Positions 1 through 64,000 of a DNA stretch of 64,000 bases are shown in pieces (position 1 is the stretch's first letter; each line of letters starts with the position of its first letter). A program made the translations under genes and the position numbers. Below the pieces are notes generated by a model. It saw only the letters and a program-made list of their open reading frames with translations, searched no databases and had not been told where the DNA came from. Source of the DNA: Brachyhypopomus gauderio (lineage: Eukaryota > Chordata > Actinopteri > Gymnotiformes > Hypopomidae); NCBI RefSeq assembly GCF_052324685.1, contig NC_135219.1, positions 22,599,316-22,663,315 of the forward strand, read 5' to 3'.

Positions 1-655
1 TTTTTATGATTTCTTAGGTTTTTGGACAATGTAGCGATAGGCCAATTTGAACCAAACTTGGCATACCTGAAGGACCTCAGTCTATAAAAGGCTTTGAAAT
101 TGGGAGTTGATCAACATGTTTATATGAATTATAGCAATATAGGTCATATATGGCCTCAATGATATAATGGGAAAATGGACCCACCTGAAAATAAAAAAAA
201 ATCCAACAATTTTTAAAAATAGTTTACCTACAGTGTCTACAGATTATGCCCATGCCACTCTTGCCATCATTGGATCAAATTCCTAGGACTAGTTAGAAAA
301 GTGCTATTTTCAAACAATTGATGAATGTGACAAAACTACGCCTTTTTTAATAGGACTTGTAATTGCAAAGTTGTCAGGTGGACTGCAAGGAATCAAAAGA
401 ATCAAGTTTCATTTTCCTAAGCAAAGATTTGGAAAAGTTATGCATGATTCACAAATAGTGCCACCTAGTGGCCAAATGTTTCAAAACTGCACAGTGTGAC
501 AGTCCTGAGATGTGTGTGAACCCTAAATTGCAAAAATAGGTTTCCCCACACTACGTGTGTGAACCCCAATTATAATTCCAAAACATCTCAAGTATGCCAC
601 CTTGGAAGTAATGTAGGATTGTTTTCACACAGCAATACGTGGCATATATATATAT
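1..655. repeat. Dispersed repeat, copy 1 (partner at 41,093-41,750)
   Basis: This stretch is almost the same as 41,093-41,750, in the same orientation, and ends in a (TA)n run in both places. It contains the motif cacactacgtgtgtgaaccc, and a related but inverted motif occurs near 27,692. No ORF is recognised. The left end is cut by the window. It is probably a non-autonomous DNA repeat of unassigned class. Confidence 0.8.
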
Positions 656-745
656 ATATTTTTTTTTATTTAAAAAAAATAAAAAATTGAAAACTCGCGG
701 GTTTAGTGTTGACAGTGGGAGCAAACCTGGAACAACAAATCAGAC

Positions 746-1045
746 ATGGATTTAACGAGAGAAGGCAGTCCTGCCAAAAAAGCTAAGCGTACGTGTAAGT
801 ACCTTGACGAATGGGACAGGGAATTTACTTTCCTAAAGAGGAGCATGAAGGGGCATAGCTACTCATTCTGTAAGATATGTAGCTGTGATTTTAGTGCCTC
901 TCATGGGGGAAGGAACGATGTCCGTCAGCACGAACAATCTGCCAAGCACGAACGCGGGCTAAAGGCACAGAAATATGCCCAGGAGATGTCCCCGTTTGTA
1001 TCTAGAAATACCACTAGAAAATTGAATTTTTTTATTCATTTGTAG
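746..1045 (+). pseudogene. BED-type zinc finger N-terminus of a hAT-like transposase (fragment)
   Basis: The 99-residue frame opens with a lysine/arginine-rich start and has a CxxC pair (FCKICSCDF) followed by HxxxxxH spacing (residues VRQHEQSAKHERG), the layout of a BED zinc finger at the start of hAT transposases. The same arrangement, including the SHGG tract before the histidines, occurs in the hAT element at 30,147-30,485. Nothing of the catalytic RNase H-like domain or hAT dimerisation region follows: the frame ends in AT-rich sequence. It is therefore read as a transposon remnant, not a host gene. Sequence at 1,180-1,200 resembles the subterminal part of the same hAT family. Confidence 0.6.
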
Positions 1046-1215
1046 TTCAAAACATAATTGGGGTGTTTATTCTTCACTTTTTGCCACTCCAAAGATGTTT
1101 TCGTCTCTCCTACAGCCTCGATTGCAGCTATATGTAAATAACCGATTATGCAAATTAGGCGATGACGTCATATACGTGAAATGTCCCGTATTTTTAAATA
1201 CAAAACTTGACAGGT

Positions 1216-1282
1216 ATGTTGCGGTGTGTGTGTGCGCGGTGGCGACGTGCGGTGTGTGTGTGTGTGTGTGAGGGGAGGGGGG
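1216..1282. repeat. GT-rich microsatellite
   Basis: Imperfect (GT)n interrupted by GCG units, followed by a G-rich run. Simple sequence only. Confidence 0.85.
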
Positions 1283-1589
1283 GTGACGTGGTGATTATCT
1301 GCTGGTCATCCGCATCTTCATCCCCTCCCCTGTGAGGCCAGCTCTGATTGGCTCTTGCTCAGACTCATCATCAGTGCTGGACCCCAGGAAGTGGGCGGTA
1401 GGTCATTTCCTGCACTGCCATGGCTGACGTGATGGACAGTGTTGCCAAGAAGTCCTGCTGAACTCTGGTTAAGGTCAGAGATCAGAAAGTCATTTCAGGT
1501 GGTTGTGGCAAACCAGTTAATAGAAATTATATTTATATTTCCAGATATAATTACATAATGGTAAACCAGCAGAATTAATAAGTATTAGG

Positions 1590-1800
1590 GGTGGGCATAG
1601 ATTAATTTTTTAAAATCTAGATTAAACTCACTGAAATCTTGAAATTAATCTAGATTAAAATTGCTCATTCAGAATATGTGTGCTACCCAAGTAATGACTA
1701 AAAGTCAGTCTTTGTTTTATTTATTTCTTGTAAAGTGTCCTTGAGTGTTGTGAAAGGCGCTTTTAAATAAAATGTATTATTATTATTATGATGTATACAA
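1590..1800. repeat. Dispersed fish repeat with (TTA)n tail
   Basis: AT-rich palindromic words built on TCTAGATTAA are followed by a cctt-gagtg-ttgtgaaaggcgc motif and a (TTA)n tail. Such tails are typical of fish L2/CR1-type LINE or SINE 3' ends. Family not assigned. Confidence 0.5.
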
Positions 1801-2020
1801 TGCTAATATCGGAATTAATTTAATATACACAAAGAAGCGGTTTGCTGCGAGATATTGTTAGGTTTCTCATTAAATGGCTTCAATAATATCTAAGTATAAT
1901 CATGCTCTGGAGCTCTGTTCACTGAATTCCAAACACATGTTCCCATGAAGCTCAGCCAATCAGAATGAGCGCTCCAGGTCCTTCACTAACTCCGCCCCTC
2001 ACTGTCTCTGCTCTTTGCAG

Positions 2021-2141
2021 GAGCTGGAGGAGAGCTTCCACATTAGCAGGATGGAGCAGATCGCCTTTGAATTCAATGTGCTGGTGTCTCTAGAGATGGT
2101 CCTCTACCTGCCCGAGAGCAGGTCACAACGCACTACCACCT
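2021..2141 (+). pseudogene. CABLES-like last exon (cyclin-box C-terminus), frameshifted
   Basis: A good splice acceptor (ctctttgcag, ending at 2,020) precedes a frame whose residues include LEESF, MEQIAFEF and VLVSLEMVLYLPE. CABLES1/2 proteins (Cdk5 and Abl enzyme substrates, with a cyclin-box-like C-terminus) end with a closely similar stretch. After LPE, an apparent two-base AG repeat moves the expected continuation (QVTTHYH) into another frame, and the annotated frame stops at 2,141. No matching upstream exon was recognised between 1 and 2,020, so this is either a detached exon of a gene starting outside the window or a decayed copy. Family recognition is from memory of the CABLES C-terminus. 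Confidence 0.5.
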
Positions 2142-2379
2142 GAGCCTTCCAGTCCCAGCCAGCCCAGCCAGAACTGACGCCCCCTTTGAGTGGGTGTGGT
2201 TTTGCAGACCGGCCTCAGGGAGGACTTCAGCACAACACTAAGTGCTTGTGGGTTAAATTGAACATTTGTTCTTGCTTTTTGTGTTTGTTTTTGGGTCTTA
2301 TGCGAGGGTAATTAAATGACAGTAATATTAGCTAAAGCACTTAAATCAACTCCAAACACTCAAATAATAAGAGAGATTT

Positions 2380-2640
2380 CCTTAAACCTCTCTTTAAACA
2401 TTATCTGTAGAACCAGCCTGCGCACCACGGACTTGTGCTAACGGGCCACCCAATGGAGGATGGGTTCCCTTTTGAGTCTTGGTCCTCCCAAGGTTTCTTC
2501 CTAATCCCCACCACCATAGGGAGTTTTTCCTTGCCACTGTCGCCTTGGCTTGCTCATTAGGGATCTGGACCCATACGATTGTAAAGCTGCTTTGGGACAT
2601 GTGTTGTGAAAGCTATATAAATAAATTTGACTTTGACTAT
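2380..2640. repeat. Dispersed fish repeat (LINE/SINE-like 3' tail)
   Basis: Contains the phrases cctcccaaggtttcttcc, gggagtttttccttgcc and taaagctgctttgggac, then an ATATAAATAAA tail. These occur in many fish transcripts as a repetitive 3' element. The short ORFs on both strands here are by-products of the repeat. Confidence 0.6.
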
Positions 2641-3176
2641 ACAACAAAAATAACTTCTATGTTTAATTTACAGTAGAACTATAATCCACACACTTCTTTG
2701 ATTGGTGTATTTTTAGGCACACTGAAACAGCATATATAATTTACTATAGCTATAAATTATTATACATCTAAGCATTCCTGCTTTTAACCTATTAATGGTG
2801 ATTATGTGTATAATTTTATGCAATGTATGTTTTTTTTTTTTATAGTTTGTCACTTGTACTACATCACTGTCCCACTAGTGGGCAGTATTTGACAGGGAGC
2901 TGTGTTGAGACCAGAGACCGTATGTATATATATATATATACATATACTCTCAGAGGGCCTAAAAATATTCTTAAAACATAAATATATATAATATAATTTA
3001 TCCAATTTTATTTAATCCACTTACAGTTTGACAATCGACATCTAAACAATTAGAAAAATATAAGCAAATACATTATTCACCCGTGTCAATCCAGAATTAG
3101 ACAGATGATGTAATGTGAATTATGGTGATTTATTTTATTTTTTTTTTCTCTAACCTTAAAATGATCCCTTTAAGGT

Positions 3177-3431
3177 CACGGGTCGGCAACCCGCGGCTCC
3201 GGAGCCGCATGCAGCTCTTTATCCCTGTGATGCAGCTCAGCTTTTGAATAGAATTAATGAGTATTTAATTAACGTATATTATTTTTGAGACTTTAAAAAA
3301 TGTTCGGGTGGAATTTTACAAATGTCCGGTATTTACTTTCGCTTTGCTTGAGTGACATGTCATCATCACTGAAATAAATTTCCAATTATTTTGCTTTTGT
3401 GGCTCCGAGTCAAAAAGGTTGCCGACCCCTG
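3177..3431. mobile_element. hAT MITE (CAGGGGTCGGCAACC type)
   Basis: The ends match the hAT terminal repeat CAGGGGTCGGCAACC in inverted orientation (left end cacgggtcggcaacc, right end ggttgccgacccctg). A near-perfect 8-bp target duplication (ctttaggt, one base different on the left) flanks it. No coding capacity. The same element, at the same place relative to the YqaJ gene, starts at 63,822 in the inverted arm. Confidence 0.8.
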
Positions 3432-3765
3432 CTTTAGGTCATGCTAGTCTGTAAATATTGGCTGCAATGTTAAGGTACAGTGCAATATGATTAATTGTAT
3501 AAAATGCTTTCACTTTTATATGTAAAATTGACACAACACAATACATTATGTATTTCTTAACTTTTACTGTATTTGTAAAAAAATTTAATGAATACAATAG
3601 TAATACAATTGACAGAATAAATTGAAATTGTTTTAATTGTTCATGAGTTCATGTCTTCATTATGATTTTCCATTGCTTGGTCATAGAGAGGTATTTTGGC
3701 ATGTAAGTGTTAAAGAAAAACATGTCACACCTCCTTTTCACCTCTTCTAATACACTGCTATCTCT

Positions 3766-6385
3766 CTAAACTCGCTGCACAAAGATATCATCATGGGCAC
3801 AGATAACTAAATCACACCACTGCATACCAGTAATCAATAACTGGAACTGGATTTGCCAATAATAACAATGGCTCTCCTTCAATTTGTGTAGGCCTTGTGC
3901 CACTTTGAGGAATTTGCAGTCTACATAGCTTTGTGCATTTGGGCACTTAATTTCAACAAGCCCAAATGATGGACGCTCAAGTGTGTCATACACAAGTCCA
4001 TCAGGTGATGCACCCAGCCAAGATGCATCTGGATGAATCACTAGCCCACACTTGGTCAAGTTCAAGTTTTTCAGAACTGCATAGTCCTTTAAGGCCCCTG
4101 TTTCCATTTCAAGTCCTCTCTTCATATGTGCTGTTTGTCGTGTCCCTCGGATTATCCTTTCTGCCAGGCTTTCTGCAGCACCTGGACCTCTAACGTGGCT
4201 CACCTCTCTGAAATGTGAGGCAGTCACTCTTTCTCTCCTAAGTGAATGCCACTCAGGTGTAGCACTTTGGGATCTTGTTGCCTCCTCAATAAGGTGTGAT
4301 TGTGACAAGGTCACAGAAAGTGAGCTTAGGTGTAGCTGTTCTTGGTGTGTTGGCACAAATGAATATTCAGGTGGGCTTAGATGGTAACATTCTAGTGGCA
4401 GACTCGGGAATGGGGGTGCATCCTCATGTATGACAACACTGTCAGATGGAGGTGGTGGTTGTTGATAGGACAGTACACTGCCAACTTGTACCTTCCCAAA
4501 GATGGAGTCCACAAGTGGCTTGTCAGGCGAGATGTTCATTGTGCAGATGAGTGGAAGAGAATCTGCTTTGATTCCAGCGTAGACTGGTCCATGATTGAGG
4601 GTGGCCGGGTGTGGGAGCTCACCGCTGTAGCCCTTGAAAAGTGTACTTCTGAAATAAAAGAAGAGTGAATAACATTTATTTTTACACATTGTAATCTGTT
4701 CACCAGCACAACTGATTGTGAATCACATATCACATGTCATCTGAAGTACAACGAGGCTAAATTAAATCTTGAAGAGAACAGGGTCTTATCAGATGATCAA
4801 AAGCATTCATTTTTTTTACCACACACTGTAATCTGCCTATTAAATTTGGTACTACATACCTAACTCCACTGGCTGTAGTAGCACCTGGTTTTGGCTTTAG
4901 GACAACCATGGCATCCACGGGTCCAGGCTTCACCCCCTATTAATTTAAAAGATGGTGTTAGTAAAGTGACTGTGATACATTAACTAACATTAAATAATGA
5001 AATAAGACAAACCATTGTTGGTGATTTATGCCACTTCTGTTCTGTCTGTGTGCATGAAAGGACAGGAGGGATCGACAGACATGCCAGATTCAGAATAATG
5101 AGCAGTCTGGAAAAGCAATGCAACCAAGTGTTTGCAGATTCCGCAACTAGCAACACAAGAGCAGTTGCTCTTAATGAGCACAACTGGCATTGAATCACGT
5201 AATGTCATCTGAAATACACAAGAGGCAATATTTAATATCTTGAAAAGAAGACTTCAGCAATGTCAATAGGCGCAATATCTGTCCCATCATGTTGGTAGTG
5301 GTGAATGTCACTTGTCTATTGTCTCATGTAACGTTTGTGCTGTTTTGCATCACTCTTAAAACACTTGGCTATACTGTCTTTCTATTCTACAGTGTTGTGC
5401 ATGGTTCAATCTACTAGTTCACTGAGCAACTATAAACTAAATATATTTTAGATTTAAACTTCATTTTCACTCCAGATGAAATGCTTACACATAGGAGTGA
5501 AACAGGCCTACTTATATTTATATTATTTTGTTGTTTCCACCACCAACAACAGAACAGTGCAGGTTTTACTTCAACTGCTTCTTGAAGAGTGTTATCAGAA
5601 TATGTTAATAGGTGTAAGTGTTGCAGCCATATGTTAATAAAGAAGTTAAGATGAAAGATTTGAAAGACAGATTGACAGATTTTAGAAAATGCAGTTTGAA
5701 GAATAGCTGAGGTGAACTATATTCTGCTTTTGAGTCATAGAGGTAGATAACAATAGCTCGAACTGTAAAATAAACTCCCATTTGTTTACTATAGGCAAAA
5801 TAGACTGCTAATGATTCCCACTCAGCTACTCTGCATTTGGCTACCATTGTAAGCTTTGAAAACCAATGCCTATGGTTATCACAGCTTACGTGAAGTAAGA
5901 GCAAGGATAAAAGATTGAACTTGTGTTGAACTCACTTTTGAACTTGTTCAACAGAACTTTGAACGTGACACTGAACAGAACTCGTGTCATTTTAACCAGT
6001 CCTACTCTCAGCTGGTGTGGCGTATCTGTTTTCTTCATAGATCTGTAGCAGTGAGCCCTCACTGTTATCTCGTTAGCCTTACTTTTGCCTGATACTTCCA
6101 TCAGAAATACAAACATGTTTTTAAAAGGCATTTCTAGTACTAGGACAGGTTGGTTCGTTACTAAAAACAACATCACTTCATTAGACTGCCACCTCAGGCT
6201 AGCTAGCTAACTAGCGTCGGCCACTTACCTTCAAAATTGCAGAGGTAGGATGAAACGTAGAACTTGAAACCCTTTTCAAGTTGACTCTGTGTCGTTGTAC
6301 TTGATGCTCTGACAATACGACGCACATCGTTGACGGTAAATTTCGGGAACTCCAACAGGCACCTTGTGAATTTAGACTCGGCCAT
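3766..6385 (-). pseudogene. SWIM zinc finger / YqaJ-like nuclease gene, left copy, broken
   Basis: Minus-strand gene with exons at about 6385-6229 (start MAESKFTRC), 6088-5997, 5208-5013, 4936-4860 and 4648-3766. All have usable GT/AG borders except the weak donor after 5997. The 5208-5013 exon holds a SWIM-type finger (CSC ... CKH, then LVALLF). The last exon holds a YqaJ/lambda-exonuclease-like PD-(D/E)XK domain: GLEMETGAL, SPDGLV and VEIKCP supply the acidic and ExK residues. Lesions: one extra base near 5,071 shifts the frame after the finger, a TAC-to-TAG change at 3,766 removes about 30 C-terminal residues kept in the right copy, and the old stop is also changed. Multi-copy SWIM/YqaJ genes are known in fish, and YqaJ nucleases accompany ISL2EU-type transposons. 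Which applies here is not shown. Confidence 0.72.
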
Positions 6386-6983
6386 GACATCGACACTTCC
6401 GCATACCAACCGGAAATACGGTACCATCCTGACACCAACGAGGAAGTGGTGCGTGCACCTAGGCCAATCAGGGCAAAACCAGTTTCAAATGACAGCAAAA
6501 TTGACCAATCATATCTTCCCTCTTAGTGGGCGGGCTTAACTGTATGATAATTTCTGCCCGCTGTGGCGACGCTAGCTGTCGTTAGCGTTATTATTTATTT
6601 ATTATTTACTTTTTTGTACATATGCTACTCAACTTGTTTAACTCTGATTCCTTGTATTACCACTTGTGCCTTGTTTTTGTTTGTAAGCGATTATTGTAAA
6701 TAAAGGTAAAAAAAAAAAAGGTTATTGTAGCAGCCTGGCTGAGTTGGTGTTTTGGTTAGAATAACAGGAAATTGTGATATCACGTGATACTCAACTTTGG
6801 AACGTTTGGTTTAGAATGTTTGGTTGGGAAGGTGGAATGTTTGGATTCAGTTTTGATGCTGAAAAGCTCAAAACAAGTCGCACGACATTTTGCTGAGAAT
6901 TACAAACCTAAATAATCTAACAAATCTTTCTATTTTTTCTAGATCTTTCTCTCTTTCTATTCTTTCTATTTTTCAGGTGGAGA

Positions 6984-7740
6984 ATGAGTTTTTACCCCAG
7001 GACAACTGACCAGCCAAGGCCTGGACAGGAACAGAACCACTTCAAAGACACACCAGGTTTTACCACTCATGGTGAGAAAAATACATTTTCATATACTGTA
7101 CATCATTTTATACTTCTATGTAAGACAGTATATTAATTCTTATGAGTATGGATTTCCATAGGCTTATTCATAATAATTAAAAGTTAAATATACCCATTTA
7201 TATAGTAGGTTTCTAAGGTTCAGAAAAATAACATGTTTATTTATTCTAGTGATGACTGTCAAGCTCTTTATTTCATGTGTACAGGATAATGTAATTAATG
7301 GAGCATGGGTTATTTCTTTGATTTCTTTGACTCAGCACAATTTTCATAAATCCCACCATGTTACATATATGTATTAACATTGTCCATGTGGCCATGGAAA
7401 AAGCAAATAAAAATATTTTTTTTAAAAAAGAAACAGATTTCTAACATGACATCACATTCTTAAGCATTCTCCCCACATTCTAATGGCATCACATGGCACC
7501 ATAGCCCTTGTTATAATCACTTGTTCATTGGGAAACACTTACAAGGCATTTGAGCCTCACTGGGAGGCGTGCTGGGTTTCACTTTACCTGCTGTGGGATT
7601 TTCAGGTGTGCCCTACAACCCCCAAGCGACAGTGATCCACACGGATCCCTGTGGACCAGCACCCTTCCCTCACAGAAGGACGGCGGGACCCTCAGATGTC
7701 GGCCATGTTAACATCCCTGTAGAAGGACCACTCCACACTG
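6984..7740 (+). CDS. togaram2: togaram2-like exons 1-2 (N-terminus)
   Basis: Exon 1 follows a pyrimidine-rich acceptor (ttctatttttcag, ending at 6,976) and has the first usable ATG at 6,984. It ends at 7,071 before gtgaga, in phase 1. Exon 2 (7606-7740) begins after ttttcag and completes the split glycine. It is proline-rich and encodes TDPCGPAPFPHRR. An untranslated first exon probably lies upstream because the ATG exon itself begins with an acceptor. No domain is expected in this low-complexity N-terminus. Confidence 0.55.
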
Positions 7741-8371
7741 GTACTGTGTAACACTGAAGATTACATGCGTATTCAACAAACCAAATAATCATGCATGATG
7801 AAGTAGAAAAAAACATTTATTACATTTGTTTGTAAGGACTGGCAGAGGTGCAGAACCATCAGCTTTCTGCACATGACCTGACCAGTAAAACATCAGTTTT
7901 ATCAGAAAATATGACATCACATATTCTTCAACATTGTAATGAATTCACATGGCACTGTAGCCCTGTGATATGTTTGGTGTAGAGTAGAGCACTTTAGAGT
8001 GGGCACCTTGACGACCCACATACAGTGTGGGTGTACTGTGACACTCTTTATCTGCTAGGCGGTTGTGTTTAGTCTAAGGTGATAATGCTTCGAATCATTG
8101 TTATACCAGCATAGTATAATACTGATAATACATGTATATGGATTACAGATGTCATTTTTCACTATTTTAGTACACCCCCAAACAATCTAAACAAAACATT
8201 GTCATGCTGCTTTGCTGGTTTCTGATACCTCATCTGGACTGTCTAGCAGTGTCTAGCAGAGGCGAGATGTGCTAGCCATGAGCAGAGCTAGGAGGTACTG
8301 TAGTTTGGCTCTTCAGTATCTACCAGTATCAGAATTAAAATAATTCTGAATTGTGCCAAAATAATTAAATT

Positions 8372-8545
8372 AGTGCTGTCAATTCCAGGTGCCGCGATTA
8401 AAAGTCCTCACCAGGATTTTGCTCTGGCTTCCTGGATTGTGTTGATTCCACTAATTTTACCTGAATTGCTAATTAGAAAATCTAGCAAGCTTGAGCAAAA
8501 TCCTGGTGAGGACTTTTAATCGCGGCACCTGGAATTAACAGCACT
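8372..8545. mobile_element. Foldback MITE with about 52-bp inverted repeats
   Basis: The left arm starting agtgctgtcaattccaggtg and the right arm ending cacctggaattaacagcact are near-perfect inverted repeats of about 52 bp around a 70-bp centre. The five bases aaatt lie on both sides. The paralogous position near 11,545 lacks it (an empty site), so it inserted after the local duplication. Confidence 0.85.
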
Positions 8546-8900
8546 AAATTAAATTGAATCAAATTGTATTGAAATGTAAGATTTCATGATGCAATGAACT
8601 AAAAGAATCATAACTAAGCTAAACTAAAACTGGGTCACACATATACTGAAGCTCTGATAAATGTCTTCCTGCTTCTGGGCTCACGGATGCCCTGCTTTCA
8701 GTTATTCAGTACTACTTCATTGTGCTGCCATTACATGAATTGTAGCAAGATGCATATGAGAAGTTGCCGTTCTCGGTCCATCTTGCTTGAATCATATTTC
8801 AGTGGCACTTTCAGATAAAGAAACATGCAACGTAGTACTAAGGCACTGAGAAATGTTATGGTGAGGTAATTTCTGCTAATGTCCTTATTCGCCCATGCAG

Positions 8901-9065
8901 GTGAAGTTGGCTCCAGCAGGTGTTCTAAACTGCCTGTGCTCACTTCACGCATGAGAGTGACCAGGTCAGGACTGATGAGGCCTTCTCCGCCCACCATCAC
9001 AATGTTGCCTCCACTCCCCAAACCTGCTGGCCGAGAGCCACTCCGTGCCTTCAGGCCTGCCAAAG
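8901..9065 (+). pseudogene. Hybrid togaram2-like exon made from two exons
   Basis: The first half (GEVGSSRCSKLPVLTS) matches the start of exon 11850-12046, and the second half (MLPPLPKPAGREPLRAFRPA) matches the end of exon 13926-14067. Acceptor and donor are both retained, and the exon is 165 nt in phase 1-1, so its inclusion or skipping would not shift the frame. It could act as a cassette exon that repeats two peptide pieces of the linker, or be silent debris. No transcript evidence can be seen from sequence. Confidence 0.6.
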
Positions 9066-9500
9066 GTGAGCTCACTCTTTTGCTCTCCTGGAAATGGCAT
9101 CCAAACCATTTGTTGCAGCAACTACAACAAAAAAAGTAAAAAAAAAAAAAAGTATTAAAAAAGCAAAAACTGCTTTGAAAGCCCTATAGGGGAGACCGGG
9201 TATGGTTGTAACATGGGGAGAGTTGTAACTCCATCAGTTCCACTGATCACGGATAAGATAGGAGTCATATGATCATTTCAGTATTTACCCAATTCCTCCC
9301 TGATCCCACATGGTGAATATCAAGGCTGTAAACAGGCACATGCCGATTCCATCGAGAAAAAACTGAATGTATTTCATGTTCCATTCTTTACTTTAGCTGT
9401 GATATGTTTGGTGTAGAGTAGAGCACTTTAGAGTGGGCACCTTGACAGCCCACATACAGTGACACTCGTTATCTGCTAGGCGGTTGTGTTTAGTCTAAGG

Positions 9501-10116
9501 CAGGGGTCTCCAACCTTTTTGAGACTGGGAGCTACTTCTTGGATACAAATTATTGCGGAGGGTTACCAGATTAGAACGCATCAATCGAACAAAAAGTTGG
9601 TTTGGGGGGGGGGGGTGGGGGTGGCGAGGCGAACGAAAGTTGCGTGTAATAATAATAGTAGCAAAAACATGACGTGGCGACTCATGACGTGGGTGACCCC
9701 TGGTTTATTCAATATTGACGGCAGCCTAACTTTTTGATTGACAGCTAATTGAGCAATAGCAAACGAGAGAGAGTGTGTTATAGTGAATATATGTACATGC
9801 CGTTACTTGACAACGCGTCCGCGGAGTGATACAGAGAACGAGAATACCGTGCTGTTATCACACATATCTGCAGGGTTAGAACACTTCTCAACCAGTCGGA
9901 TTGTGAACTAACTGTTGTATAATTGGCGAATAATCATTTAGTGTTAGAAGGGGAGGGACAACTGTGAATTTTGATTGGACATGAATTTAAGTAGATTTCT
10001 CGATGGAACCAATTAGGTTTACAAATTTATATGTAATTCATTGGCCCTTTGGCGAGCTATTCGGAAAGGGGTGGCGAGCTACTGGTAGCTCGCGAGCGAC
10101 GTGTTGGAGACCCCTG
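9501..10116. mobile_element. hAT non-autonomous element (CAGGGGTCTCCAACC)
   Basis: Starts caggggtctccaacc and ends gttggagacccctg, with a perfect 8-bp target duplication gtctaagg at 9,493-9,500 and 10,117-10,124. The empty paralogous site is at 8,078-8,085. No intact transposase frame. The interior contains a G-run near 9,605. Confidence 0.9.
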
Positions 10117-10660
10117 GTCTAAGGTTATAATGCTTCGAATCATTGTTATACCAGCATAGTATAATACTGATAATACATGTATATGGATTACAGATGTCAT
10201 TTATCACTATTTTAGTACACCCCCAAACAATATAAACAAAACATTGTCATGCTGCTTTGCTGGCTTCTGATACCTCATCTGGACTGCTGCCAAAGCATAT
10301 ATCTATTAATCTTTGTAATCTATGTAACATGGCTTCTTTAAGTATTGGGTATCACCTGGCCAGCGTTAAGCAGTGGTATGCAGCAGCAGTCTGTGTGATA
10401 TAAGGAGTTTGTGCTTTGTACCTACTTCTGTTGGCAAGGACAATGTGAGCTTACAAGCAAGACTAGACTTGAATGTTTTATTGCAGTCAGTTGATTGTGC
10501 CAGCACCCCACTCCCCAGAATGCCAATCCCACATGCCAAAATATCCATTATCATAATCTATTATTATTTAAAATGCAGTATGATCTGCAGGTCTTAATTT
10601 CATATGCTGGTCTGAAGATTGAACGTGTCCTCTACAGTTCTGTCTGTGTTTCATGTCCAG

Positions 10661-13600
10661 GTTCAGTGGAGCCTCCCCAGCTCCACTCTCCAGGGTGGAG
10701 GAGAGAGAGAGTGGGGAGACTTCACCGGAGCGGAGGACATCTTCAACCCTTGCTCCCAGACATCTTCGAAGCAGCTAACCCCAGTGATGCTGGTAGAGGT
10801 GACTTATTGATGTTGGCTTTACTTTATATGTCATTGAAATACCTGTACAAAATGTAGAATTTATAATGTTGCATCATTTGTTTTGTGTTAAAATATTGCT
10901 AAATACGATATTTGGGAACAAGGAGATCAGTTAGTCAGAAACTTCACTCAGGTGTCAAGTGAGCGGAGCTAAACTCATGAGCATGGATGCCCTTTCCCAC
11001 GCAGGTTTGCCCAAATCCAGCCGCTTGCTACCTGGGAACCCCCCCGGGTATTTCTTACTGCCCTCCTACCCTCTGGCCACTCTTCCGGGAGTGCAGCGAG
11101 ATACAAGCCCTCGGCGCAGAGACCCGGGCCCGTGGAGGGACAGTACTGGTGAGTGCATGGCTACGTTGCTAAGAACGTGCTAGGCACACACAGTGAGGCA
11201 TGGCTGGTTATTTGGGTGCCCGCTTAAGTTAAGTTGGTCTTGCACTAAGCTTGTCTTGCACTTGTTCCCACGTCAGTGGTAAATTGATGAGCAGATCTAA
11301 TTTTGTGGTCATATATTCTATATGAATTTAATTTTAACCAACAAATGTGCATATACGTAGATCATTTATAGTCACCACTTGTCAAATGTACAAAATACTT
11401 AAATTCAAATTTGATGATCTTCATCTGACATGGTTTCACTCAGTAATGGAACAGTGTCTAGCAGAGGCGAGATGTGCTAGCCATTAGCAGAGCTAGGCTA
11501 ATGTATCTACCAGTATCAGAATTAAAATAATTCTGAATTGTGCCAAAATAATTAAATTGAATCAAATTGTAAAACTGGGTCACACATATACTGAAGCTCT
11601 GATAAATGTCTTCCTGCTTCTGGGCTCACGGATGCCCTGCTTTCAGTTATTCAGTAGCTACTACTTCATTGTGCTGCCATTACATGAATTGTAGCAAGAT
11701 GCATATGAGAAGTTGCCGTTCTCGGTCCATCTTGCTTGAATCATATTTCAGTGGCACTTTCAGATAAAGAAACATGCAACGTAGTACTAAGGCACTGAGA
11801 AATGTTATGGTGAGGTAATTTCTGCTAATGGCCTTATTCACCCATGCAGGTGAAGTTGGCTCCAGCAGGTGTTCCAAACTGCCTGTGCTCACTTCACGCA
11901 CGAGAGGGACCTCGTCAGGACTGATGAGACCTTCTCCGCCCACCTCCCCAGTGGAAGCCCTGCAGGAGGAGAAGCCTGGCAGGAACCTCCACCTGGACCT
12001 CGCCCTCATACATGACCCAGATGAGGAGCCAGTGGACAAGGAGGAGGTCAGTAGGAACATATATCATGTTGTACATAGTTGGAGTATCTCAGTCTCAGAT
12101 GCATTAGTTTAACTAGTAAGTAAGTTTATTTATAAAGCACATTTTTTATGACGGAGTCAACCAAAGTGCTGTATAGAGGCTAAAAAGTACAATATATGCC
12201 CAACTCATAAAGAAAAAACATGTAGAATTTTACATAGCATAAAACATTTAAAATACATACAAATACACCAACTGATTACACCAACTGATACAACATAACT
12301 GATAGATTTCTTTGGTTGCTGCCTGCAAATGTTACTCAAGTGTTGTACTTTCTGGATTTTAATGCATAAACACAGCATTGGTCCTAATATAAGCTGACAA
12401 ACCTAACGTCTGTGTTTACATAATAAAGGCCCTGTAGCATCCCAGTATTAAATCTGACCATGCATGCGATATGCTTTGCTTAGGTGTCCAAATATGATGA
12501 GATGATGTTTCCTTCTGCTGATGCTACATTTGCGTTTATCTCAGTTGTTAAGGATATCAACATAGTCCTAGCACTATGAGAGGGAGCATTGTCTGGTTGA
12601 GAGTATCCATCTCACTTTGGGTATATGGTGGCTGTGAATAAATAAATTAACCTAGTTAAGATATGAAGAGTTTGGTTCCAAAACGCTATAAATCCATTTT
12701 GATCAATTTGAGTAAAAATGTGTTTTCTTTAAGTGGTAGGCTGAAAACCACAGTTTTTTGTTTCAAACTATCAAATACCATACTAAGGTTAAAAAAACAC
12801 AAACAAATTAAATCAAGATTTTAATATTTAAAGATTTATTTAAAAAAAACAATTCATTTTTTCACAAAACGCAATAAATCCATGCCATGTTTTTTTCAAA
12901 ATGTCTTATATATCCTTTGTCATTATTAGAAATTTTTTTTGACTGAAAATGTGCAAAATACAATAATAAATAACTGTAAATTGTACATCTTAATATAATA
13001 GTTTGACCATTGGGCCTAAAAACACAAATTCATATAATATATAAATTTATATTATTATAATATAATAACCCTGCTCCTAGCTTGGTTATGAACAACCCCC
13101 AGCAAACAGTGTTTGTACATGAGTCACAGAGCTAAATCTTTTCCACGTTTGATAATTTTGCGAGCTAAACGTGCGCACTTTAGCCAGTCCGTCTATTTCG
13201 CGGCAATGTAACGATTCTCGGTTAGGGGCTGGATAGTCTGCCGCTGATATTCTGCCGCCGACAGTGGGACTGGTCAGAACCTGGGCATTGATAAAATAAA
13301 ATAAATATATCTCTTTTTCCAATAACTGCTATACGAACAGGCTCCTCTATATCATCAAAACCGTTCATTTTTGCGGACTTTGAGAGTGAAAAACGAGACA
13401 TATTTTAACAAAGTAAGCTACATGAAATGCCGGGCGGCTCAACAGGTCGCGTGCTATGATGTTTACATTCCGTATCTGGTGGTGCACTGTGATTGGATGA
13501 GTGGAGATGTGGCGTACTGCGGGAAATCAGGATTGGCGATTGTTGCATTTTGGAAGGAAAGAGAGAAAGCAGGGCAGTATTACACGGCGGATGTGGCGTT

Positions 13601-14408
13601 TTGATAAAAATTGAATATTGGCTTTTCAAGAGTGGTCACATACCATTCTGATTCTAACTCTTTTTTTTTTTAACTGCATTTATCGCGTTTCGGAACCAAA
13701 CTCTTCATATATTCTGGCATCAAGGCATTGATATGTAGTTAATAATAATAGACCCAGTAAATGTCATTTACCTAACATACAGGGAGGATCCAGCTTTAAA
13801 CTGGGCAAAATTTGTGTTTCTTTGGTCATTCAATACTTGTATAGTATTGTTGTATGTACTTGTACTTGACGGATATAGTGGGTATGGGCAGTTGCACTTG
13901 GGCTGACAGACTCTTTATTTTTCAGATGATGAACTCCCTGCGCCTCTTGCGTAAAAGAGTGGCTAAGAAGCGGGCTAAGGTGAATGCAAGTGGCAGAGAA
14001 GCAATGTTGCCTCCACTCACCAAACCTGCTGGCCGAGAGCCACTCCGTGCCTTCAGGCCTGCCAAAGGTGAGCTCACTCTTTTGCTCTCCTGGAAATGGC
14101 ATCCAAACCATTTGTTGCAGCAACAACAACAAAAAAAGTAAAAGAAAAAAGTATTAAAAAAGTAAAAACTGCTTTGAAAGCCCTATACTACAAACAAAAA
14201 GCCCCTGCTGATCCTCTTGTACATTGCTATACCTGCACCCATTAACATTGTTTTTCTGCACCATGAAGAAACCACTATGAAACCAGAAGTTATATTTGAG
14301 ATTTTTGATAGAGTATGTGTTAATATGTATTGTGCTTTTCAGGATCTCAAGTGCAAAGCACCAGGGCGTCCCCTGCTGACGACATGTCTGAAGGAGTAAT
14401 TGGCAGAG
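10661..14408 (+). CDS. togaram2: togaram2-like linker exons before the TOG block
   Basis: Exons 10661-10792, 11005-11148, 11850-12046, 13926-14067 and 14343-14408 all have AG acceptors and GT donors, and they join in phases 1,1,0,1,1 without a stop. They encode proline- and arginine-rich, probably disordered sequence, ending in an acidic segment (HDPDEEPVDKEE) followed by a basic one (MMNSLRLLRKRVAKKRAK). The donor after 14,408 (gttgga) is weak. These exons feed directly into the first TOG exon at 14,720. Confidence 0.6.
12117..12190. repeat. SINE/L2-type tail fragment
   Basis: Sequence of the type aagtttatttataaagcaca ... accaaagtgctgtata, common at the 3' ends of fish SINE/LINE elements. 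Confidence 0.45.
12665..13706. mobile_element. DNA element with GAAGAGTTTGGTTCC inverted ends
   Basis: Left end GAAGAGTTTGGTTCCAAAAC and right end CGGAACCAAACTCTTC are inverted repeats, flanked by atat on both sides. The interior is 1.04 kb with no recognisable transposase. It lies in the intron between exons 11850-12046 and 13926-14067. Superfamily not assigned. Confidence 0.7.
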
Positions 14409-14633
14409 GTTGGAATTGGTTTGCTGTTAACACTGCATTACACAACACAATGTTTTAAATCTAGTTCTCCATGTTGAATAATGTTTTGCTGTCTTCAGGC
14501 TGATTTGACCAAAGTTGAGCTGATAGCCCTAAAAGTCCTAGTCAGTTTGTTTGGGTTCTGGTAAAGTGTGAGTGTCTTTTGTTTTATGGTGCCTGTCATG
14601 CATTTATAGCAGTTAACACTTATTGGGACACTT

Positions 14634-14706
14634 GTAAAGCTGCTTTGTGACAACAACTGTTGTAAAAAGCGCTATATAAATACATTTTGATTGATTGATT
14701 GATTGG
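14634..14706. repeat. SINE/LINE 3' tail with (GATT)n
   Basis: Contains taaagctgctttgtgacaac and gcgctatataaata, followed by a GATT repeat. It lies in the intron just before the first copy of the SLLSSDDW exon and is absent from the second copy near 17,980. Confidence 0.7.
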
Positions 14707-14719
14707 TATTCCTCTCTAG

Positions 14720-17700
14720 ATGAACTCAAACCAGGAACTCCCCGGAAGGATCCCTACTCGCAGCAGACTTTACGGCCCTTCTCCAAACCAGACCTCGCTC
14801 TCGCTCAGAGCTTCAGTCTGCTTAGCTCTGATGACTGGTAAGTCACACCTGCAAAATTCTGAAGCATTTGGCTAGGGCAGGTTAAACAGCAAGTCATTTA
14901 TGGTGTTCTGCATATATGGTAAGTATGCATGTATTTAGTGAAGTTTTTTCCTCTTTGTCCCTTTTCTTGTAGCATTTTTTCTTGCAGTAGCCGATGGTTA
15001 CAGTGTGTGTCTATGTCCAATATCTTTATACAGGGAGAAGAAAATTGAAGGGTTGATGTTAATCCGTAGATTGGCTCAGCATCACTCTGATGTGCTTGGC
15101 AGCAGGCTTCATGAGGTCTGCATTGTTCTTATTCAAGAGGTAAGCCACTAGATTTGCTGACTGTGTATCGGTCTGAATTCTAAAATTGGCAGACACCATC
15201 AGCATGTACATATTACAGGTGATGTTGCTGACAAAGTCAAGTCAGAGTTAGCATAGCACTTTGAAATTCCTTTTTTATAAAAACATTTCTCATCTAATTG
15301 AAATTCAGATGGCATAGCTAACTGTAATTAGTGATTAAGGTATTTCCGCCTACATAACACATTGCAGTGGTGGATTATACTTATTACGATGGCGGTGGCA
15401 GTGTTGGATGTGGCTGAAACGAGCTGGAACGTTGTCTTTCCTGCAGGTGCTGCACCTGCGCTCTGCCGTGTCCCGCATGGCGGTGGTGTCCTTGAGGGAG
15501 TTGTACTCCAGCCTGCAGAAAGGGATGGACCAGGAAGTGGAGGCTACAGCTAAGGTCCTCCTCCACAAAGCAGCGGAGTCCAATGCCTTCATCAGGCAGG
15601 ACGTGGACACAGCTCTGGACAGCATGGTGCAGAACTGCACCCCCATTCGGAGCATGAACGCCCTTCTCGCTGGAGGACTCTGGTCAGTTAGCCTGCAGTG
15701 AGCTTTAAACTGAGGCTTTCAGATAATTTTTACTTCTCCATTGTTCTTTCAAAATATTGCCCTGGCCTATATCAATCAGGGTGGCCGCGGGTCCTTAAAA
15801 AGTCTTAAATGGTATTAAGTTTAATTTTTGTCAAATAAGGCCTTGAAAAGTCTTATTTTGTCTTAAATTTTCAACCAAAATATCTTAAATTTGCGGAGCT
15901 AAATTTAGGGAGGAATAATTCCGTCAGCCATGTGTTGAAATTCGGGGGCGGATATCGGTAGATTCCAAATAAAATTAAATAAAATTCCAAATAAAATTAA
16001 AGCCAACTCGCAAGATCATACACGTTAAAATAAAGCACAAAAACTAATAATCAGTTAGTTTTTGTGCTTTATTTTAACGTGTATGTTCTTGCGAGTTGGT
16101 TTTAATTTTATTTGGAAAACAGTATTAAAAAGTCTTAAAATGTCTAAATTTTCACTTGGTCAAACCTGTAGACACCCTGTCAATATTTTTAGTTATTTAT
16201 CCTCTTGTTTATTCTTTTTATTGTGTTCCATCTCCGCTCTGCTGATCCAAACTGCCCTTCACACCACTTAAAGAATAGGCTAGTTAGCTAGCTTACAGAG
16301 GACATGCAAACATTTTCTGTTTAAAAATTACAGATGTACAATAACTGGTGCAAACTAAGCCATCAAATAGAATATGATCATTTGGTTGTGCACTTAGATC
16401 ATACATAAGGGTATTAAGTTTCTTTTTAGAAGCTAAAAGTTGTACTGTATACATTGATTGGATGGATTAATAGTTATTACCTTCTTTTTTTGAATGCCCT
16501 AATTGTTTTCCTTCTGTTTTCCTCAAAAGTCATCTGAATGCTGCAGTAAGAAAGTGTACTGCTCGGCACTTGGCTACTTTGGTAGAGAAGATTGGTGCAG
16601 AGCGAATTATTCCTGCAGTCTCCAAGTTGGCACAGGACTCTTCCCAAGAAACCAGGTTAGTACTGGGATCAGAACGAGGATTCTACAAGGCTTATTCAGT
16701 TTCCCAGATAGTAATAAATGGTCGGTATGCTGTGAGTCACGGGTCTCTCACTCACGGTTCTCTCCTGTTTTGGGGTCTGTTCTTCGTCTCAGGCGCTTGG
16801 GCCGGCGTATGCTGCTGTTCCTGTCCTCCCACCATGATTTTGATAAGATGGTGGAAAAGTACATCCCTACCAAATACCTGGCAACCATCAGGGACACTGT
16901 CCACACTCTGAAATCCAAGGTAGCGATTCATGTTTGGATACATGATGAGGATTTTTTATCCCATTCAGCCACTATGCCCCATGTTTACTCACTAAACAAA
17001 GCTTATTCACAAAACTTTTAGGTGAAACAGACTGCAATAAAAAAAACCATCTAAACTGTGATGGTAGACATATATTGTAAACAAATAATAAAGTACAGGG
17101 CAGTGCGTGGCACCACACATTGTATTTACAGTAAGGCATGCACAGTGTAGTCCCAGACCCAGTAGTTAAAGGACAGAGCATAGTTCAAAATGAACCGGCT
17201 TGAAACCTTTGGGATAGAATCAAAGTATGAAGCAATATGTGGACTTCAATATCATCACTCCATGTTTTGTGGTGATTTGTACGTGTGTATTCCCAGGAGA
17301 GGACAAAGTTGTCTAGGATTCCAAGATATAAGATGTGTCTCCCTCGTCTGGAGCAGCAAGAAGCTCCAGCCGCACAGGTGGAGCATCAGAACACGCAGCG
17401 AATGAAGCGCAGCCTTAGACACACGGTGAGGGACGTGAGCCCAGACGACGCGGCACCTCTGAAAGGTAACGGCTGACTTCGGCGAATGCTCCCCTCCTGT
17501 TTCTTGAGAACCTTACATTACCGCTTACCCGTGAACCTCTTTCCCATCAGACCTGCAGCTGAACAGTAGTCTTCCAGCACAGACTAAGACCGGTGTCATC
17601 CTGGATGATTTGCCCTCAAGCTCCAGAAACGCACGCACCCCCAGAAGTCCCGTCAAAAGTTTGAGTCCTCCGCTTCATCCCAGCCCCCCCACGGCTGTCC

Positions 17701-17778
17701 CTACTAAAAACATGCTGCCACGACGCAGACGAGGTACCAGACTGATCAGAGCATGTCCGTCCCTTTCAAACAGTTCTG
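14720..17778 (+). CDS. togaram2: togaram2-like TOG block, copy 1, plus linker exons
   Basis: Exons 14720-14837, 15034-15139, 15447-15682, 16530-16655, 16793-16919, 17297-17465 and 17551-17778 read through without a stop and join in phase. They encode one TOG-type HEAT-repeat array (SLLSSDDWEKKIEG, HHSDVLGSRLHEVC, HLRSAVSRMAVVSLRE, LLHKAAESNAFIRQDVD, LNAAVRKCTARHLATLVEKI, RRMLLFLSSHHDFDKMVE), then basic linkers. Relative to copy 2, exon 16530-16655 lacks 33 nt (11 codons, the GRLLSGAKDVIA region), removing most of one helix while keeping the frame. The 17,778 junction is phase 1, exactly what the first exon of copy 2 needs, so the two TOG blocks can be spliced in series. Confidence 0.7.
15777..16179. 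mobile_element. CAGGGTG...CACCCTG element with a long hairpin
   Basis: Begins CAGGGTGgccgcgggtcc, ends gtagaCACCCTG, with tcaat on both sides (15,772-15,776 and 16,180-16,184). The second gene copy at about 19,095 has the uninterrupted site. The centre (about 15,981-16,118) is a near-perfect inverted repeat with arms of about 58 nt around a 6-nt loop (taatca). It also carries repeated aaaaagtcttaaa words. Superfamily not assigned. Confidence 0.8.
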
Positions 17779-17839
17779 GTGAGTGTTGCCTGCTCTTCAG
17801 CACTTCATGTGTGATCACTGCACTTGCATGTAAATTGCT

Positions 17840-20630
17840 TTGCTGTTAACACTGCATTACACAACAATGTTTTAAATCTAGTTCACCACATTGAATAATG
17901 TTTTGCTGTCAGCCTTCAAGCTGATTTGACCAAAGTTGAGCTGGTAGCCCTAAAAGTCCTAGTCAGTTTGTTTGGGTTCTGGTATTCTTCTCTAGATGAA
18001 CTCAAACCAGGACCTCCCAGGAAGGATCCCCACGAGCAGCAGACTTTACGGACCTTCTCCGATCCAGACCTCGCTCTCGCTCAGAGCTTCAGTCTGCTTA
18101 GCTCTGATGACTGGTAAGTCACACCTGCAAAATTCTGAAGCATTTGGCTAGGGCAGGTTAAACAGCAAGTCATTTATGGTGTTCTGCATATATGGTAAGT
18201 ATGCATGTATTTAGTGAAGTTTTTTCCTCTTTGTCCATTTTCTTGTAGCATTTTTTTCTTTCAGTATCCGATGGTTACAGTGTGTGTCTATGTTCAATAT
18301 CTTCATACAGGGAGAAGAAAATTGAAGGGTTGCTGTTCATCCGTAGATTGGCTCAGCATCACTCTGATGTGCTTGGCAGCAGGCGTCATGATGTCTGCAT
18401 TGTTCTTATTCAAGAGGTAAGCCACTAGATTTGCTGACTGTGTATCGGTCTGAATTCTAAAATTGGCAGACACCATCAGCATGTACATATTACAGGTGAT
18501 GTTGCTGACAAAGTCAAGTCAGCGTTAGCAAAGTACTTTGAAATTCATTTTTTATAAAAACATTTCTCATCTAATTGAAATTCAGATGGCATATCTAACT
18601 GTAATTAGTGATTAAGGTATTTCCGCCTACATAACACATTGCAGTGGTGGATTATACTTATTACGATGGCGGTGGCAGTGTTGGATGTGACTGAAACGAG
18701 CTGGAACGTCGTCTTTCCTGCAGGTGCAGAACCTGCGCTCTGCCGTGTCCCGCATGGCGGTGGTGTCCTTGAGGGAGTTGTACTCCAGCCTGCAGAAAGG
18801 GATGGACCAGGAAGTGGAGGCTACAGCTAAGGTCCTCCTTCACAAAGCAGCGGAGTCCAATGCCTTCATCAGGCAGGACGTGGACACAGCTCTGGACAGC
18901 ATGGTGCAGAACTGCACCCCCATTCGGAGCATGAACGCCCTTCTCGCTGGAGGACTCTGGTCAGTTAGCCTGCAGTGAGCTTTAAACTGTGGCTTTCAGA
19001 TAGCAACAACAGTCACAAGAAGCTAACAAAGCACTGATTTTGGCTGCTGTTTTTACTTTTCCATTGTTATTTCAAAATATTGCCCTGGCCTATATCAATA
19101 TTTTTAGTTATTTATCCTGTTAAATATTATTTTTATTGCATTCCACCTCCTCTCTTCTGATCCAAACTGCCCTTCACACCGCTTAAAGAATAGGCTAGTT
19201 AGCTAGCTTACAGAGGACATGCAAACATTTTCTGTTTAAAAAATACAGATGTACACTCACTGGTGCAAACTAAGCCATCGAATAGAATATGATAATTTGA
19301 TTGTGCACTTTGATCATACATATGGGTATTAAGTTTCTTTATAGAAGCTAAAAGTTGTAGGCCTACTGTATTCATTGATTGGATGGATTAATAGTTATTA
19401 CCTTCTTTTTTTGAATGCCCTAATTTTTTTCCTTCTGTTTTCCTCAAAAGTCATCTGAATGCTGCAGTAAGAAAGTGTACTGCTCTGCACTTGGCTACTT
19501 TGGTAGAGAAGATTGGCGCTGGCCGCTTATTGTCTGGGGCGAAAGACGTCATAGCGAGAATTATCCCTGCAGTCTCCAAGTTGGCACAGGACGCTTCCCA
19601 AGAAACCAGGTTAGTACTGGGATCAGAACGAGAATTCTACAAAGCTTATTCAGTTTCCCAGATACTAATCTTTTGCTGATTCTTTTAGTCTCCTAGTCTG
19701 ATACTCTGAAGTCAGCAAATGCTGCTAAATTGTAGAGTAATAGAAGCACTATCATGTTTTCTACACACAGACGGCCTTGTAAAATTGTGACCTGGTAAGA
19801 TAAATGGTCGGTGTGCTGTGAGTTACGGGTCTCTCACTCACGGTTCTCTCCTGTTTTGGGGTCTGTTCTTCGTCTCAGGCGCTTGGGCCGGCGTATGCTG
19901 CTGTTCCTGTCCTCCCACCATGACTTTGATAAGATGGTGGAAAAGTGCATCCCTGCCAAAGACCTGGCAACCATCAGGAACACTGTCCACACTCTGAAAT
20001 CCAAGGTAGCGATTCATGTTTGGATACATGATGAGGATTTTTTTTTTATGCCATTCAGCCACTATGCCCCATGTTTACTCACTAAACAAAGCTTATTCAC
20101 AAAACTTTTAGGTGAAACAGACTGCAATAAAAAAACCATCTAAACTGTGATGGTAGACATATATTGTAAACAAATAATAAAGTACAGGGCAGTGCGTGGC
20201 ACCACACAGTGTATTTACAGTAAGGCATGCACAGTGTAGTCCCAGACCCAGTAGTTAAAGGACAGAGCATGGTTCAAAATGAACCGGCTTGAAACCTTTG
20301 GGATAGAATCAAAGTATGAAGCAATATGTGGACTTCAATATCATCACTCCATGTTTTGTGGTGATTCGTACGTGTGTATTCCCAGGAGAGGACAAAGGTG
20401 TCTAGGAATGCGAAGATATAAGATGCGTCAGCCTCGTCTGGAGCAGCAAGAAGCTCCAGCCGCACAGGTGGAGCATCAGAACACGCAGCGAATGAAGCGC
20501 AGCCTTAGGCACACGGTGAGGGACGTGAGCCCAGACGACGCGGCACCTCTGAAAGGTAACTGCTGATTTCGGCGAACGCTCCCCTCTTGTATCTTGAGAA
20601 CCTTACCGTACCGCTTACCCGTGAACTCTA
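17840..20630 (+). repeat. Tandem duplication in togaram2-like gene, copy 2
   Basis: Second copy of 14,420-17,545. Differences from copy 1: no GATT-tailed repeat, no hairpin element, an 11-codon segment kept, and one extra base in the linker exon. Confidence 0.9.
17996..20555 (+). pseudogene. togaram2: togaram2-like TOG block, copy 2, with linker frameshift
   Basis: Exons 17996-18113, 18311-18416, 18724-18959, 19451-19609, 19879-20005 and 20386-20555 mirror copy 1. The TOG domain itself is complete, including the segment missing from copy 1 (ARIIPAVSKLAQDASQETR follows it). The linker exon 20386-20555 is 170 nt against 169 in copy 1: an extra base near 20,407 (aggaatgcg versus aggattcc) brings a TAA into frame soon after. 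Downstream of that point the residues RLEQQEAPAAQVEHQ continue in the other frame with the phase expected by the next exon, so a single-base change, real or from assembly, is the only break here. Confidence 0.65.
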
Positions 20631-20636
20631 TCCCAG

Positions 20637-22588
20637 CTGTGGAGTCATGCGTACCTCCTCCTCAGTTTGCCAGCAGGTGAATATTTAAACAGTTAATCAA
20701 AACAACAACAACAAAAAAGTGCATCCTGATTGGAACTGTTTGCAATTTTTGATGGTGTTGATGTTGGTTTAATTTGATTGCAGCCTTGTTCATTTTCTGT
20801 TTGGACACTATAACCCAATCCTTGTGTTTTCTCTCTTGTGTGTGTTCAGCAAAGACAGCAGCAGAGCACACATCCACAGCATTGCAGACAAGACAGAGTA
20901 CGTCAAGCATCTCAAGGCCCTGCTGGGTTCAAAAGACTTCAGCGAGCCCATCAAGGGCATTGATCAGCTGGTGGCCCACTGCGAGGACAACCCATATATG
21001 GTCGTGGGCAACATGTTCCTGGTAACACATTTGAACTGAATTGATTTTTAATGTTTTCAGTAGCTTTCAGAAGTGATCTGTATGGGGGGTCATACGTTGG
21101 AGAACATTAAATGCTGGCACATCTGAAGAAATGTCAAAAGCTCAGATGCTTCAGAGTAGAAAATATTACAACAATCAGTTTTAACTATTACAGTGGAGGG
21201 CAGTCGTGTCCATTGTTAGTGTGAGCTTGTTTTACAATGTATGTGAAGATTTCACCCAAGCGTATCCTTGAAATTGCATTAAACCAAAGAATCCAAGTGA
21301 ATGACTTATGAAAAAATCAGTCGGTTGAAATGAAAGGGCTTGAAATCAAATCAGCTCCAGGGCTTAACGGCACTGATATGGTGAGTGCCTGATGAATGCA
21401 TGGGCGGCTTGCTCTATACCTCTCTTCCTCTGCTACAGGTATTTGATGCTTTCAAAGCACGACTGCAAGGTTAACCTCTATGCCTTGGAGGCCTTACAGA
21501 AGATAATCACACTGCTCAGAGACAACCTGGTCCAAGTGGTCTACATCTTAGTCCCAGCTATAGTGGACAATCACCTCAACTCCAAGAATAACGCCATCTA
21601 CATGGCAACAATAGGTGCCATTCAAGCTCTCATCAATAACCTTGGTGGGTTATTTTCTCTCTTTACAAAACATCTTGAAGGACACATGCCACTGGGCTTT
21701 AGAAAAACAACAACAATGATTGTGTTCTGTTTTACCTTTGTATCTTTTGATGAAAGGTTGCTAGGTTGGGGAAAAGGTTCACACAAATCAGTAAAAGAAT
21801 GTTCTTGCTCTTTGGCTAGATGTTTGTGGTGCAGATCAAATGGAAATCTCCTTTCATATTAAGGCACAGTCCAATATAAAGAAAAAAATATTTCTGTAAG
21901 ACTGACAGGAGATCTTGCATTATCTGACAGCAGATAGTTAAATAATGGAGTTTACAGTGGATGTGCTTAGGCTCTTTTGTTCAATATACAGTGTCTAATC
22001 TTTTGTGGTTGTGTATACAGAAATATTCTACAAATTCAAATACATTATCAAAAAACAATTCTTTCAGAAAGTAATTCCACTGATATGCTAAGAGATGCCA
22101 GAGATAAAAAAAGATAAAAGATATTTACCAGAAATACTATAATTCCTATATTAATTAATAATATTTATAATATTGATAATAATCATTCCAGAGAGTTACC
22201 ATAGTTACCAAATACTGTCACTTTAGTTGAATTAAATCTTTCTAGGTTAAAAAAATGCTTCTGTAATAACCCAGTGCTGTCCAGGGTTGATTTATTTATC
22301 TTTGTTCCTTTTAAATATTCTTTTTATAGAGCTGGTTAGGGAACTCTACCCCTGCAAGCCACAACTGGTTGAGCAGAAGGTGCTTCCTCTGCTCTGGTAC
22401 CTCCTGGGGACCTCCAGCAACAGTGGTACGGTCCACGGGAGGGGTAGAAGCGTGAGAGGGGCCACTGTCCACCTATGCCAAGCCCTTCATGCCCACATGG
22501 GTCCGGCGCTGCTGGACTGCGCTGCTTCCCAACCTTCCAATATCCGCAAGAGCCTAAGAGAGTTTGTGAAGAACCTCCCGATCAACTG
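20637..22588 (+). pseudogene. togaram2: togaram2-like C-terminal TOG exons, frameshifted
   Basis: Exons 20637-20676, 20850-21021, 21439-21644 and 22330-22588 encode the last TOG domain (KHLKALLGSKDFSEPIKGID, VNLYALEALQKIITLLRDNL, LVPAIVDNHLNSKNNAIYMA, VLPLLWYLLGTSSNSGTV) and the stop at 22,586-22,588. Exon 21439-21644 starts VFDAFKARLQ, but the continuation VNLYALEAL is in a different frame. The junction ctgcaaggtt looks like loss of a short segment between two GCAAG words; exon length (206, 2 mod 3) against flanking phases (needs 1 mod 3) confirms a shift. A segment I expect between NNL and ELVRELY from the TOGARAM1 paralogue was not found in the intron. Confidence 0.65.
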
Positions 22589-22616
22589 AGAGCTGCAAGC
22601 CAGACCTCCAGACCAA

Positions 22617-22622
22617 AATAAA
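22617..22622 (+). promoter_or_regulatory. Polyadenylation signal AATAAA of the togaram2-like gene
   Basis: AATAAA lies 29 bases after the stop codon at 22,586-22,588. It is the first such hexamer downstream. Confidence 0.55.
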
Positions 22623-22649
22623 GCCCAACATGGATTCTACTTGAAGATG

Positions 22650-24689
22650 GAGATGTTTGTGTATTTCTTACTGTGCCTGCACTTTAAATGAAAGAGAGAG
22701 GAAGAAAGTCAAACGTTTTTAACATTTTGAATTAGCAGAAAGCTAAATCCTTAAACTCAGAAGGCCTTTTAAATAAGGAGCACAGATTTTAGCGAATCAC
22801 ATCAGGTTTAACATGCCTAGGAGCTCTGCTCTTTTTGCACTTTGAAATACTAACACATCATGATAACTGTTGTCATGGTGACTATAGATATATATTGTTC
22901 TATGATTGTTATTTTCTGTTGACATATCCTGAGGTAACTGTGCAGAATGTAATTTATCACATGCACAAGGAACAAGGATCTATAGTCTTTTTGTTGTTTG
23001 GTATGTGTAATGTGACTTTTCAATGAGGAGTCTTAAAAAATGAAAAAGCTACGACTCACAAAATTACTTTTGTATTCTATAGCCAGGGCTTAATTTGAGC
23101 CGGATCCTGCCGGAACAGGATCCAGGAACTCTTTCATTTTGAAGGGTGTGTTCCGGGAACTGTCTGCCTCGATCCAGTAACTTTCAAGCCTACTAATTAT
23201 AAGTTATGAAGAAATCTGTATGCACTTCTGCACTTAAACACTTATAAAACACATGTAAATAATTTAAAAGTAATTTATATATACAAATTGGCTTGTTATT
23301 TTAACATTTGTGTGCCTAAGCGTTTTGTGATCTGGTGACATTGTGATTTTGTTTTGCGATCCGGTGACATTGTTGGCCTCTGACCCCTTGTCTCATGCCG
23401 CTGTTTGCGTTCTGGCATCGTTTGATTTTCAAAGTAAGCACTGTGTATAGCTAATAAGTGTAATGGCACAGTATTAACTTAACTCATTCTGTCAATAAAA
23501 GCTTGTTACTCCTATGATTGCAATTATATTTTTGTATGTGATAAAAACAATTGACAAACACATATAAAAACCAGAGGGCAGCAGATCATGTGAAAATATA
23601 ATATTTGTGTAATTCTCAACTTTTGGCCATGACTGTAGACCAGGATAATGACACTACAGAATTTCTTCACAGAGCCTCAGCCATGGGAGTCAAGAGCACA
23701 CCACCTGAAACAAAATTCAAGACAAAATGAGTCCCGCCTGTATATTTACAAAGTACGGTGATAAAGCTATTGAATCAGTTTCTTTAACATCCCCCCCCCC
23801 CATCAGACTCCACCATGTCAAGAGTAGAGGTGCACTTTTCTCGCCACAGACATTCAGAGCCCAGTGCAAAATCATCACAGGAGGAAACCTTCAGACTCCA
23901 GATTCAAGACTTAGTCAATCACGTACCTCATCCCCAGGATGCATGGACGATGTCCCCTGAAAGAGAAAACAATTGTCTTAGATTAACAGTCATGGCCTTT
24001 TATTCTGAATTGGTCTTATGCTTGTTTCCCGTGTTAGACATCTGTGACCACTGAATTCTGTAACCAGAGACCACCATGCATGTGTCGTCAAGAAATAAGG
24101 TAGGGTCAAATCCTGTTAACTGCACATGGGTACTCAATCGTTGATTGTAGTTTATAAGGAAATTAAAGCTCATTTCAAAATGAATTATTTATTTAGTGTG
24201 TATTTCTTGATTAAGATATGTGCTTGTATATATATTCTTAGATATTTGTTAATGACATATTTGGCATTCTTAGCGAGGAGCAAAGTAAATTTTTCATTGT
24301 ATCTAAGGAAACCTGTTCCCTCTGTGCATGACAAACTCTGAATTTGAAAAGATTAGGTAGGCCTAAATGACATTTTCACGCATGCAGACAATTGTGTTTT
24401 ACGTTGCATGAAAAAAATCTGTTGATTCTAAAGCTTTTGGTTAAACGTCAGCTTATTATTCATTTCTTATTTTCTACTAACAAATGCCTAGGGTGGTTCG
24501 TACGTTTGATAAACATTTCTTTTCTGACAAGAAGTAGCACTATCCAACTCCAATATTTATGAGTCTCTTGAACAGAAGTTGATGGTCACCAATACCGGTG
24601 CATCACCGGTTAAGGATGCCCTCGCCGGAATACCGAAAGGGTTCGCCCTGAAATATTAATAATCCCCTCAGTCTCTGCCATGTCATTAG
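22650..24689. other. Intergenic, no gene recognised
   Basis: AT-rich sequence with a C-run near 23,792 and a palindromic GGATCCTGCC..GGAACAGGATCC stretch near 23,100-23,130. Short frames at 23,727-24,054 have no recognisable domain and no consistent splice borders. Confidence 0.5.
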
Positions 24690-25446
24690 TACACTGTAAA
24701 AAAAAACATTTTTTTACAGATATTTACTGTAAATAAATACAGTATTTTTCTGTCTTTTTCATAATAAGAGAATATACCTGTAAAATACAGGAAAATGACT
24801 TTTTTTAAGAAAACTCCTTTAAATATACAGTCAAAGTCTGTAAATTTAAATTACAAGAATTTCTTGTTTTATAACAGGATTGTATATTTTTTTAAGGGTC
24901 TTGAGTTTTAATTTAGTAGTTATCAGTGTAAAAATACAGTTTTCAGTGTAAAAACACAGAACAATGCCTTTTGTAACTTCACAGTAATTTTCCATTTTCA
25001 AACAGTAAATTCATGGCATATTAAAATTGCATGTTATCAAAGAAATTATACTTAACCAAAAACAGCAGCCTAACATCTACATTTGACCAAAGCTGGAATT
25101 ATAATGAATTAAGATTTGAAGTAAAATATTATGTTAAATTTCCCATTTCCAATTGTCTAAATATACATAATAACTCTGCTACCAAACCAGCTGTAAATTG
25201 AATCACATACACTAAGTACTGAACAACAGCCTTTTATTTGAAATGACATTTAAAGCAACAAGTTTAGAACGCAATACTGCTCCACTCTGCACAAGCAAGT
25301 GAATAAAATATTTGGTCCCTCAATCCTCAATCCCGGGCAATCAAGGGCTTTTCGTGAGAAGACGCAAAGATATAAGGCATTAGGAGATTTTTTTCAGAAA
25401 GGCCCATAAAAAAAAACTTTGCAATATATAGCAATAAGTTTGCAGA

Positions 25447-25502
25447 AGGGGGGGGGGGGGGGGGGGGGTCAGAGAAAGAGAAGGAGAGAGAGAGAGAGAA
25501 GA
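25447..25502. repeat. G-run followed by GA microsatellite
   Basis: About 22 G residues, a short spacer, then (GA)n. Another long G-run is at about 37,231-37,250. Confidence 0.85.
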
Positions 25503-26212
25503 GATCGACCCATCCTTACATTCATCCATCAGGAAACAGATCAGCAAACAGTTCTGTGTGGTGATTGGACAGAATCGTGGGTGCCTGGTCTGTTCAGCCA
25601 ATGAATGCCGAGAATCACTAGTTTGAATTTGAGCGCCAGGTGCCTGGAGACGTTACGTTCTGTTATTCACGGAATCGCAGGTAAAGACGAGCCCGACTGA
25701 AGCACCGAAGCACAGAAACACCAGTTCACGCCAAGTGTCTGTGTTCAATATCAACTGAAGGTACGTCTTAGTTTTATTATTTTTTTCAAAAATCGCTGCT
25801 TTGCCGGGAGTGTTTAATTATTTTATTATGAGTAGCATTCTGACAAGTTGTTGTCTGACAGTTGTGTTATAGTAGTTTTGGTTTCCAACAGGTTTTAGCC
25901 AGTTTATTTTAATCTGTTCATGGCGTTTTTTACCACATTATTTAATGGTTGGTTATTTTCAAAACGCCCAATCTTAACGTCTTCACGTTCTCATGTTCGT
26001 CCTGGAATTACAAGAGGCTCGTATTTGTTAAGGTAATACAGGAGAACTGTTCAGTCAGACAGTTGTGAAACGAAGTAGTTTCAATTTCAAGCATTTTCAA
26101 GTACTTTAGCCTAAATTCAATCACTTTTCAAACCTGAAACACAAAGCAACATTAAAATTCATCAGGTAAATGTTTCTTCCCGTTTTTGAGGGGTCTTGCT
26201 TTATAACTACCA
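25500..26212 (+). repeat. Inverted repeat segment X (partner 30,805-31,525)
   Basis: The reverse complement of 30,805-31,525 matches this segment. It contains CCAAT-like boxes and an exon-like stretch ending ctgaag|gtacgt near 25,760, which may be a non-coding first exon of a mobile element. The inner part (25,760-26,212) is also shared with the hAT-like repeats at 36.6, 37.6, 61.9 and 62.8 kb. Confidence 0.75.
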
Positions 26213-26224
26213 GGTTCTCGAGGT

Positions 26225-28130
26225 TGAAAAGATTTATATTAAATGGGATTCTAAAATATAAACAATAATGTGAACTAACAGCACTAGTTATCTTATATCA
26301 TTCTCAGTTTATTGTGTAGTATGGACTGTAGCAGCACGTGCCAATTAAAAGGTTCAGATTAGGATTGCTTTGGAAAAATGTTTCTTTGTTTCATTTACAC
26401 ACCCAGTAGAAAATCAACAACTTGAAAAATTTAGCTACACTGAATATGCTTCTACAACGAGAACTTTTAATTGGCTAATACAAAGCACAAGGGCCAATCA
26501 CAGAATCTAATACTTCAATAATCGTTACAGATCATAAAAGGGCTTACACACAGTTGTTTAAGGCATTTTCAACAGTAACAGTAAGATGGTAAGGGTGCTG
26601 AAATTATTTTAAGAATTGCACCTAGCTATATGAAATGATCACATCAAATATCTCATAGAACAACATCACTTCATTATCACTGTGCACTTGTGTTCAGTCC
26701 CAGTTCACTCACTGTTAGCTGTCACTACATAACAGTTTATCATTAACTTTATCAAAAAAGATGTCGTATTAGGACACATCCAGAAGGAAGAAAATTCCAT
26801 AACTCCAGGTTTTGAACATTATGGCAGTTTCTCTCAATGATCTTGTTAGGCATCTGTCACATAGGGCTACGCCCCCTCTCCTACCTGTCACTCCAGTTTC
26901 CCTGTTCCTCGTGTCTGTAGTTCCTTGCCGGTTAGTCCCGCCCAGCTTGTCTGTTTCTATGGTTTCCCATTGTCTTCCACACCCTTGTCATCAGTGTTGT
27001 CACCTGGTCCTAGTCTAGTCCTGTGTATTTATAGTCCTTGTATTTCCCATGTCTGGTTATCGGTTGTTTTGTGCATTCATGTTCCTTGTGATCTCTAACG
27101 TTCGTAGTTTTCTGTTTCATGTCTCGTTGTTTTCCCCATGATCTCCGTGTGTTCCTGCCTGGTCCGTGAGTCCTCCTAGTTGTGTTTGTAATTCATGTCC
27201 GGATTGCCTGCCCGTTTTGACCCGCGCCTGTTACCTTGACCACGTCTTTGGAATTCCTTAGAATAAATCTCGCTCTCCTCGGCGTTTGTGTCCGCCTCCC
27301 TGTTCTGCCTCACACAGATCGTTACAGCATCATTAAACCAGTGCCCACTGCCGCATCTGTGAAAAGAGAAAATCAAATGTTTCTGTTTTAACCTGTAGGC
27401 TATATAGTAATTCTGGGACATTGTGTGCACTTTTTAATCAATTTAGAATGCATAACATTGTAACGTAAAATGCAAAACAATTCTGAAATCACAATAACCC
27501 CAAATATCAGACAGTTTTGTTTGACATCCAGGAAGATACGAGGCATGTTGGTCAGAATTGGGCCTGATTTTGGCAGCTGTGTATGGTTTTGACTCGTACC
27601 TACATTTTTACAGGGCTTGCAGCTGTAGAGTTCTTGCCCCATTATTCAGTTTCTAAAGTGAACCCATCCATTTCTGACCAGGCTTTTATTAGGGTTCACA
27701 CACATAGTGTGGGAAACCTATTGTAATTGCTCGAATTTTTCTTCTTTTTTCTTATTATTATTTTTCTACTGATAAAACGCATACTGCAGCCTAGACCGTA
27801 AGGCCCAGAGACACCAAACTTGGCAGAATGGTGTAGTCTCTTTGGAGTTTGTGATTGCTTAAAGTGGAACAACTTTCAAAAGTGACTGCACATAAGCTCA
27901 TCATGGGACCATTTAAAAGTCATACAAATGTTTGTATACATAACCAGAAAACAGCTGTTTATCAAGTTAAGTAGTGAAATAGTATTACTCATACTGGTGC
28001 CTTGATCTCGTGTGCACATACTAGTCTTGAAAGAGGAGTTAGCAAAGAACATAGTAGAGGTGAAACAAGTGTAGATAGGGTGATGTGTCTGAAGATAGAA
28101 GTAGAAGGTCTGACATTGAATGTTGAAGTT
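26225..28130 (+). repeat. Inverted repeat segment Y (partner 31,545-35,510)
   Basis: Matches the minus strand of 31,545-33,040 plus 35,403-35,510 (the partner is split by an LTR element). It includes a solo LTR and the start of an RTE LINE fragment. The partner has lost about 200 bp at the LTR 3' end. Confidence 0.75.
26855..27326 (+). mobile_element. Solo LTR
   Basis: Runs from TGTCACATAGGGC to GATCGTTACA, 472 bp, with AATAAA near 27,262 and a perfect 5-bp target duplication gcatc at 26,850-26,854 and 27,327-27,331. No internal region is present. A 3'-truncated inverted copy is at 32,160-32,503. Confidence 0.9.
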
Positions 28131-29075
28131 TTGGAAGGATCTAGATGAAGTGAAAGTATTCCCAGTGAGGAGAGAGTGGTGATTGTAACAGACCTATATG
28201 GACATGGTGAAGGAAACAGATGATGAGGAAGCAATGGGTAGGTTTGGTGTCAAGGAAAGGAACCAGGAAGGACAGATGGTGGTGGATTCTGCCAAGAGGA
28301 TGGAAATGGCTGTAGTCAACACTTATTTCCAAAAAGGAACATAGGGTGACCTATGAGAGTGGAGGGAGGAGTACACAAGTAGACTACATTCTGTGTAGAA
28401 GACAAAACACGACAGAGATTGGAGACTATAAGATTGTGACAGGAGAGAGCGTGGCCAAACAGCATCGTATGGTGGTGTGTAGAATGATGTCAAAAAAACG
28501 TCAAACCAGAGAAGACCAAATGGTGGAAACTGAAGAAGGAAGGAATGTGGTAAAGAGTTAATAGAGGAGCTGTTAAAGGCGCTGGCTTAGACTTGTTAAG
28601 GATAGGAATTGTAATGTTTTAACAAGTGAGGAGAGTGTGATGAGAAGATGGAAGGAGTACTTTGAGGAGCTAATGAATGAAGAAAATGAAATGGAACAAA
28701 GAGTAGAGTTTGGAAAGTTTTGGAGGGGATGAAGAAGGGAAGGCAGATGGACCTGATGACATACCAGGAGAGATAGCAGTGAGGTCTTTGACTCAACTAT
28801 TCAATGGTACGGTTGAGAGTGAGAAAATGCCAGAGGAATGGAGGAGAGGTGTGCTGGTACCCATTTTTAAGAACAAGGGTGATGTACAGAGTTGTAACAA
28901 CTACAATGGAATTAAGTTGATGAGCCACACATTGAAGATCTGGGAGAGAGTTGTAGAAGCTAGACTTAGACAAGAGGGAACTATTTGTGAGCAGCAGGGT
29001 GTCATGCCAAGAAAGAGCACCACAGATGCCAACTTTGCTTTGAGGATGGACAAGTACCGGTAGGGTCAGAAAGAA
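27990..29075 (+). pseudogene. RTE-type LINE fragment (endonuclease and reverse transcriptase)
   Basis: Endonuclease-end words RVMCLKIEVEGLTLNV and STQVDYILCRR are followed, after a frame change, by reverse transcriptase words (ADGPDDIP, MPEEWRRGVLVPIFKNKGD, CNNYNGIKLMSH, TTDANFALRMDKYR). These are typical of the RTE/BovB-like LINEs and of CFDP2-like endonuclease copies. Several frameshifts and stops are present, and the catalytic YxDD part is absent, so the copy is dead. The first 130 bp recur inverted at 31,545-31,700. Confidence 0.8.
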
Positions 29076-29812
29076 TTCCACTGAGTGCTGTCTGCTTTTA
29101 GAGCTTGTCAAAGCAAGCTATGAACAAAAGGGAAAGATCTGACTTATTTTTATATTCCCTCATTCCGTACATGGAAAAAACAATACCACACTGGCAAAGG
29201 GTACTGGTTTGCGTTATTTTTAAGGAGGCTGCCGGTCTAATTAATTTACATTTCAACACTTTAACATTGTTGGATATCCTGATATCGATGTGAAACACAA
29301 TAAATTAAGATTCAAATACAGAAATGTAATGTCTCTCTGAACAGCAGCATGTTAATTTGTTTTGTTTTTTACTGTGTAATGAATCCAGAATAATTCCAAA
29401 TATTTTGCAGGTTTATTCAACAATAGATGAAATCTAAAATTAGATAACACGTGTACAAGTAATAATAGTGCAAACATTTTGTGCAAGGCTGTGTTCTCTC
29501 AACATTTAGTAATAATAAATAATAATAAAACATAAGTAAATAATAGAAAAATAAGGTTAAAGAATAAAATACAAACAAAAGCTCTCGTTTCTGGTAATAG
29601 CACAAACTTTTTATAGCTAGAGCTCAGCATCACAAAAGCAACATAGCCAACATAAAAGCACAAAAACTTGCAGTTTTTTCTAAAAGTTAGGTATACTCTG
29701 TAAAATGCTGTTTGTCTGTACAACCTAAAAAAAGACATTAGAAGTATTTATTTAAAGTTGATTAAACACTTGGCCTGGCTGTGCTCATTTTAACTATGTT
29801 TATACTTTCGAG

Positions 29813-30728
29813 TAGGGTGACCAGATGTCCCGCTTTGTGCGGGACAGTCCCGCTATTTCATTACTTTTCACGTGTCCCGCAAATTGAGACATTGTCCCGC
29901 ATTGTTATAGCCTGCCAGACACCGGTTTTGAAATGCGTGTTTTTTTTTTTTTATCAATGTCTGTGTGTGTGGGAAAAGCGGTGATGGCTGTCATCAGGGG
30001 CGGGGCGGGCTGAATGCAGGCGTAGGGCACGCCCACCAACACAAACCAGTGCAAATCAGGGGTGGGTTTCCCGAAATGTTCGTAGTGCTAAGTACTTCGT
30101 AACCTCGTATGAAACGTACGAGGTTAAGAAGTACTTAGCGCTACGAATGTTTCGGGAAACCCACACCAGGTCAGAACAGCACCTACATGCAGCTATGGAG
30201 GACAGGGAGGAAAACAGGACTCGATCTAAAAAACGAAAATGTAGCTATAACAGAGACTGGGAAACTATTTACCCCTGGGTGAAACCAGTGCAAGGTGACT
30301 CTTGTAAAGTTTTTTGTGACGTTTGTTTGAGTCATTTTTCCGTTTCACACGGAGGTGAATATGATGTGAAAAGACACAGACAATGCGAGACTTCCCAGTC
30401 TATGCATACGTTCCTGCTAAAACCCAAACTAGATTCAAGGGTAGATAAAGTAACAGCAGCTGAACTAGCGTTTACCACACTGTGAAACACTCCCTATCAT
30501 ACAGGTCAGAATTTATTTTTTTAATTTTTATTAAGTTTCATTTATTTATATATATAAACACATTATTATTTGCAGTTTTATGTGCTAAAGGGGCAGAATA
30601 GAGATGTTTAATTTATTATTTAAAAAAATAAATTACACACTATTTTATCTCGATGCATTGGTGTCCCACATTGTCCCACACAAACATAGTTTGTCCCACA
30701 TCTGGTAAATTGGAATCTGGTCACCCTA
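29813..30728 (+). mobile_element. hAT element (TAGGGTGACCAGA) with BED finger frame
   Basis: The ends TAGGGTGACCAGATGTCCCG and its inverted partner ggaatctggtcacccta are flanked by a perfect 8-bp target duplication ctttcgag (29,805-29,812 and 30,729-30,736). At 916 bp it is too short for a full hAT transposase. A perfect-looking hairpin near 30,070-30,165 (cccgaaa..cttcgtaacc / gaggttaagaag..tttcggg) lies just before the coding fragment. Confidence 0.9.
30147..30485 (+). pseudogene. BED zinc finger fragment of a hAT transposase
   Basis: 112-residue frame with a basic start (KKRKCSYNRDWETIYPW), a CxxC pair (FCDVCLSHF), SHGGEYDVKRH and a further His/Cys: a BED finger. The frame ends shortly after, and no catalytic domain follows inside the element. 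The same layout is found at 746-1,045. Confidence 0.65.
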
Positions 30729-30804
30729 CTTTCGAGACTGACCGTAGCGCGCGACTCCGCACAACTCGCGTCACATTCTTTGCAATGTTGTCCATAAGAT
30801 ATGT

Positions 30805-31525
30805 GGTAGTTATAAAGAAACACCCCTCAAAAACGGGAAGGAACATTTACCTGACCAATTTTAATGTTGCTTTGTGTTTCAGGTTTGAAAAGTGCTGGAA
30901 TTTAGGCTAAAGTACTTGAAAATGGTTGAAATTGAAACTACCTCGTTTCACAACTGTCTGACTAAACAGTTCTCCTGTATTACGTTAACAAATACGAGCC
31001 TCTTGTAATTCCAGGACGAAACATGAGAACGTGAAGACGTTAAGATTGGGCGTTTTGAAAAAAATAAACAACCATTAAATAATGTGATAAAAAACGCCAT
31101 GAACAGATTAAAATAAACTGGTTAAAACACGTTAGAAACCAAAACTACTAAAACACAACTGTCAGACAACAACTTGTCGTCAGAATGCTACTCATAATAA
31201 AATAATTAAACACTCCCAGCAAAGCAGCGATTTTTGAAAAAAATAATAAAACTAAGACGTACCTTCAGTTGATATTGAACACAGACACTTGGCGTGATCT
31301 GGTGTTTCTGTGTTTCGGTGCTTCAGTCGGGCTCGTCTTTACCTGCGATTCCGTGAATAACGGAACGGAACGTCTCCAGGCACCTGGCGCTCAAATTCAA
31401 ACTAGTGATTCTCGGCATTCATTGGCTGAACAGACCAGGCACCCACGATTCTGTCCAATCACCACACAGAACTGTTTGCTGATCTGTTTCCTGATGGATG
31501 AATGTATGGATGGGTCGATCTCTCT
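30805..31525 (-). repeat. Inverted repeat segment X' (partner 25,500-26,212)
   Basis: Reverse complement of X, joined on its high side to a short piece of RTE LINE sequence (about 31,545-31,700) that belongs to segment Y'. Confidence 0.75.
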
Positions 31526-32159
31526 CTCTCTCTCTTTTTCTTCTTCCTCACATCCAACCTGTGGAGCATAACCACTGGCAACATTCAATGTCAGACCTTC
31601 TACTTCTATCTTCAGACACATCACCCTATCTACACGTGTTTCACCTCTACGATGTTCTTTGCTAACTCCTCTTTCAAGACTAGTATGTGCACACAAATCA
31701 AGGCACCAGTATGAGTAATACTATTTCACTACTTAACTTGATAAACAGCTATTTTTTCTGGTTATGTATACAAACATTTGTATGACTTTTAAATGGTCCC
31801 ATGATGAGCTTATGTGCAGTCACTTTTGAAAGTTGTTCCACTTTAAGCAATCACAAACTCCAATAAAAGCCTGGTCAGAAATGGATGGGTTTACTTTAGA
31901 AACTGAATAATGGGGCAAGAACTCTACAACTGCAAGCCCTGTAAAAATGTCAAAAAAACCATACACAGCTGCCAAAATCAGGCCCAATTCTGACCAACAT
32001 GCCTCGTATCTTCCTGGATGTCAAACAAAACTGTCTGATATTTAGGGTTATTGTGATTTCAGAATTGTTTTGCATTTTACGTTACAATGTTATGCATTCT
32101 AAATTGATTAAAAAGTGCACACGATGTCCCAGAATTACTACATGATCCGGACAATCCGG

Positions 32160-32503
32160 ACATGAATTACAAACACAACTAGTAGGACTCTCGGACCAGG
32201 CAGGAACACACGGAGATCATGGGGAAAACAACGAGACATGAAACGGAAAACTACGAACGTTAAAGATCACAAGGAACATGAATGCACAAAACAACCGATA
32301 ACCAGACATGGGAAATACAAGGACTATAAATACACAGGACTAGACTAGGACCAGGTGACAACACTGATGACAAGGGCGTGGAAGACAATGGGAAACCATA
32401 GAAACAGACAAGCTGGGCGGGACTAACGGGCAAGGAACTACAGACACAAGGAACAGGAAAACTGGAGTGACAGGTAGGAGAGGGGGCGTAGCCCTACGTG
32501 ACA
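32160..32503 (-). mobile_element. Truncated solo LTR copy
   Basis: Minus-strand copy of 26,855-27,210 within segment Y'. The 5' target-duplication side (gcatc) is kept, and about 120 bp of the 3' end are missing. Confidence 0.75.
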
Positions 32504-33040
32504 GATGCCTAACAAGATCATTGAGAGAAACTGCCATAATGTTCAAAACCTGGAGTTATGGAATTTTCTTCCTTCTGGATGTGTCCTAATACGACATCTT
32601 TTTTGATAATGTTAATGATAAACTGTTATGTAGTGACAGCTAACAGTGAGTGAACTGGGACTGAACACAAGTGCACAGTGATAATGAAGTGATGTTGTTC
32701 TATGAGATATTTGATGTGATCGTTTCATATAGCTAGGTGCAATTCTTAAAATAATTTCAGCACCTTTACCATCTTACTGTTACTGTTGAAAATGCCTTAA
32801 ACAACTGTGTGTAAGCCCTTTTATGATCTGTAACGATTATTGAAGTATTAGATTCTGTGATTGGCCCTTGTGCTTTGTATTAGCCAATTTAAAGTTCTCG
32901 TTGTAGAAGCATATTCAGTGTAGCTAAATTTTTCAAGTTGTTGATTTTCTACTGGGTTTCTAAATGAAACAAAGAAACATTTTTCCCAAGCAATCCTAAT
33001 CTGAATCTTTTAATTGGCACGTGCTGCTACAGTACATACT

Positions 33041-33392
33041 TGTGACGCTGGCGTGCCGGAGGAAGGAGGAGACACGACGAGCGTCTTGGAGTGATACACA
33101 GAACGTTTATTAAACAAAAACACGCAAAGCCCAGCACAGATGGTGCAAGCACGCCGACGCGAATGCTTGCACGGGCATGAACTTTAGACAAAGACGAGCA
33201 CAAGACACTGCGCGAACGCACATTAAATAGGTGATTAACACAGACCCTCGTGATCTCGAGACAAGGCACAGGTGAGACTACGAACACGCTCACAGACAAC
33301 CCACACCCACGGAAGTACATATATGGACACAACGACACGCAGACAACGTAACGGCACGCCCACAGGGAAGGGTCCGGAGCTGTTCCGTAACA
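33041..33392 (-). repeat. LTR (3' LTR in element orientation)
   Basis: 352 bp, direct copy of 35,051-35,402. It supplies the last part of the long minus-strand frame. Confidence 0.92.
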
Positions 33393-35032
33393 GAACCCCC
33401 CGCCAGGGGCTCGCTACTCCCGGAGCTTCCCGCGCAGCCGGATAGCCCCGAACCAACACCGACGGGCAGGTCCGGAGCCGCCGGGATCACGAGCCTCCGA
33501 GAGCCATCACCCCCGACGGCGGGAACCGCCGTGCGCAGCTCTAGAACACCCTCCCTGGGAAGACGGGAAAATACATTAAACAATGGCACGCTGACAAACA
33601 CACACACTGGCACATGAAACACAAGAGGAACGAACGAGAAAAGGAAATTAGGGAGACACAGGGGAACAGACGAACATATAGGGACAGACAGCCATGGGAC
33701 CGCTCCTCCCGCTAGCAAGCTTGCAGCCAGCGGCGCAAATCCCCCTGGGGCAGCGGGATAGACCGGAGGCGTGATCCCTCCGGTCGGGACAGTTCCCCCA
33801 GCACACGCAGCGCTGGGTGTTGCTCCGTGCGCACTTGCGCCCTCCTGCGGTGATCGCGGCGTTTCTGCCGCTCCTCCAGGCGCCACCGGAGGAGCCCTCT
33901 TTCGCCGCACGCTGGCGGTCCTACGAGGCGGCGGTCGTGCAGCTTTTCTGGGCACCACCGGAGGTCTTCCCCGTCGCCCTGTGTTGGCTGCTGTACGAGG
34001 CGGCGTTTTAGCCGCTCCTCTGGGCACCACTGGAGGTCGTGTCTTTTGCCGCAAACCGGTGGCGGTTCGAGGAGTCCCTGTCGGAGCCCTCGACCTCCAC
34101 TCCTGGCCGCTGGCAAAGCCAGTCTCCCCTCGTACCTCTCGGGGTAGCGGCTTCTCGTCCCCTGCTGTCTCCATCTCCTCTTCCTCGGAGAGCTCCTGGT
34201 CCACAGCCATTGGCTCCTCGGAGTCAGGATAGCGCGACCAGCTCATCTCGCTCCCCTCCAAGGGAGCACAAGGGACCTTCTCTCTGTCTGGGCACCCCTT
34301 CTCCAACCTAACGGTCTCTTCGGAGCAGACAGAGAGGCCGTCTTCCTCCTCACCGTAGGGTGCGGTGGGCACCGACCACTCTGACGGCGTTGGGCTGACG
34401 CCTTCTTTCCCACCGTAGCAGACGGTGGGAACGGAGTACTCAGACGGCGGAGGGCTGACGTCATCCTCGCTCCCGTCGTAGCAGACGGTGGGAGCAGAAT
34501 ACACAGACGATGGAGGGCTGACGTCTTCCTCTCTCCTGCCGTAGCAGACAGTAGGAGTGGAGTACACGGATGGCGTGTAGCAGGCTCTGTCGCCTGTCTC
34601 CTCTTCTCCCGACTCTTCACTCTCTGTGTCGAGCTCGGGAGGGGTCGCCGCTACCATACCCGCGTACGCCACCAGAGGGCCCTCTTCGCCCTCATCACCG
34701 CTTGCCGGGGGGGAGGACTCCCTTCTCAATGCGCGGAGACCCTCTCGCCATGCAGCTTCAAAGAAGGGGTCCTCTCTCGTATCCTCCTCAGGGTACGCCG
34801 GGGGTGGAGAGCAGTGATTCCCCTCCCACACCCTCTGTGCGGCCAGCCGGAAAACTTCGGCCCCTTCCTCACTTTCGGCCGCCAGAGCCTGATGCAGCAG
34901 GTACGCACAAACCGGATCCTGCTGCTTCACCCCTACTGGGACGGGGGTGTCGAGGTGGCGTGCAGGGGAAGAAGAGTGGTGGTGTTTCGCCTTCTTCTTC
35001 CCTTTCTTACGCGCAGATGTGTAACCCGGCAT
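33290..35032 (-). CDS. Repeat-rich protein of the short LTR element, function unknown
   Basis: A single open frame of about 580 residues from ATG at 35,032-35,030 (MPGYTSARKKGKKKAK), 19 bases inside the 5' LTR; the upstream Met in the LTR is not needed. Visible: a lysine-rich start, an acidic middle, four imperfect repeats of about 20 residues with the core YSxPTVCYG, then three basic repeats with core RPPVVPR..A, and a hydrophobic tail that may come from reading the GC-rich end and LTR. No CCHC knuckle, protease, reverse transcriptase or integrase motif. The length of the open frame in a GC-rich sequence could be partly chance, but the in-frame peptide repeats argue for past translation. It could be a highly diverged gag or a captured gene. 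Not identified. Confidence 0.5.
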   Translation of the reverse strand: MPGYTSARKKGKKKAKHHHSSSPARHLDTPVPVGVKQQDPVCAYLLHQALAAESEEGAEVFRLAAQRVWEGNHCSPPPAYPEEDTREDPFFEAAWREGLRALRRESSPPASGDEGEEGPLVAYAGMVAATPPELDTESEESGEEETGDRACYTPSVYSTPTVCYGRREEDVSPPSSVYSAPTVCYDGSEDDVSPPPSEYSVPTVCYGGKEGVSPTPSEWSVPTAPYGEEEDGLSVCSEETVRLEKGCPDREKVPCAPLEGSEMSWSRYPDSEEPMAVDQELSEEEEMETAGDEKPLPREVRGETGFASGQEWRSRAPTGTPRTATGLRQKTRPPVVPRGAAKTPPRTAANTGRRGRPPVVPRKAARPPPRRTASVRRKRAPPVAPGGAAETPRSPQEGASAHGATPSAACAGGTVPTGGITPPVYPAAPGGFAPLAASLLAGGAVPWLSVPICSSVPLCLPNFLFSFVPLVFHVPVCVFVSVPLFNVFSRLPREGVLELRTAVPAVGGDGSRRLVIPAAPDLPVGVGSGLSGCAGSSGSSEPLAGGSVTEQLRTLPCGRAVTLSACRCVHICTSVGVGCL

Positions 35033-35050
35033 CCTTACGGCTCGTCTTTC

Positions 35051-35402
35051 TGTGACGCTGGCGTGCCGGAGGAAGGAGGAGACACGACGAACGTCTTGGA
35101 GTGACACACAGAACGTTTATTAAACAAAAACACGCAAAGCCCAGCACAGATGGTGCAAGCACGCCGACGCGGATGCTTGCACGGGCATGAACTTTAGACA
35201 AAGACGAGCACAAGACACTGCGCGAACGCACATTAAATAGGTGATTAACACAGACCCTCGTGATCTCGAGACAAGGCACAGGTGAGACTACGAACACGCT
35301 CACAGACAACCCACACCCACAGAAGTACATATATGGACACAACGACACGCAGACAACGTAACGGCACGCCCACAGGGAAGGGTCCGGAGCTGTTCCGTAA
35401 CA
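35051..35402 (-). repeat. LTR (5' LTR in element orientation)
   Basis: 352 bp, near identical to 33,041-33,392. Confidence 0.92.
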
Positions 35403-36429
35403 ATACTACACAATAAACTGAGAATGATATAAGATAACTAGTGCTGTTAGTTGACATTATTGTTTATATTTTAGAATCCCATTTAATATAAATCTTTTCA
35501 ACTTTGAGAACATTGTAAAAATCCATAGTAACCATCTTTTTGTGTTTTTTATATTTTTTTAGTCAGTTCAGTTGTCATGATTGTTGAAGTTCAACTGTCA
35601 AAATAAAGAGATTGAAAGTATGTATTATGGCTGAGCTTTTATTATTGCTTTTATTGTTTTGGTTAATGTTTTTACATTATTTTAAATGTTGTTTGTTAAT
35701 TTATGTAAGTACACCATTCTTTTATCTGCTGAAATAAAAGGTAACTGTAAAATGTTCATGTAAGCTGGAATTTAAAGACCAAAATAACCACAAAAATATT
35801 TGTTTACAGACATGTATTGTAATACTGGTAGTTTTAACAGAAACTTAAGATGTTAATACATCCCAAGCACCGTAAATTATTAGGAAAGAGTAGCATATTT
35901 ATTGGACCATTGGATGTTAAATTAAACACATAACTTTTGAAACTACTTTTATATAGGGTTAAAAATATATAATTTTACATTATTTTTGTGTATTTAAAAA
36001 ACAGAATCCAATTATTTTAATGTTGAAATCTCATTGATAAACAGTACATTGTAAGAGTTTGTGTGTTGATCAACCAACATTTAACAGTTATCCACTGTAA
36101 GTTTATAGGATATGAACATATATTCACAGATTACCTCTGTACTTTGACAAGTTTATTTGTAGATTGTTTAAATAATACCATGAAGTAACCTAATTATGCT
36201 GTTATTTTAACATTCTAGCTGTGTTTTCTTACAACGAAAATTTGTAATTTTACTCAAATTTGGCTGTGAAATTACAAAGAATAAATACAGGGGAAATCTG
36301 TAATTTTACAGTAATTCATTGAATTATGTGTGGTATTTTACTGTAATTTTACGGTAACTGTTTGGCAACTTTTGCTGCCGGACATGTTACCCTTTTTTTT
36401 TATGACTTTTTTTTTTTAACAGTGTAGAG

Positions 36430-37409
36430 CAGGCGTACTCAACTAAATTTGTCCGCGGTCCAATTTTGGCAGATACCTGTGACCTGAGGTCCGGTGCGGC
36501 GGGGGTGGCGAACGTAAGTTGTTGAGCGGGGGGGGGACGGTGCGCGAACGGTGGAGGCGTTTATACTTTCGCGAGCGTCACTGCAGTGTTCTCCGAAACG
36601 ATAGGCGTTTTGTCCGAAACGATATGTGGTAGAAACACCCCTCAAAACAGGGGAATGAACATTTACCTGACCAATTTTAATGTTGCTATATGTTTCAGGT
36701 TTGAAAAGTGCTGGAATTTAGGTTAAAGTACTTTAAAATGCTTGAAATTGTAACTACTTGTAAACAACTTGTTTGTTGTTTCACAACAAATAGCTGTCTG
36801 ACTGAATAGTTCTCTTGTATTAGGTTCTTGTAATTCCAGGACGAAACATGAGAGAACGTGAAGACGTGAAGATTGGGCGTTTTTTAAATAAACAACCATT
36901 ACATAATGTGATAAAAAGCGAATTATTTCGAGTATATGTATAAATATTTAACTTAATTATGTTTAACATGCTGGGAAATATTGAAATGGACCTTGAAAGT
37001 GACGTACAAGTGCTTTAATTCCACCTTATAAAGGTGTATGAACCCTGAAAACGTGACTTTGTTCATTGCGCTGAAGCGCGGCGCGAAGTTACAAAAGTCG
37101 AGAGGTGCACGACCTCGCGAACCGACAGCGCGCGAGGCACTCGCGCACACGCGGAGCCACAGCGATTACGTCATTTTCGCCGCGCGGACCCTCGCGCCGC
37201 TCGCGAAGCGTCACCAGGCAGGCTTGTTGTGGGGGGGGGGGGGGGGGGGCGAACGTAACACTCGTGACGGAGTGTTTTTTCAATAGCCCTGAAATAAATG
37301 CTACGGTTTTGTTTTGGTCCGTATCCAGTTAATCAGGAATGAGATTGGGTCCGGACAGGACTGCGTTCGGGTCCGGATCCGGACCGCGGTCCGCCAGTTG
37401 AGTTCCCTG
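36430..37409. mobile_element. hAT element (CAGGCGTACTCAACT), non-autonomous
   Basis: The ends caggcgtactcaact and agttgagttccctg form hAT-type inverted repeats, with a perfect 8-bp target duplication gtgtagag (36,422-36,429 and 37,410-37,417). The interior includes the gaaatattgaaatggacctt / gaagcgcggcgcg sequence seen at 37.8, 62.2 and 62.3 kb and the aaatacgagcctcttg-type block seen in segment X. No transposase frame. It landed exactly at the right edge of the 24.7-36.4 kb composite. Confidence 0.85.
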
Positions 37410-37436
37410 GTGTAGAGCATGGGTTAAAGTTCTCCG

Positions 37437-38090
37437 TCACTACGACGGATTTCCGTCATTTGATTTTTTGGGGGGAAAATTCCGTCAAATCATAATAAAC
37501 CACACACGCGCGTGTTCTGTTTTGTGGCCGAAATATGATCCTGTCACTGGCGCTCATCAGCGCTGGATGGATGACGGCTGTGTCATTTGATTGACTTGCG
37601 GGTCATTGCGCATTGAACAATTCTCTTTTATCACGTTAACAAATACGAGCCTCTTGTAATTCCAGGACGAAACATGAGAGAACGTGAAGACGTTAAGATT
37701 GGGCATTTTGAAATACCACCATTAAATAATGTGATAAAAAAGCGAATTATTTAGAATCATTTCGAGTACATGTATAACTATTTAACTTTATTAAGATTAA
37801 CGTGCTGGGAAATATTGAAATGGACCTTGAAAGTGACGTACAAGTGCTTGAATTTCACCTTGTAAATGTGTATGAACTCCGCAAATATGACTTCACCGCC
37901 GTCATCCATCCAGCGCTGATGAGCGCCAGTGAGAGAATCATATATATGTATATAATCGCACGCCGAAAATGACGCAATCGCGGTAGCTCCACCCGTGCGC
38001 GAGAGCCTCGCGCGCTGGCGATTCGCGAGGTCGTGCACCTCTCGAATTTTGTAACTTCGCACGCGCCGCGCTTCAACGCAATGAACTAAT
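37437..38090. repeat. Second, rearranged copy of the same hAT-like repeat
   Basis: Carries a gacggatttccgtcatttg motif, the block at 37,620-37,740 shared with segment X, and the caagtgcttgaatttcacc block. Ends are not clear. Confidence 0.6.
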
Positions 38091-38099
38091 CATTAAGTA

Positions 38100-39050
38100 T
38101 TCATTTGTTCATTCATTTTGAATATTATAATGTCATGTCCATACTATAAAGTGACTACATTTAAATTTTTATTTGAATTTGTAGTGAAATCTAGAAGTTA
38201 TGGTTATTTATACTGAAGAATCTCTCCACCGATGACATACATTTCTTCATTTAGCTTTAATACAGTCTGAGAAAATAGGCGCATTTCTTCCATTTAAAAT
38301 GTTAACTTTTTTATTTCTAAACCAACATGGATGGTGTTGTTCTGCTGGTATTTAAAAGCTCTATCCAGTGGTGTGATTTAATTTGCCATTTTTGGATATT
38401 TAATTTTTTTGTAACATACCTACTTAAATCAGGTAATCTTACGGCAAACAAGAGAGCTTCATACCTTTTAAAACTCACCAGGATTCACTAAATTTGATTT
38501 GATCTTTAAATAATTTTATGGAAGAGGACCCCCAGATAACTTATATCTAGACATAGAGACATTTATGTACATTTATTGCTCAGGTGTTGCATTTTGCTGC
38601 TTCATAAATTCTTTCTTCTCTCCTTACACAGGCTGTTTAGATAAATATACAAGGCCTTGTCCCAACTACACCACATTGTGAGTAATTGCTGGCATTGTCT
38701 TTTGCCAGGACAAATTTTCAGTCAAATGAAGATTTCTTGCTTTAACCCATGGTGTAGAGACGCACTTTTGTCACAATGTACTTTTGGAGCCCAGTGCAAA
38801 ACATCACGAGAAACTTTATTGGTATATGCACAGTAAAGAAACGTGTTGCTCTGTACAACAAAATAGTAATAAAGCAAGTAATGAAGGATAAAATAAGCAT
38901 GCAACATTATGATAAGTATTCATAAATGGAAATGTAAACTAAACAGAAATATAAACTGCTAAGAAGTTTATGTACATACAGTCATTGTGCAGTAGCGAGC
39001 TACATTGCTTGTTGTCAGACTGGTATGAAAACCCAATAGACTCAGCACAC
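38100..39050. other. AT-rich sequence, no gene recognised
   Basis: No frame with a recognisable domain and no clear terminal repeats. It lies just downstream of the piggyBac stop codon, so the element's 3' end may be here, but I could not find a TTAA-flanked end. Confidence 0.4.
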
Positions 39051-41735
39051 TTACAAATTGTCTAAACACACCTGGCACTGCCACATAATCTCCTTTCTGC
39101 ATTTGCCACATGTGAACCTTTTACAAAAACCACAACGCTTAGTGGCACGGTTACTCTTGCAGCCACACTTAACCTGGCACAATGCCCTTTTCCCTGTGTC
39201 AGGTGTGGGTTGTTGCTGCTGAAACTCTACCTTGGACACCTCCTTGGCTTCCATATGAGACTGTGCAAGTTCTGTTGCAAGCTTCACCAAGAACTCGGAC
39301 CGTCTCTCTTTTACCCCAGTGCATGCTTGAAAAAGCACATGTGCATTCAGGCATGAAATGTCAATCATGTTATAAAACACAGCGACTGGCCAACGCCGTG
39401 TTCCTGAACGTACACTGTACTTTCGCACCATCTGGTCCATGACATCCACACCACATTTTAGGCTGTTGTAGTCTGTGATTGTGTTTGGCTTTTTTTTTCG
39501 GGTGTCTCCAATCTCCACCGTACTGTGCATGCTACTGAGGATGCAGAAAGTCTTTTTCCGTCTGGGCGCGTAAACGGTCAGCGTGGCACCAGAGGTTGAA
39601 AACACCTGTGTACTAAATTCCTCACGGCCCAAATTCTTTTTGACAGAGTCTGGAAGCTCACGACGAATCTTGTTTACTGTGCCAAGGAGGGTGGTCTTCC
39701 GGCCCAGCAACTGCCTTGCTAGTGACAGTGAGGTGAAAAAATTGTCTGTGGTAACAGTTCTTCCTTGGTCCATAAATGGTTCCATAAGCTTCATCACCAC
39801 ATTTTCCGATAGTCTTTCCCCGACGGGACGACTGGAGTCTTTGCCAAGATATGGGATGATGTTGCATACATACTTGGATTTCAGGTCACATGCCACCCAG
39901 AACTTTATCCCAAACTTGTCGGGTTTTGTTGCAATGTACTGAAGAAAAGAGCAACGGGTCTTAGTTGGAAAAAGTTGCTCATCTATGGTGATATGCCTTC
40001 CTGGGTTGTAACAAGTGATGCAATTGGCAGCGAAAGACCCCCAAACATTAGAGATTGCAGCAAACCGGTCAGTTGCAGCTCGTTCACTGCGTGTGTACTT
40101 GTCGTCAAAGTGAAGGTGCTGCATGATGTTCTGGAAGCGGTTTCGCGACATAATCTTGGTGATTAAGGGCACTCCCAGTGTTGTAGACCATGAGTCATGC
40201 ACCGCTGGAAGGCGCACAACACCTCGCAGGATGAGGATTGCAATGAACGCCTTTAGCTCAGCGAGGGACATGAACCAGTTTTCTTGCTGTGTCTGGCGTG
40301 CATGCTGGACAGTCCACCCCTGTATGATCCGAAGCATTTCAATAGAAACGAAACAGAGGAAACTCTGTAAGCGACTCAATACTTTCCGTAGGGCAAACGC
40401 AGTTGGCTCTCCATTCGTGGGATTGCATTTACTTGGGCTTGGATGCACTCCGTCATGTCTTCCGATCTGTTCTTCATGCCACACTGTGCCGTCTTTTGCA
40501 GTCTCTGTCAGCCGCCCGTGTGTCTCCACGCGACCCCTCTTTACTGGTGATGAAGTCTCCTCATCTACAGGACCATATGTTTGAGATTTGATTAGTGAAA
40601 GGTTGAAATAATGTGAAATTGACAAACATAATATTTGAAACGTAGCCGGCGATTGGCGGGTTCACACACAAATAGGCATTTTGGCCTTAATGGGGGGGGT
40701 GTGTGCATAAATAAATTAATGTGCACAAAAAGATTCAATTGAGGCACTAAAGGCCCAAAACGATCAAAATGTGTATTGGGAAATTGAGTCAGATCAAAGA
40801 ACTAAATCACATGCTGAGATCAGCAGTGTGTGTGTGTGTGTGTGTGTGTGGGGGGTCTTATGTATGTACTATTCAGTCAGTTCCAGTATTTGGCCAGTAA
40901 ATGGAGCCCATGTAATACCATACTGATATTACAGTAATGAAATAAGACATTTTAGTGAAATAAAAGGTTCATTTCTGGTCAAGCAGTGCACCTTTTGTTA
41001 TGAGATCTAATTGCAAAGTTATTTATCTCATTGACCTGACTCATACAAGACCCTTTATTTGTCTGTATTCTGCATAACAGGATTGCAGCATGAGTTTTTA
41101 TGATTTCTTAGGTTTTTGGACAATGCAGCGACAGGCCAATTTGAACCAAACTTGGCATACCTGAAGGACCTGTCTATAAAAGGCTTTGAAATTGGGAGTT
41201 GATCAACATGTTTATATGAATTATAGCAATATAGGTCATATATGGCCTCAATGATATCATGGGAAAATGGACCCACCTGAAAATAAAAAAAATCCAACAA
41301 TTTTTTAAAATAGTTTACCTACAGTGTCTACAGATTATGCCCATGCCACTCTTGCCATCATTGGATCAAATTCCTAGGACTAGTTCGAAAAGTGCCATTT
41401 TCAAACAATTGATGAATGTGACAAAACTGCGCCTTTTTTTAATAGGACTTGTAATTGCAAAGTTGTCAGGTGGACTGCAAGGAATCAAAAGAATCAAGTT
41501 TCATTTTCCTAAGCAAAGATTTGGAAAAGTTATGCATGATTCACAAATAGTGCCATCTAGTGGCCAAATTTTTCAAAACTGCACAGTGTGACAGTCCTGA
41601 GATGTGTGTGAACCCTAAATTGCAAAAATAGGTTTCCCCACACTACGTGTGTGAACCCCAATTATAATTCCAAAACATCTCAAGTATGCCACCTTGGAAG
41701 TAATGTAGGATTGTTTTCACACAGCAATACGTGGC

Positions 41736-41767
<32 letters not shown>

Positions 41768-42071
41768 TTTATCTTTTGAAAAAATGTCAATAGGTAAAGA
41801 TATTTCTACATAAATTTATACAATAAACCCTCAACTACTTGAAATAGAATAATATTCGAGTAATTTTAACTTATCCAGATGGTACTTTTTGCAGTGTCTC
41901 TTCCAAAAACACAACAGCCATAACTGACAAACAAAAATAGGAAATCTTACCAGAAGAGATTTCAGAGTCACTACTCGGATCAAGAGTTATTTCTCCTCCA
42001 TCGGAGTCACAAGGGTCGACATGGTTGAGGACCACGTCCAAAGCCTGCTGTGTTCTGCAAACCTTTGCCAT
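39051..42071 (-). CDS. piggyBac transposase, two exons, apparently intact
   Basis: Exon 1 (42071-41951, start MAKVCRTQQALDVV, acidic SDSEISS end) splices at gtaaga to exon 2 (40564-39051, acceptor tcctgtag). The joined phase (1+2) makes the D of DEETSSPVKRG, giving about 544 residues, the usual piggyBac length. The DDE_Tnp_1_7 domain shows three catalytic aspartates in TIDEQLFP, TTDNFFTSL and GVDVMDQMV, and the C-terminus is a Cys-rich finger (CQVKCGCKS..CGFCKRFTCGKC..CQVC) that binds the element's ends. No stop or frameshift is visible. The 1.4 kb intron carries the dispersed repeat 41,093-41,750. Terminal repeats and TTAA sites were not located, so mobility is unknown; a domesticated PGBD-like gene is possible. 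Confidence 0.85.
40830..40853. repeat. GT microsatellite
   Basis: Perfect (GT)n followed by a G-run, in the piggyBac intron. Confidence 0.85.
41093..41750. repeat. Dispersed repeat, copy 2 (partner at 1-655)
   Basis: Same sequence and orientation as 1-655 with few differences, ending in (TA)n. It lies inside the piggyBac intron. A shorter related stretch is at about 42,593-42,660. Confidence 0.85.
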
Positions 42072-42344
42072 CTTTGCTTCTAAGTCAACAGAGTAAGTGA
42101 AATATAGCAACATGGATTTTTATCCACATGTAGGTGGATACATACATAATAGTCATAATAGTTCACACTACCACCCATCACACCCATACCTGTTCACTGT
42201 TACCTGGTACCGGCATATTTCGATCTAATGGCTGCAACAACATTTAAAAATATATATAGAACCCATCTCAGTTACCTCCATTGTGTATATTTATAATATT
42301 GTAATATAGTACTATAGTGAGAAACCTTTAATCTATTTTATTTC

Positions 42345-42815
42345 ACTATTTCTTCTCCATCGGAGTCAATGGATCAACACAGTTCACACAATCACCCATC
42401 CCCCCCGTTTAGCATTACCTAGTAGTGGCTGCATGTACATAAAGGATGGCTTTTATTAGACCTTTATTCTATTTTATTTCACTTAGCATGTAGCCAGATA
42501 TTTATTAAAGTCTATGCACTTTATTAACAAGTTTCCTATGTCTGCAGTCATCTCTCTCCATTATTAAACTGACAACGACATTATTTGAACTATAATTCTA
42601 AAACATCTCAAGTCTGCCTCCTTTGTACTAATTTTGGATTGTTCTCACTGCAAAAGGAGACATGCTGATTGGTCAAAAATAGCTAAAGTTCTGATTTTTT
42701 CTTAAAGGGTTTTTTTTCTTCTCCATCTGAGTCAATGTATCAACAGTTCCCACAATCACCCATCCCCCCGTTTAGCATTACCAAGTAGTGGCTGCATGTA
42801 CATAACAAAGGATGG
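42345..42815. repeat. Imperfect direct repeat, period about 360 bp
   Basis: The tract from ttcttctccatcggagtcaa to gtggctgcatgtacataa occurs at about 42,350-42,450 and again at about 42,715-42,805. No coding content. The second copy runs into a hAT-like end (ggagtttggacacctctg, about 42,840-42,857). Confidence 0.7.
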
Positions 42816-42859
42816 CCTAAACATTTGGCCTGCGGGCCGGAGTTTGGACACCTCTGCAT

Positions 42860-44155
42860 TAGGCCATCACGCCCATTAGTGCAGTTTTCATTAGCCTGCA
42901 GCAAATTCTGAAAATACTATTGAATATGGCCCGCATAAGGAGCATGAGCTCAACTCTGCCTGGCCTAATGGGATGCAAATTACCCCAGCACTGCCATTTG
43001 GCACTCTCTGCAAGAAGGAGTCGTATGAAAATGCTGGTAGTTCCAGTGTTAAAAGATTACAGTACCTTTAACAGTCACTACTACGACAAATTAACAGAAT
43101 TGTTGTGCATTTGTCAACGTACCAGAGGTGTCACACGTCGAAAAGGCTCTGACAATACGGCTTTTAGCAACGGCAAACATCAACTACGGAATAGAATAGA
43201 AAAACCGGTAACGTCTAAACAAATGCTTACCAATTGCTGCAGCGCTTCAACAGCTACTTGCAAGGAGCACCTTTCCTGCTCAGAAGAAAGATTGAAATGT
43301 GGCCAAGACAGGCCAAGATGGTGGTTTTATATTGTGAGTTCTCGAGGACCCTTAGGTATCCTGATGAGGCGCCTATTCAAAACATCAACGAGTGTATCAA
43401 AATAAGAGTTCACTGTCACGTCAAACGTTTGTTTGTTTTTGTTTCTGTTGCATGTTTTGTGTGTTGTAGTGTGATCACTGTTTTCAGAGTGTTTGTCTGT
43501 ATATCTTACCTTGTAGGGACTTCTGCAAGTAAGGGCCTGAATAAATGGCATGTAGACATTTGTAATTAAACATTACATGCATCATACAAGTGATTCAAAT
43601 AAAATAAGTATATATTATATACATATAATATATACATATACAAATGATATATACTATATAATATATATTATATACATATATACAAGGCAAGGCAAAGTTT
43701 TTGCAGATGTTGGATGGGAGGACTTGGCAGTTTGGAAGGGTAAGTCCAGTGTGGATTAATACATATTTAGGTGTTCTTTAGGACTTTTAATTTTAACTTA
43801 TTAAATTGTAACCTTGCTAATTGGGAAGATACATGGAGACATGTTCCAGAGAAGCTTCATGGAGTACTCATTGTGCAAGTTTCAGTGTGACAAAACTTCA
43901 CATGCTTCACTCTGCTTGTACCCGAACATGACTGCCGTTTGTGCAGATGGCAACAGAAAACTCTATAGGTTTTGACAGTCAGCAGGGTAAAACTGCTTTA
44001 TGCATAATAAATGTATGTAAAATGTATGCAACTGTAGGTATCGGGGGTGGACTGGCATACATTACTACCGGGGATTTCCCCGGTGGGCCAAGGGGAAGTA
44101 TTGTTTCCATTCTAATGGGAGGTAAAAGTTAATATGTTTTACAAAACCCCTTAAC
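42860..44155. other. No gene recognised; AT-rich simple sequence at 43,575-43,690
   Basis: A 161-codon frame at 42,920-43,405 shows no recognisable domain or codon pattern. A palindromic (TA)n-rich tract lies at 43,575-43,690. Confidence 0.45.
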
Positions 44156-45021
44156 CTGGGGGGTATTCCACGAAGCGAGCTAACTCAGTAAGCCGGGCTT
44201 TTTAAGACAAGCCTGGCTCATTTTGCTCAAATTCGGTTCCACGAAAGAGGCTAGACTTGAGCCTCGCTCAGTTACTACAGCAACATATACGTTTGAACTA
44301 ACCTGCTCCGTACCAGGCTAGAGTTGAAGCTTAGCTTAGCGGGACCGCTTCTATTGGCTCAGCAGCGTGATGTCAGTCTCGCCATCCGGGAAACAAAATT
44401 GAGGAACAAGGTTCCGCTGCAATTCTATCCATTAAATTGCTGTGGATGTAGCATATCATATCATATTTTTATACATTTAATGGAGTACTGTAATTATTAG
44501 TTTGGAATGATTGCAGGTCATTATTATCAAAATTTAATAATTATATTTCCAAATGCAATTTATATTTCGATCTTCAGAGTACATATTCATTGTTAATCAG
44601 CGAGGTTTTTGCACATTTTAATGTATTGGTTTAATCTTAACAAATTCAGGTCAGTGTAAAATGGAATACAGTGTCTAATCGCAGTTTTGGTCAACAAACA
44701 TACATTAGCATAAACACTATATCACAAAAATACAATTCTTTGTACCTGAGTATTAATAATAACTGAGTAATTTAGGTGAAGATACTTTTAGGTATATATT
44801 TATCCCCACACTTCCTCTTTTGTGTTCAAATTACAAGCAAATCATATCACTCCGCAATTCACATATGTTCAGTATAAATAATGTAAATGTGTGGTTAACT
44901 TAATGGTGCAAAAAGGAAATGGATACAGACAACTACCTTACCAAGATTTTCATACAGGTGATACAAATAATCCAAAATGTATGCTATAAAAGAACAGCTA
45001 ACAGTGAAGGCTGAAGGCTGA

Positions 45022-46288
45022 TTGACCATGGCATGCCCATTTGTAGAAAATCCAGTAGATGAGGGAGCGTGTATAGTGCACAGAGCATTCATGCTACCAG
45101 CTCCAAGGTCATTCCAGGACAGGACAGATCCACTGGGCTTTCCGGATGACTACTTATTTGAGCACTACAGGTTCAGAAGACACAGTATTATATATCTTTG
45201 TAAATTACTGGGGCCATATATTGAGAAGAACACTAGACGTAGTAGAGCTCTTACCAAACCCCAAACGGTCTGTATCGCTTTGCACTTCTTTGCCAGCGGC
45301 GCATTTCTGTACAGCGTTGGGTATGCAGAACATCTTAGTAAGGCGACGGTCTGCTGCGAAATTCGATAGGTTTGTCTTGCGCTTAAGCGTTTCCTTAATA
45401 TATTCATTAAATTCCCTGGTCACAGAGGCATCCTTCCCATAAAAGAAGCTTTTTCAGAACAGCAGTAACTTGGAGTTAAATTTATATGACTTTAAAAGAG
45501 ACTCTTATCCAGAGCACTTACCGAAGTGCTCTGTATTCATCTTGATCAACTATTTCATGCTAAAATTCATTCAATTCAAAACAAATTGAATTCTCCAGGA
45601 TTTCCAAATGTCATTGGTGCTATAGACTGCACTCACATCAGGATAAAGGCTCCATCTGGACCCATGGAGGCAGACTATGTGAACTGAAAATCATTTCACA
45701 GCATCAATGTACAGGTACATGCAAGTTTTGCCCACCCAACAGAAATTGTAAAGCATGTCGCTCCATGGGTTTGAACAACTTTCACCCTTTGTCACTTTTG
45801 CCATTGTTCTAGATGGTTTGCACCAGCCAATTTCTGTTCTCCAACATTGAAGCAAAATGGCCCGGCTCGGTGCACAATATTTCGTGCCTCCTCACTGGCA
45901 CAGAGGTTTGCCGAAGGTAAGAATACTCCAACCACACAAAATAGTGCAGATTTGGCCTCAGTGTTTAACTCTACTCCTTATAATCGTAGGTGCTTTTCCT
46001 GGCTTACTGCTTGGGGATAGGGGTTACCCCTGCCAACCTTTTCTCCTTACCCCATATGCAGACTCTACAACAGATGCAGAGAGGAGGTTCAAGCGTGCAC
46101 ATTCAAAGACAAGGGCATGCATTGAGATGGCATTTGGACAGTTAAAGAGCAGATTTAACTGCTTGCGCCATCTCAGAGTGACCCCTGAGAGAGCCTGTGA
46201 CATTAAAGCAGCCTGTGCAGTTTTGCACAAGGTGGCAATACTGCAAAAAGGAGTAATGCCAAGAGTGCAGTTGGACTCTCCTGTCTGA
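45022..46288 (+). pseudogene. PIF/Harbinger (HARBI1-like) transposase, dead
   Basis: An N-terminal frame (GFPDDYLFEHYRFRRHSIIYL, LTKPQTVCIALHFFASGAF) ends in a TAG at 45,367-45,369. The same frame then continues (VCLALKRFLNIFIKFPGHRG). The DDE residues are visible: D in GAIDCTHIRIKAPSG (about 45,625), D in LLLGDRGYPC (about 46,014) and E in ACIEMAFGQLKSRFNCLRHL (about 46,120). A TGA at 45,684-45,686 replaces an expected arginine before KSFHSINVQ, and further frame changes occur at 45.75-45.9 kb. The catalytic residues survive but the frame has at least two stops, so the protein cannot be made from this copy. Confidence 0.82.
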
Positions 46289-46299
46289 CCCCTGGATAC

Positions 46300-46560
46300 C
46301 TCCCGGACTCTGCCCTCGCCTCTCGACCCTGGACCGCACTGACCACCGCTCCCACGCTACTGCTCTGCACCTGCCATACGTCACTGTGCTCATCGTGTGG
46401 CTAGTTACACAGAGTTATCCTAATAAAGATCGTGTTATTCCGCATCAGGATCCCTCTCAGCGTGTTCTATACGTTACAGACAGAAGTGTTACCGCCCGGT
46501 CTAGGTCAGACGGTAACAGCGAATTAATGTTGGAGTGATTGAGGAGTGAAATATAAAGGG
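46300..46560. mobile_element. LTR fragment(s) inside the Harbinger element
   Basis: About 46,300-46,481 resembles the 3' part of an LTR (C-rich tract, AATAAAG near 46,422, ending tacgttaca). The next bases begin tgttaccgcccggtc, like the start of another LTR. Target duplications were not found. Confidence 0.4.
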
Positions 46561-46904
46561 GAACCGACAACACGTTCAATAACATGTATTTGGACCACAT
46601 GAAAATGCAGAAAATGCAAGATGTAACAAGCATTGGCTTAGCACCACTGACTTCAGGTAGTGCAACACAACACACATTCCACAGCACATCACGCTCCCTC
46701 GGGAGAACAGCACAATCACACAGCAACAACTCATCACGCTCCCGTAAGAGAATAGTACAATGTGTACAGTAATAACTCATCTCGCTCCTGCAAGAGAATA
46801 GTACATATCAGGGTACATATCAGGACCTAACAGAAGTATAGTCAAGATTGAGAAGTATTTATTCATGTTGAACTGCATAACTACTACTCACTTGTTCTCT
46901 TGTA

Positions 46905-46962
46905 GAGGTGTGAGCTCTGGACATGGAGGTCTGAGGGTCTTCTCTCTGTTCTTCCATTTCCT
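46905..46962 (-). CDS. Harbinger Myb-like gene, downstream exon (partial)
   Basis: Minus-strand acceptor tgtttaaag precedes a frame with EMEEQREDPQTSMSRAHTS. It lies beyond the gypsy insertion from the Myb/SANT exons at 58.6-58.96 kb, so the retrotransposon sits in the intron between them. Exon limits toward lower coordinates are uncertain. Confidence 0.45.
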
Positions 46963-47076
46963 TTAAACACAACACAAATCATGAGATCACACAGCACATT
47001 AACAGACAGATACATAGACACACACGACTTACAGCTGGCCTTTCTGAACAGGCAGAAATTTCTTTCTGGTTGCTAA

Positions 47077-48028
47077 TGTAATAACCTGATTTTTGTGTAA
47101 TCAGGATATTTTTATTTGTTAAAAAAATGTTTGATTTTGTTATGTACTGAGGCTTAAATGTATTTTAGTTTGTTATAAATGAATAAGTAATCTCATCGTT
47201 CTACAGAAAGTAAAATAACGCGAGAAGGGAGTTGAAAAAAGGGGGAAGGAAAAAAGCGGCGGACCGGTGGTGGTCGGGCGAACAGAGGCGCAGAGACTGG
47301 TTGAGGCTAGAGAACTTTGTAAAAGTGCTTGCGGCTGAGTTTGTCCGGCTTGGATCCTCGTTCCCTTGCTCCAGGTGGTCGCGGAGGAGACCGTAGCTGA
47401 CCTGTATGGTAGAGGAGTTAGCTTTGAGCTAGTTGTGAGGACCGAGTCGAGGAGCTAAGCTACGCTAGGTGCTAGCGGTGCTGCCGACTGTGAGGATTTC
47501 GCCTTAGGAAGAGCCGAGTGGGAGGAGGAAAGTGCGACACGGATCCAGCCAACTATCTGCATCGTGGGACGAGAGCCAGGGAAGTTGGGTTCGGTGTTGT
47601 GCATCTTCGGAGTTCGCGACGACGAGGAAAGTACTTCAGACCGGTAGTGTTACGGTTTCTATTACGGGATATGAGCTCCAACGCGCGCCACCAAACTTAA
47701 ATGCAAGCTTGCAAACAACGTTAAGAGTGCACTCTTAAAAGCTCTAAAACTATACAAAAAGGCCGGAGATAATTTGTGTTTGGGGTTTGTGTTTGTTATG
47801 TTTAGCATTTCATTAATACACAATTCTAAAAGTACATTATTGTGTGGATATCATTTCTTTGTTGTACACTATATTTGGTTACTGTGGGAAACCTCTCTAG
47901 AATCAGTTAAGTTCCTAGACACAGTTTATACACATTGGAATGTCTTTTTCACCACAGTGAGATTACACATTGAAGGGAACCTATATTAGGTGATATCTTA
48001 TAGCGAGCTGAGTGGTGAAAGGGTTACA
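47077..48028 (+). repeat. Gypsy 5' LTR
   Basis: Begins tgtaataacctgatttttg and ends gaaagggttaca. Near identical to 57,558-58,506. Confidence 0.95.
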
Positions 48029-48030
48029 TT

Positions 48031-48052
48031 TGTGGGGGCTCGTTCCGGGATT
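48031..48052 (+). promoter_or_regulatory. Primer binding site, tRNA-Pro-like
   Basis: The sequence gggggctcgttccgggat lies just after the 5' LTR. It matches the tRNA-Pro primer site known from gammaretroviruses except for one extra T in the middle. Confidence 0.6.
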
Positions 48053-48169
48053 ATTATTTTTGTGTAAATATTGTTTGTGTACAGACTACCCAGTTTTGGA
48101 TTGAATGCAAATGTTTGGTTATTAAGTTGCCCTGCATTTTTTTTTGCTGTGTTTTTTCCGAGTAACAAA

Positions 48170-49438
48170 ATGGATCCAGCAGGGATTGAAAGGTGGTGTG
48201 AAAAACATCAGTTGTCTTTTGCTAATGCCATTGTTTTGAGTGGTGTTTCTGATGTGACAGACGATGTTCTACTTACAGCCCTTAGCACAGTCAAGGCTAT
48301 AGGAAAGACCAGAATAGTAGAGAAATGTTTTGACACGACCACTAAAACTGACTTTGTACTTGTTCAGACCTCTGCTACAGTGACTGGGCAGAGTTTACCA
48401 AATGCTATCGGCATTCCTGGCGAAGTTGGTCCCTGGCCTCTTCATGTACTTCCTGCGGCCACAGAACTTGAACAATTTCAAGCCAAGCTGATGTCGTTTC
48501 TTCAAAGTGAAGGCAAAAGCATCGCTGATGTTAAAGGACTATTAAACCCTCCTTCGCTAGATGTAAATGCTGCTCTTGTCAATGCCATTAGCTCTCTTGT
48601 GGACAAATGTAATGCTGCGCCAGCGGACACTCAAAGCTACAGGAAGCTGCGGATGTTTTCTGGGATCAGACCGACTCCTAGTGGCGAAGAGGAGTATGAC
48701 GATTGGGCAGAGCAAACTACACACATGCTGGAGGAATGGCAATGTGGAGACAGCGTAAAAAAACAAAGGATAGTGGAGAGTCTGAAAGGCCCAGCCCCCG
48801 ACATAATAAGATTCTCGAGAGTACAAAATCCCAACGCCACATCAAATGACTATATGCAGGCACTGGAAACAGCATTTGGAACCACTGAAAGTTCGGCTGA
48901 TCTCCTAGTCAAGTTCAGACACACATTTCAAATTGAAGGAGAGAAACTGTCAACATACCTGCTACGACTAGACAAACTGATGCATTGTGTATTCCGGAAG
49001 GGAGGCTTGCAGTTAGCTGACATGAATCGACTCCGTACTGAACAAGTTGTACGAGGCGCTTTACCGCATGATATGACTGCAATGCGCATACGAATGACAC
49101 ACAAGCTAAGAGAACCTCTAACCTTCAGTGAACTTTTGAAAGAAGTCAGAGAAGAAGAAGATATGCTGCAGGGCAGAAATGACACTAAAAGTTCCGTAAT
49201 GTCAAAAGCAGTCACTTCTGTTACCACGTCCTCACCTGAAGTCAAAACTGACCCTGAGGTGGAACAACTCAAAAGGGAACTCAAGGAAATGAAAGCTGAA
49301 ATGAGCAATCTAAAATTTGTGAGTGTTGCCACAGCTACAGTACAACCTGAAATAAAGAGTGCAAATAAAAGCAAGTACAAAGGGAACTCATTGGCACAAA
49401 GGCCAAATACTAGTTCAGAGATTCCTCCTACACTGTAA
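48170..49438 (+). pseudogene. Gypsy gag, PNMA-like, interrupted before the zinc knuckle
   Basis: The likely start is the ATG at 48,170 (MDPAGIERWCEKHQ). The upstream in-frame Met at 48,071 lies in leader sequence. The N-terminal region (VVLSGV-type start, LSTVKAIGKTRIVEKCF) resembles the PNMA/Ma antigen RNA-binding-like domain. The middle (YDDWAEQTTHMLEEW, LVKFRHTFQIEGEKLSTYLLRLDKLMH) is the capsid core typical of PNMA/gypsy Gag, and a basic, coiled-coil-prone tail follows. The frame ends in the TAA created by the terminal sequence of the nested DNA element. The CCHC zinc knuckle lies beyond that element at about 52,936-52,980. Confidence 0.85.
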
Positions 49439-49672
49439 AAAGTGAAGCATGGAGCTGTTCATTCAAGCTAATACATATGATTGAACACATAGTACAATTA
49501 TTGACTTTATTGTAAAACTCAACCTTTTTGAATTTTGATGTGTCAATTTTGATTCAGACTAAATTAATTACAATTCTGAAGGAAATAAACCAAATGTTTT
49601 GGTTCCACTGAAATCATACTCGAAGAAAAGAGATAAGGATGTAATATTTTTAATTTGAATCAAACATGAATT

Positions 49673-49682
49673 GCGCATGCGC
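49673..49682. promoter_or_regulatory. NRF1-type palindrome, likely promoter of the nested element's gene
   Basis: GCGCATGCGC is a perfect NRF1 consensus palindrome. It is followed about 70 bases later by an ATG (49,754) and a donor-like gtgagt at about 49,799, the layout of a TATA-less promoter with a short first exon. Confidence 0.45.
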
Positions 49683-51076
49683 ACTGTGGAGCGCGGGAGA
49701 AGTTGTAGAGAAGTGCTTCAGAGCTCTGTCCATTTCGGCTTGGGGAAGAAGAAATGAAGAACGTCGTACTTGTATTGCATCCAAGAATTGACGTACAGTG
49801 AGTACTAAGCAAAGCAGATGTAAACTTATTTTAACAAGCCTATAAGTTTATCAATGCAACAGGGTAAGTTAATTTTAGCTGGCTAGCAAGCTGAAGGTCT
49901 TTGCTAAATATCAGTAGCCCACTAAACGCTGGCGTTTTTCGCCGTGTTAAATGTGGTGTAATTTCTGAACGTCTACGTATTTTATGTGTATATTGTGGGA
50001 TGTAGCTGGAATTAATCAATGTAATAAGCATGCTTCCCTTCTGGCACGTGCAGAGGGGGGACGGAGGGTGCTGGAGCACCTGCCCCTTTGGCCCTTTCTG
50101 CCCAAAGTGCCCTTTTTTGTGCCCTTTTGTCAATTTTGTCAATCCACATAGACGTGCCCTCACAAACGTCCGGTATTTAGTTTCGGTTTGCTCGAGTGAG
50201 ACGTCGTCGTCGTCGTCCCCCCCGAAATATGACGATAGAGAGGGAGAAAGTGCTTGAACGTGTGCGCGCGTGAGAGAAAGAGAGAGCCTGAAATATGACG
50301 AGAGGGAGAAAGTGCCTGAACGCTCGCGAGAGAGAGTGAGAGACGGAGAAAGTGCCTGAACGCTCGCCCGAGATAGCAACGCATGCTTATGGTAAGGTAT
50401 TTTATATAATAACGCAGCCTCTCTGGCCAGTTAGGATATGCTAGGATAAGCTCCGCACCGATGCAGCGCCGGTGGAGTCAGATATGAAGTGAGCGCGCTC
50501 TGCGGAGATAAAGTGATTCAACACGCTTCCACAATCATTAAAATAGGTGAAATATTTAATAAGAGAGTTGTGTGGAACTTGTACGGCTTTCTAATATCAG
50601 CTCCGCTACATATTAAGACAGATATGAGTATGCTTGCTAGTGTTTAGTTTTGCGTACCATTTCATACGCATGGTTATTTCTTGATGTAAATTATTTCTTT
50701 AGTTCAGTCAATTTGGCATGCAAGATCAGCGTGGGAGGCAGCGTGCTCCAAAAAGCAAAGATACCCACTTCAACCCAAATTACTATTAAATAACAAGGAC
50801 AGTGTTGCATTTGTCTGCAGTCATTTCAACATTAGCTGTGGTGGCTCATATGATTGTAAGACAGCAGTAGTGGTAATAATAACAATAATAATAATGATGA
50901 TGATTTAATGTATTTTTATATCTCAGTTCATACATCTCAATGCAGCTCAATGTATTAGACTCTACATTGTATATTAGGTATATAGAATACCAGGCTGTCA
51001 TTAAAACTGAACAAAACTTATTTAAGATTTGTGATAATTCTCTTTATATTTACTGGTCTGCCTTCCTTTTTTTCAG

Positions 51077-51944
51077 TTTGGATGTGGAAATGCAAAGAGT
51101 GCAGCGTGCATTTTTCAGGAAGATCTGAGCTACTGAAACATTTGAGAATTGACCATCGGTTTCACGGTAGGCGGCGTCCCTATCCATGCATCCACGCACA
51201 ATGCCCCTGTTCGTCCAAGACATGGAATGGTCTTCAGAAACATCTCTCTAGAAATCATCCTTCTCTGGAATCCCAACAAAAACATTTTTCTTTCAAGTGT
51301 TACATTTGTGAAGACAATCAGCTTTCTACTGAGCAAGTTTTTTTGGGAATTGAGTAGCCAGACTAGTCTACACATTGCTTATTAACCATTAGTGCTGATG
51401 TCGAAGTCAGAAGGGAGTGTATCCTCAAAGCTCTCATCATCTACCTGGGAGAACGTGTTGAGGACCTATTAAAGGAATACATGGTATGTCCAGATATATT
51501 CTGTCACAATGATGAGATTCAACTTTATTAATCATGGGAGAACACACTTGGCCATTGTATGTAGTGATTAATAATGTGTGCCCTACTGCAGTTCAGTTGC
51601 CCATTTTGTGTATTTTGCCTCAGGTCTCCCAGAAAGATCAAGCCGAGCAGGAGCTGGAGAGTACTATCATGGCAGTCTTCGTCTTCAGGGAGAATTCAAG
51701 CCTTCTTCAACAGCCCCAAGACATTGGGATTATCATTGATGGCGTGGAGGTCCTCAATGAGTTGCCTTCTGTTGAAGCTGGAGTGGTAATGCTCTTTGGA
51801 CTTTGCTATGCTCTTAACATGGAATACCCATAGGGTCTCAGGTTCACCTTTGAGGCCCTTCAGAAGATCCTGATGGAGCTTGGTTCCAATAAGATGTCTT
51901 CCAAGATTCGTAAACTCAGTGGTGAACTCAAAACTGCACAGTAG
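51077..51944 (+). pseudogene. C2H2 / SAMD3-like gene, deleted and stopped
   Basis: An exon from 51,077 (acceptor tttttttcag) begins MWKCKECSVHFSGRSELLKH: one C2H2 finger and further Cys/His pairs (CPCSSKTWNGLQKHLSRNH, CYICED). It stops at 51,357. A second exon at about 51,393-51,483 (RRECILKALIIYLGERVEDL) and a third from 51,624 (STIMAVFVFRENSS, DIGIIIDGVEVLNELPSVEA, LFGLCYALNMEYP) follow. A TAG at 51,831-51,833 breaks the third, but the frame goes on (LRFTFEALQKILMELGSNK) to a final stop at 51,942-51,944. Fish genomes carry many uncharacterised proteins that start with such a MWxCKxC finger and end with a similar domain, often named SAMD3-like. The long central part is missing here. Role unknown. 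Confidence 0.65.
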
Positions 51945-51985
51945 TGTATATTTGTCTGAGCATGTAGTTAACGCTGGCTTCTATT

Positions 51986-52350
51986 TAAGAGGTAGACAAC
52001 CTCAGCGGGACTTGGTTGTACAGGATTTTAGGGTCATTTTCATGGAGTGCTGTTGCCATTTAATGCTGTAACATTTTGTTGTGATTTTAGTATTTTCAAT
52101 ATGCTATTTAGAGAGACAACACTCCATTAAAAGTTTAAAGTTCAGATGTGTATGTACAGTACACAACAATGACAACACAGTCTTGCAGTGAAACGTCGCT
52201 GGGCTGACTATTTTATTTTAAGAGGTAGAATACCTCAGTGGCAGTTGGTTGCATGGGCCCATTATCATGGAGTGCTGTTGCCATTTAATTCTGTTATGTT
52301 TTGGTGGTGTTTGAGTATTTTCAATATGATCTCTAGAGACAACACCCCTT
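51986..52350. repeat. Direct duplication of about 130 bp, period about 232 bp
   Basis: Words taagaggtaga, catggagtgctgttgccatt and agagacaacac occur at 51,986-52,125 and again at 52,219-52,350, in the 3' part of the nested element. Confidence 0.75.
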
Positions 52351-52935
52351 CAAGAAATAAATACCTCATTTATTTAAATTGAGATTGGATAAGCCTGTGC
52401 CCCATTGATGCGTTTTCCTCATGCTTGGTAAGCCATCCATTTTCTTTTGTCTAAGCTCTGATATGCAAAAATACACTGCCATGTTGTTTGTCTGAATATG
52501 CTGCCATGTTTTTTTTTTTTTCCTTTTTTACTCTTGAGGAATAAATGGCTTAAAAAACCCTGTTGGTCAAGTGTCTTTTACATGGGGAAATTATTTTTGA
52601 AGTTGAATTAAATGTAAAAAATATAATTTCACTTTGCCAATGAATTAATTTGTGTGAATGCTAACATATTAATTTGGTGCAATGTAAATACATTAGTTCG
52701 GTTCAATTTAAATGTATTAGTTTGGTTCCGAAACTGAAATGTAAAGAATTTAACTTGGATCAAGGTGAATAATTAATATTGGGTCGAGTGAAGTAATATG
52801 GTTTATGTGAAAATAAAATAATCAGGTTGTAACAATTGACTTTATTTAGATTGAGTGAAGTCAAATAGTTTAGATGCAACAAATGGACATCAATTTTTTT
52901 AATTTGAGCAGGGCTACACTTTTTACAGTGTAGCG

Positions 52936-53066
52936 TATTTTGTTACAAATGTGGAGAAGATGGCCACTACATGCGAGATTGTAATAGCCCAGAAAATCTC
53001 CTAAGAGTCAACAAACGTCTGATTAAACTGACAAAGAAATTGGGAAACTACCACGGGGCCCAGTAG
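52936..53066 (+). CDS. Gypsy gag C-terminus: CCHC zinc knuckle, ends in TAG
   Basis: Frame VFCYKCGEDGHYMRDC is a CX2CX4HX4C knuckle for RNA packaging. It continues through a basic stretch to the stop TAG at 53,064-53,066. It belongs to the gag frame interrupted at 49,430. Confidence 0.85.
53042..53048 (+). promoter_or_regulatory. Candidate -1 ribosomal frameshift heptamer GGGAAAC
   Basis: In the gag frame the bases read G GGA AAC, a perfect X XXY YYZ slippery heptamer, 16 bases before the gag stop. The pol frame is -1 relative to gag and is open from 53,027, so a slip here joins gag to pol. GGGAAAC is used in known betaretroviral gag-pro shifts. Confidence 0.65.
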
Positions 53067-56000
53067 TGGAGCGGCCTGGAGTCCCGCTGGTAAAGACACG
53101 TTCCAAGAGCATCAAAACAGAGAAAGAAGTGGAAGACACTATTCCCCAAGGCTTAGTTGGCCCTAGTTCTGCTATACCAGTACAGATTGAAGGCATTTAC
53201 ACTAAAGCTATTCTTGACACTGGTTCTCAAGTCACCCTGCTCTACAGATCCTTCTACAACAGATACCTGACTCACCTGCCATTAACACCTATCAGTGTTC
53301 TGCAGATATGGGGCCTCAGTCCTGCCGATTACCCATATGATGGCTATTTGTCACTAAAGTTGGAGTTCAGGGAAGCTGATGTAGGTGTGACGGAGATCAT
53401 TGATGCACTTGTGTTAGTCTGTCCCGATCCAGTTGTGAAAGACAATGTAGCTATGCTCGTTGGCACAAACACTCCCACTGTGAGAAGACTACTGAAAAGT
53501 TACAAGGACCATGATGGGGAAAATGTCATCGCAGCAAGACATATCCATCCTGCTTTCAAAAAGGCTTTAGAGGAAATTTCAAAATCCCCACTTGAAACTG
53601 ACACCTATAGAAGAGGATCCGTGTGGTTTGCCCAAACGAAACCAGTGACATTGCGCCCAGGTGGTGTAGCAAGGGTCAAAGGTGTGCCAAAATTTCAAGG
53701 GATTCCAAGCACTCAAGCCATTTTGGTGGACACACCTGATGATCTTCCAGGGGAATCAAGGTTTCCAGATCAGCTTTTAGTGAGACCGGAACTGCGGTCA
53801 GCCACTGTTGTTAGTTCCCGAAAAATCACTGTCCTGGTCAGAAACAACTCGACAAAAGAGATCTCGCTTACCAGAGGTATGCCAATTGCCCACCTCTTCC
53901 CTGTTGATGTGCTGTCAACATCGACCACCAGTAAAGAGATCGATCTCAAGTCTTCAAAGAAACTGACATCATCGTCTTTTGATTTTGGAACCTCACCTGT
54001 TCCCGAGGAATGGAAAGAAAGACTAGTGACTAAAATGATGGAACACAGTGAAGTTTTCTCTACTCATGAGTTTGATGTAGGCTGTAGTAAGAGCACAGCG
54101 CACACAATCAAAATAAACGATGACAAGCCATTTCGAGAAAGGTCCCGTCGCTTACCACCTGCTGATTTAGAAGCACTCCGAGAGCATCTATTGCAGTTGA
54201 AAGGTGCTGGCATCATTACAGAATCACGTAGTCCTTATGCCTCACCTATTGTGGTGGTGAAAAAGAAAACTGGCAAGATTAGGATGTGTGTGGACTATAG
54301 GACACTAAACAGGCGCACTATTCCTGATCAGTACACAGTACCCAAAATTGAAGATGCACTTACCTGTCTTAATGGAAGCAAATGGTTCAGTGTCTTAGAT
54401 CTGCGAAGTGGTTATTACCAAGTGCCCATGAGGGAAGTAGACAAAGAAAAGACAGCATTTATCTGCCCACTTGGCTTCTATCAGTTCGAAAGGATGCCAC
54501 AAGGAGTGTCAGGCGCTCCTGCGACATTTCAGCGCATCATGGAGAAAACAGTTGGAGATATGAATTTGCTGGAAGTCTTGGTCTATTTGGATGACCTCAT
54601 AGTGTTTGGCGCTACACTTGAGCAGCACGAACAAAGACTATTAAAAGTGCTCAAGCGCCTAAAAGAGGAAGGCCTTAAGCTTTCCTTAGACAAATGCCAG
54701 TTTTGCCAGCCATCAGTGTCTTATGTCGGACACATTGTTTCCCAGAAAGGGGTGTCTACAGATCCAAACAAAACGGAGGCAGTCACTTCCTGGCCCCAAC
54801 CAACAACTGTAACCGAACTGCGATCATTCCTCGGATTCTGCGGGTATTACAGACGCTTTGTCAGAGATTATTCCAAGGTTGCTTTCCCGCTAAACCAACT
54901 TTTGTCTGGATACCCCCCTCATGGAAAAAGGTTCAAGAAAAATCAGGAACAACCCTATTTCAATCCATCTGAGCCCTTTGGTTCAAGGTGGGATGACCAT
55001 TGCCAAACAGCTTTTGAAGCGTTAAAGGACAGACTCTCAAACGCTCCAGTACTAGCCTTTGCTAACCCGCAGTTACCCTATACGTTACATGTTGACGCTA
55101 GCAGAGAGGGACTAGGGGGTGTTCTATATCAGGACCAAGGTGAAGGACTAAAACCAGTTGCATTCGTAAGTCGCAGTCTAACCCCATCGGAACGTCACTA
55201 TCCAGCTCACAAGTTGGAATACCTTGCCTTGAAGTGGGCCATAGTCGACAAGCTGCATGACTATCTGTACGGTGCAAAGTTTGAAGTCCGAACAGATAAC
55301 AACCCTTTGACGTACGTCTTGACGTCAGCCAAACTAGACGCAACAGGTCACCGTTGGCTTGCAGCCTTGTCAACATATGACTTCAGTCTCAAGTACAGAG
55401 CCGGTACTCAAAATATTGATGCCGATGCTTTATCAAGGAGACCGCATCCGGACAAACCTGCTGAACAGCAATGGACTGACATTTCCGCAGATGGTGTGAG
55501 AGCTATGTGTCAAGTGTCTACCATGATCAAGAAAGGTACTTGTTCTAACAAAGTAGTTGATCATTTAGGCCTCTCCATGCAGGCCATACCCAAGGCCTAC
55601 TGCAACCTGTCTACACTTAGTGTCAAGGGAATGCCTGTCTTGAGCCCCCCAGAGATCTCGAAGGCTCAACAAGAGGATCCCACGATCAGTGAAGTATGGA
55701 AAGCTCTCAAGCAAGGAGACACAAGTCAAGTTAAGTCAAAAAGTTCTGCTGGCTCATTACTACTGCGAGAGTGGGACAGACTAAAATTTCAACAAGATGT
55801 CATGTACCGAATCACTGTTCCACCTGGCCAAGCGCGCCGCTCACAATTAGTGTTGCCAGAGAAATTTAGGAAAATGGTGCTGCAGTCACTCCATGATGAT
55901 TCTGGTCATCTCGGCATTGACAAGACCTATGGACTCGTTAAAGAAAGGTTCTATTGGCCTAAAATGAAATCCGACGTCGAAGGACACTGCAAACTCTGTG

Positions 56001-57490
56001 CCCGGTGCATAAAGAGAAAGACACTTCCAAAGAAAGTTGCATCATTGTTCCACATGCAAAGTCATGGCCCTTTGGACCTTGTATGTATGGATTTCTTATC
56101 CATTGAACCAGACTCCAGCAACACAGAAAATGTCCTGGTCATTACTGATCATTACACCCGCTATGCGCAGGCCTTCCCAACAAGAGATCAGAAAGCTTCT
56201 ACCGTAGCTAAAGTCCTGCTCGAGAAGTATTTCATTCATTACGGATTGCCTAAACGCATGCACAGTGATCAGGGAAGAGATTTTGAGAGTCGGCTCATAC
56301 ATGAGTTGCTGAGTTCTCTTGGTGTAGATAAATCAAGAACGACCCCATATCATCCACAAGGGGATCCCCAACCTGAAAGATTTAATAGAACTTTGTTAGA
56401 TATGCTTGGGACCCTAGAGCCTGACAAGAAAAGAAAATGGAGTCAACACATTTCACATTTGGTCCATGCTTACAATTGTACACCAAATGAAGCCACTGGA
56501 TTCTCGCCTTACTATCTTATGTTTGGGCGTGAAGCAAGAATGCCTGTGGATTTGTGTTTTGGGACATCCAGTGATGATACAAACAAAGACACTTATCTCA
56601 GATACATCACAGACATAAGGAAAGAGTTAAAAACTGCTTACAAACTTGCTGAGGCTACTGCAGCAAAACAAAACAAAGGAAACAAACAGAGATACGATAA
56701 GAAAATCAAATTCTCACAATTGTTACCTGGAGACAGAGTCCTAATACGCAATCTTGGATTACAAGGAAAACATAAGCTAGCAGATCGTTGGAACTCAACG
56801 CCTTATGTTGTAGAAAGCCAAATGTCAAACCTACCTGTGTTTCGGCTGAAACCAGAAGATGGAAGTGGACCCATCAAAACCCTGCATCGTAATCACATTT
56901 TGCCTCTGGGGCATAAAGTGTGTTTGGATTCAGTGAAAAGCTCAAGTCTTGCTCCGGAAAGAAAAAGAGCGAGGAGAAAGGGAAACAATACCAGAAAAGA
57001 CAACAACAAAATCATCCTCAACCTCGACATGTCAGTACGAGACAACAATGAAGAAGAATACACAGATTCAGAAGATGAAGAATTTGGAGTCTGGCATGAC
57101 ATACCATTTGTCGGAAAAAATACAAGAGGAGACAAGGAAGCATCAGAACCATTCAGTTTGGATTTGGATGTTCAGCCTGAAGATCCAGCCGCTCAAGAGG
57201 GACAGGATGCTGACAAAGACGAGACTCAACCTAACATAGCTGAGCACACTGACTTGCAAGGGGCCAGTGACCCACAGCCTGACGTTCCAAACACTATGAT
57301 TTTAGACTCGAACCCTGACCCAGACTCTCAAGATAACTTGCGCATTGACGAGACTAGACAATCCAACCGACATAGGAAAGCCCCCTCGAGACTGACCTAT
57401 GATGCACTGGGTACTCCTAGTGTTATTTACCCTACCGTGAAATACGTTTCTTGTTTGTATAAGTGGATTAGTTCCCCTTTTTCAACCTAG
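53066..57490 (+). CDS. pol: Gypsy pol polyprotein, intact
   Basis: The open frame runs to 57,490 (1,474 codons from a GTG at 53,066; no ATG is expected because translation probably enters by frameshift from gag). Domains: aspartic protease (ILDTGSQ, about residue 51), reverse transcriptase (YLDDLIVFG, about 507), RNase H (LHVDASREGLGG, about 676), and integrase with HHCC finger (H-LGIDKTYGLVKERFYWP ... CARC, about 947-985) and catalytic D, D, E near 1009, 1067 and 1103 (MDFLSIEP, HSDQGRDF, PERFNRTL). The C-terminal 250 residues include a GPY/F-like basic region and an acidic, low-complexity tail. The glycine-rich turn before the catalytic Glu is unusual (GDPQPERF where GNGQVERF is usual). No stop or frameshift is seen. 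Confidence 0.95.
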   Translation: MERPGVPLVKTRSKSIKTEKEVEDTIPQGLVGPSSAIPVQIEGIYTKAILDTGSQVTLLYRSFYNRYLTHLPLTPISVLQIWGLSPADYPYDGYLSLKLEFREADVGVTEIIDALVLVCPDPVVKDNVAMLVGTNTPTVRRLLKSYKDHDGENVIAARHIHPAFKKALEEISKSPLETDTYRRGSVWFAQTKPVTLRPGGVARVKGVPKFQGIPSTQAILVDTPDDLPGESRFPDQLLVRPELRSATVVSSRKITVLVRNNSTKEISLTRGMPIAHLFPVDVLSTSTTSKEIDLKSSKKLTSSSFDFGTSPVPEEWKERLVTKMMEHSEVFSTHEFDVGCSKSTAHTIKINDDKPFRERSRRLPPADLEALREHLLQLKGAGIITESRSPYASPIVVVKKKTGKIRMCVDYRTLNRRTIPDQYTVPKIEDALTCLNGSKWFSVLDLRSGYYQVPMREVDKEKTAFICPLGFYQFERMPQGVSGAPATFQRIMEKTVGDMNLLEVLVYLDDLIVFGATLEQHEQRLLKVLKRLKEEGLKLSLDKCQFCQPSVSYVGHIVSQKGVSTDPNKTEAVTSWPQPTTVTELRSFLGFCGYYRRFVRDYSKVAFPLNQLLSGYPPHGKRFKKNQEQPYFNPSEPFGSRWDDHCQTAFEALKDRLSNAPVLAFANPQLPYTLHVDASREGLGGVLYQDQGEGLKPVAFVSRSLTPSERHYPAHKLEYLALKWAIVDKLHDYLYGAKFEVRTDNNPLTYVLTSAKLDATGHRWLAALSTYDFSLKYRAGTQNIDADALSRRPHPDKPAEQQWTDISADGVRAMCQVSTMIKKGTCSNKVVDHLGLSMQAIPKAYCNLSTLSVKGMPVLSPPEISKAQQEDPTISEVWKALKQGDTSQVKSKSSAGSLLLREWDRLKFQQDVMYRITVPPGQARRSQLVLPEKFRKMVLQSLHDDSGHLGIDKTYGLVKERFYWPKMKSDVEGHCKLCARCIKRKTLPKKVASLFHMQSHGPLDLVCMDFLSIEPDSSNTENVLVITDHYTRYAQAFPTRDQKASTVAKVLLEKYFIHYGLPKRMHSDQGRDFESRLIHELLSSLGVDKSRTTPYHPQGDPQPERFNRTLLDMLGTLEPDKKRKWSQHISHLVHAYNCTPNEATGFSPYYLMFGREARMPVDLCFGTSSDDTNKDTYLRYITDIRKELKTAYKLAEATAAKQNKGNKQRYDKKIKFSQLLPGDRVLIRNLGLQGKHKLADRWNSTPYVVESQMSNLPVFRLKPEDGSGPIKTLHRNHILPLGHKVCLDSVKSSSLAPERKRARRKGNNTRKDNNKIILNLDMSVRDNNEEEYTDSEDEEFGVWHDIPFVGKNTRGDKEASEPFSLDLDVQPEDPAAQEGQDADKDETQPNIAEHTDLQGASDPQPDVPNTMILDSNPDPDSQDNLRIDETRQSNRHRKAPSRLTYDALGTPSVIYPTVKYVSCLYKWISSPFST

Positions 57491-57539
57491 TTTGGTTAAG
57501 TTTATTGGATTATATGTTAAGTCATGAGGGCATGCCTTT

Positions 57540-57557
57540 TTTTTGGTGGAGGGAGAA
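57540..57557 (+). promoter_or_regulatory. Polypurine tract
   Basis: ggtggagggagaa immediately precedes the 3' LTR at 57,558, as required for plus-strand priming. Confidence 0.7.
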
Positions 57558-58506
57558 TGTAATAACCTGATTTTTGTGTAATCAGGATATTTTTATTTGT
57601 TAAAAAAATGTTTGATTTTGTTATGTACTGAGGCTTAAATGTATTTTAGTTTGTTATAAATGAATAAGTAATCTCATCGTTCTACAGAAAGTAAAATAAC
57701 GCGAGAAGGGAGTTGAAAAAAGGGGGAAGGAAAAAAGCGGCGGACCGGTGGTGGTCGGGCGAACAGAGGCGCAGAGACTGGTTGAGGCTAGAGAACTTTG
57801 TAAAAGTGCTTGCGGCTGAGTTTGTCCGGCTTGGATCCTCGTTCCCTTGCTCCAGGTGGTCGCGGAGGAGACCGTAGCTGACCTGTATGGTAGAGGAGTT
57901 AGCTTTGAGCTAGTTGTGAGGACCGAGTCGAGGAGCTAAGCTACGCTAGGTGCTAGCGGTGCTGCCGACTGTGAGGATTTCGCCTTAGGAAGAGCCGAGT
58001 GGGAGGAGGAAAGTGCGACACGGATCCAGCCAACTATCTGCATCGTGGGACGAGAGCCAGGGAAGTTGGGTTCGGTGTTGTGCATCTTCGGAGTTCGCGA
58101 CGACGAGGAAAGTACTTCAGACCGGTAGTGTTACGGTTTCTATTACGGGATATGAGCTCCAACGCGCGCCACCAAACTTAAATGCAAGCTTGCAAACAAC
58201 GTTAAGAGTGCACTCTTAAAAGCTCTAAAACTATACAAAAAGGCCGGAGATAATTTGTGTTTGGGGTTTCGTGTTATGTTTAGCATTTCATTAATACACA
58301 ATTCTAAAAGTACATTATTGTGTGGATATCATTTCTTTGTTGTACACTATATTTGGTTACTGTGGGAAACCTCTCTAGAATCAGTTAAGTTCCTAGACAC
58401 AGTTTATACACATTGGAATGTCTTTTTCACCACAGTGAGATTACACATTGAAGGGAACCTATATTAGGTGATATCTTATAGCGAGCTGAGTGGTGAAAGG
58501 GTTACA
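57558..58506 (+). repeat. Gypsy 3' LTR
   Basis: 949 bp. Same sequence as the 5' LTR except for a small indel at about 58,267. Confidence 0.95.
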
Positions 58507-58581
58507 CTAAAATATTTTATACAGTTATTTAAAATGGTGTTTTACCTTTTCCTGCACATTGGACTAATCAACTGTACTTAC

Positions 58582-58960
58582 CATTCTGGAGTATATTTTT
58601 ATATTTCACCTTGACCTGCTGCCACGTTCTCTTAACCCCGCTCATGTTACTTCTAAATCAGGAAATTATTAATTAACATTATTAATTTACTATAACACTT
58701 TTAAAATGCCAATGAATGGATTAAATTATATGCTCACGCATTTAGTCTGTCTGCAATATTCTGCCAGGCAGCTTCTCTGACTTTATGAAAACAGGACGTG
58801 TTGCCATTCTTCGTAATAATGTATTTATATTCCTCATACAGACGTATAAGTAGCTCATGTTCAGCAGAAGAAGCAAAAAAGCTGCTCGTTCCTTCAGCTC
58901 TTTCGACATTTTCTTGCCTTTTCGAATATCGATTAGTGAGGCTGTGTAAATACTGTGTGC
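58582..58960 (-). CDS. Harbinger Myb/SANT-like DNA-binding protein, two exons
   Basis: Minus-strand exon about 58960-58738 (ERAEGTSSFF, EHELLIRLYEEYKYIITKNG, KVREAAWQNIADRLNA) has donor gtgagc. Exon 58652-58582 (acceptor tttag) continues NMSGVKRTWQQVKVKYKNIL, with donor gtaagt. Together they form a Myb/SANT-like trihelix of the kind Harbinger elements encode beside the transposase to carry it to the DNA ends. The start codon is not identified. The next exon appears to be at 46,962-46,905, with the gypsy element in the intervening intron. Confidence 0.7.
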
Positions 58961-59132
58961 ACGCGCATGATCGCCGATTTCAAAAGCCTGGCTTGAATTA
59001 GCGGGAACAGGTTGCGTCTGGATTTCGTTAGTGGAACGGAACTAGACGGAAGTGAACTGTTTGGCTAACTCAAGCGAGGCTCACTCTAATAAGCGCCGCT
59101 TTCATAAGCTCGCTTCGTGGAACAGCCCCCTG

Positions 59133-59722
59133 TTCTTTGACCATCATGTGTGTTTATTTTTTCTGGTGAGGGAATGTGGGATTTACTGTTGAGGTTCAAA
59201 GATACCTGACTGACCCAATAGTTCCACGGTTTATCTCCACCTCTATCAGCTTGCACTGGAATTTTTATGTACACCAGCCTCCTCAGTGCTGTGTGAGGCT
59301 TGAAAAATTGTGTCCCAGCACAGTGGAACAAATCCTCTTTTTGAATAAAAACTGAAAACAAAGATGCTAATGTCCACAATCACTAAAATCACTAATAAAT
59401 CAAACTTGTTTTTCCACAAGCACTTTTGTTATTTTTACATCCATACATAAACATTCACGATATACGTATACATATTAAAAAATGTGATTAATTTTAAAAA
59501 GTGTAAAAATAAGAACCCAAACCAGCTAGATATATAAGAAACAACAAATCACAACAAACCAAACAGATTTCCTTTATTGACTTATTGACAAAACGTGAAA
59601 AACTTTAATGAAACAATATGGAGTTAAAGGCTAAAAATGAATAAATAAAAGACGCTGCTTTCACTGTCCACCAGATGGCGATAATGTCCACTGCTTCATG
59701 AAGTTAACCTTTTTCCGGTACA
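59133..59722. other. AT-rich, no gene recognised
   Basis: Sequence between the Harbinger right end and the inverted-duplication arm. No repeat family or domain recognised. Confidence 0.5.
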
Positions 59723-61439
59723 ATGGCCTAGGTGCACGCACCACTTCCTCGTTGGTGTCAGGATGGTACCGTATTTCCGGTTGGTATGCGGAAGTGTCGA
59801 TGTCATGGCCGAGTCTAAATTCACAAGGTGCCTGTTGGAGTTCCCGAAATTTACCATCAACGATGTGCGTCGTATTGTCAGAGCATCAAGTACAACGACA
59901 CAGAGTCAACTTGAAAAGGGTTTCAAGTTCTACGTTTCATCCTACCTCTGCAATTTTGAAGGTAAGTGGCCGACGCTAGTTAGCTAGCTAGCCTGAGGTG
60001 GCAGTCTAATGAAGTGATGTTGTTTTTAGTAACGAACCAACCTGTCCTAGTACTAGAAATGCCTTTTTAAAACATGTTTGTATTTCTGATGGAAGTATCA
60101 GGCAAAAGTAAGGCTAACGAGATAACAGTGAGGGCTCACTGCTACAAATCTATGAAGAAAACAGATACGCCACACCAGCTGAGAGTAGGACTGGTTAAAA
60201 TGACACGAGTTCTGTTCAGTGTCACGTTCAAAGTTCTGTTGAACAAGTTCAAAAGTGAGTTCAACACAAGTTCAATCTTTTATCCTTGCTCTTACTTCAC
60301 GTAAGCTGTGATAACCATAGGCATTGGTTTTCAAAGCTTACAATGGTAGCCAAATGCAGAGTAGCTGAGTGGGAATCATTAGCAGTCTATTTTGCCTATA
60401 GTAAACAAATGGGAGTTTATTTTACAGTTCGAGCTATTGTTATCTACCTCTATGACTCAAAAGCAGAATATAGTCCACCTCAGCTATTCTTCAAACTGCA
60501 TTTTCTAAAATCTGTCAATCTGTCTTTCAAATCTTTCATCTTAACTTCTTTATTAACATATGGCTGCAACACTTACACCTATTAACATATTCTGATAACA
60601 CTCTTCAAGAAGCAGTTGAAGTAAAACCTGCACTGTTCTGTTGTTGGTGGTGGAAACAACAAAATAATATAAATATAAGTAGGCCTGTTTCACTCCTATG
60701 TGTAAGCATTTCATCTGGAGTGAAAATGAAGTTTAAATCTAAAATATATTTAGTTTATAGTTGCTCACTGAACTAGTAGATTGAAACATGCACAACACTG
60801 TAGAATAGAAAGACAGTATAGCCAAGTGTTTTAAGAGTGATGCAAAACAGCACAAACATTACATGAGACAATAGACAAGTGACATTCACCACTAACAACA
60901 TGATGGGACAGATATTGCGCCTATTGACATTGCTGTCTTCTTTTCAAGATACTAAATTTTGCCTCTTGTGTATTTCAGATGACATTACATGATTCAATGC
61001 CAGTTGTGCTCATTAACAGGGGAATCTGCAACCACTTGGTTGCATTGCTTTTCCAGACTGCTCATTATTCTGAATCTGGCATGTCTGTCGTCCCTCCTGT
61101 CCTTTCATGCACACAGACAGAACAGAAGTGGCATAAACCACCAACAATGGTTTGTCTTATTTCATTATTTAATGTTAGTTAATGTATCACAGTCACTTTA
61201 CTAACACCATCTTTTAAATTAATAGGGGGTGAAGCCTGGACCCGTGGATGCCATGGTTGTCCTAAAGCCAAAACCAGGTGCTACTACAGCCAGTGGAGTT
61301 AGGTATGTAGTACCAAATTTAATAGGCAGATTACAGTGTGTGGTTAAAAATATATATGCTTTTGATCATCTGATAAGACGATCTGATCTGTTCTCTTCAA
61401 AATTTAATTTAGCTTTGTTGTACTTCAGATTAGTGTTGT

Positions 61440-62945
61440 CAAAAAAATTGATATATCGATACGTATCGATACTGAACATTCTGAAACGGTACAATACTCG
61501 TTTCCCTTAAGTATCGATTCTTTTTACATAAAATGCGCTTTCGTTTGACCCACCCAAGCTGCCGTAATGCACAGGACAGTTTGTAATGCTAATATGGCAG
61601 CTTAAGCAAACGCAGTGCTGTTGGATTCGAAGCAGATACAGATGGAAAACTGAAGGACTTGAACAAGCCCGTTTGCAAGCGGTGCTTTTGGAACATTTCA
61701 ACGAAGGGCGCTAAAGCCTGGTTGAGTGACCATAGCGCTCGACTCCGCGCGCACCTCGTGCGAACCTCCGCGAGCGGTGGAGGCTTTATACTTTCCGCTT
61801 TGCAGTGTTGTCCGAAACTATATGTGGTAGTATAAAAGAAACACCCCTCAAAACAGGGGAATGAACACTTACCTGACGAATTTTAATGCTGCTTTGTGTT
61901 TCAGGTTTGAAAAGTGCTGCAATTTAGGCTAAAGTACTTGAAAATGTTGAAATTGTAACTACTTCATTTCACAACAAATATCTGTCTGACTGAACAGTTT
62001 TCATGTATTACGTTAACAAATACGAGCCTCTTGTAATTCCAGGATGAAACATGAGAGAACGTGAAGACGTTAAGATTGGGCGTTTTGAAAATAAACAACC
62101 ATTAAATAATGTGATTAAAAGCGCAATATTTCGAATCATTTCGAGTATATGTATAAATATTTAACTCAATTAAGTTTAACGTGCTGGGAAATATTGGTAC
62201 AAGCGCTTGAATTGAACCCTGCAAACATGACTTTGTTCATTGCGCTGAGGCGCGGCGCGTGCAAAGTTACAAAATTCGAGAGGTGCACGACCTCGCGTGC
62301 GCCGCGCTTCAGCGCGATGAACAAAGTCATGTTTGCAGGGTTCATACACCTTGTGGAATTCAAACACTTGTATGTCACTTTCAAGGTCCATTTCAATATT
62401 TCCCAGCACGAGCAAAGACACTTTGTCAGATGTTCAAAAGACGTCCACTGAAAAGCCAGAATGAAAGTTTTAGCGACGTCTTTTTTAAACGTCTATTACT
62501 GCCGTTCAGTTGCAGTTTTTGCACGTCCTGACATCCAATAAAGGTCCTAGTCAAACGTTCAGATAGAAAACTCGTCATAGACGTTCATGTTAAGTTAAAA
62601 GGTTAAGGTCCTAGTCACACTGTCAGATTTTGAACGTCCACCAGACATGCAAAAAAGGGTCTGGACTGACCGACGTGATACAGACTTGATTTTAACGTCT
62701 TTCTGACGTCGCATGTTTGTTGGGATAAGTTAAATATTTATACATGTACTTGAAATTATTCGCTTTATCATCACATTATTTAATGGTTGTTTATTTTCAA
62801 AACACCCAATCGTAACGTCTTCACGTTCTCTCATGTTTCATCCTGGAATTGCAAGATGCTCGTATTTGTTAACACAAAATAACTGTTCAGTCAGACAGAT
62901 ATTTGTTGTGAAATGAAGTTACAATTTCAAGCATTTTCCAACACC
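61440..62945. mobile_element. Foldback hAT-like repeat cluster replacing part of the YqaJ exon
   Basis: A short MITE-like start (about 61,430-61,520, with tatcgatacgtatcgata) leads into long inverted arms, about 61,930-62,270 against 62,286-62,408 plus 62,728-62,945. These carry the same blocks found at 25.8, 30.8, 36.7 and 37.6 kb. The arms meet in a short centre around aagttacaaaattcgagagg. Confidence 0.7.
62408..62728. mobile_element. ACGT-rich MITE inserted in the foldback arm
   Basis: Rich in acgtc/gacgt words (gcgacgtctt, ttgaacgtcc, tctgacgtcgcatg), and it splits the right arm of the foldback. Ends are approximate. Confidence 0.5.
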
Positions 62946-63821
62946 TTTTGTGGCCTTGTCACAGTCACACCTTATTGAAGAGGCACCAAGATCCAAAAGT
63001 GCTACACCTGAGTGGCATTCACTTAGGAGAGAAAGAGTAACTGCCTCACATTTCAGAGAGGTGAGCCACGTTAGAGGTCCAGGTGCTGCAGAAAGGATAA
63101 TCCGAGGGACACGACAAACAGCACATGTGAAGAGGGGACTTGAAATGGAAACAGAGGCCTTAAAGGACTGTGCAGTTCTGAAAAACTTGAACTTAACCAA
63201 GTGTGGGCTAGTGATTCATCCAGATGCCTCTTGGCTGGGTGCATCACCTGATGGACTTGTATATGACCCACTTGAGCGTCCATCATTTGGGCTTGTTGAA
63301 ATCAAGTGCCCAAATGCACAAAGCTATGTAGACTGCAAATTCCTCAAAGTGGCACAAGGCCTACACAAAATGAAGGAGAGCCATTGTTATTATTGGCAAA
63401 TCCAGTTCCAGTTATTGATTACTGGTATGCAGTGGTGTGATTTAGTTATCTGTGCCCATGATGATATCTTTATGCAGCGAGTTTACAGAGATAGCAGTGT
63501 ATTAGAAGAGGTGAAAAGGAGGTGTGACATGTTTTTCTTTAACACTTACATGCCAAAATACCTCTCTATGCCCAAGCAATAGAAAATCATAATGAAGACA
63601 TGAACTCATGAACAATTAAAACAATTTCAATTTATTCTGTCAATTGTATTACTATTGTATTTGTTTCATTTTTTTACAAATACAGTAAAAGTTAAGAAAT
63701 ACATAATGTTGTATTGTGTTGTCAATTTTACATATAAAAGGGAAAGCATTTTATACAATTAATCATATTGCACTGTACCTTAACATTGCAGCCAATATTT
63801 ACAGACTAGCATGACCTAAAG

Positions 63822-64000
63822 CAGGGGTCGGCAACCTTTTTGACTCGGAGCCACAAAAGCAAAAATAATTGGAAATTTATTTCAGTGACGATGACATGTC
63901 ACTCAAGCGAACCGAAACTAAATACCGGACATTTGTGAAATTCCACCCGAACATTTTTTTAAGTCTCAAAAATAATATACGGTAATTAAATACTCATTAA
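63822..64000. mobile_element. hAT MITE, inverted-arm copy, cut by window end
   Basis: Begins caggggtcggcaacc after gacctaaag. Reverse complement of the element at 3,177-3,431. Confidence 0.8.

Follow-up and report, generated by a model that had tools for sequence, protein, structure and literature searches.

An internally deleted CMC/EnSpm-like element in Brachyhypopomus gauderio and its two-gene relatives with a transposase and a SAMD3-like protein

The window examined here, a stretch of 64,000 nucleotides from the genome of Brachyhypopomus gauderio, contains an element in which a C2H2 zinc-finger frame and SAMD3-like exons lie between terminal inverted repeats (TIRs). This raises the question of whether the SAMD3-like sequence belongs to a host gene caught in mobile DNA or to the element itself. 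The original prediction had read the locus as a single C2H2/SAMD3-like gene, without a transposase, that would be either the coding part or the cargo of a transposon if other copies carried it between the same ends. Its view of the SAMD3-like sequence as a coding part of a transposon was retained, while the single gene, the missing transposase, and the cargo role were not. The element is very probably a deletion derivative of a two-gene, cut-and-paste, CMC/EnSpm-like (RAG1-fold) DNA transposon. The following features were recognized:

47075..58506, + strand: host, a Ty3/Gypsy-type LTR retrotransposon with PNMA-type gag (domains, LTRs)
49429..49430, no strand: left TA target-site copy (a single TA restores the gag frame)
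49431..52930, + strand: internally deleted, non-autonomous CMC-type transposon, 3,500 bp
49431..49444, + strand: left TIR, CACTGTAAAAAGTG (end-pattern scan of the window)
49445..51076, + strand: 5' leader, which probably comprises a non-coding first exon (donor near 49800) and an intron up to the acceptor at 51076 (inferred by reading the sequence)
51082..51357, + strand: start of gene A, a 91-aa C2H2 ORF plus stop (matches A up to aa 86)
51343..51393, + strand: deletion junction region, from aa 86 of gene A to the sequence before exon 3 of gene B (common to four copies)
51394..51483, + strand: exon 3 of gene B, SAMD3-like (match to B proteins)
51624..51944, + strand: exon 4 of gene B, interrupted by an in-frame TAG (51831-51833); the terminal stop codon of the gene occupies 51942-51944 (match to B proteins)
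52917..52930, - strand: right TIR (end-pattern scan of the window)
52931..52932, no strand: right TA target-site copy (a single TA restores the gag frame)

The TIRs are perfect over 14 bp and are the only exact matches to this sequence in the 64 kb window. With up to two mismatches allowed, 3 matches were found versus 1.08 expected, so that the weight rests on exactness, pairing, and the adjoining TA. Joining of the flanks, for which short stretches were used, on one TA left the PNMA-type gag frame open into its zinc knuckle. This indicates a true insertion accompanied by a 2-bp duplication, so that the perfect TIRs and TA flanks of the original prediction were confirmed by both the end scan and the restored frame. 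Both gag and pol domains were detected in the host retrotransposon, whose LTRs (47075-48028 and 57556-58506) share 99.5% identity over 954 bp. Most simply, the element entered this retrotransposon after the latter's own recent insertion.

Elsewhere in the window, the segments 3254-6466 and 59724-64000 are inverted copies of each other (95-97% identical in two pieces) with ORFs for YqaJ-type exonucleases, which we take to be of the kind found in ISL2EU transposons. A 536-aa open ORF for a piggyBac-type transposase (39054-40661, - strand; DDE_Tnp_1_7, E 1.4e-76) and HARBI1-like DDE_Tnp_4 fragments (45598-46285, + strand) were also present. A CLASP_N-like exon, just under the Pfam cut-off, was located at 15339-15698 within 15339-20566; ORF comparison suggests that it is repeated near 18691 in a tandem duplication.

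Protein searches with the exons of the window element revealed two separate kinds of fish protein. Kind A (P0011, P0015) opens with the same C2H2 exon and runs on for about 880 aa, and kind B (P0002, P0003) is SAMD3-like and closes with the SAMD3-like exons of the window. The coding part of the C2H2 ORF comprises positions 51082-51354, and the match to P0011 extends over 51082-51342 with 86% identity. Matches to B cover 51379-51489 (76%) and 51624-51941 (90%, last exon versus P0002). Since the A and B matches are different proteins, the locus holds the remnants of two genes instead of the single spliced gene originally proposed; the C2H2 and SAMD3-like exons of these neighbouring genes adjoin in the window because of a deletion.

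Four copies of the 5' 600 bp of the window element were identified in the genome of B. gauderio. The deletion junction is identical in all of them (the window copy, L044, L045, and L046), which implies that one deletion product was multiplied. L045 is a complete deleted copy with TA ends. L044 is broken by insertions, reaches the end of the fetched stretch, and has CA at its 5' flank; no 3' part of L046 could be located in the 9.2 kb fetched. This subfamily multiplied although no closely related autonomous copy was found in the genome: the best N-terminus among the intact own A genes is 53% identical to the window exon, compared to 86% for P0011. Either another subfamily mobilized the deleted copies, or their partner is not included in the assembly, or not among the candidates scored.

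In each of the four copies with the shared deletion, the C2H2 ORF is uninterrupted. Together with the multiplication of the deleted form, this would fit a function of the element itself, namely the production of a truncated finger protein without catalytic core, or of a fusion, which represses related elements in the manner of other transposon repressors. We regard such a function as rather unlikely, given that the TAG in exon 4 of gene B is present in three of the four copies (it is missing from L046) and that no splice donor was demonstrated after the fingers.

The preferred reading, a deletion derivative of a two-gene transposon, draws on full-length relatives in the same genome (796.5 Mb, 840 contigs), where the association of genes and ends was surveyed starting from A loci. 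The search with gene A yielded 55 matching stretches. Thirty loci were retrieved together with their flanks (1.5 kb to either side), and 16 of them contain an ORF of 870 aa or more. In 28 of these 30 loci, at least a portion of gene B follows A at a short distance and in the same orientation; no B was seen in the fetched DNA of L020 and L034, both partial A matches. In nine loci, a CACTG end was visible in the 1.5 kb upstream of A. These loci were picked for this end and followed for another 4 kb downstream; each of them possessed a matching end after B and TA on both sides. Since the flanks of L012 and L014 are identical, the nine copies represent eight sites. Six further loci were extended, picked because no end had been seen. 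Ends and TA were resolved in L010 and L013, which gave two further sites. An imperfect TIR pair with TA flanks was present in L022, and a 13-bp TIR pair flanked by CA, not TA, in L006; no ends were found after extension in L007 and L024.

In total, CACTG..CAGTG ends with TA were identified in 11 of 15 extended copies and in the window copy. The eleven resolved copies are 7,516-8,889 bp long, and the exact TIRs of the nine CACTG-picked copies span 11-13 bp. The end pattern TACACTGNAAAA occurred, on either strand, once in the remaining 59.6 kb of the window. Copies at different sites are up to 99.95% identical (L015/L016), with 99.2% for L008/L009. As envisaged in the original prediction, ends of this kind enclose the SAMD3-like gene at TA sites that are unrelated to each other, which identifies the gene as a coding part of a transposon. 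A single chance capture of SAMD3-like exons is not borne out.

Gene A is one open frame of about 880-910 aa that starts with C2H2 fingers, continues with a DDE core of the RAG1/Transib type, and ends in a BAH-like domain. Its D, D, and E residues, named catalytic by pattern and not by superposition, and the C(2)C and H(3)H zinc site are invariant in all 42 aligned sequences and in all 16 intact own copies. Features characteristic of the CMC/CMCT clade were found: the C(2)C and H(3-4)H motifs of gene A, located between its second D and its E, 5'-CA..TG-3' ends with a target duplication in the range of 2-5 bp, and a predicted RAG1/Transib-like core fold of gene A. The original statement that no transposase is encoded holds for the window copy, which lacks the transposase core, but not for the full-length copies, where gene A is the transposase. 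Transposase_21 (Pfam), the usual EnSpm transposase domain, gave no match for P0011 and P0015 at E 1, nor for the L059 copy of A. The PDB sequence search with the A profile returned 87 matches, the best 60 of which were zinc-finger proteins, and no NCBIfam match was obtained for three proteins tried. No matches to A or B were detected in viral contigs, and none to A in phage records. A single degenerate stretch of A-family DNA (L001) turned up among prokaryote genome contigs, in an Epulopiscium MAG, and P0061, found in the joint search with A and B described below, is filed under Epulonipiscium fishelsonii; both probably represent host fish DNA contaminating bacterial genomes.

Gene B encodes about 500-550 aa in four coding exons and has a conserved C-terminal region. 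Its N-terminus is PB1-like, and SAM-like in a deep branch. A PB1 domain was recognized in P0111 (E 2.4e-5); direct scanning of P0002, P0021, P0024, and P0128 against Pfam gave no match at the limits used, and the B profile found nothing in the PDB by sequence. The predicted structure of B is poor (mean pLDDT 53), with a weakly PB1/ubiquitin-like N-terminus (best E 9e-3); in view of this low quality, only the N-terminal PB1/ubiquitin-like matches were used. In L059, the deepest branch examined, A is about 30% identical and the next gene is still B-like (E 2e-6 to 2e-4); the first open frame of that gene appears SAM-like (PF22931, E 7e-4, below its cut-off), and no element ends were found in the fetched DNA.

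The B profile retrieved 226 proteins at E <=0.001. Among the 120 of these that were listed, the readable species are ray-finned fishes, except for a ferret label (Mustela, on P0004 and P0005), which comes from one source. Misleading public names were seen on B or A-B proteins: P0121 appears as coatomer subunit delta, P0027 as HARBI1, and P0004 under the ferret label. In P0027, from Merluccius, a DDE_Tnp_4-type domain is annotated in one protein together with A and B. Among the literature matches listed for SAMD3 and transposons, none was on the subject by title or listing, and the word SAMD3 was missing from the listed part of the largest set; the term 'BAH domain' was absent from those listed for transposase, BAH domain, RAG1, and fish.

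The annotation of B proteins as host genes in many fishes, and the lack of a transposase signature in B alone, would be in line with a SAMD3-like host gene family that was captured as cargo once or a few times. We consider this improbable. In addition to the recurrence of B, at least in part, behind A, a search with the joined sequences of A and B retrieved 74 proteins, including four predicted fusions in which A precedes B; these originate from three other species (two from Merluccius polli, one from Coilia grayii, and one from Mugilogobius chulae). The distances of A and B over 11 lineages, with seven near-identical own copies, L007, and the fusion P0088 left out, are correlated (Spearman 0.825; reached in none of 5000 permutations). 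Furthermore, P0127 and P0128, the only B. gauderio-labelled proteins among the 120 of 226 matches listed, are both encoded within TIR/TA-bounded elements, so that neither is a SAMD3 gene outside mobile DNA: the L009 element encodes 517 of 517 residues of P0128 ('sterile alpha motif domain-containing protein 3-like' at NCBI) in four exons, and the L013 element 533 of 533 residues of P0127. Since B sits directly after A and its divergence tracks that of A, B is not an occasional cargo, contrary to one of the original suggestions. The dN/dS values were 0.22 for A and 0.10 for exon 1 of B, the latter on only four changes, between L008 and L012; 0.29 for B, on two changes, between L006 and L031; and 0.15 for A and 0.11 for B between L022 and L024, where synonymous sites are near saturation. 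These comparisons of sequences, in which the recent B values derive from few changes, point to constraint on both genes. A Tc1/mariner-like MITE with accidental host exons would account for the TA duplication but is refuted by the full-length copies, with CACTG ends, the CMC signature, and the RAG1-type fold of A between the same kind of ends, and is given practically no credence.

The reading of the window element as a derivative of a two-gene transposon is based on the ends, the TA sites, the gene order, the codivergence of A and B, the near-identical copies, and the shared junction; the signature of A and its predicted RAG1-type fold were counted along with these. The complete element has the structure TA-CACTG..gene A..gene B..CAGTG-TA, with a length of about 7.5-8.9 kb. 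The C2H2 fingers of A may recognize the element ends, its DDE core would cut beside CACTG and insert at TA, and the BAH-like domain could contact chromatin or nucleosomes. The B protein is a candidate accessory subunit, which may self-assemble via PB1/SAM and assist A. Through one deletion, the window copy would have lost the bulk of A as well as the beginning of B, and the deleted copies would then have moved in trans with a transposase from elsewhere.

A broader scenario is put forward only tentatively and may well prove incorrect. It holds that a two-gene transposon with a RAG1 fold has recently been active in ray-finned fishes, that its transposase (C2H2, RAG1-type core, and BAH) needs an obligatory self-assembling PB1/SAM partner, in parallel to RAG1/RAG2, and that a large part of the 'SAMD3-like' family in fishes, and perhaps also SAMD3 in other vertebrates, goes back to this partner.

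The full-length relatives, with a RAG1-like A followed by the SAMD3-like gene, imply that at least some SAMD3-like genes are mobile DNA. Thus, a protein family that many fish genomes list among their ordinary genes is a transposon gene in B. gauderio at least, and gene counts, expression lists, and 'gene family expansions' with SAMD3-like entries may therefore include mobile DNA. Since near-identical elements with intact A frames occupy different sites, this vertebrate transposon, related in predicted fold to the RAG recombinase, can be assayed directly, both for its activity and for whether it requires a second subunit.

Target duplications of Transib and ProtoRAG are 5 bp long. The fish element differs from these and from RAG1 by its 2-bp TA duplication and CACTG ends. 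With EnSpm/CACTA elements, including the animal TRC elements, it shares CACT-type ends, 2-bp duplications, reported for 7 of 14 SmTRC1 copies (PMC1636069), and a CMC-type transposase, but A gives no Transposase_21 match and the second gene is B. EnSpm-N6_DR, a 346-bp zebrafish element filed under EnSpm, is similar to the window element in being a short non-autonomous fish element (PMC3485254). ESTA, EnSpm-like elements with TA target duplications, are reported from fungi, and most of the CMCT clade is reported to have CA..TG ends (PMC12730594). Compared by these features, ESTA and the fish element have both CMCT-type transposase motifs and the TA duplication in common. The ESTA families described carry TET/JBP genes, whereas the fish element possesses a SAMD3-like second gene, C2H2 fingers, and a BAH-like tail (PMC12730594).
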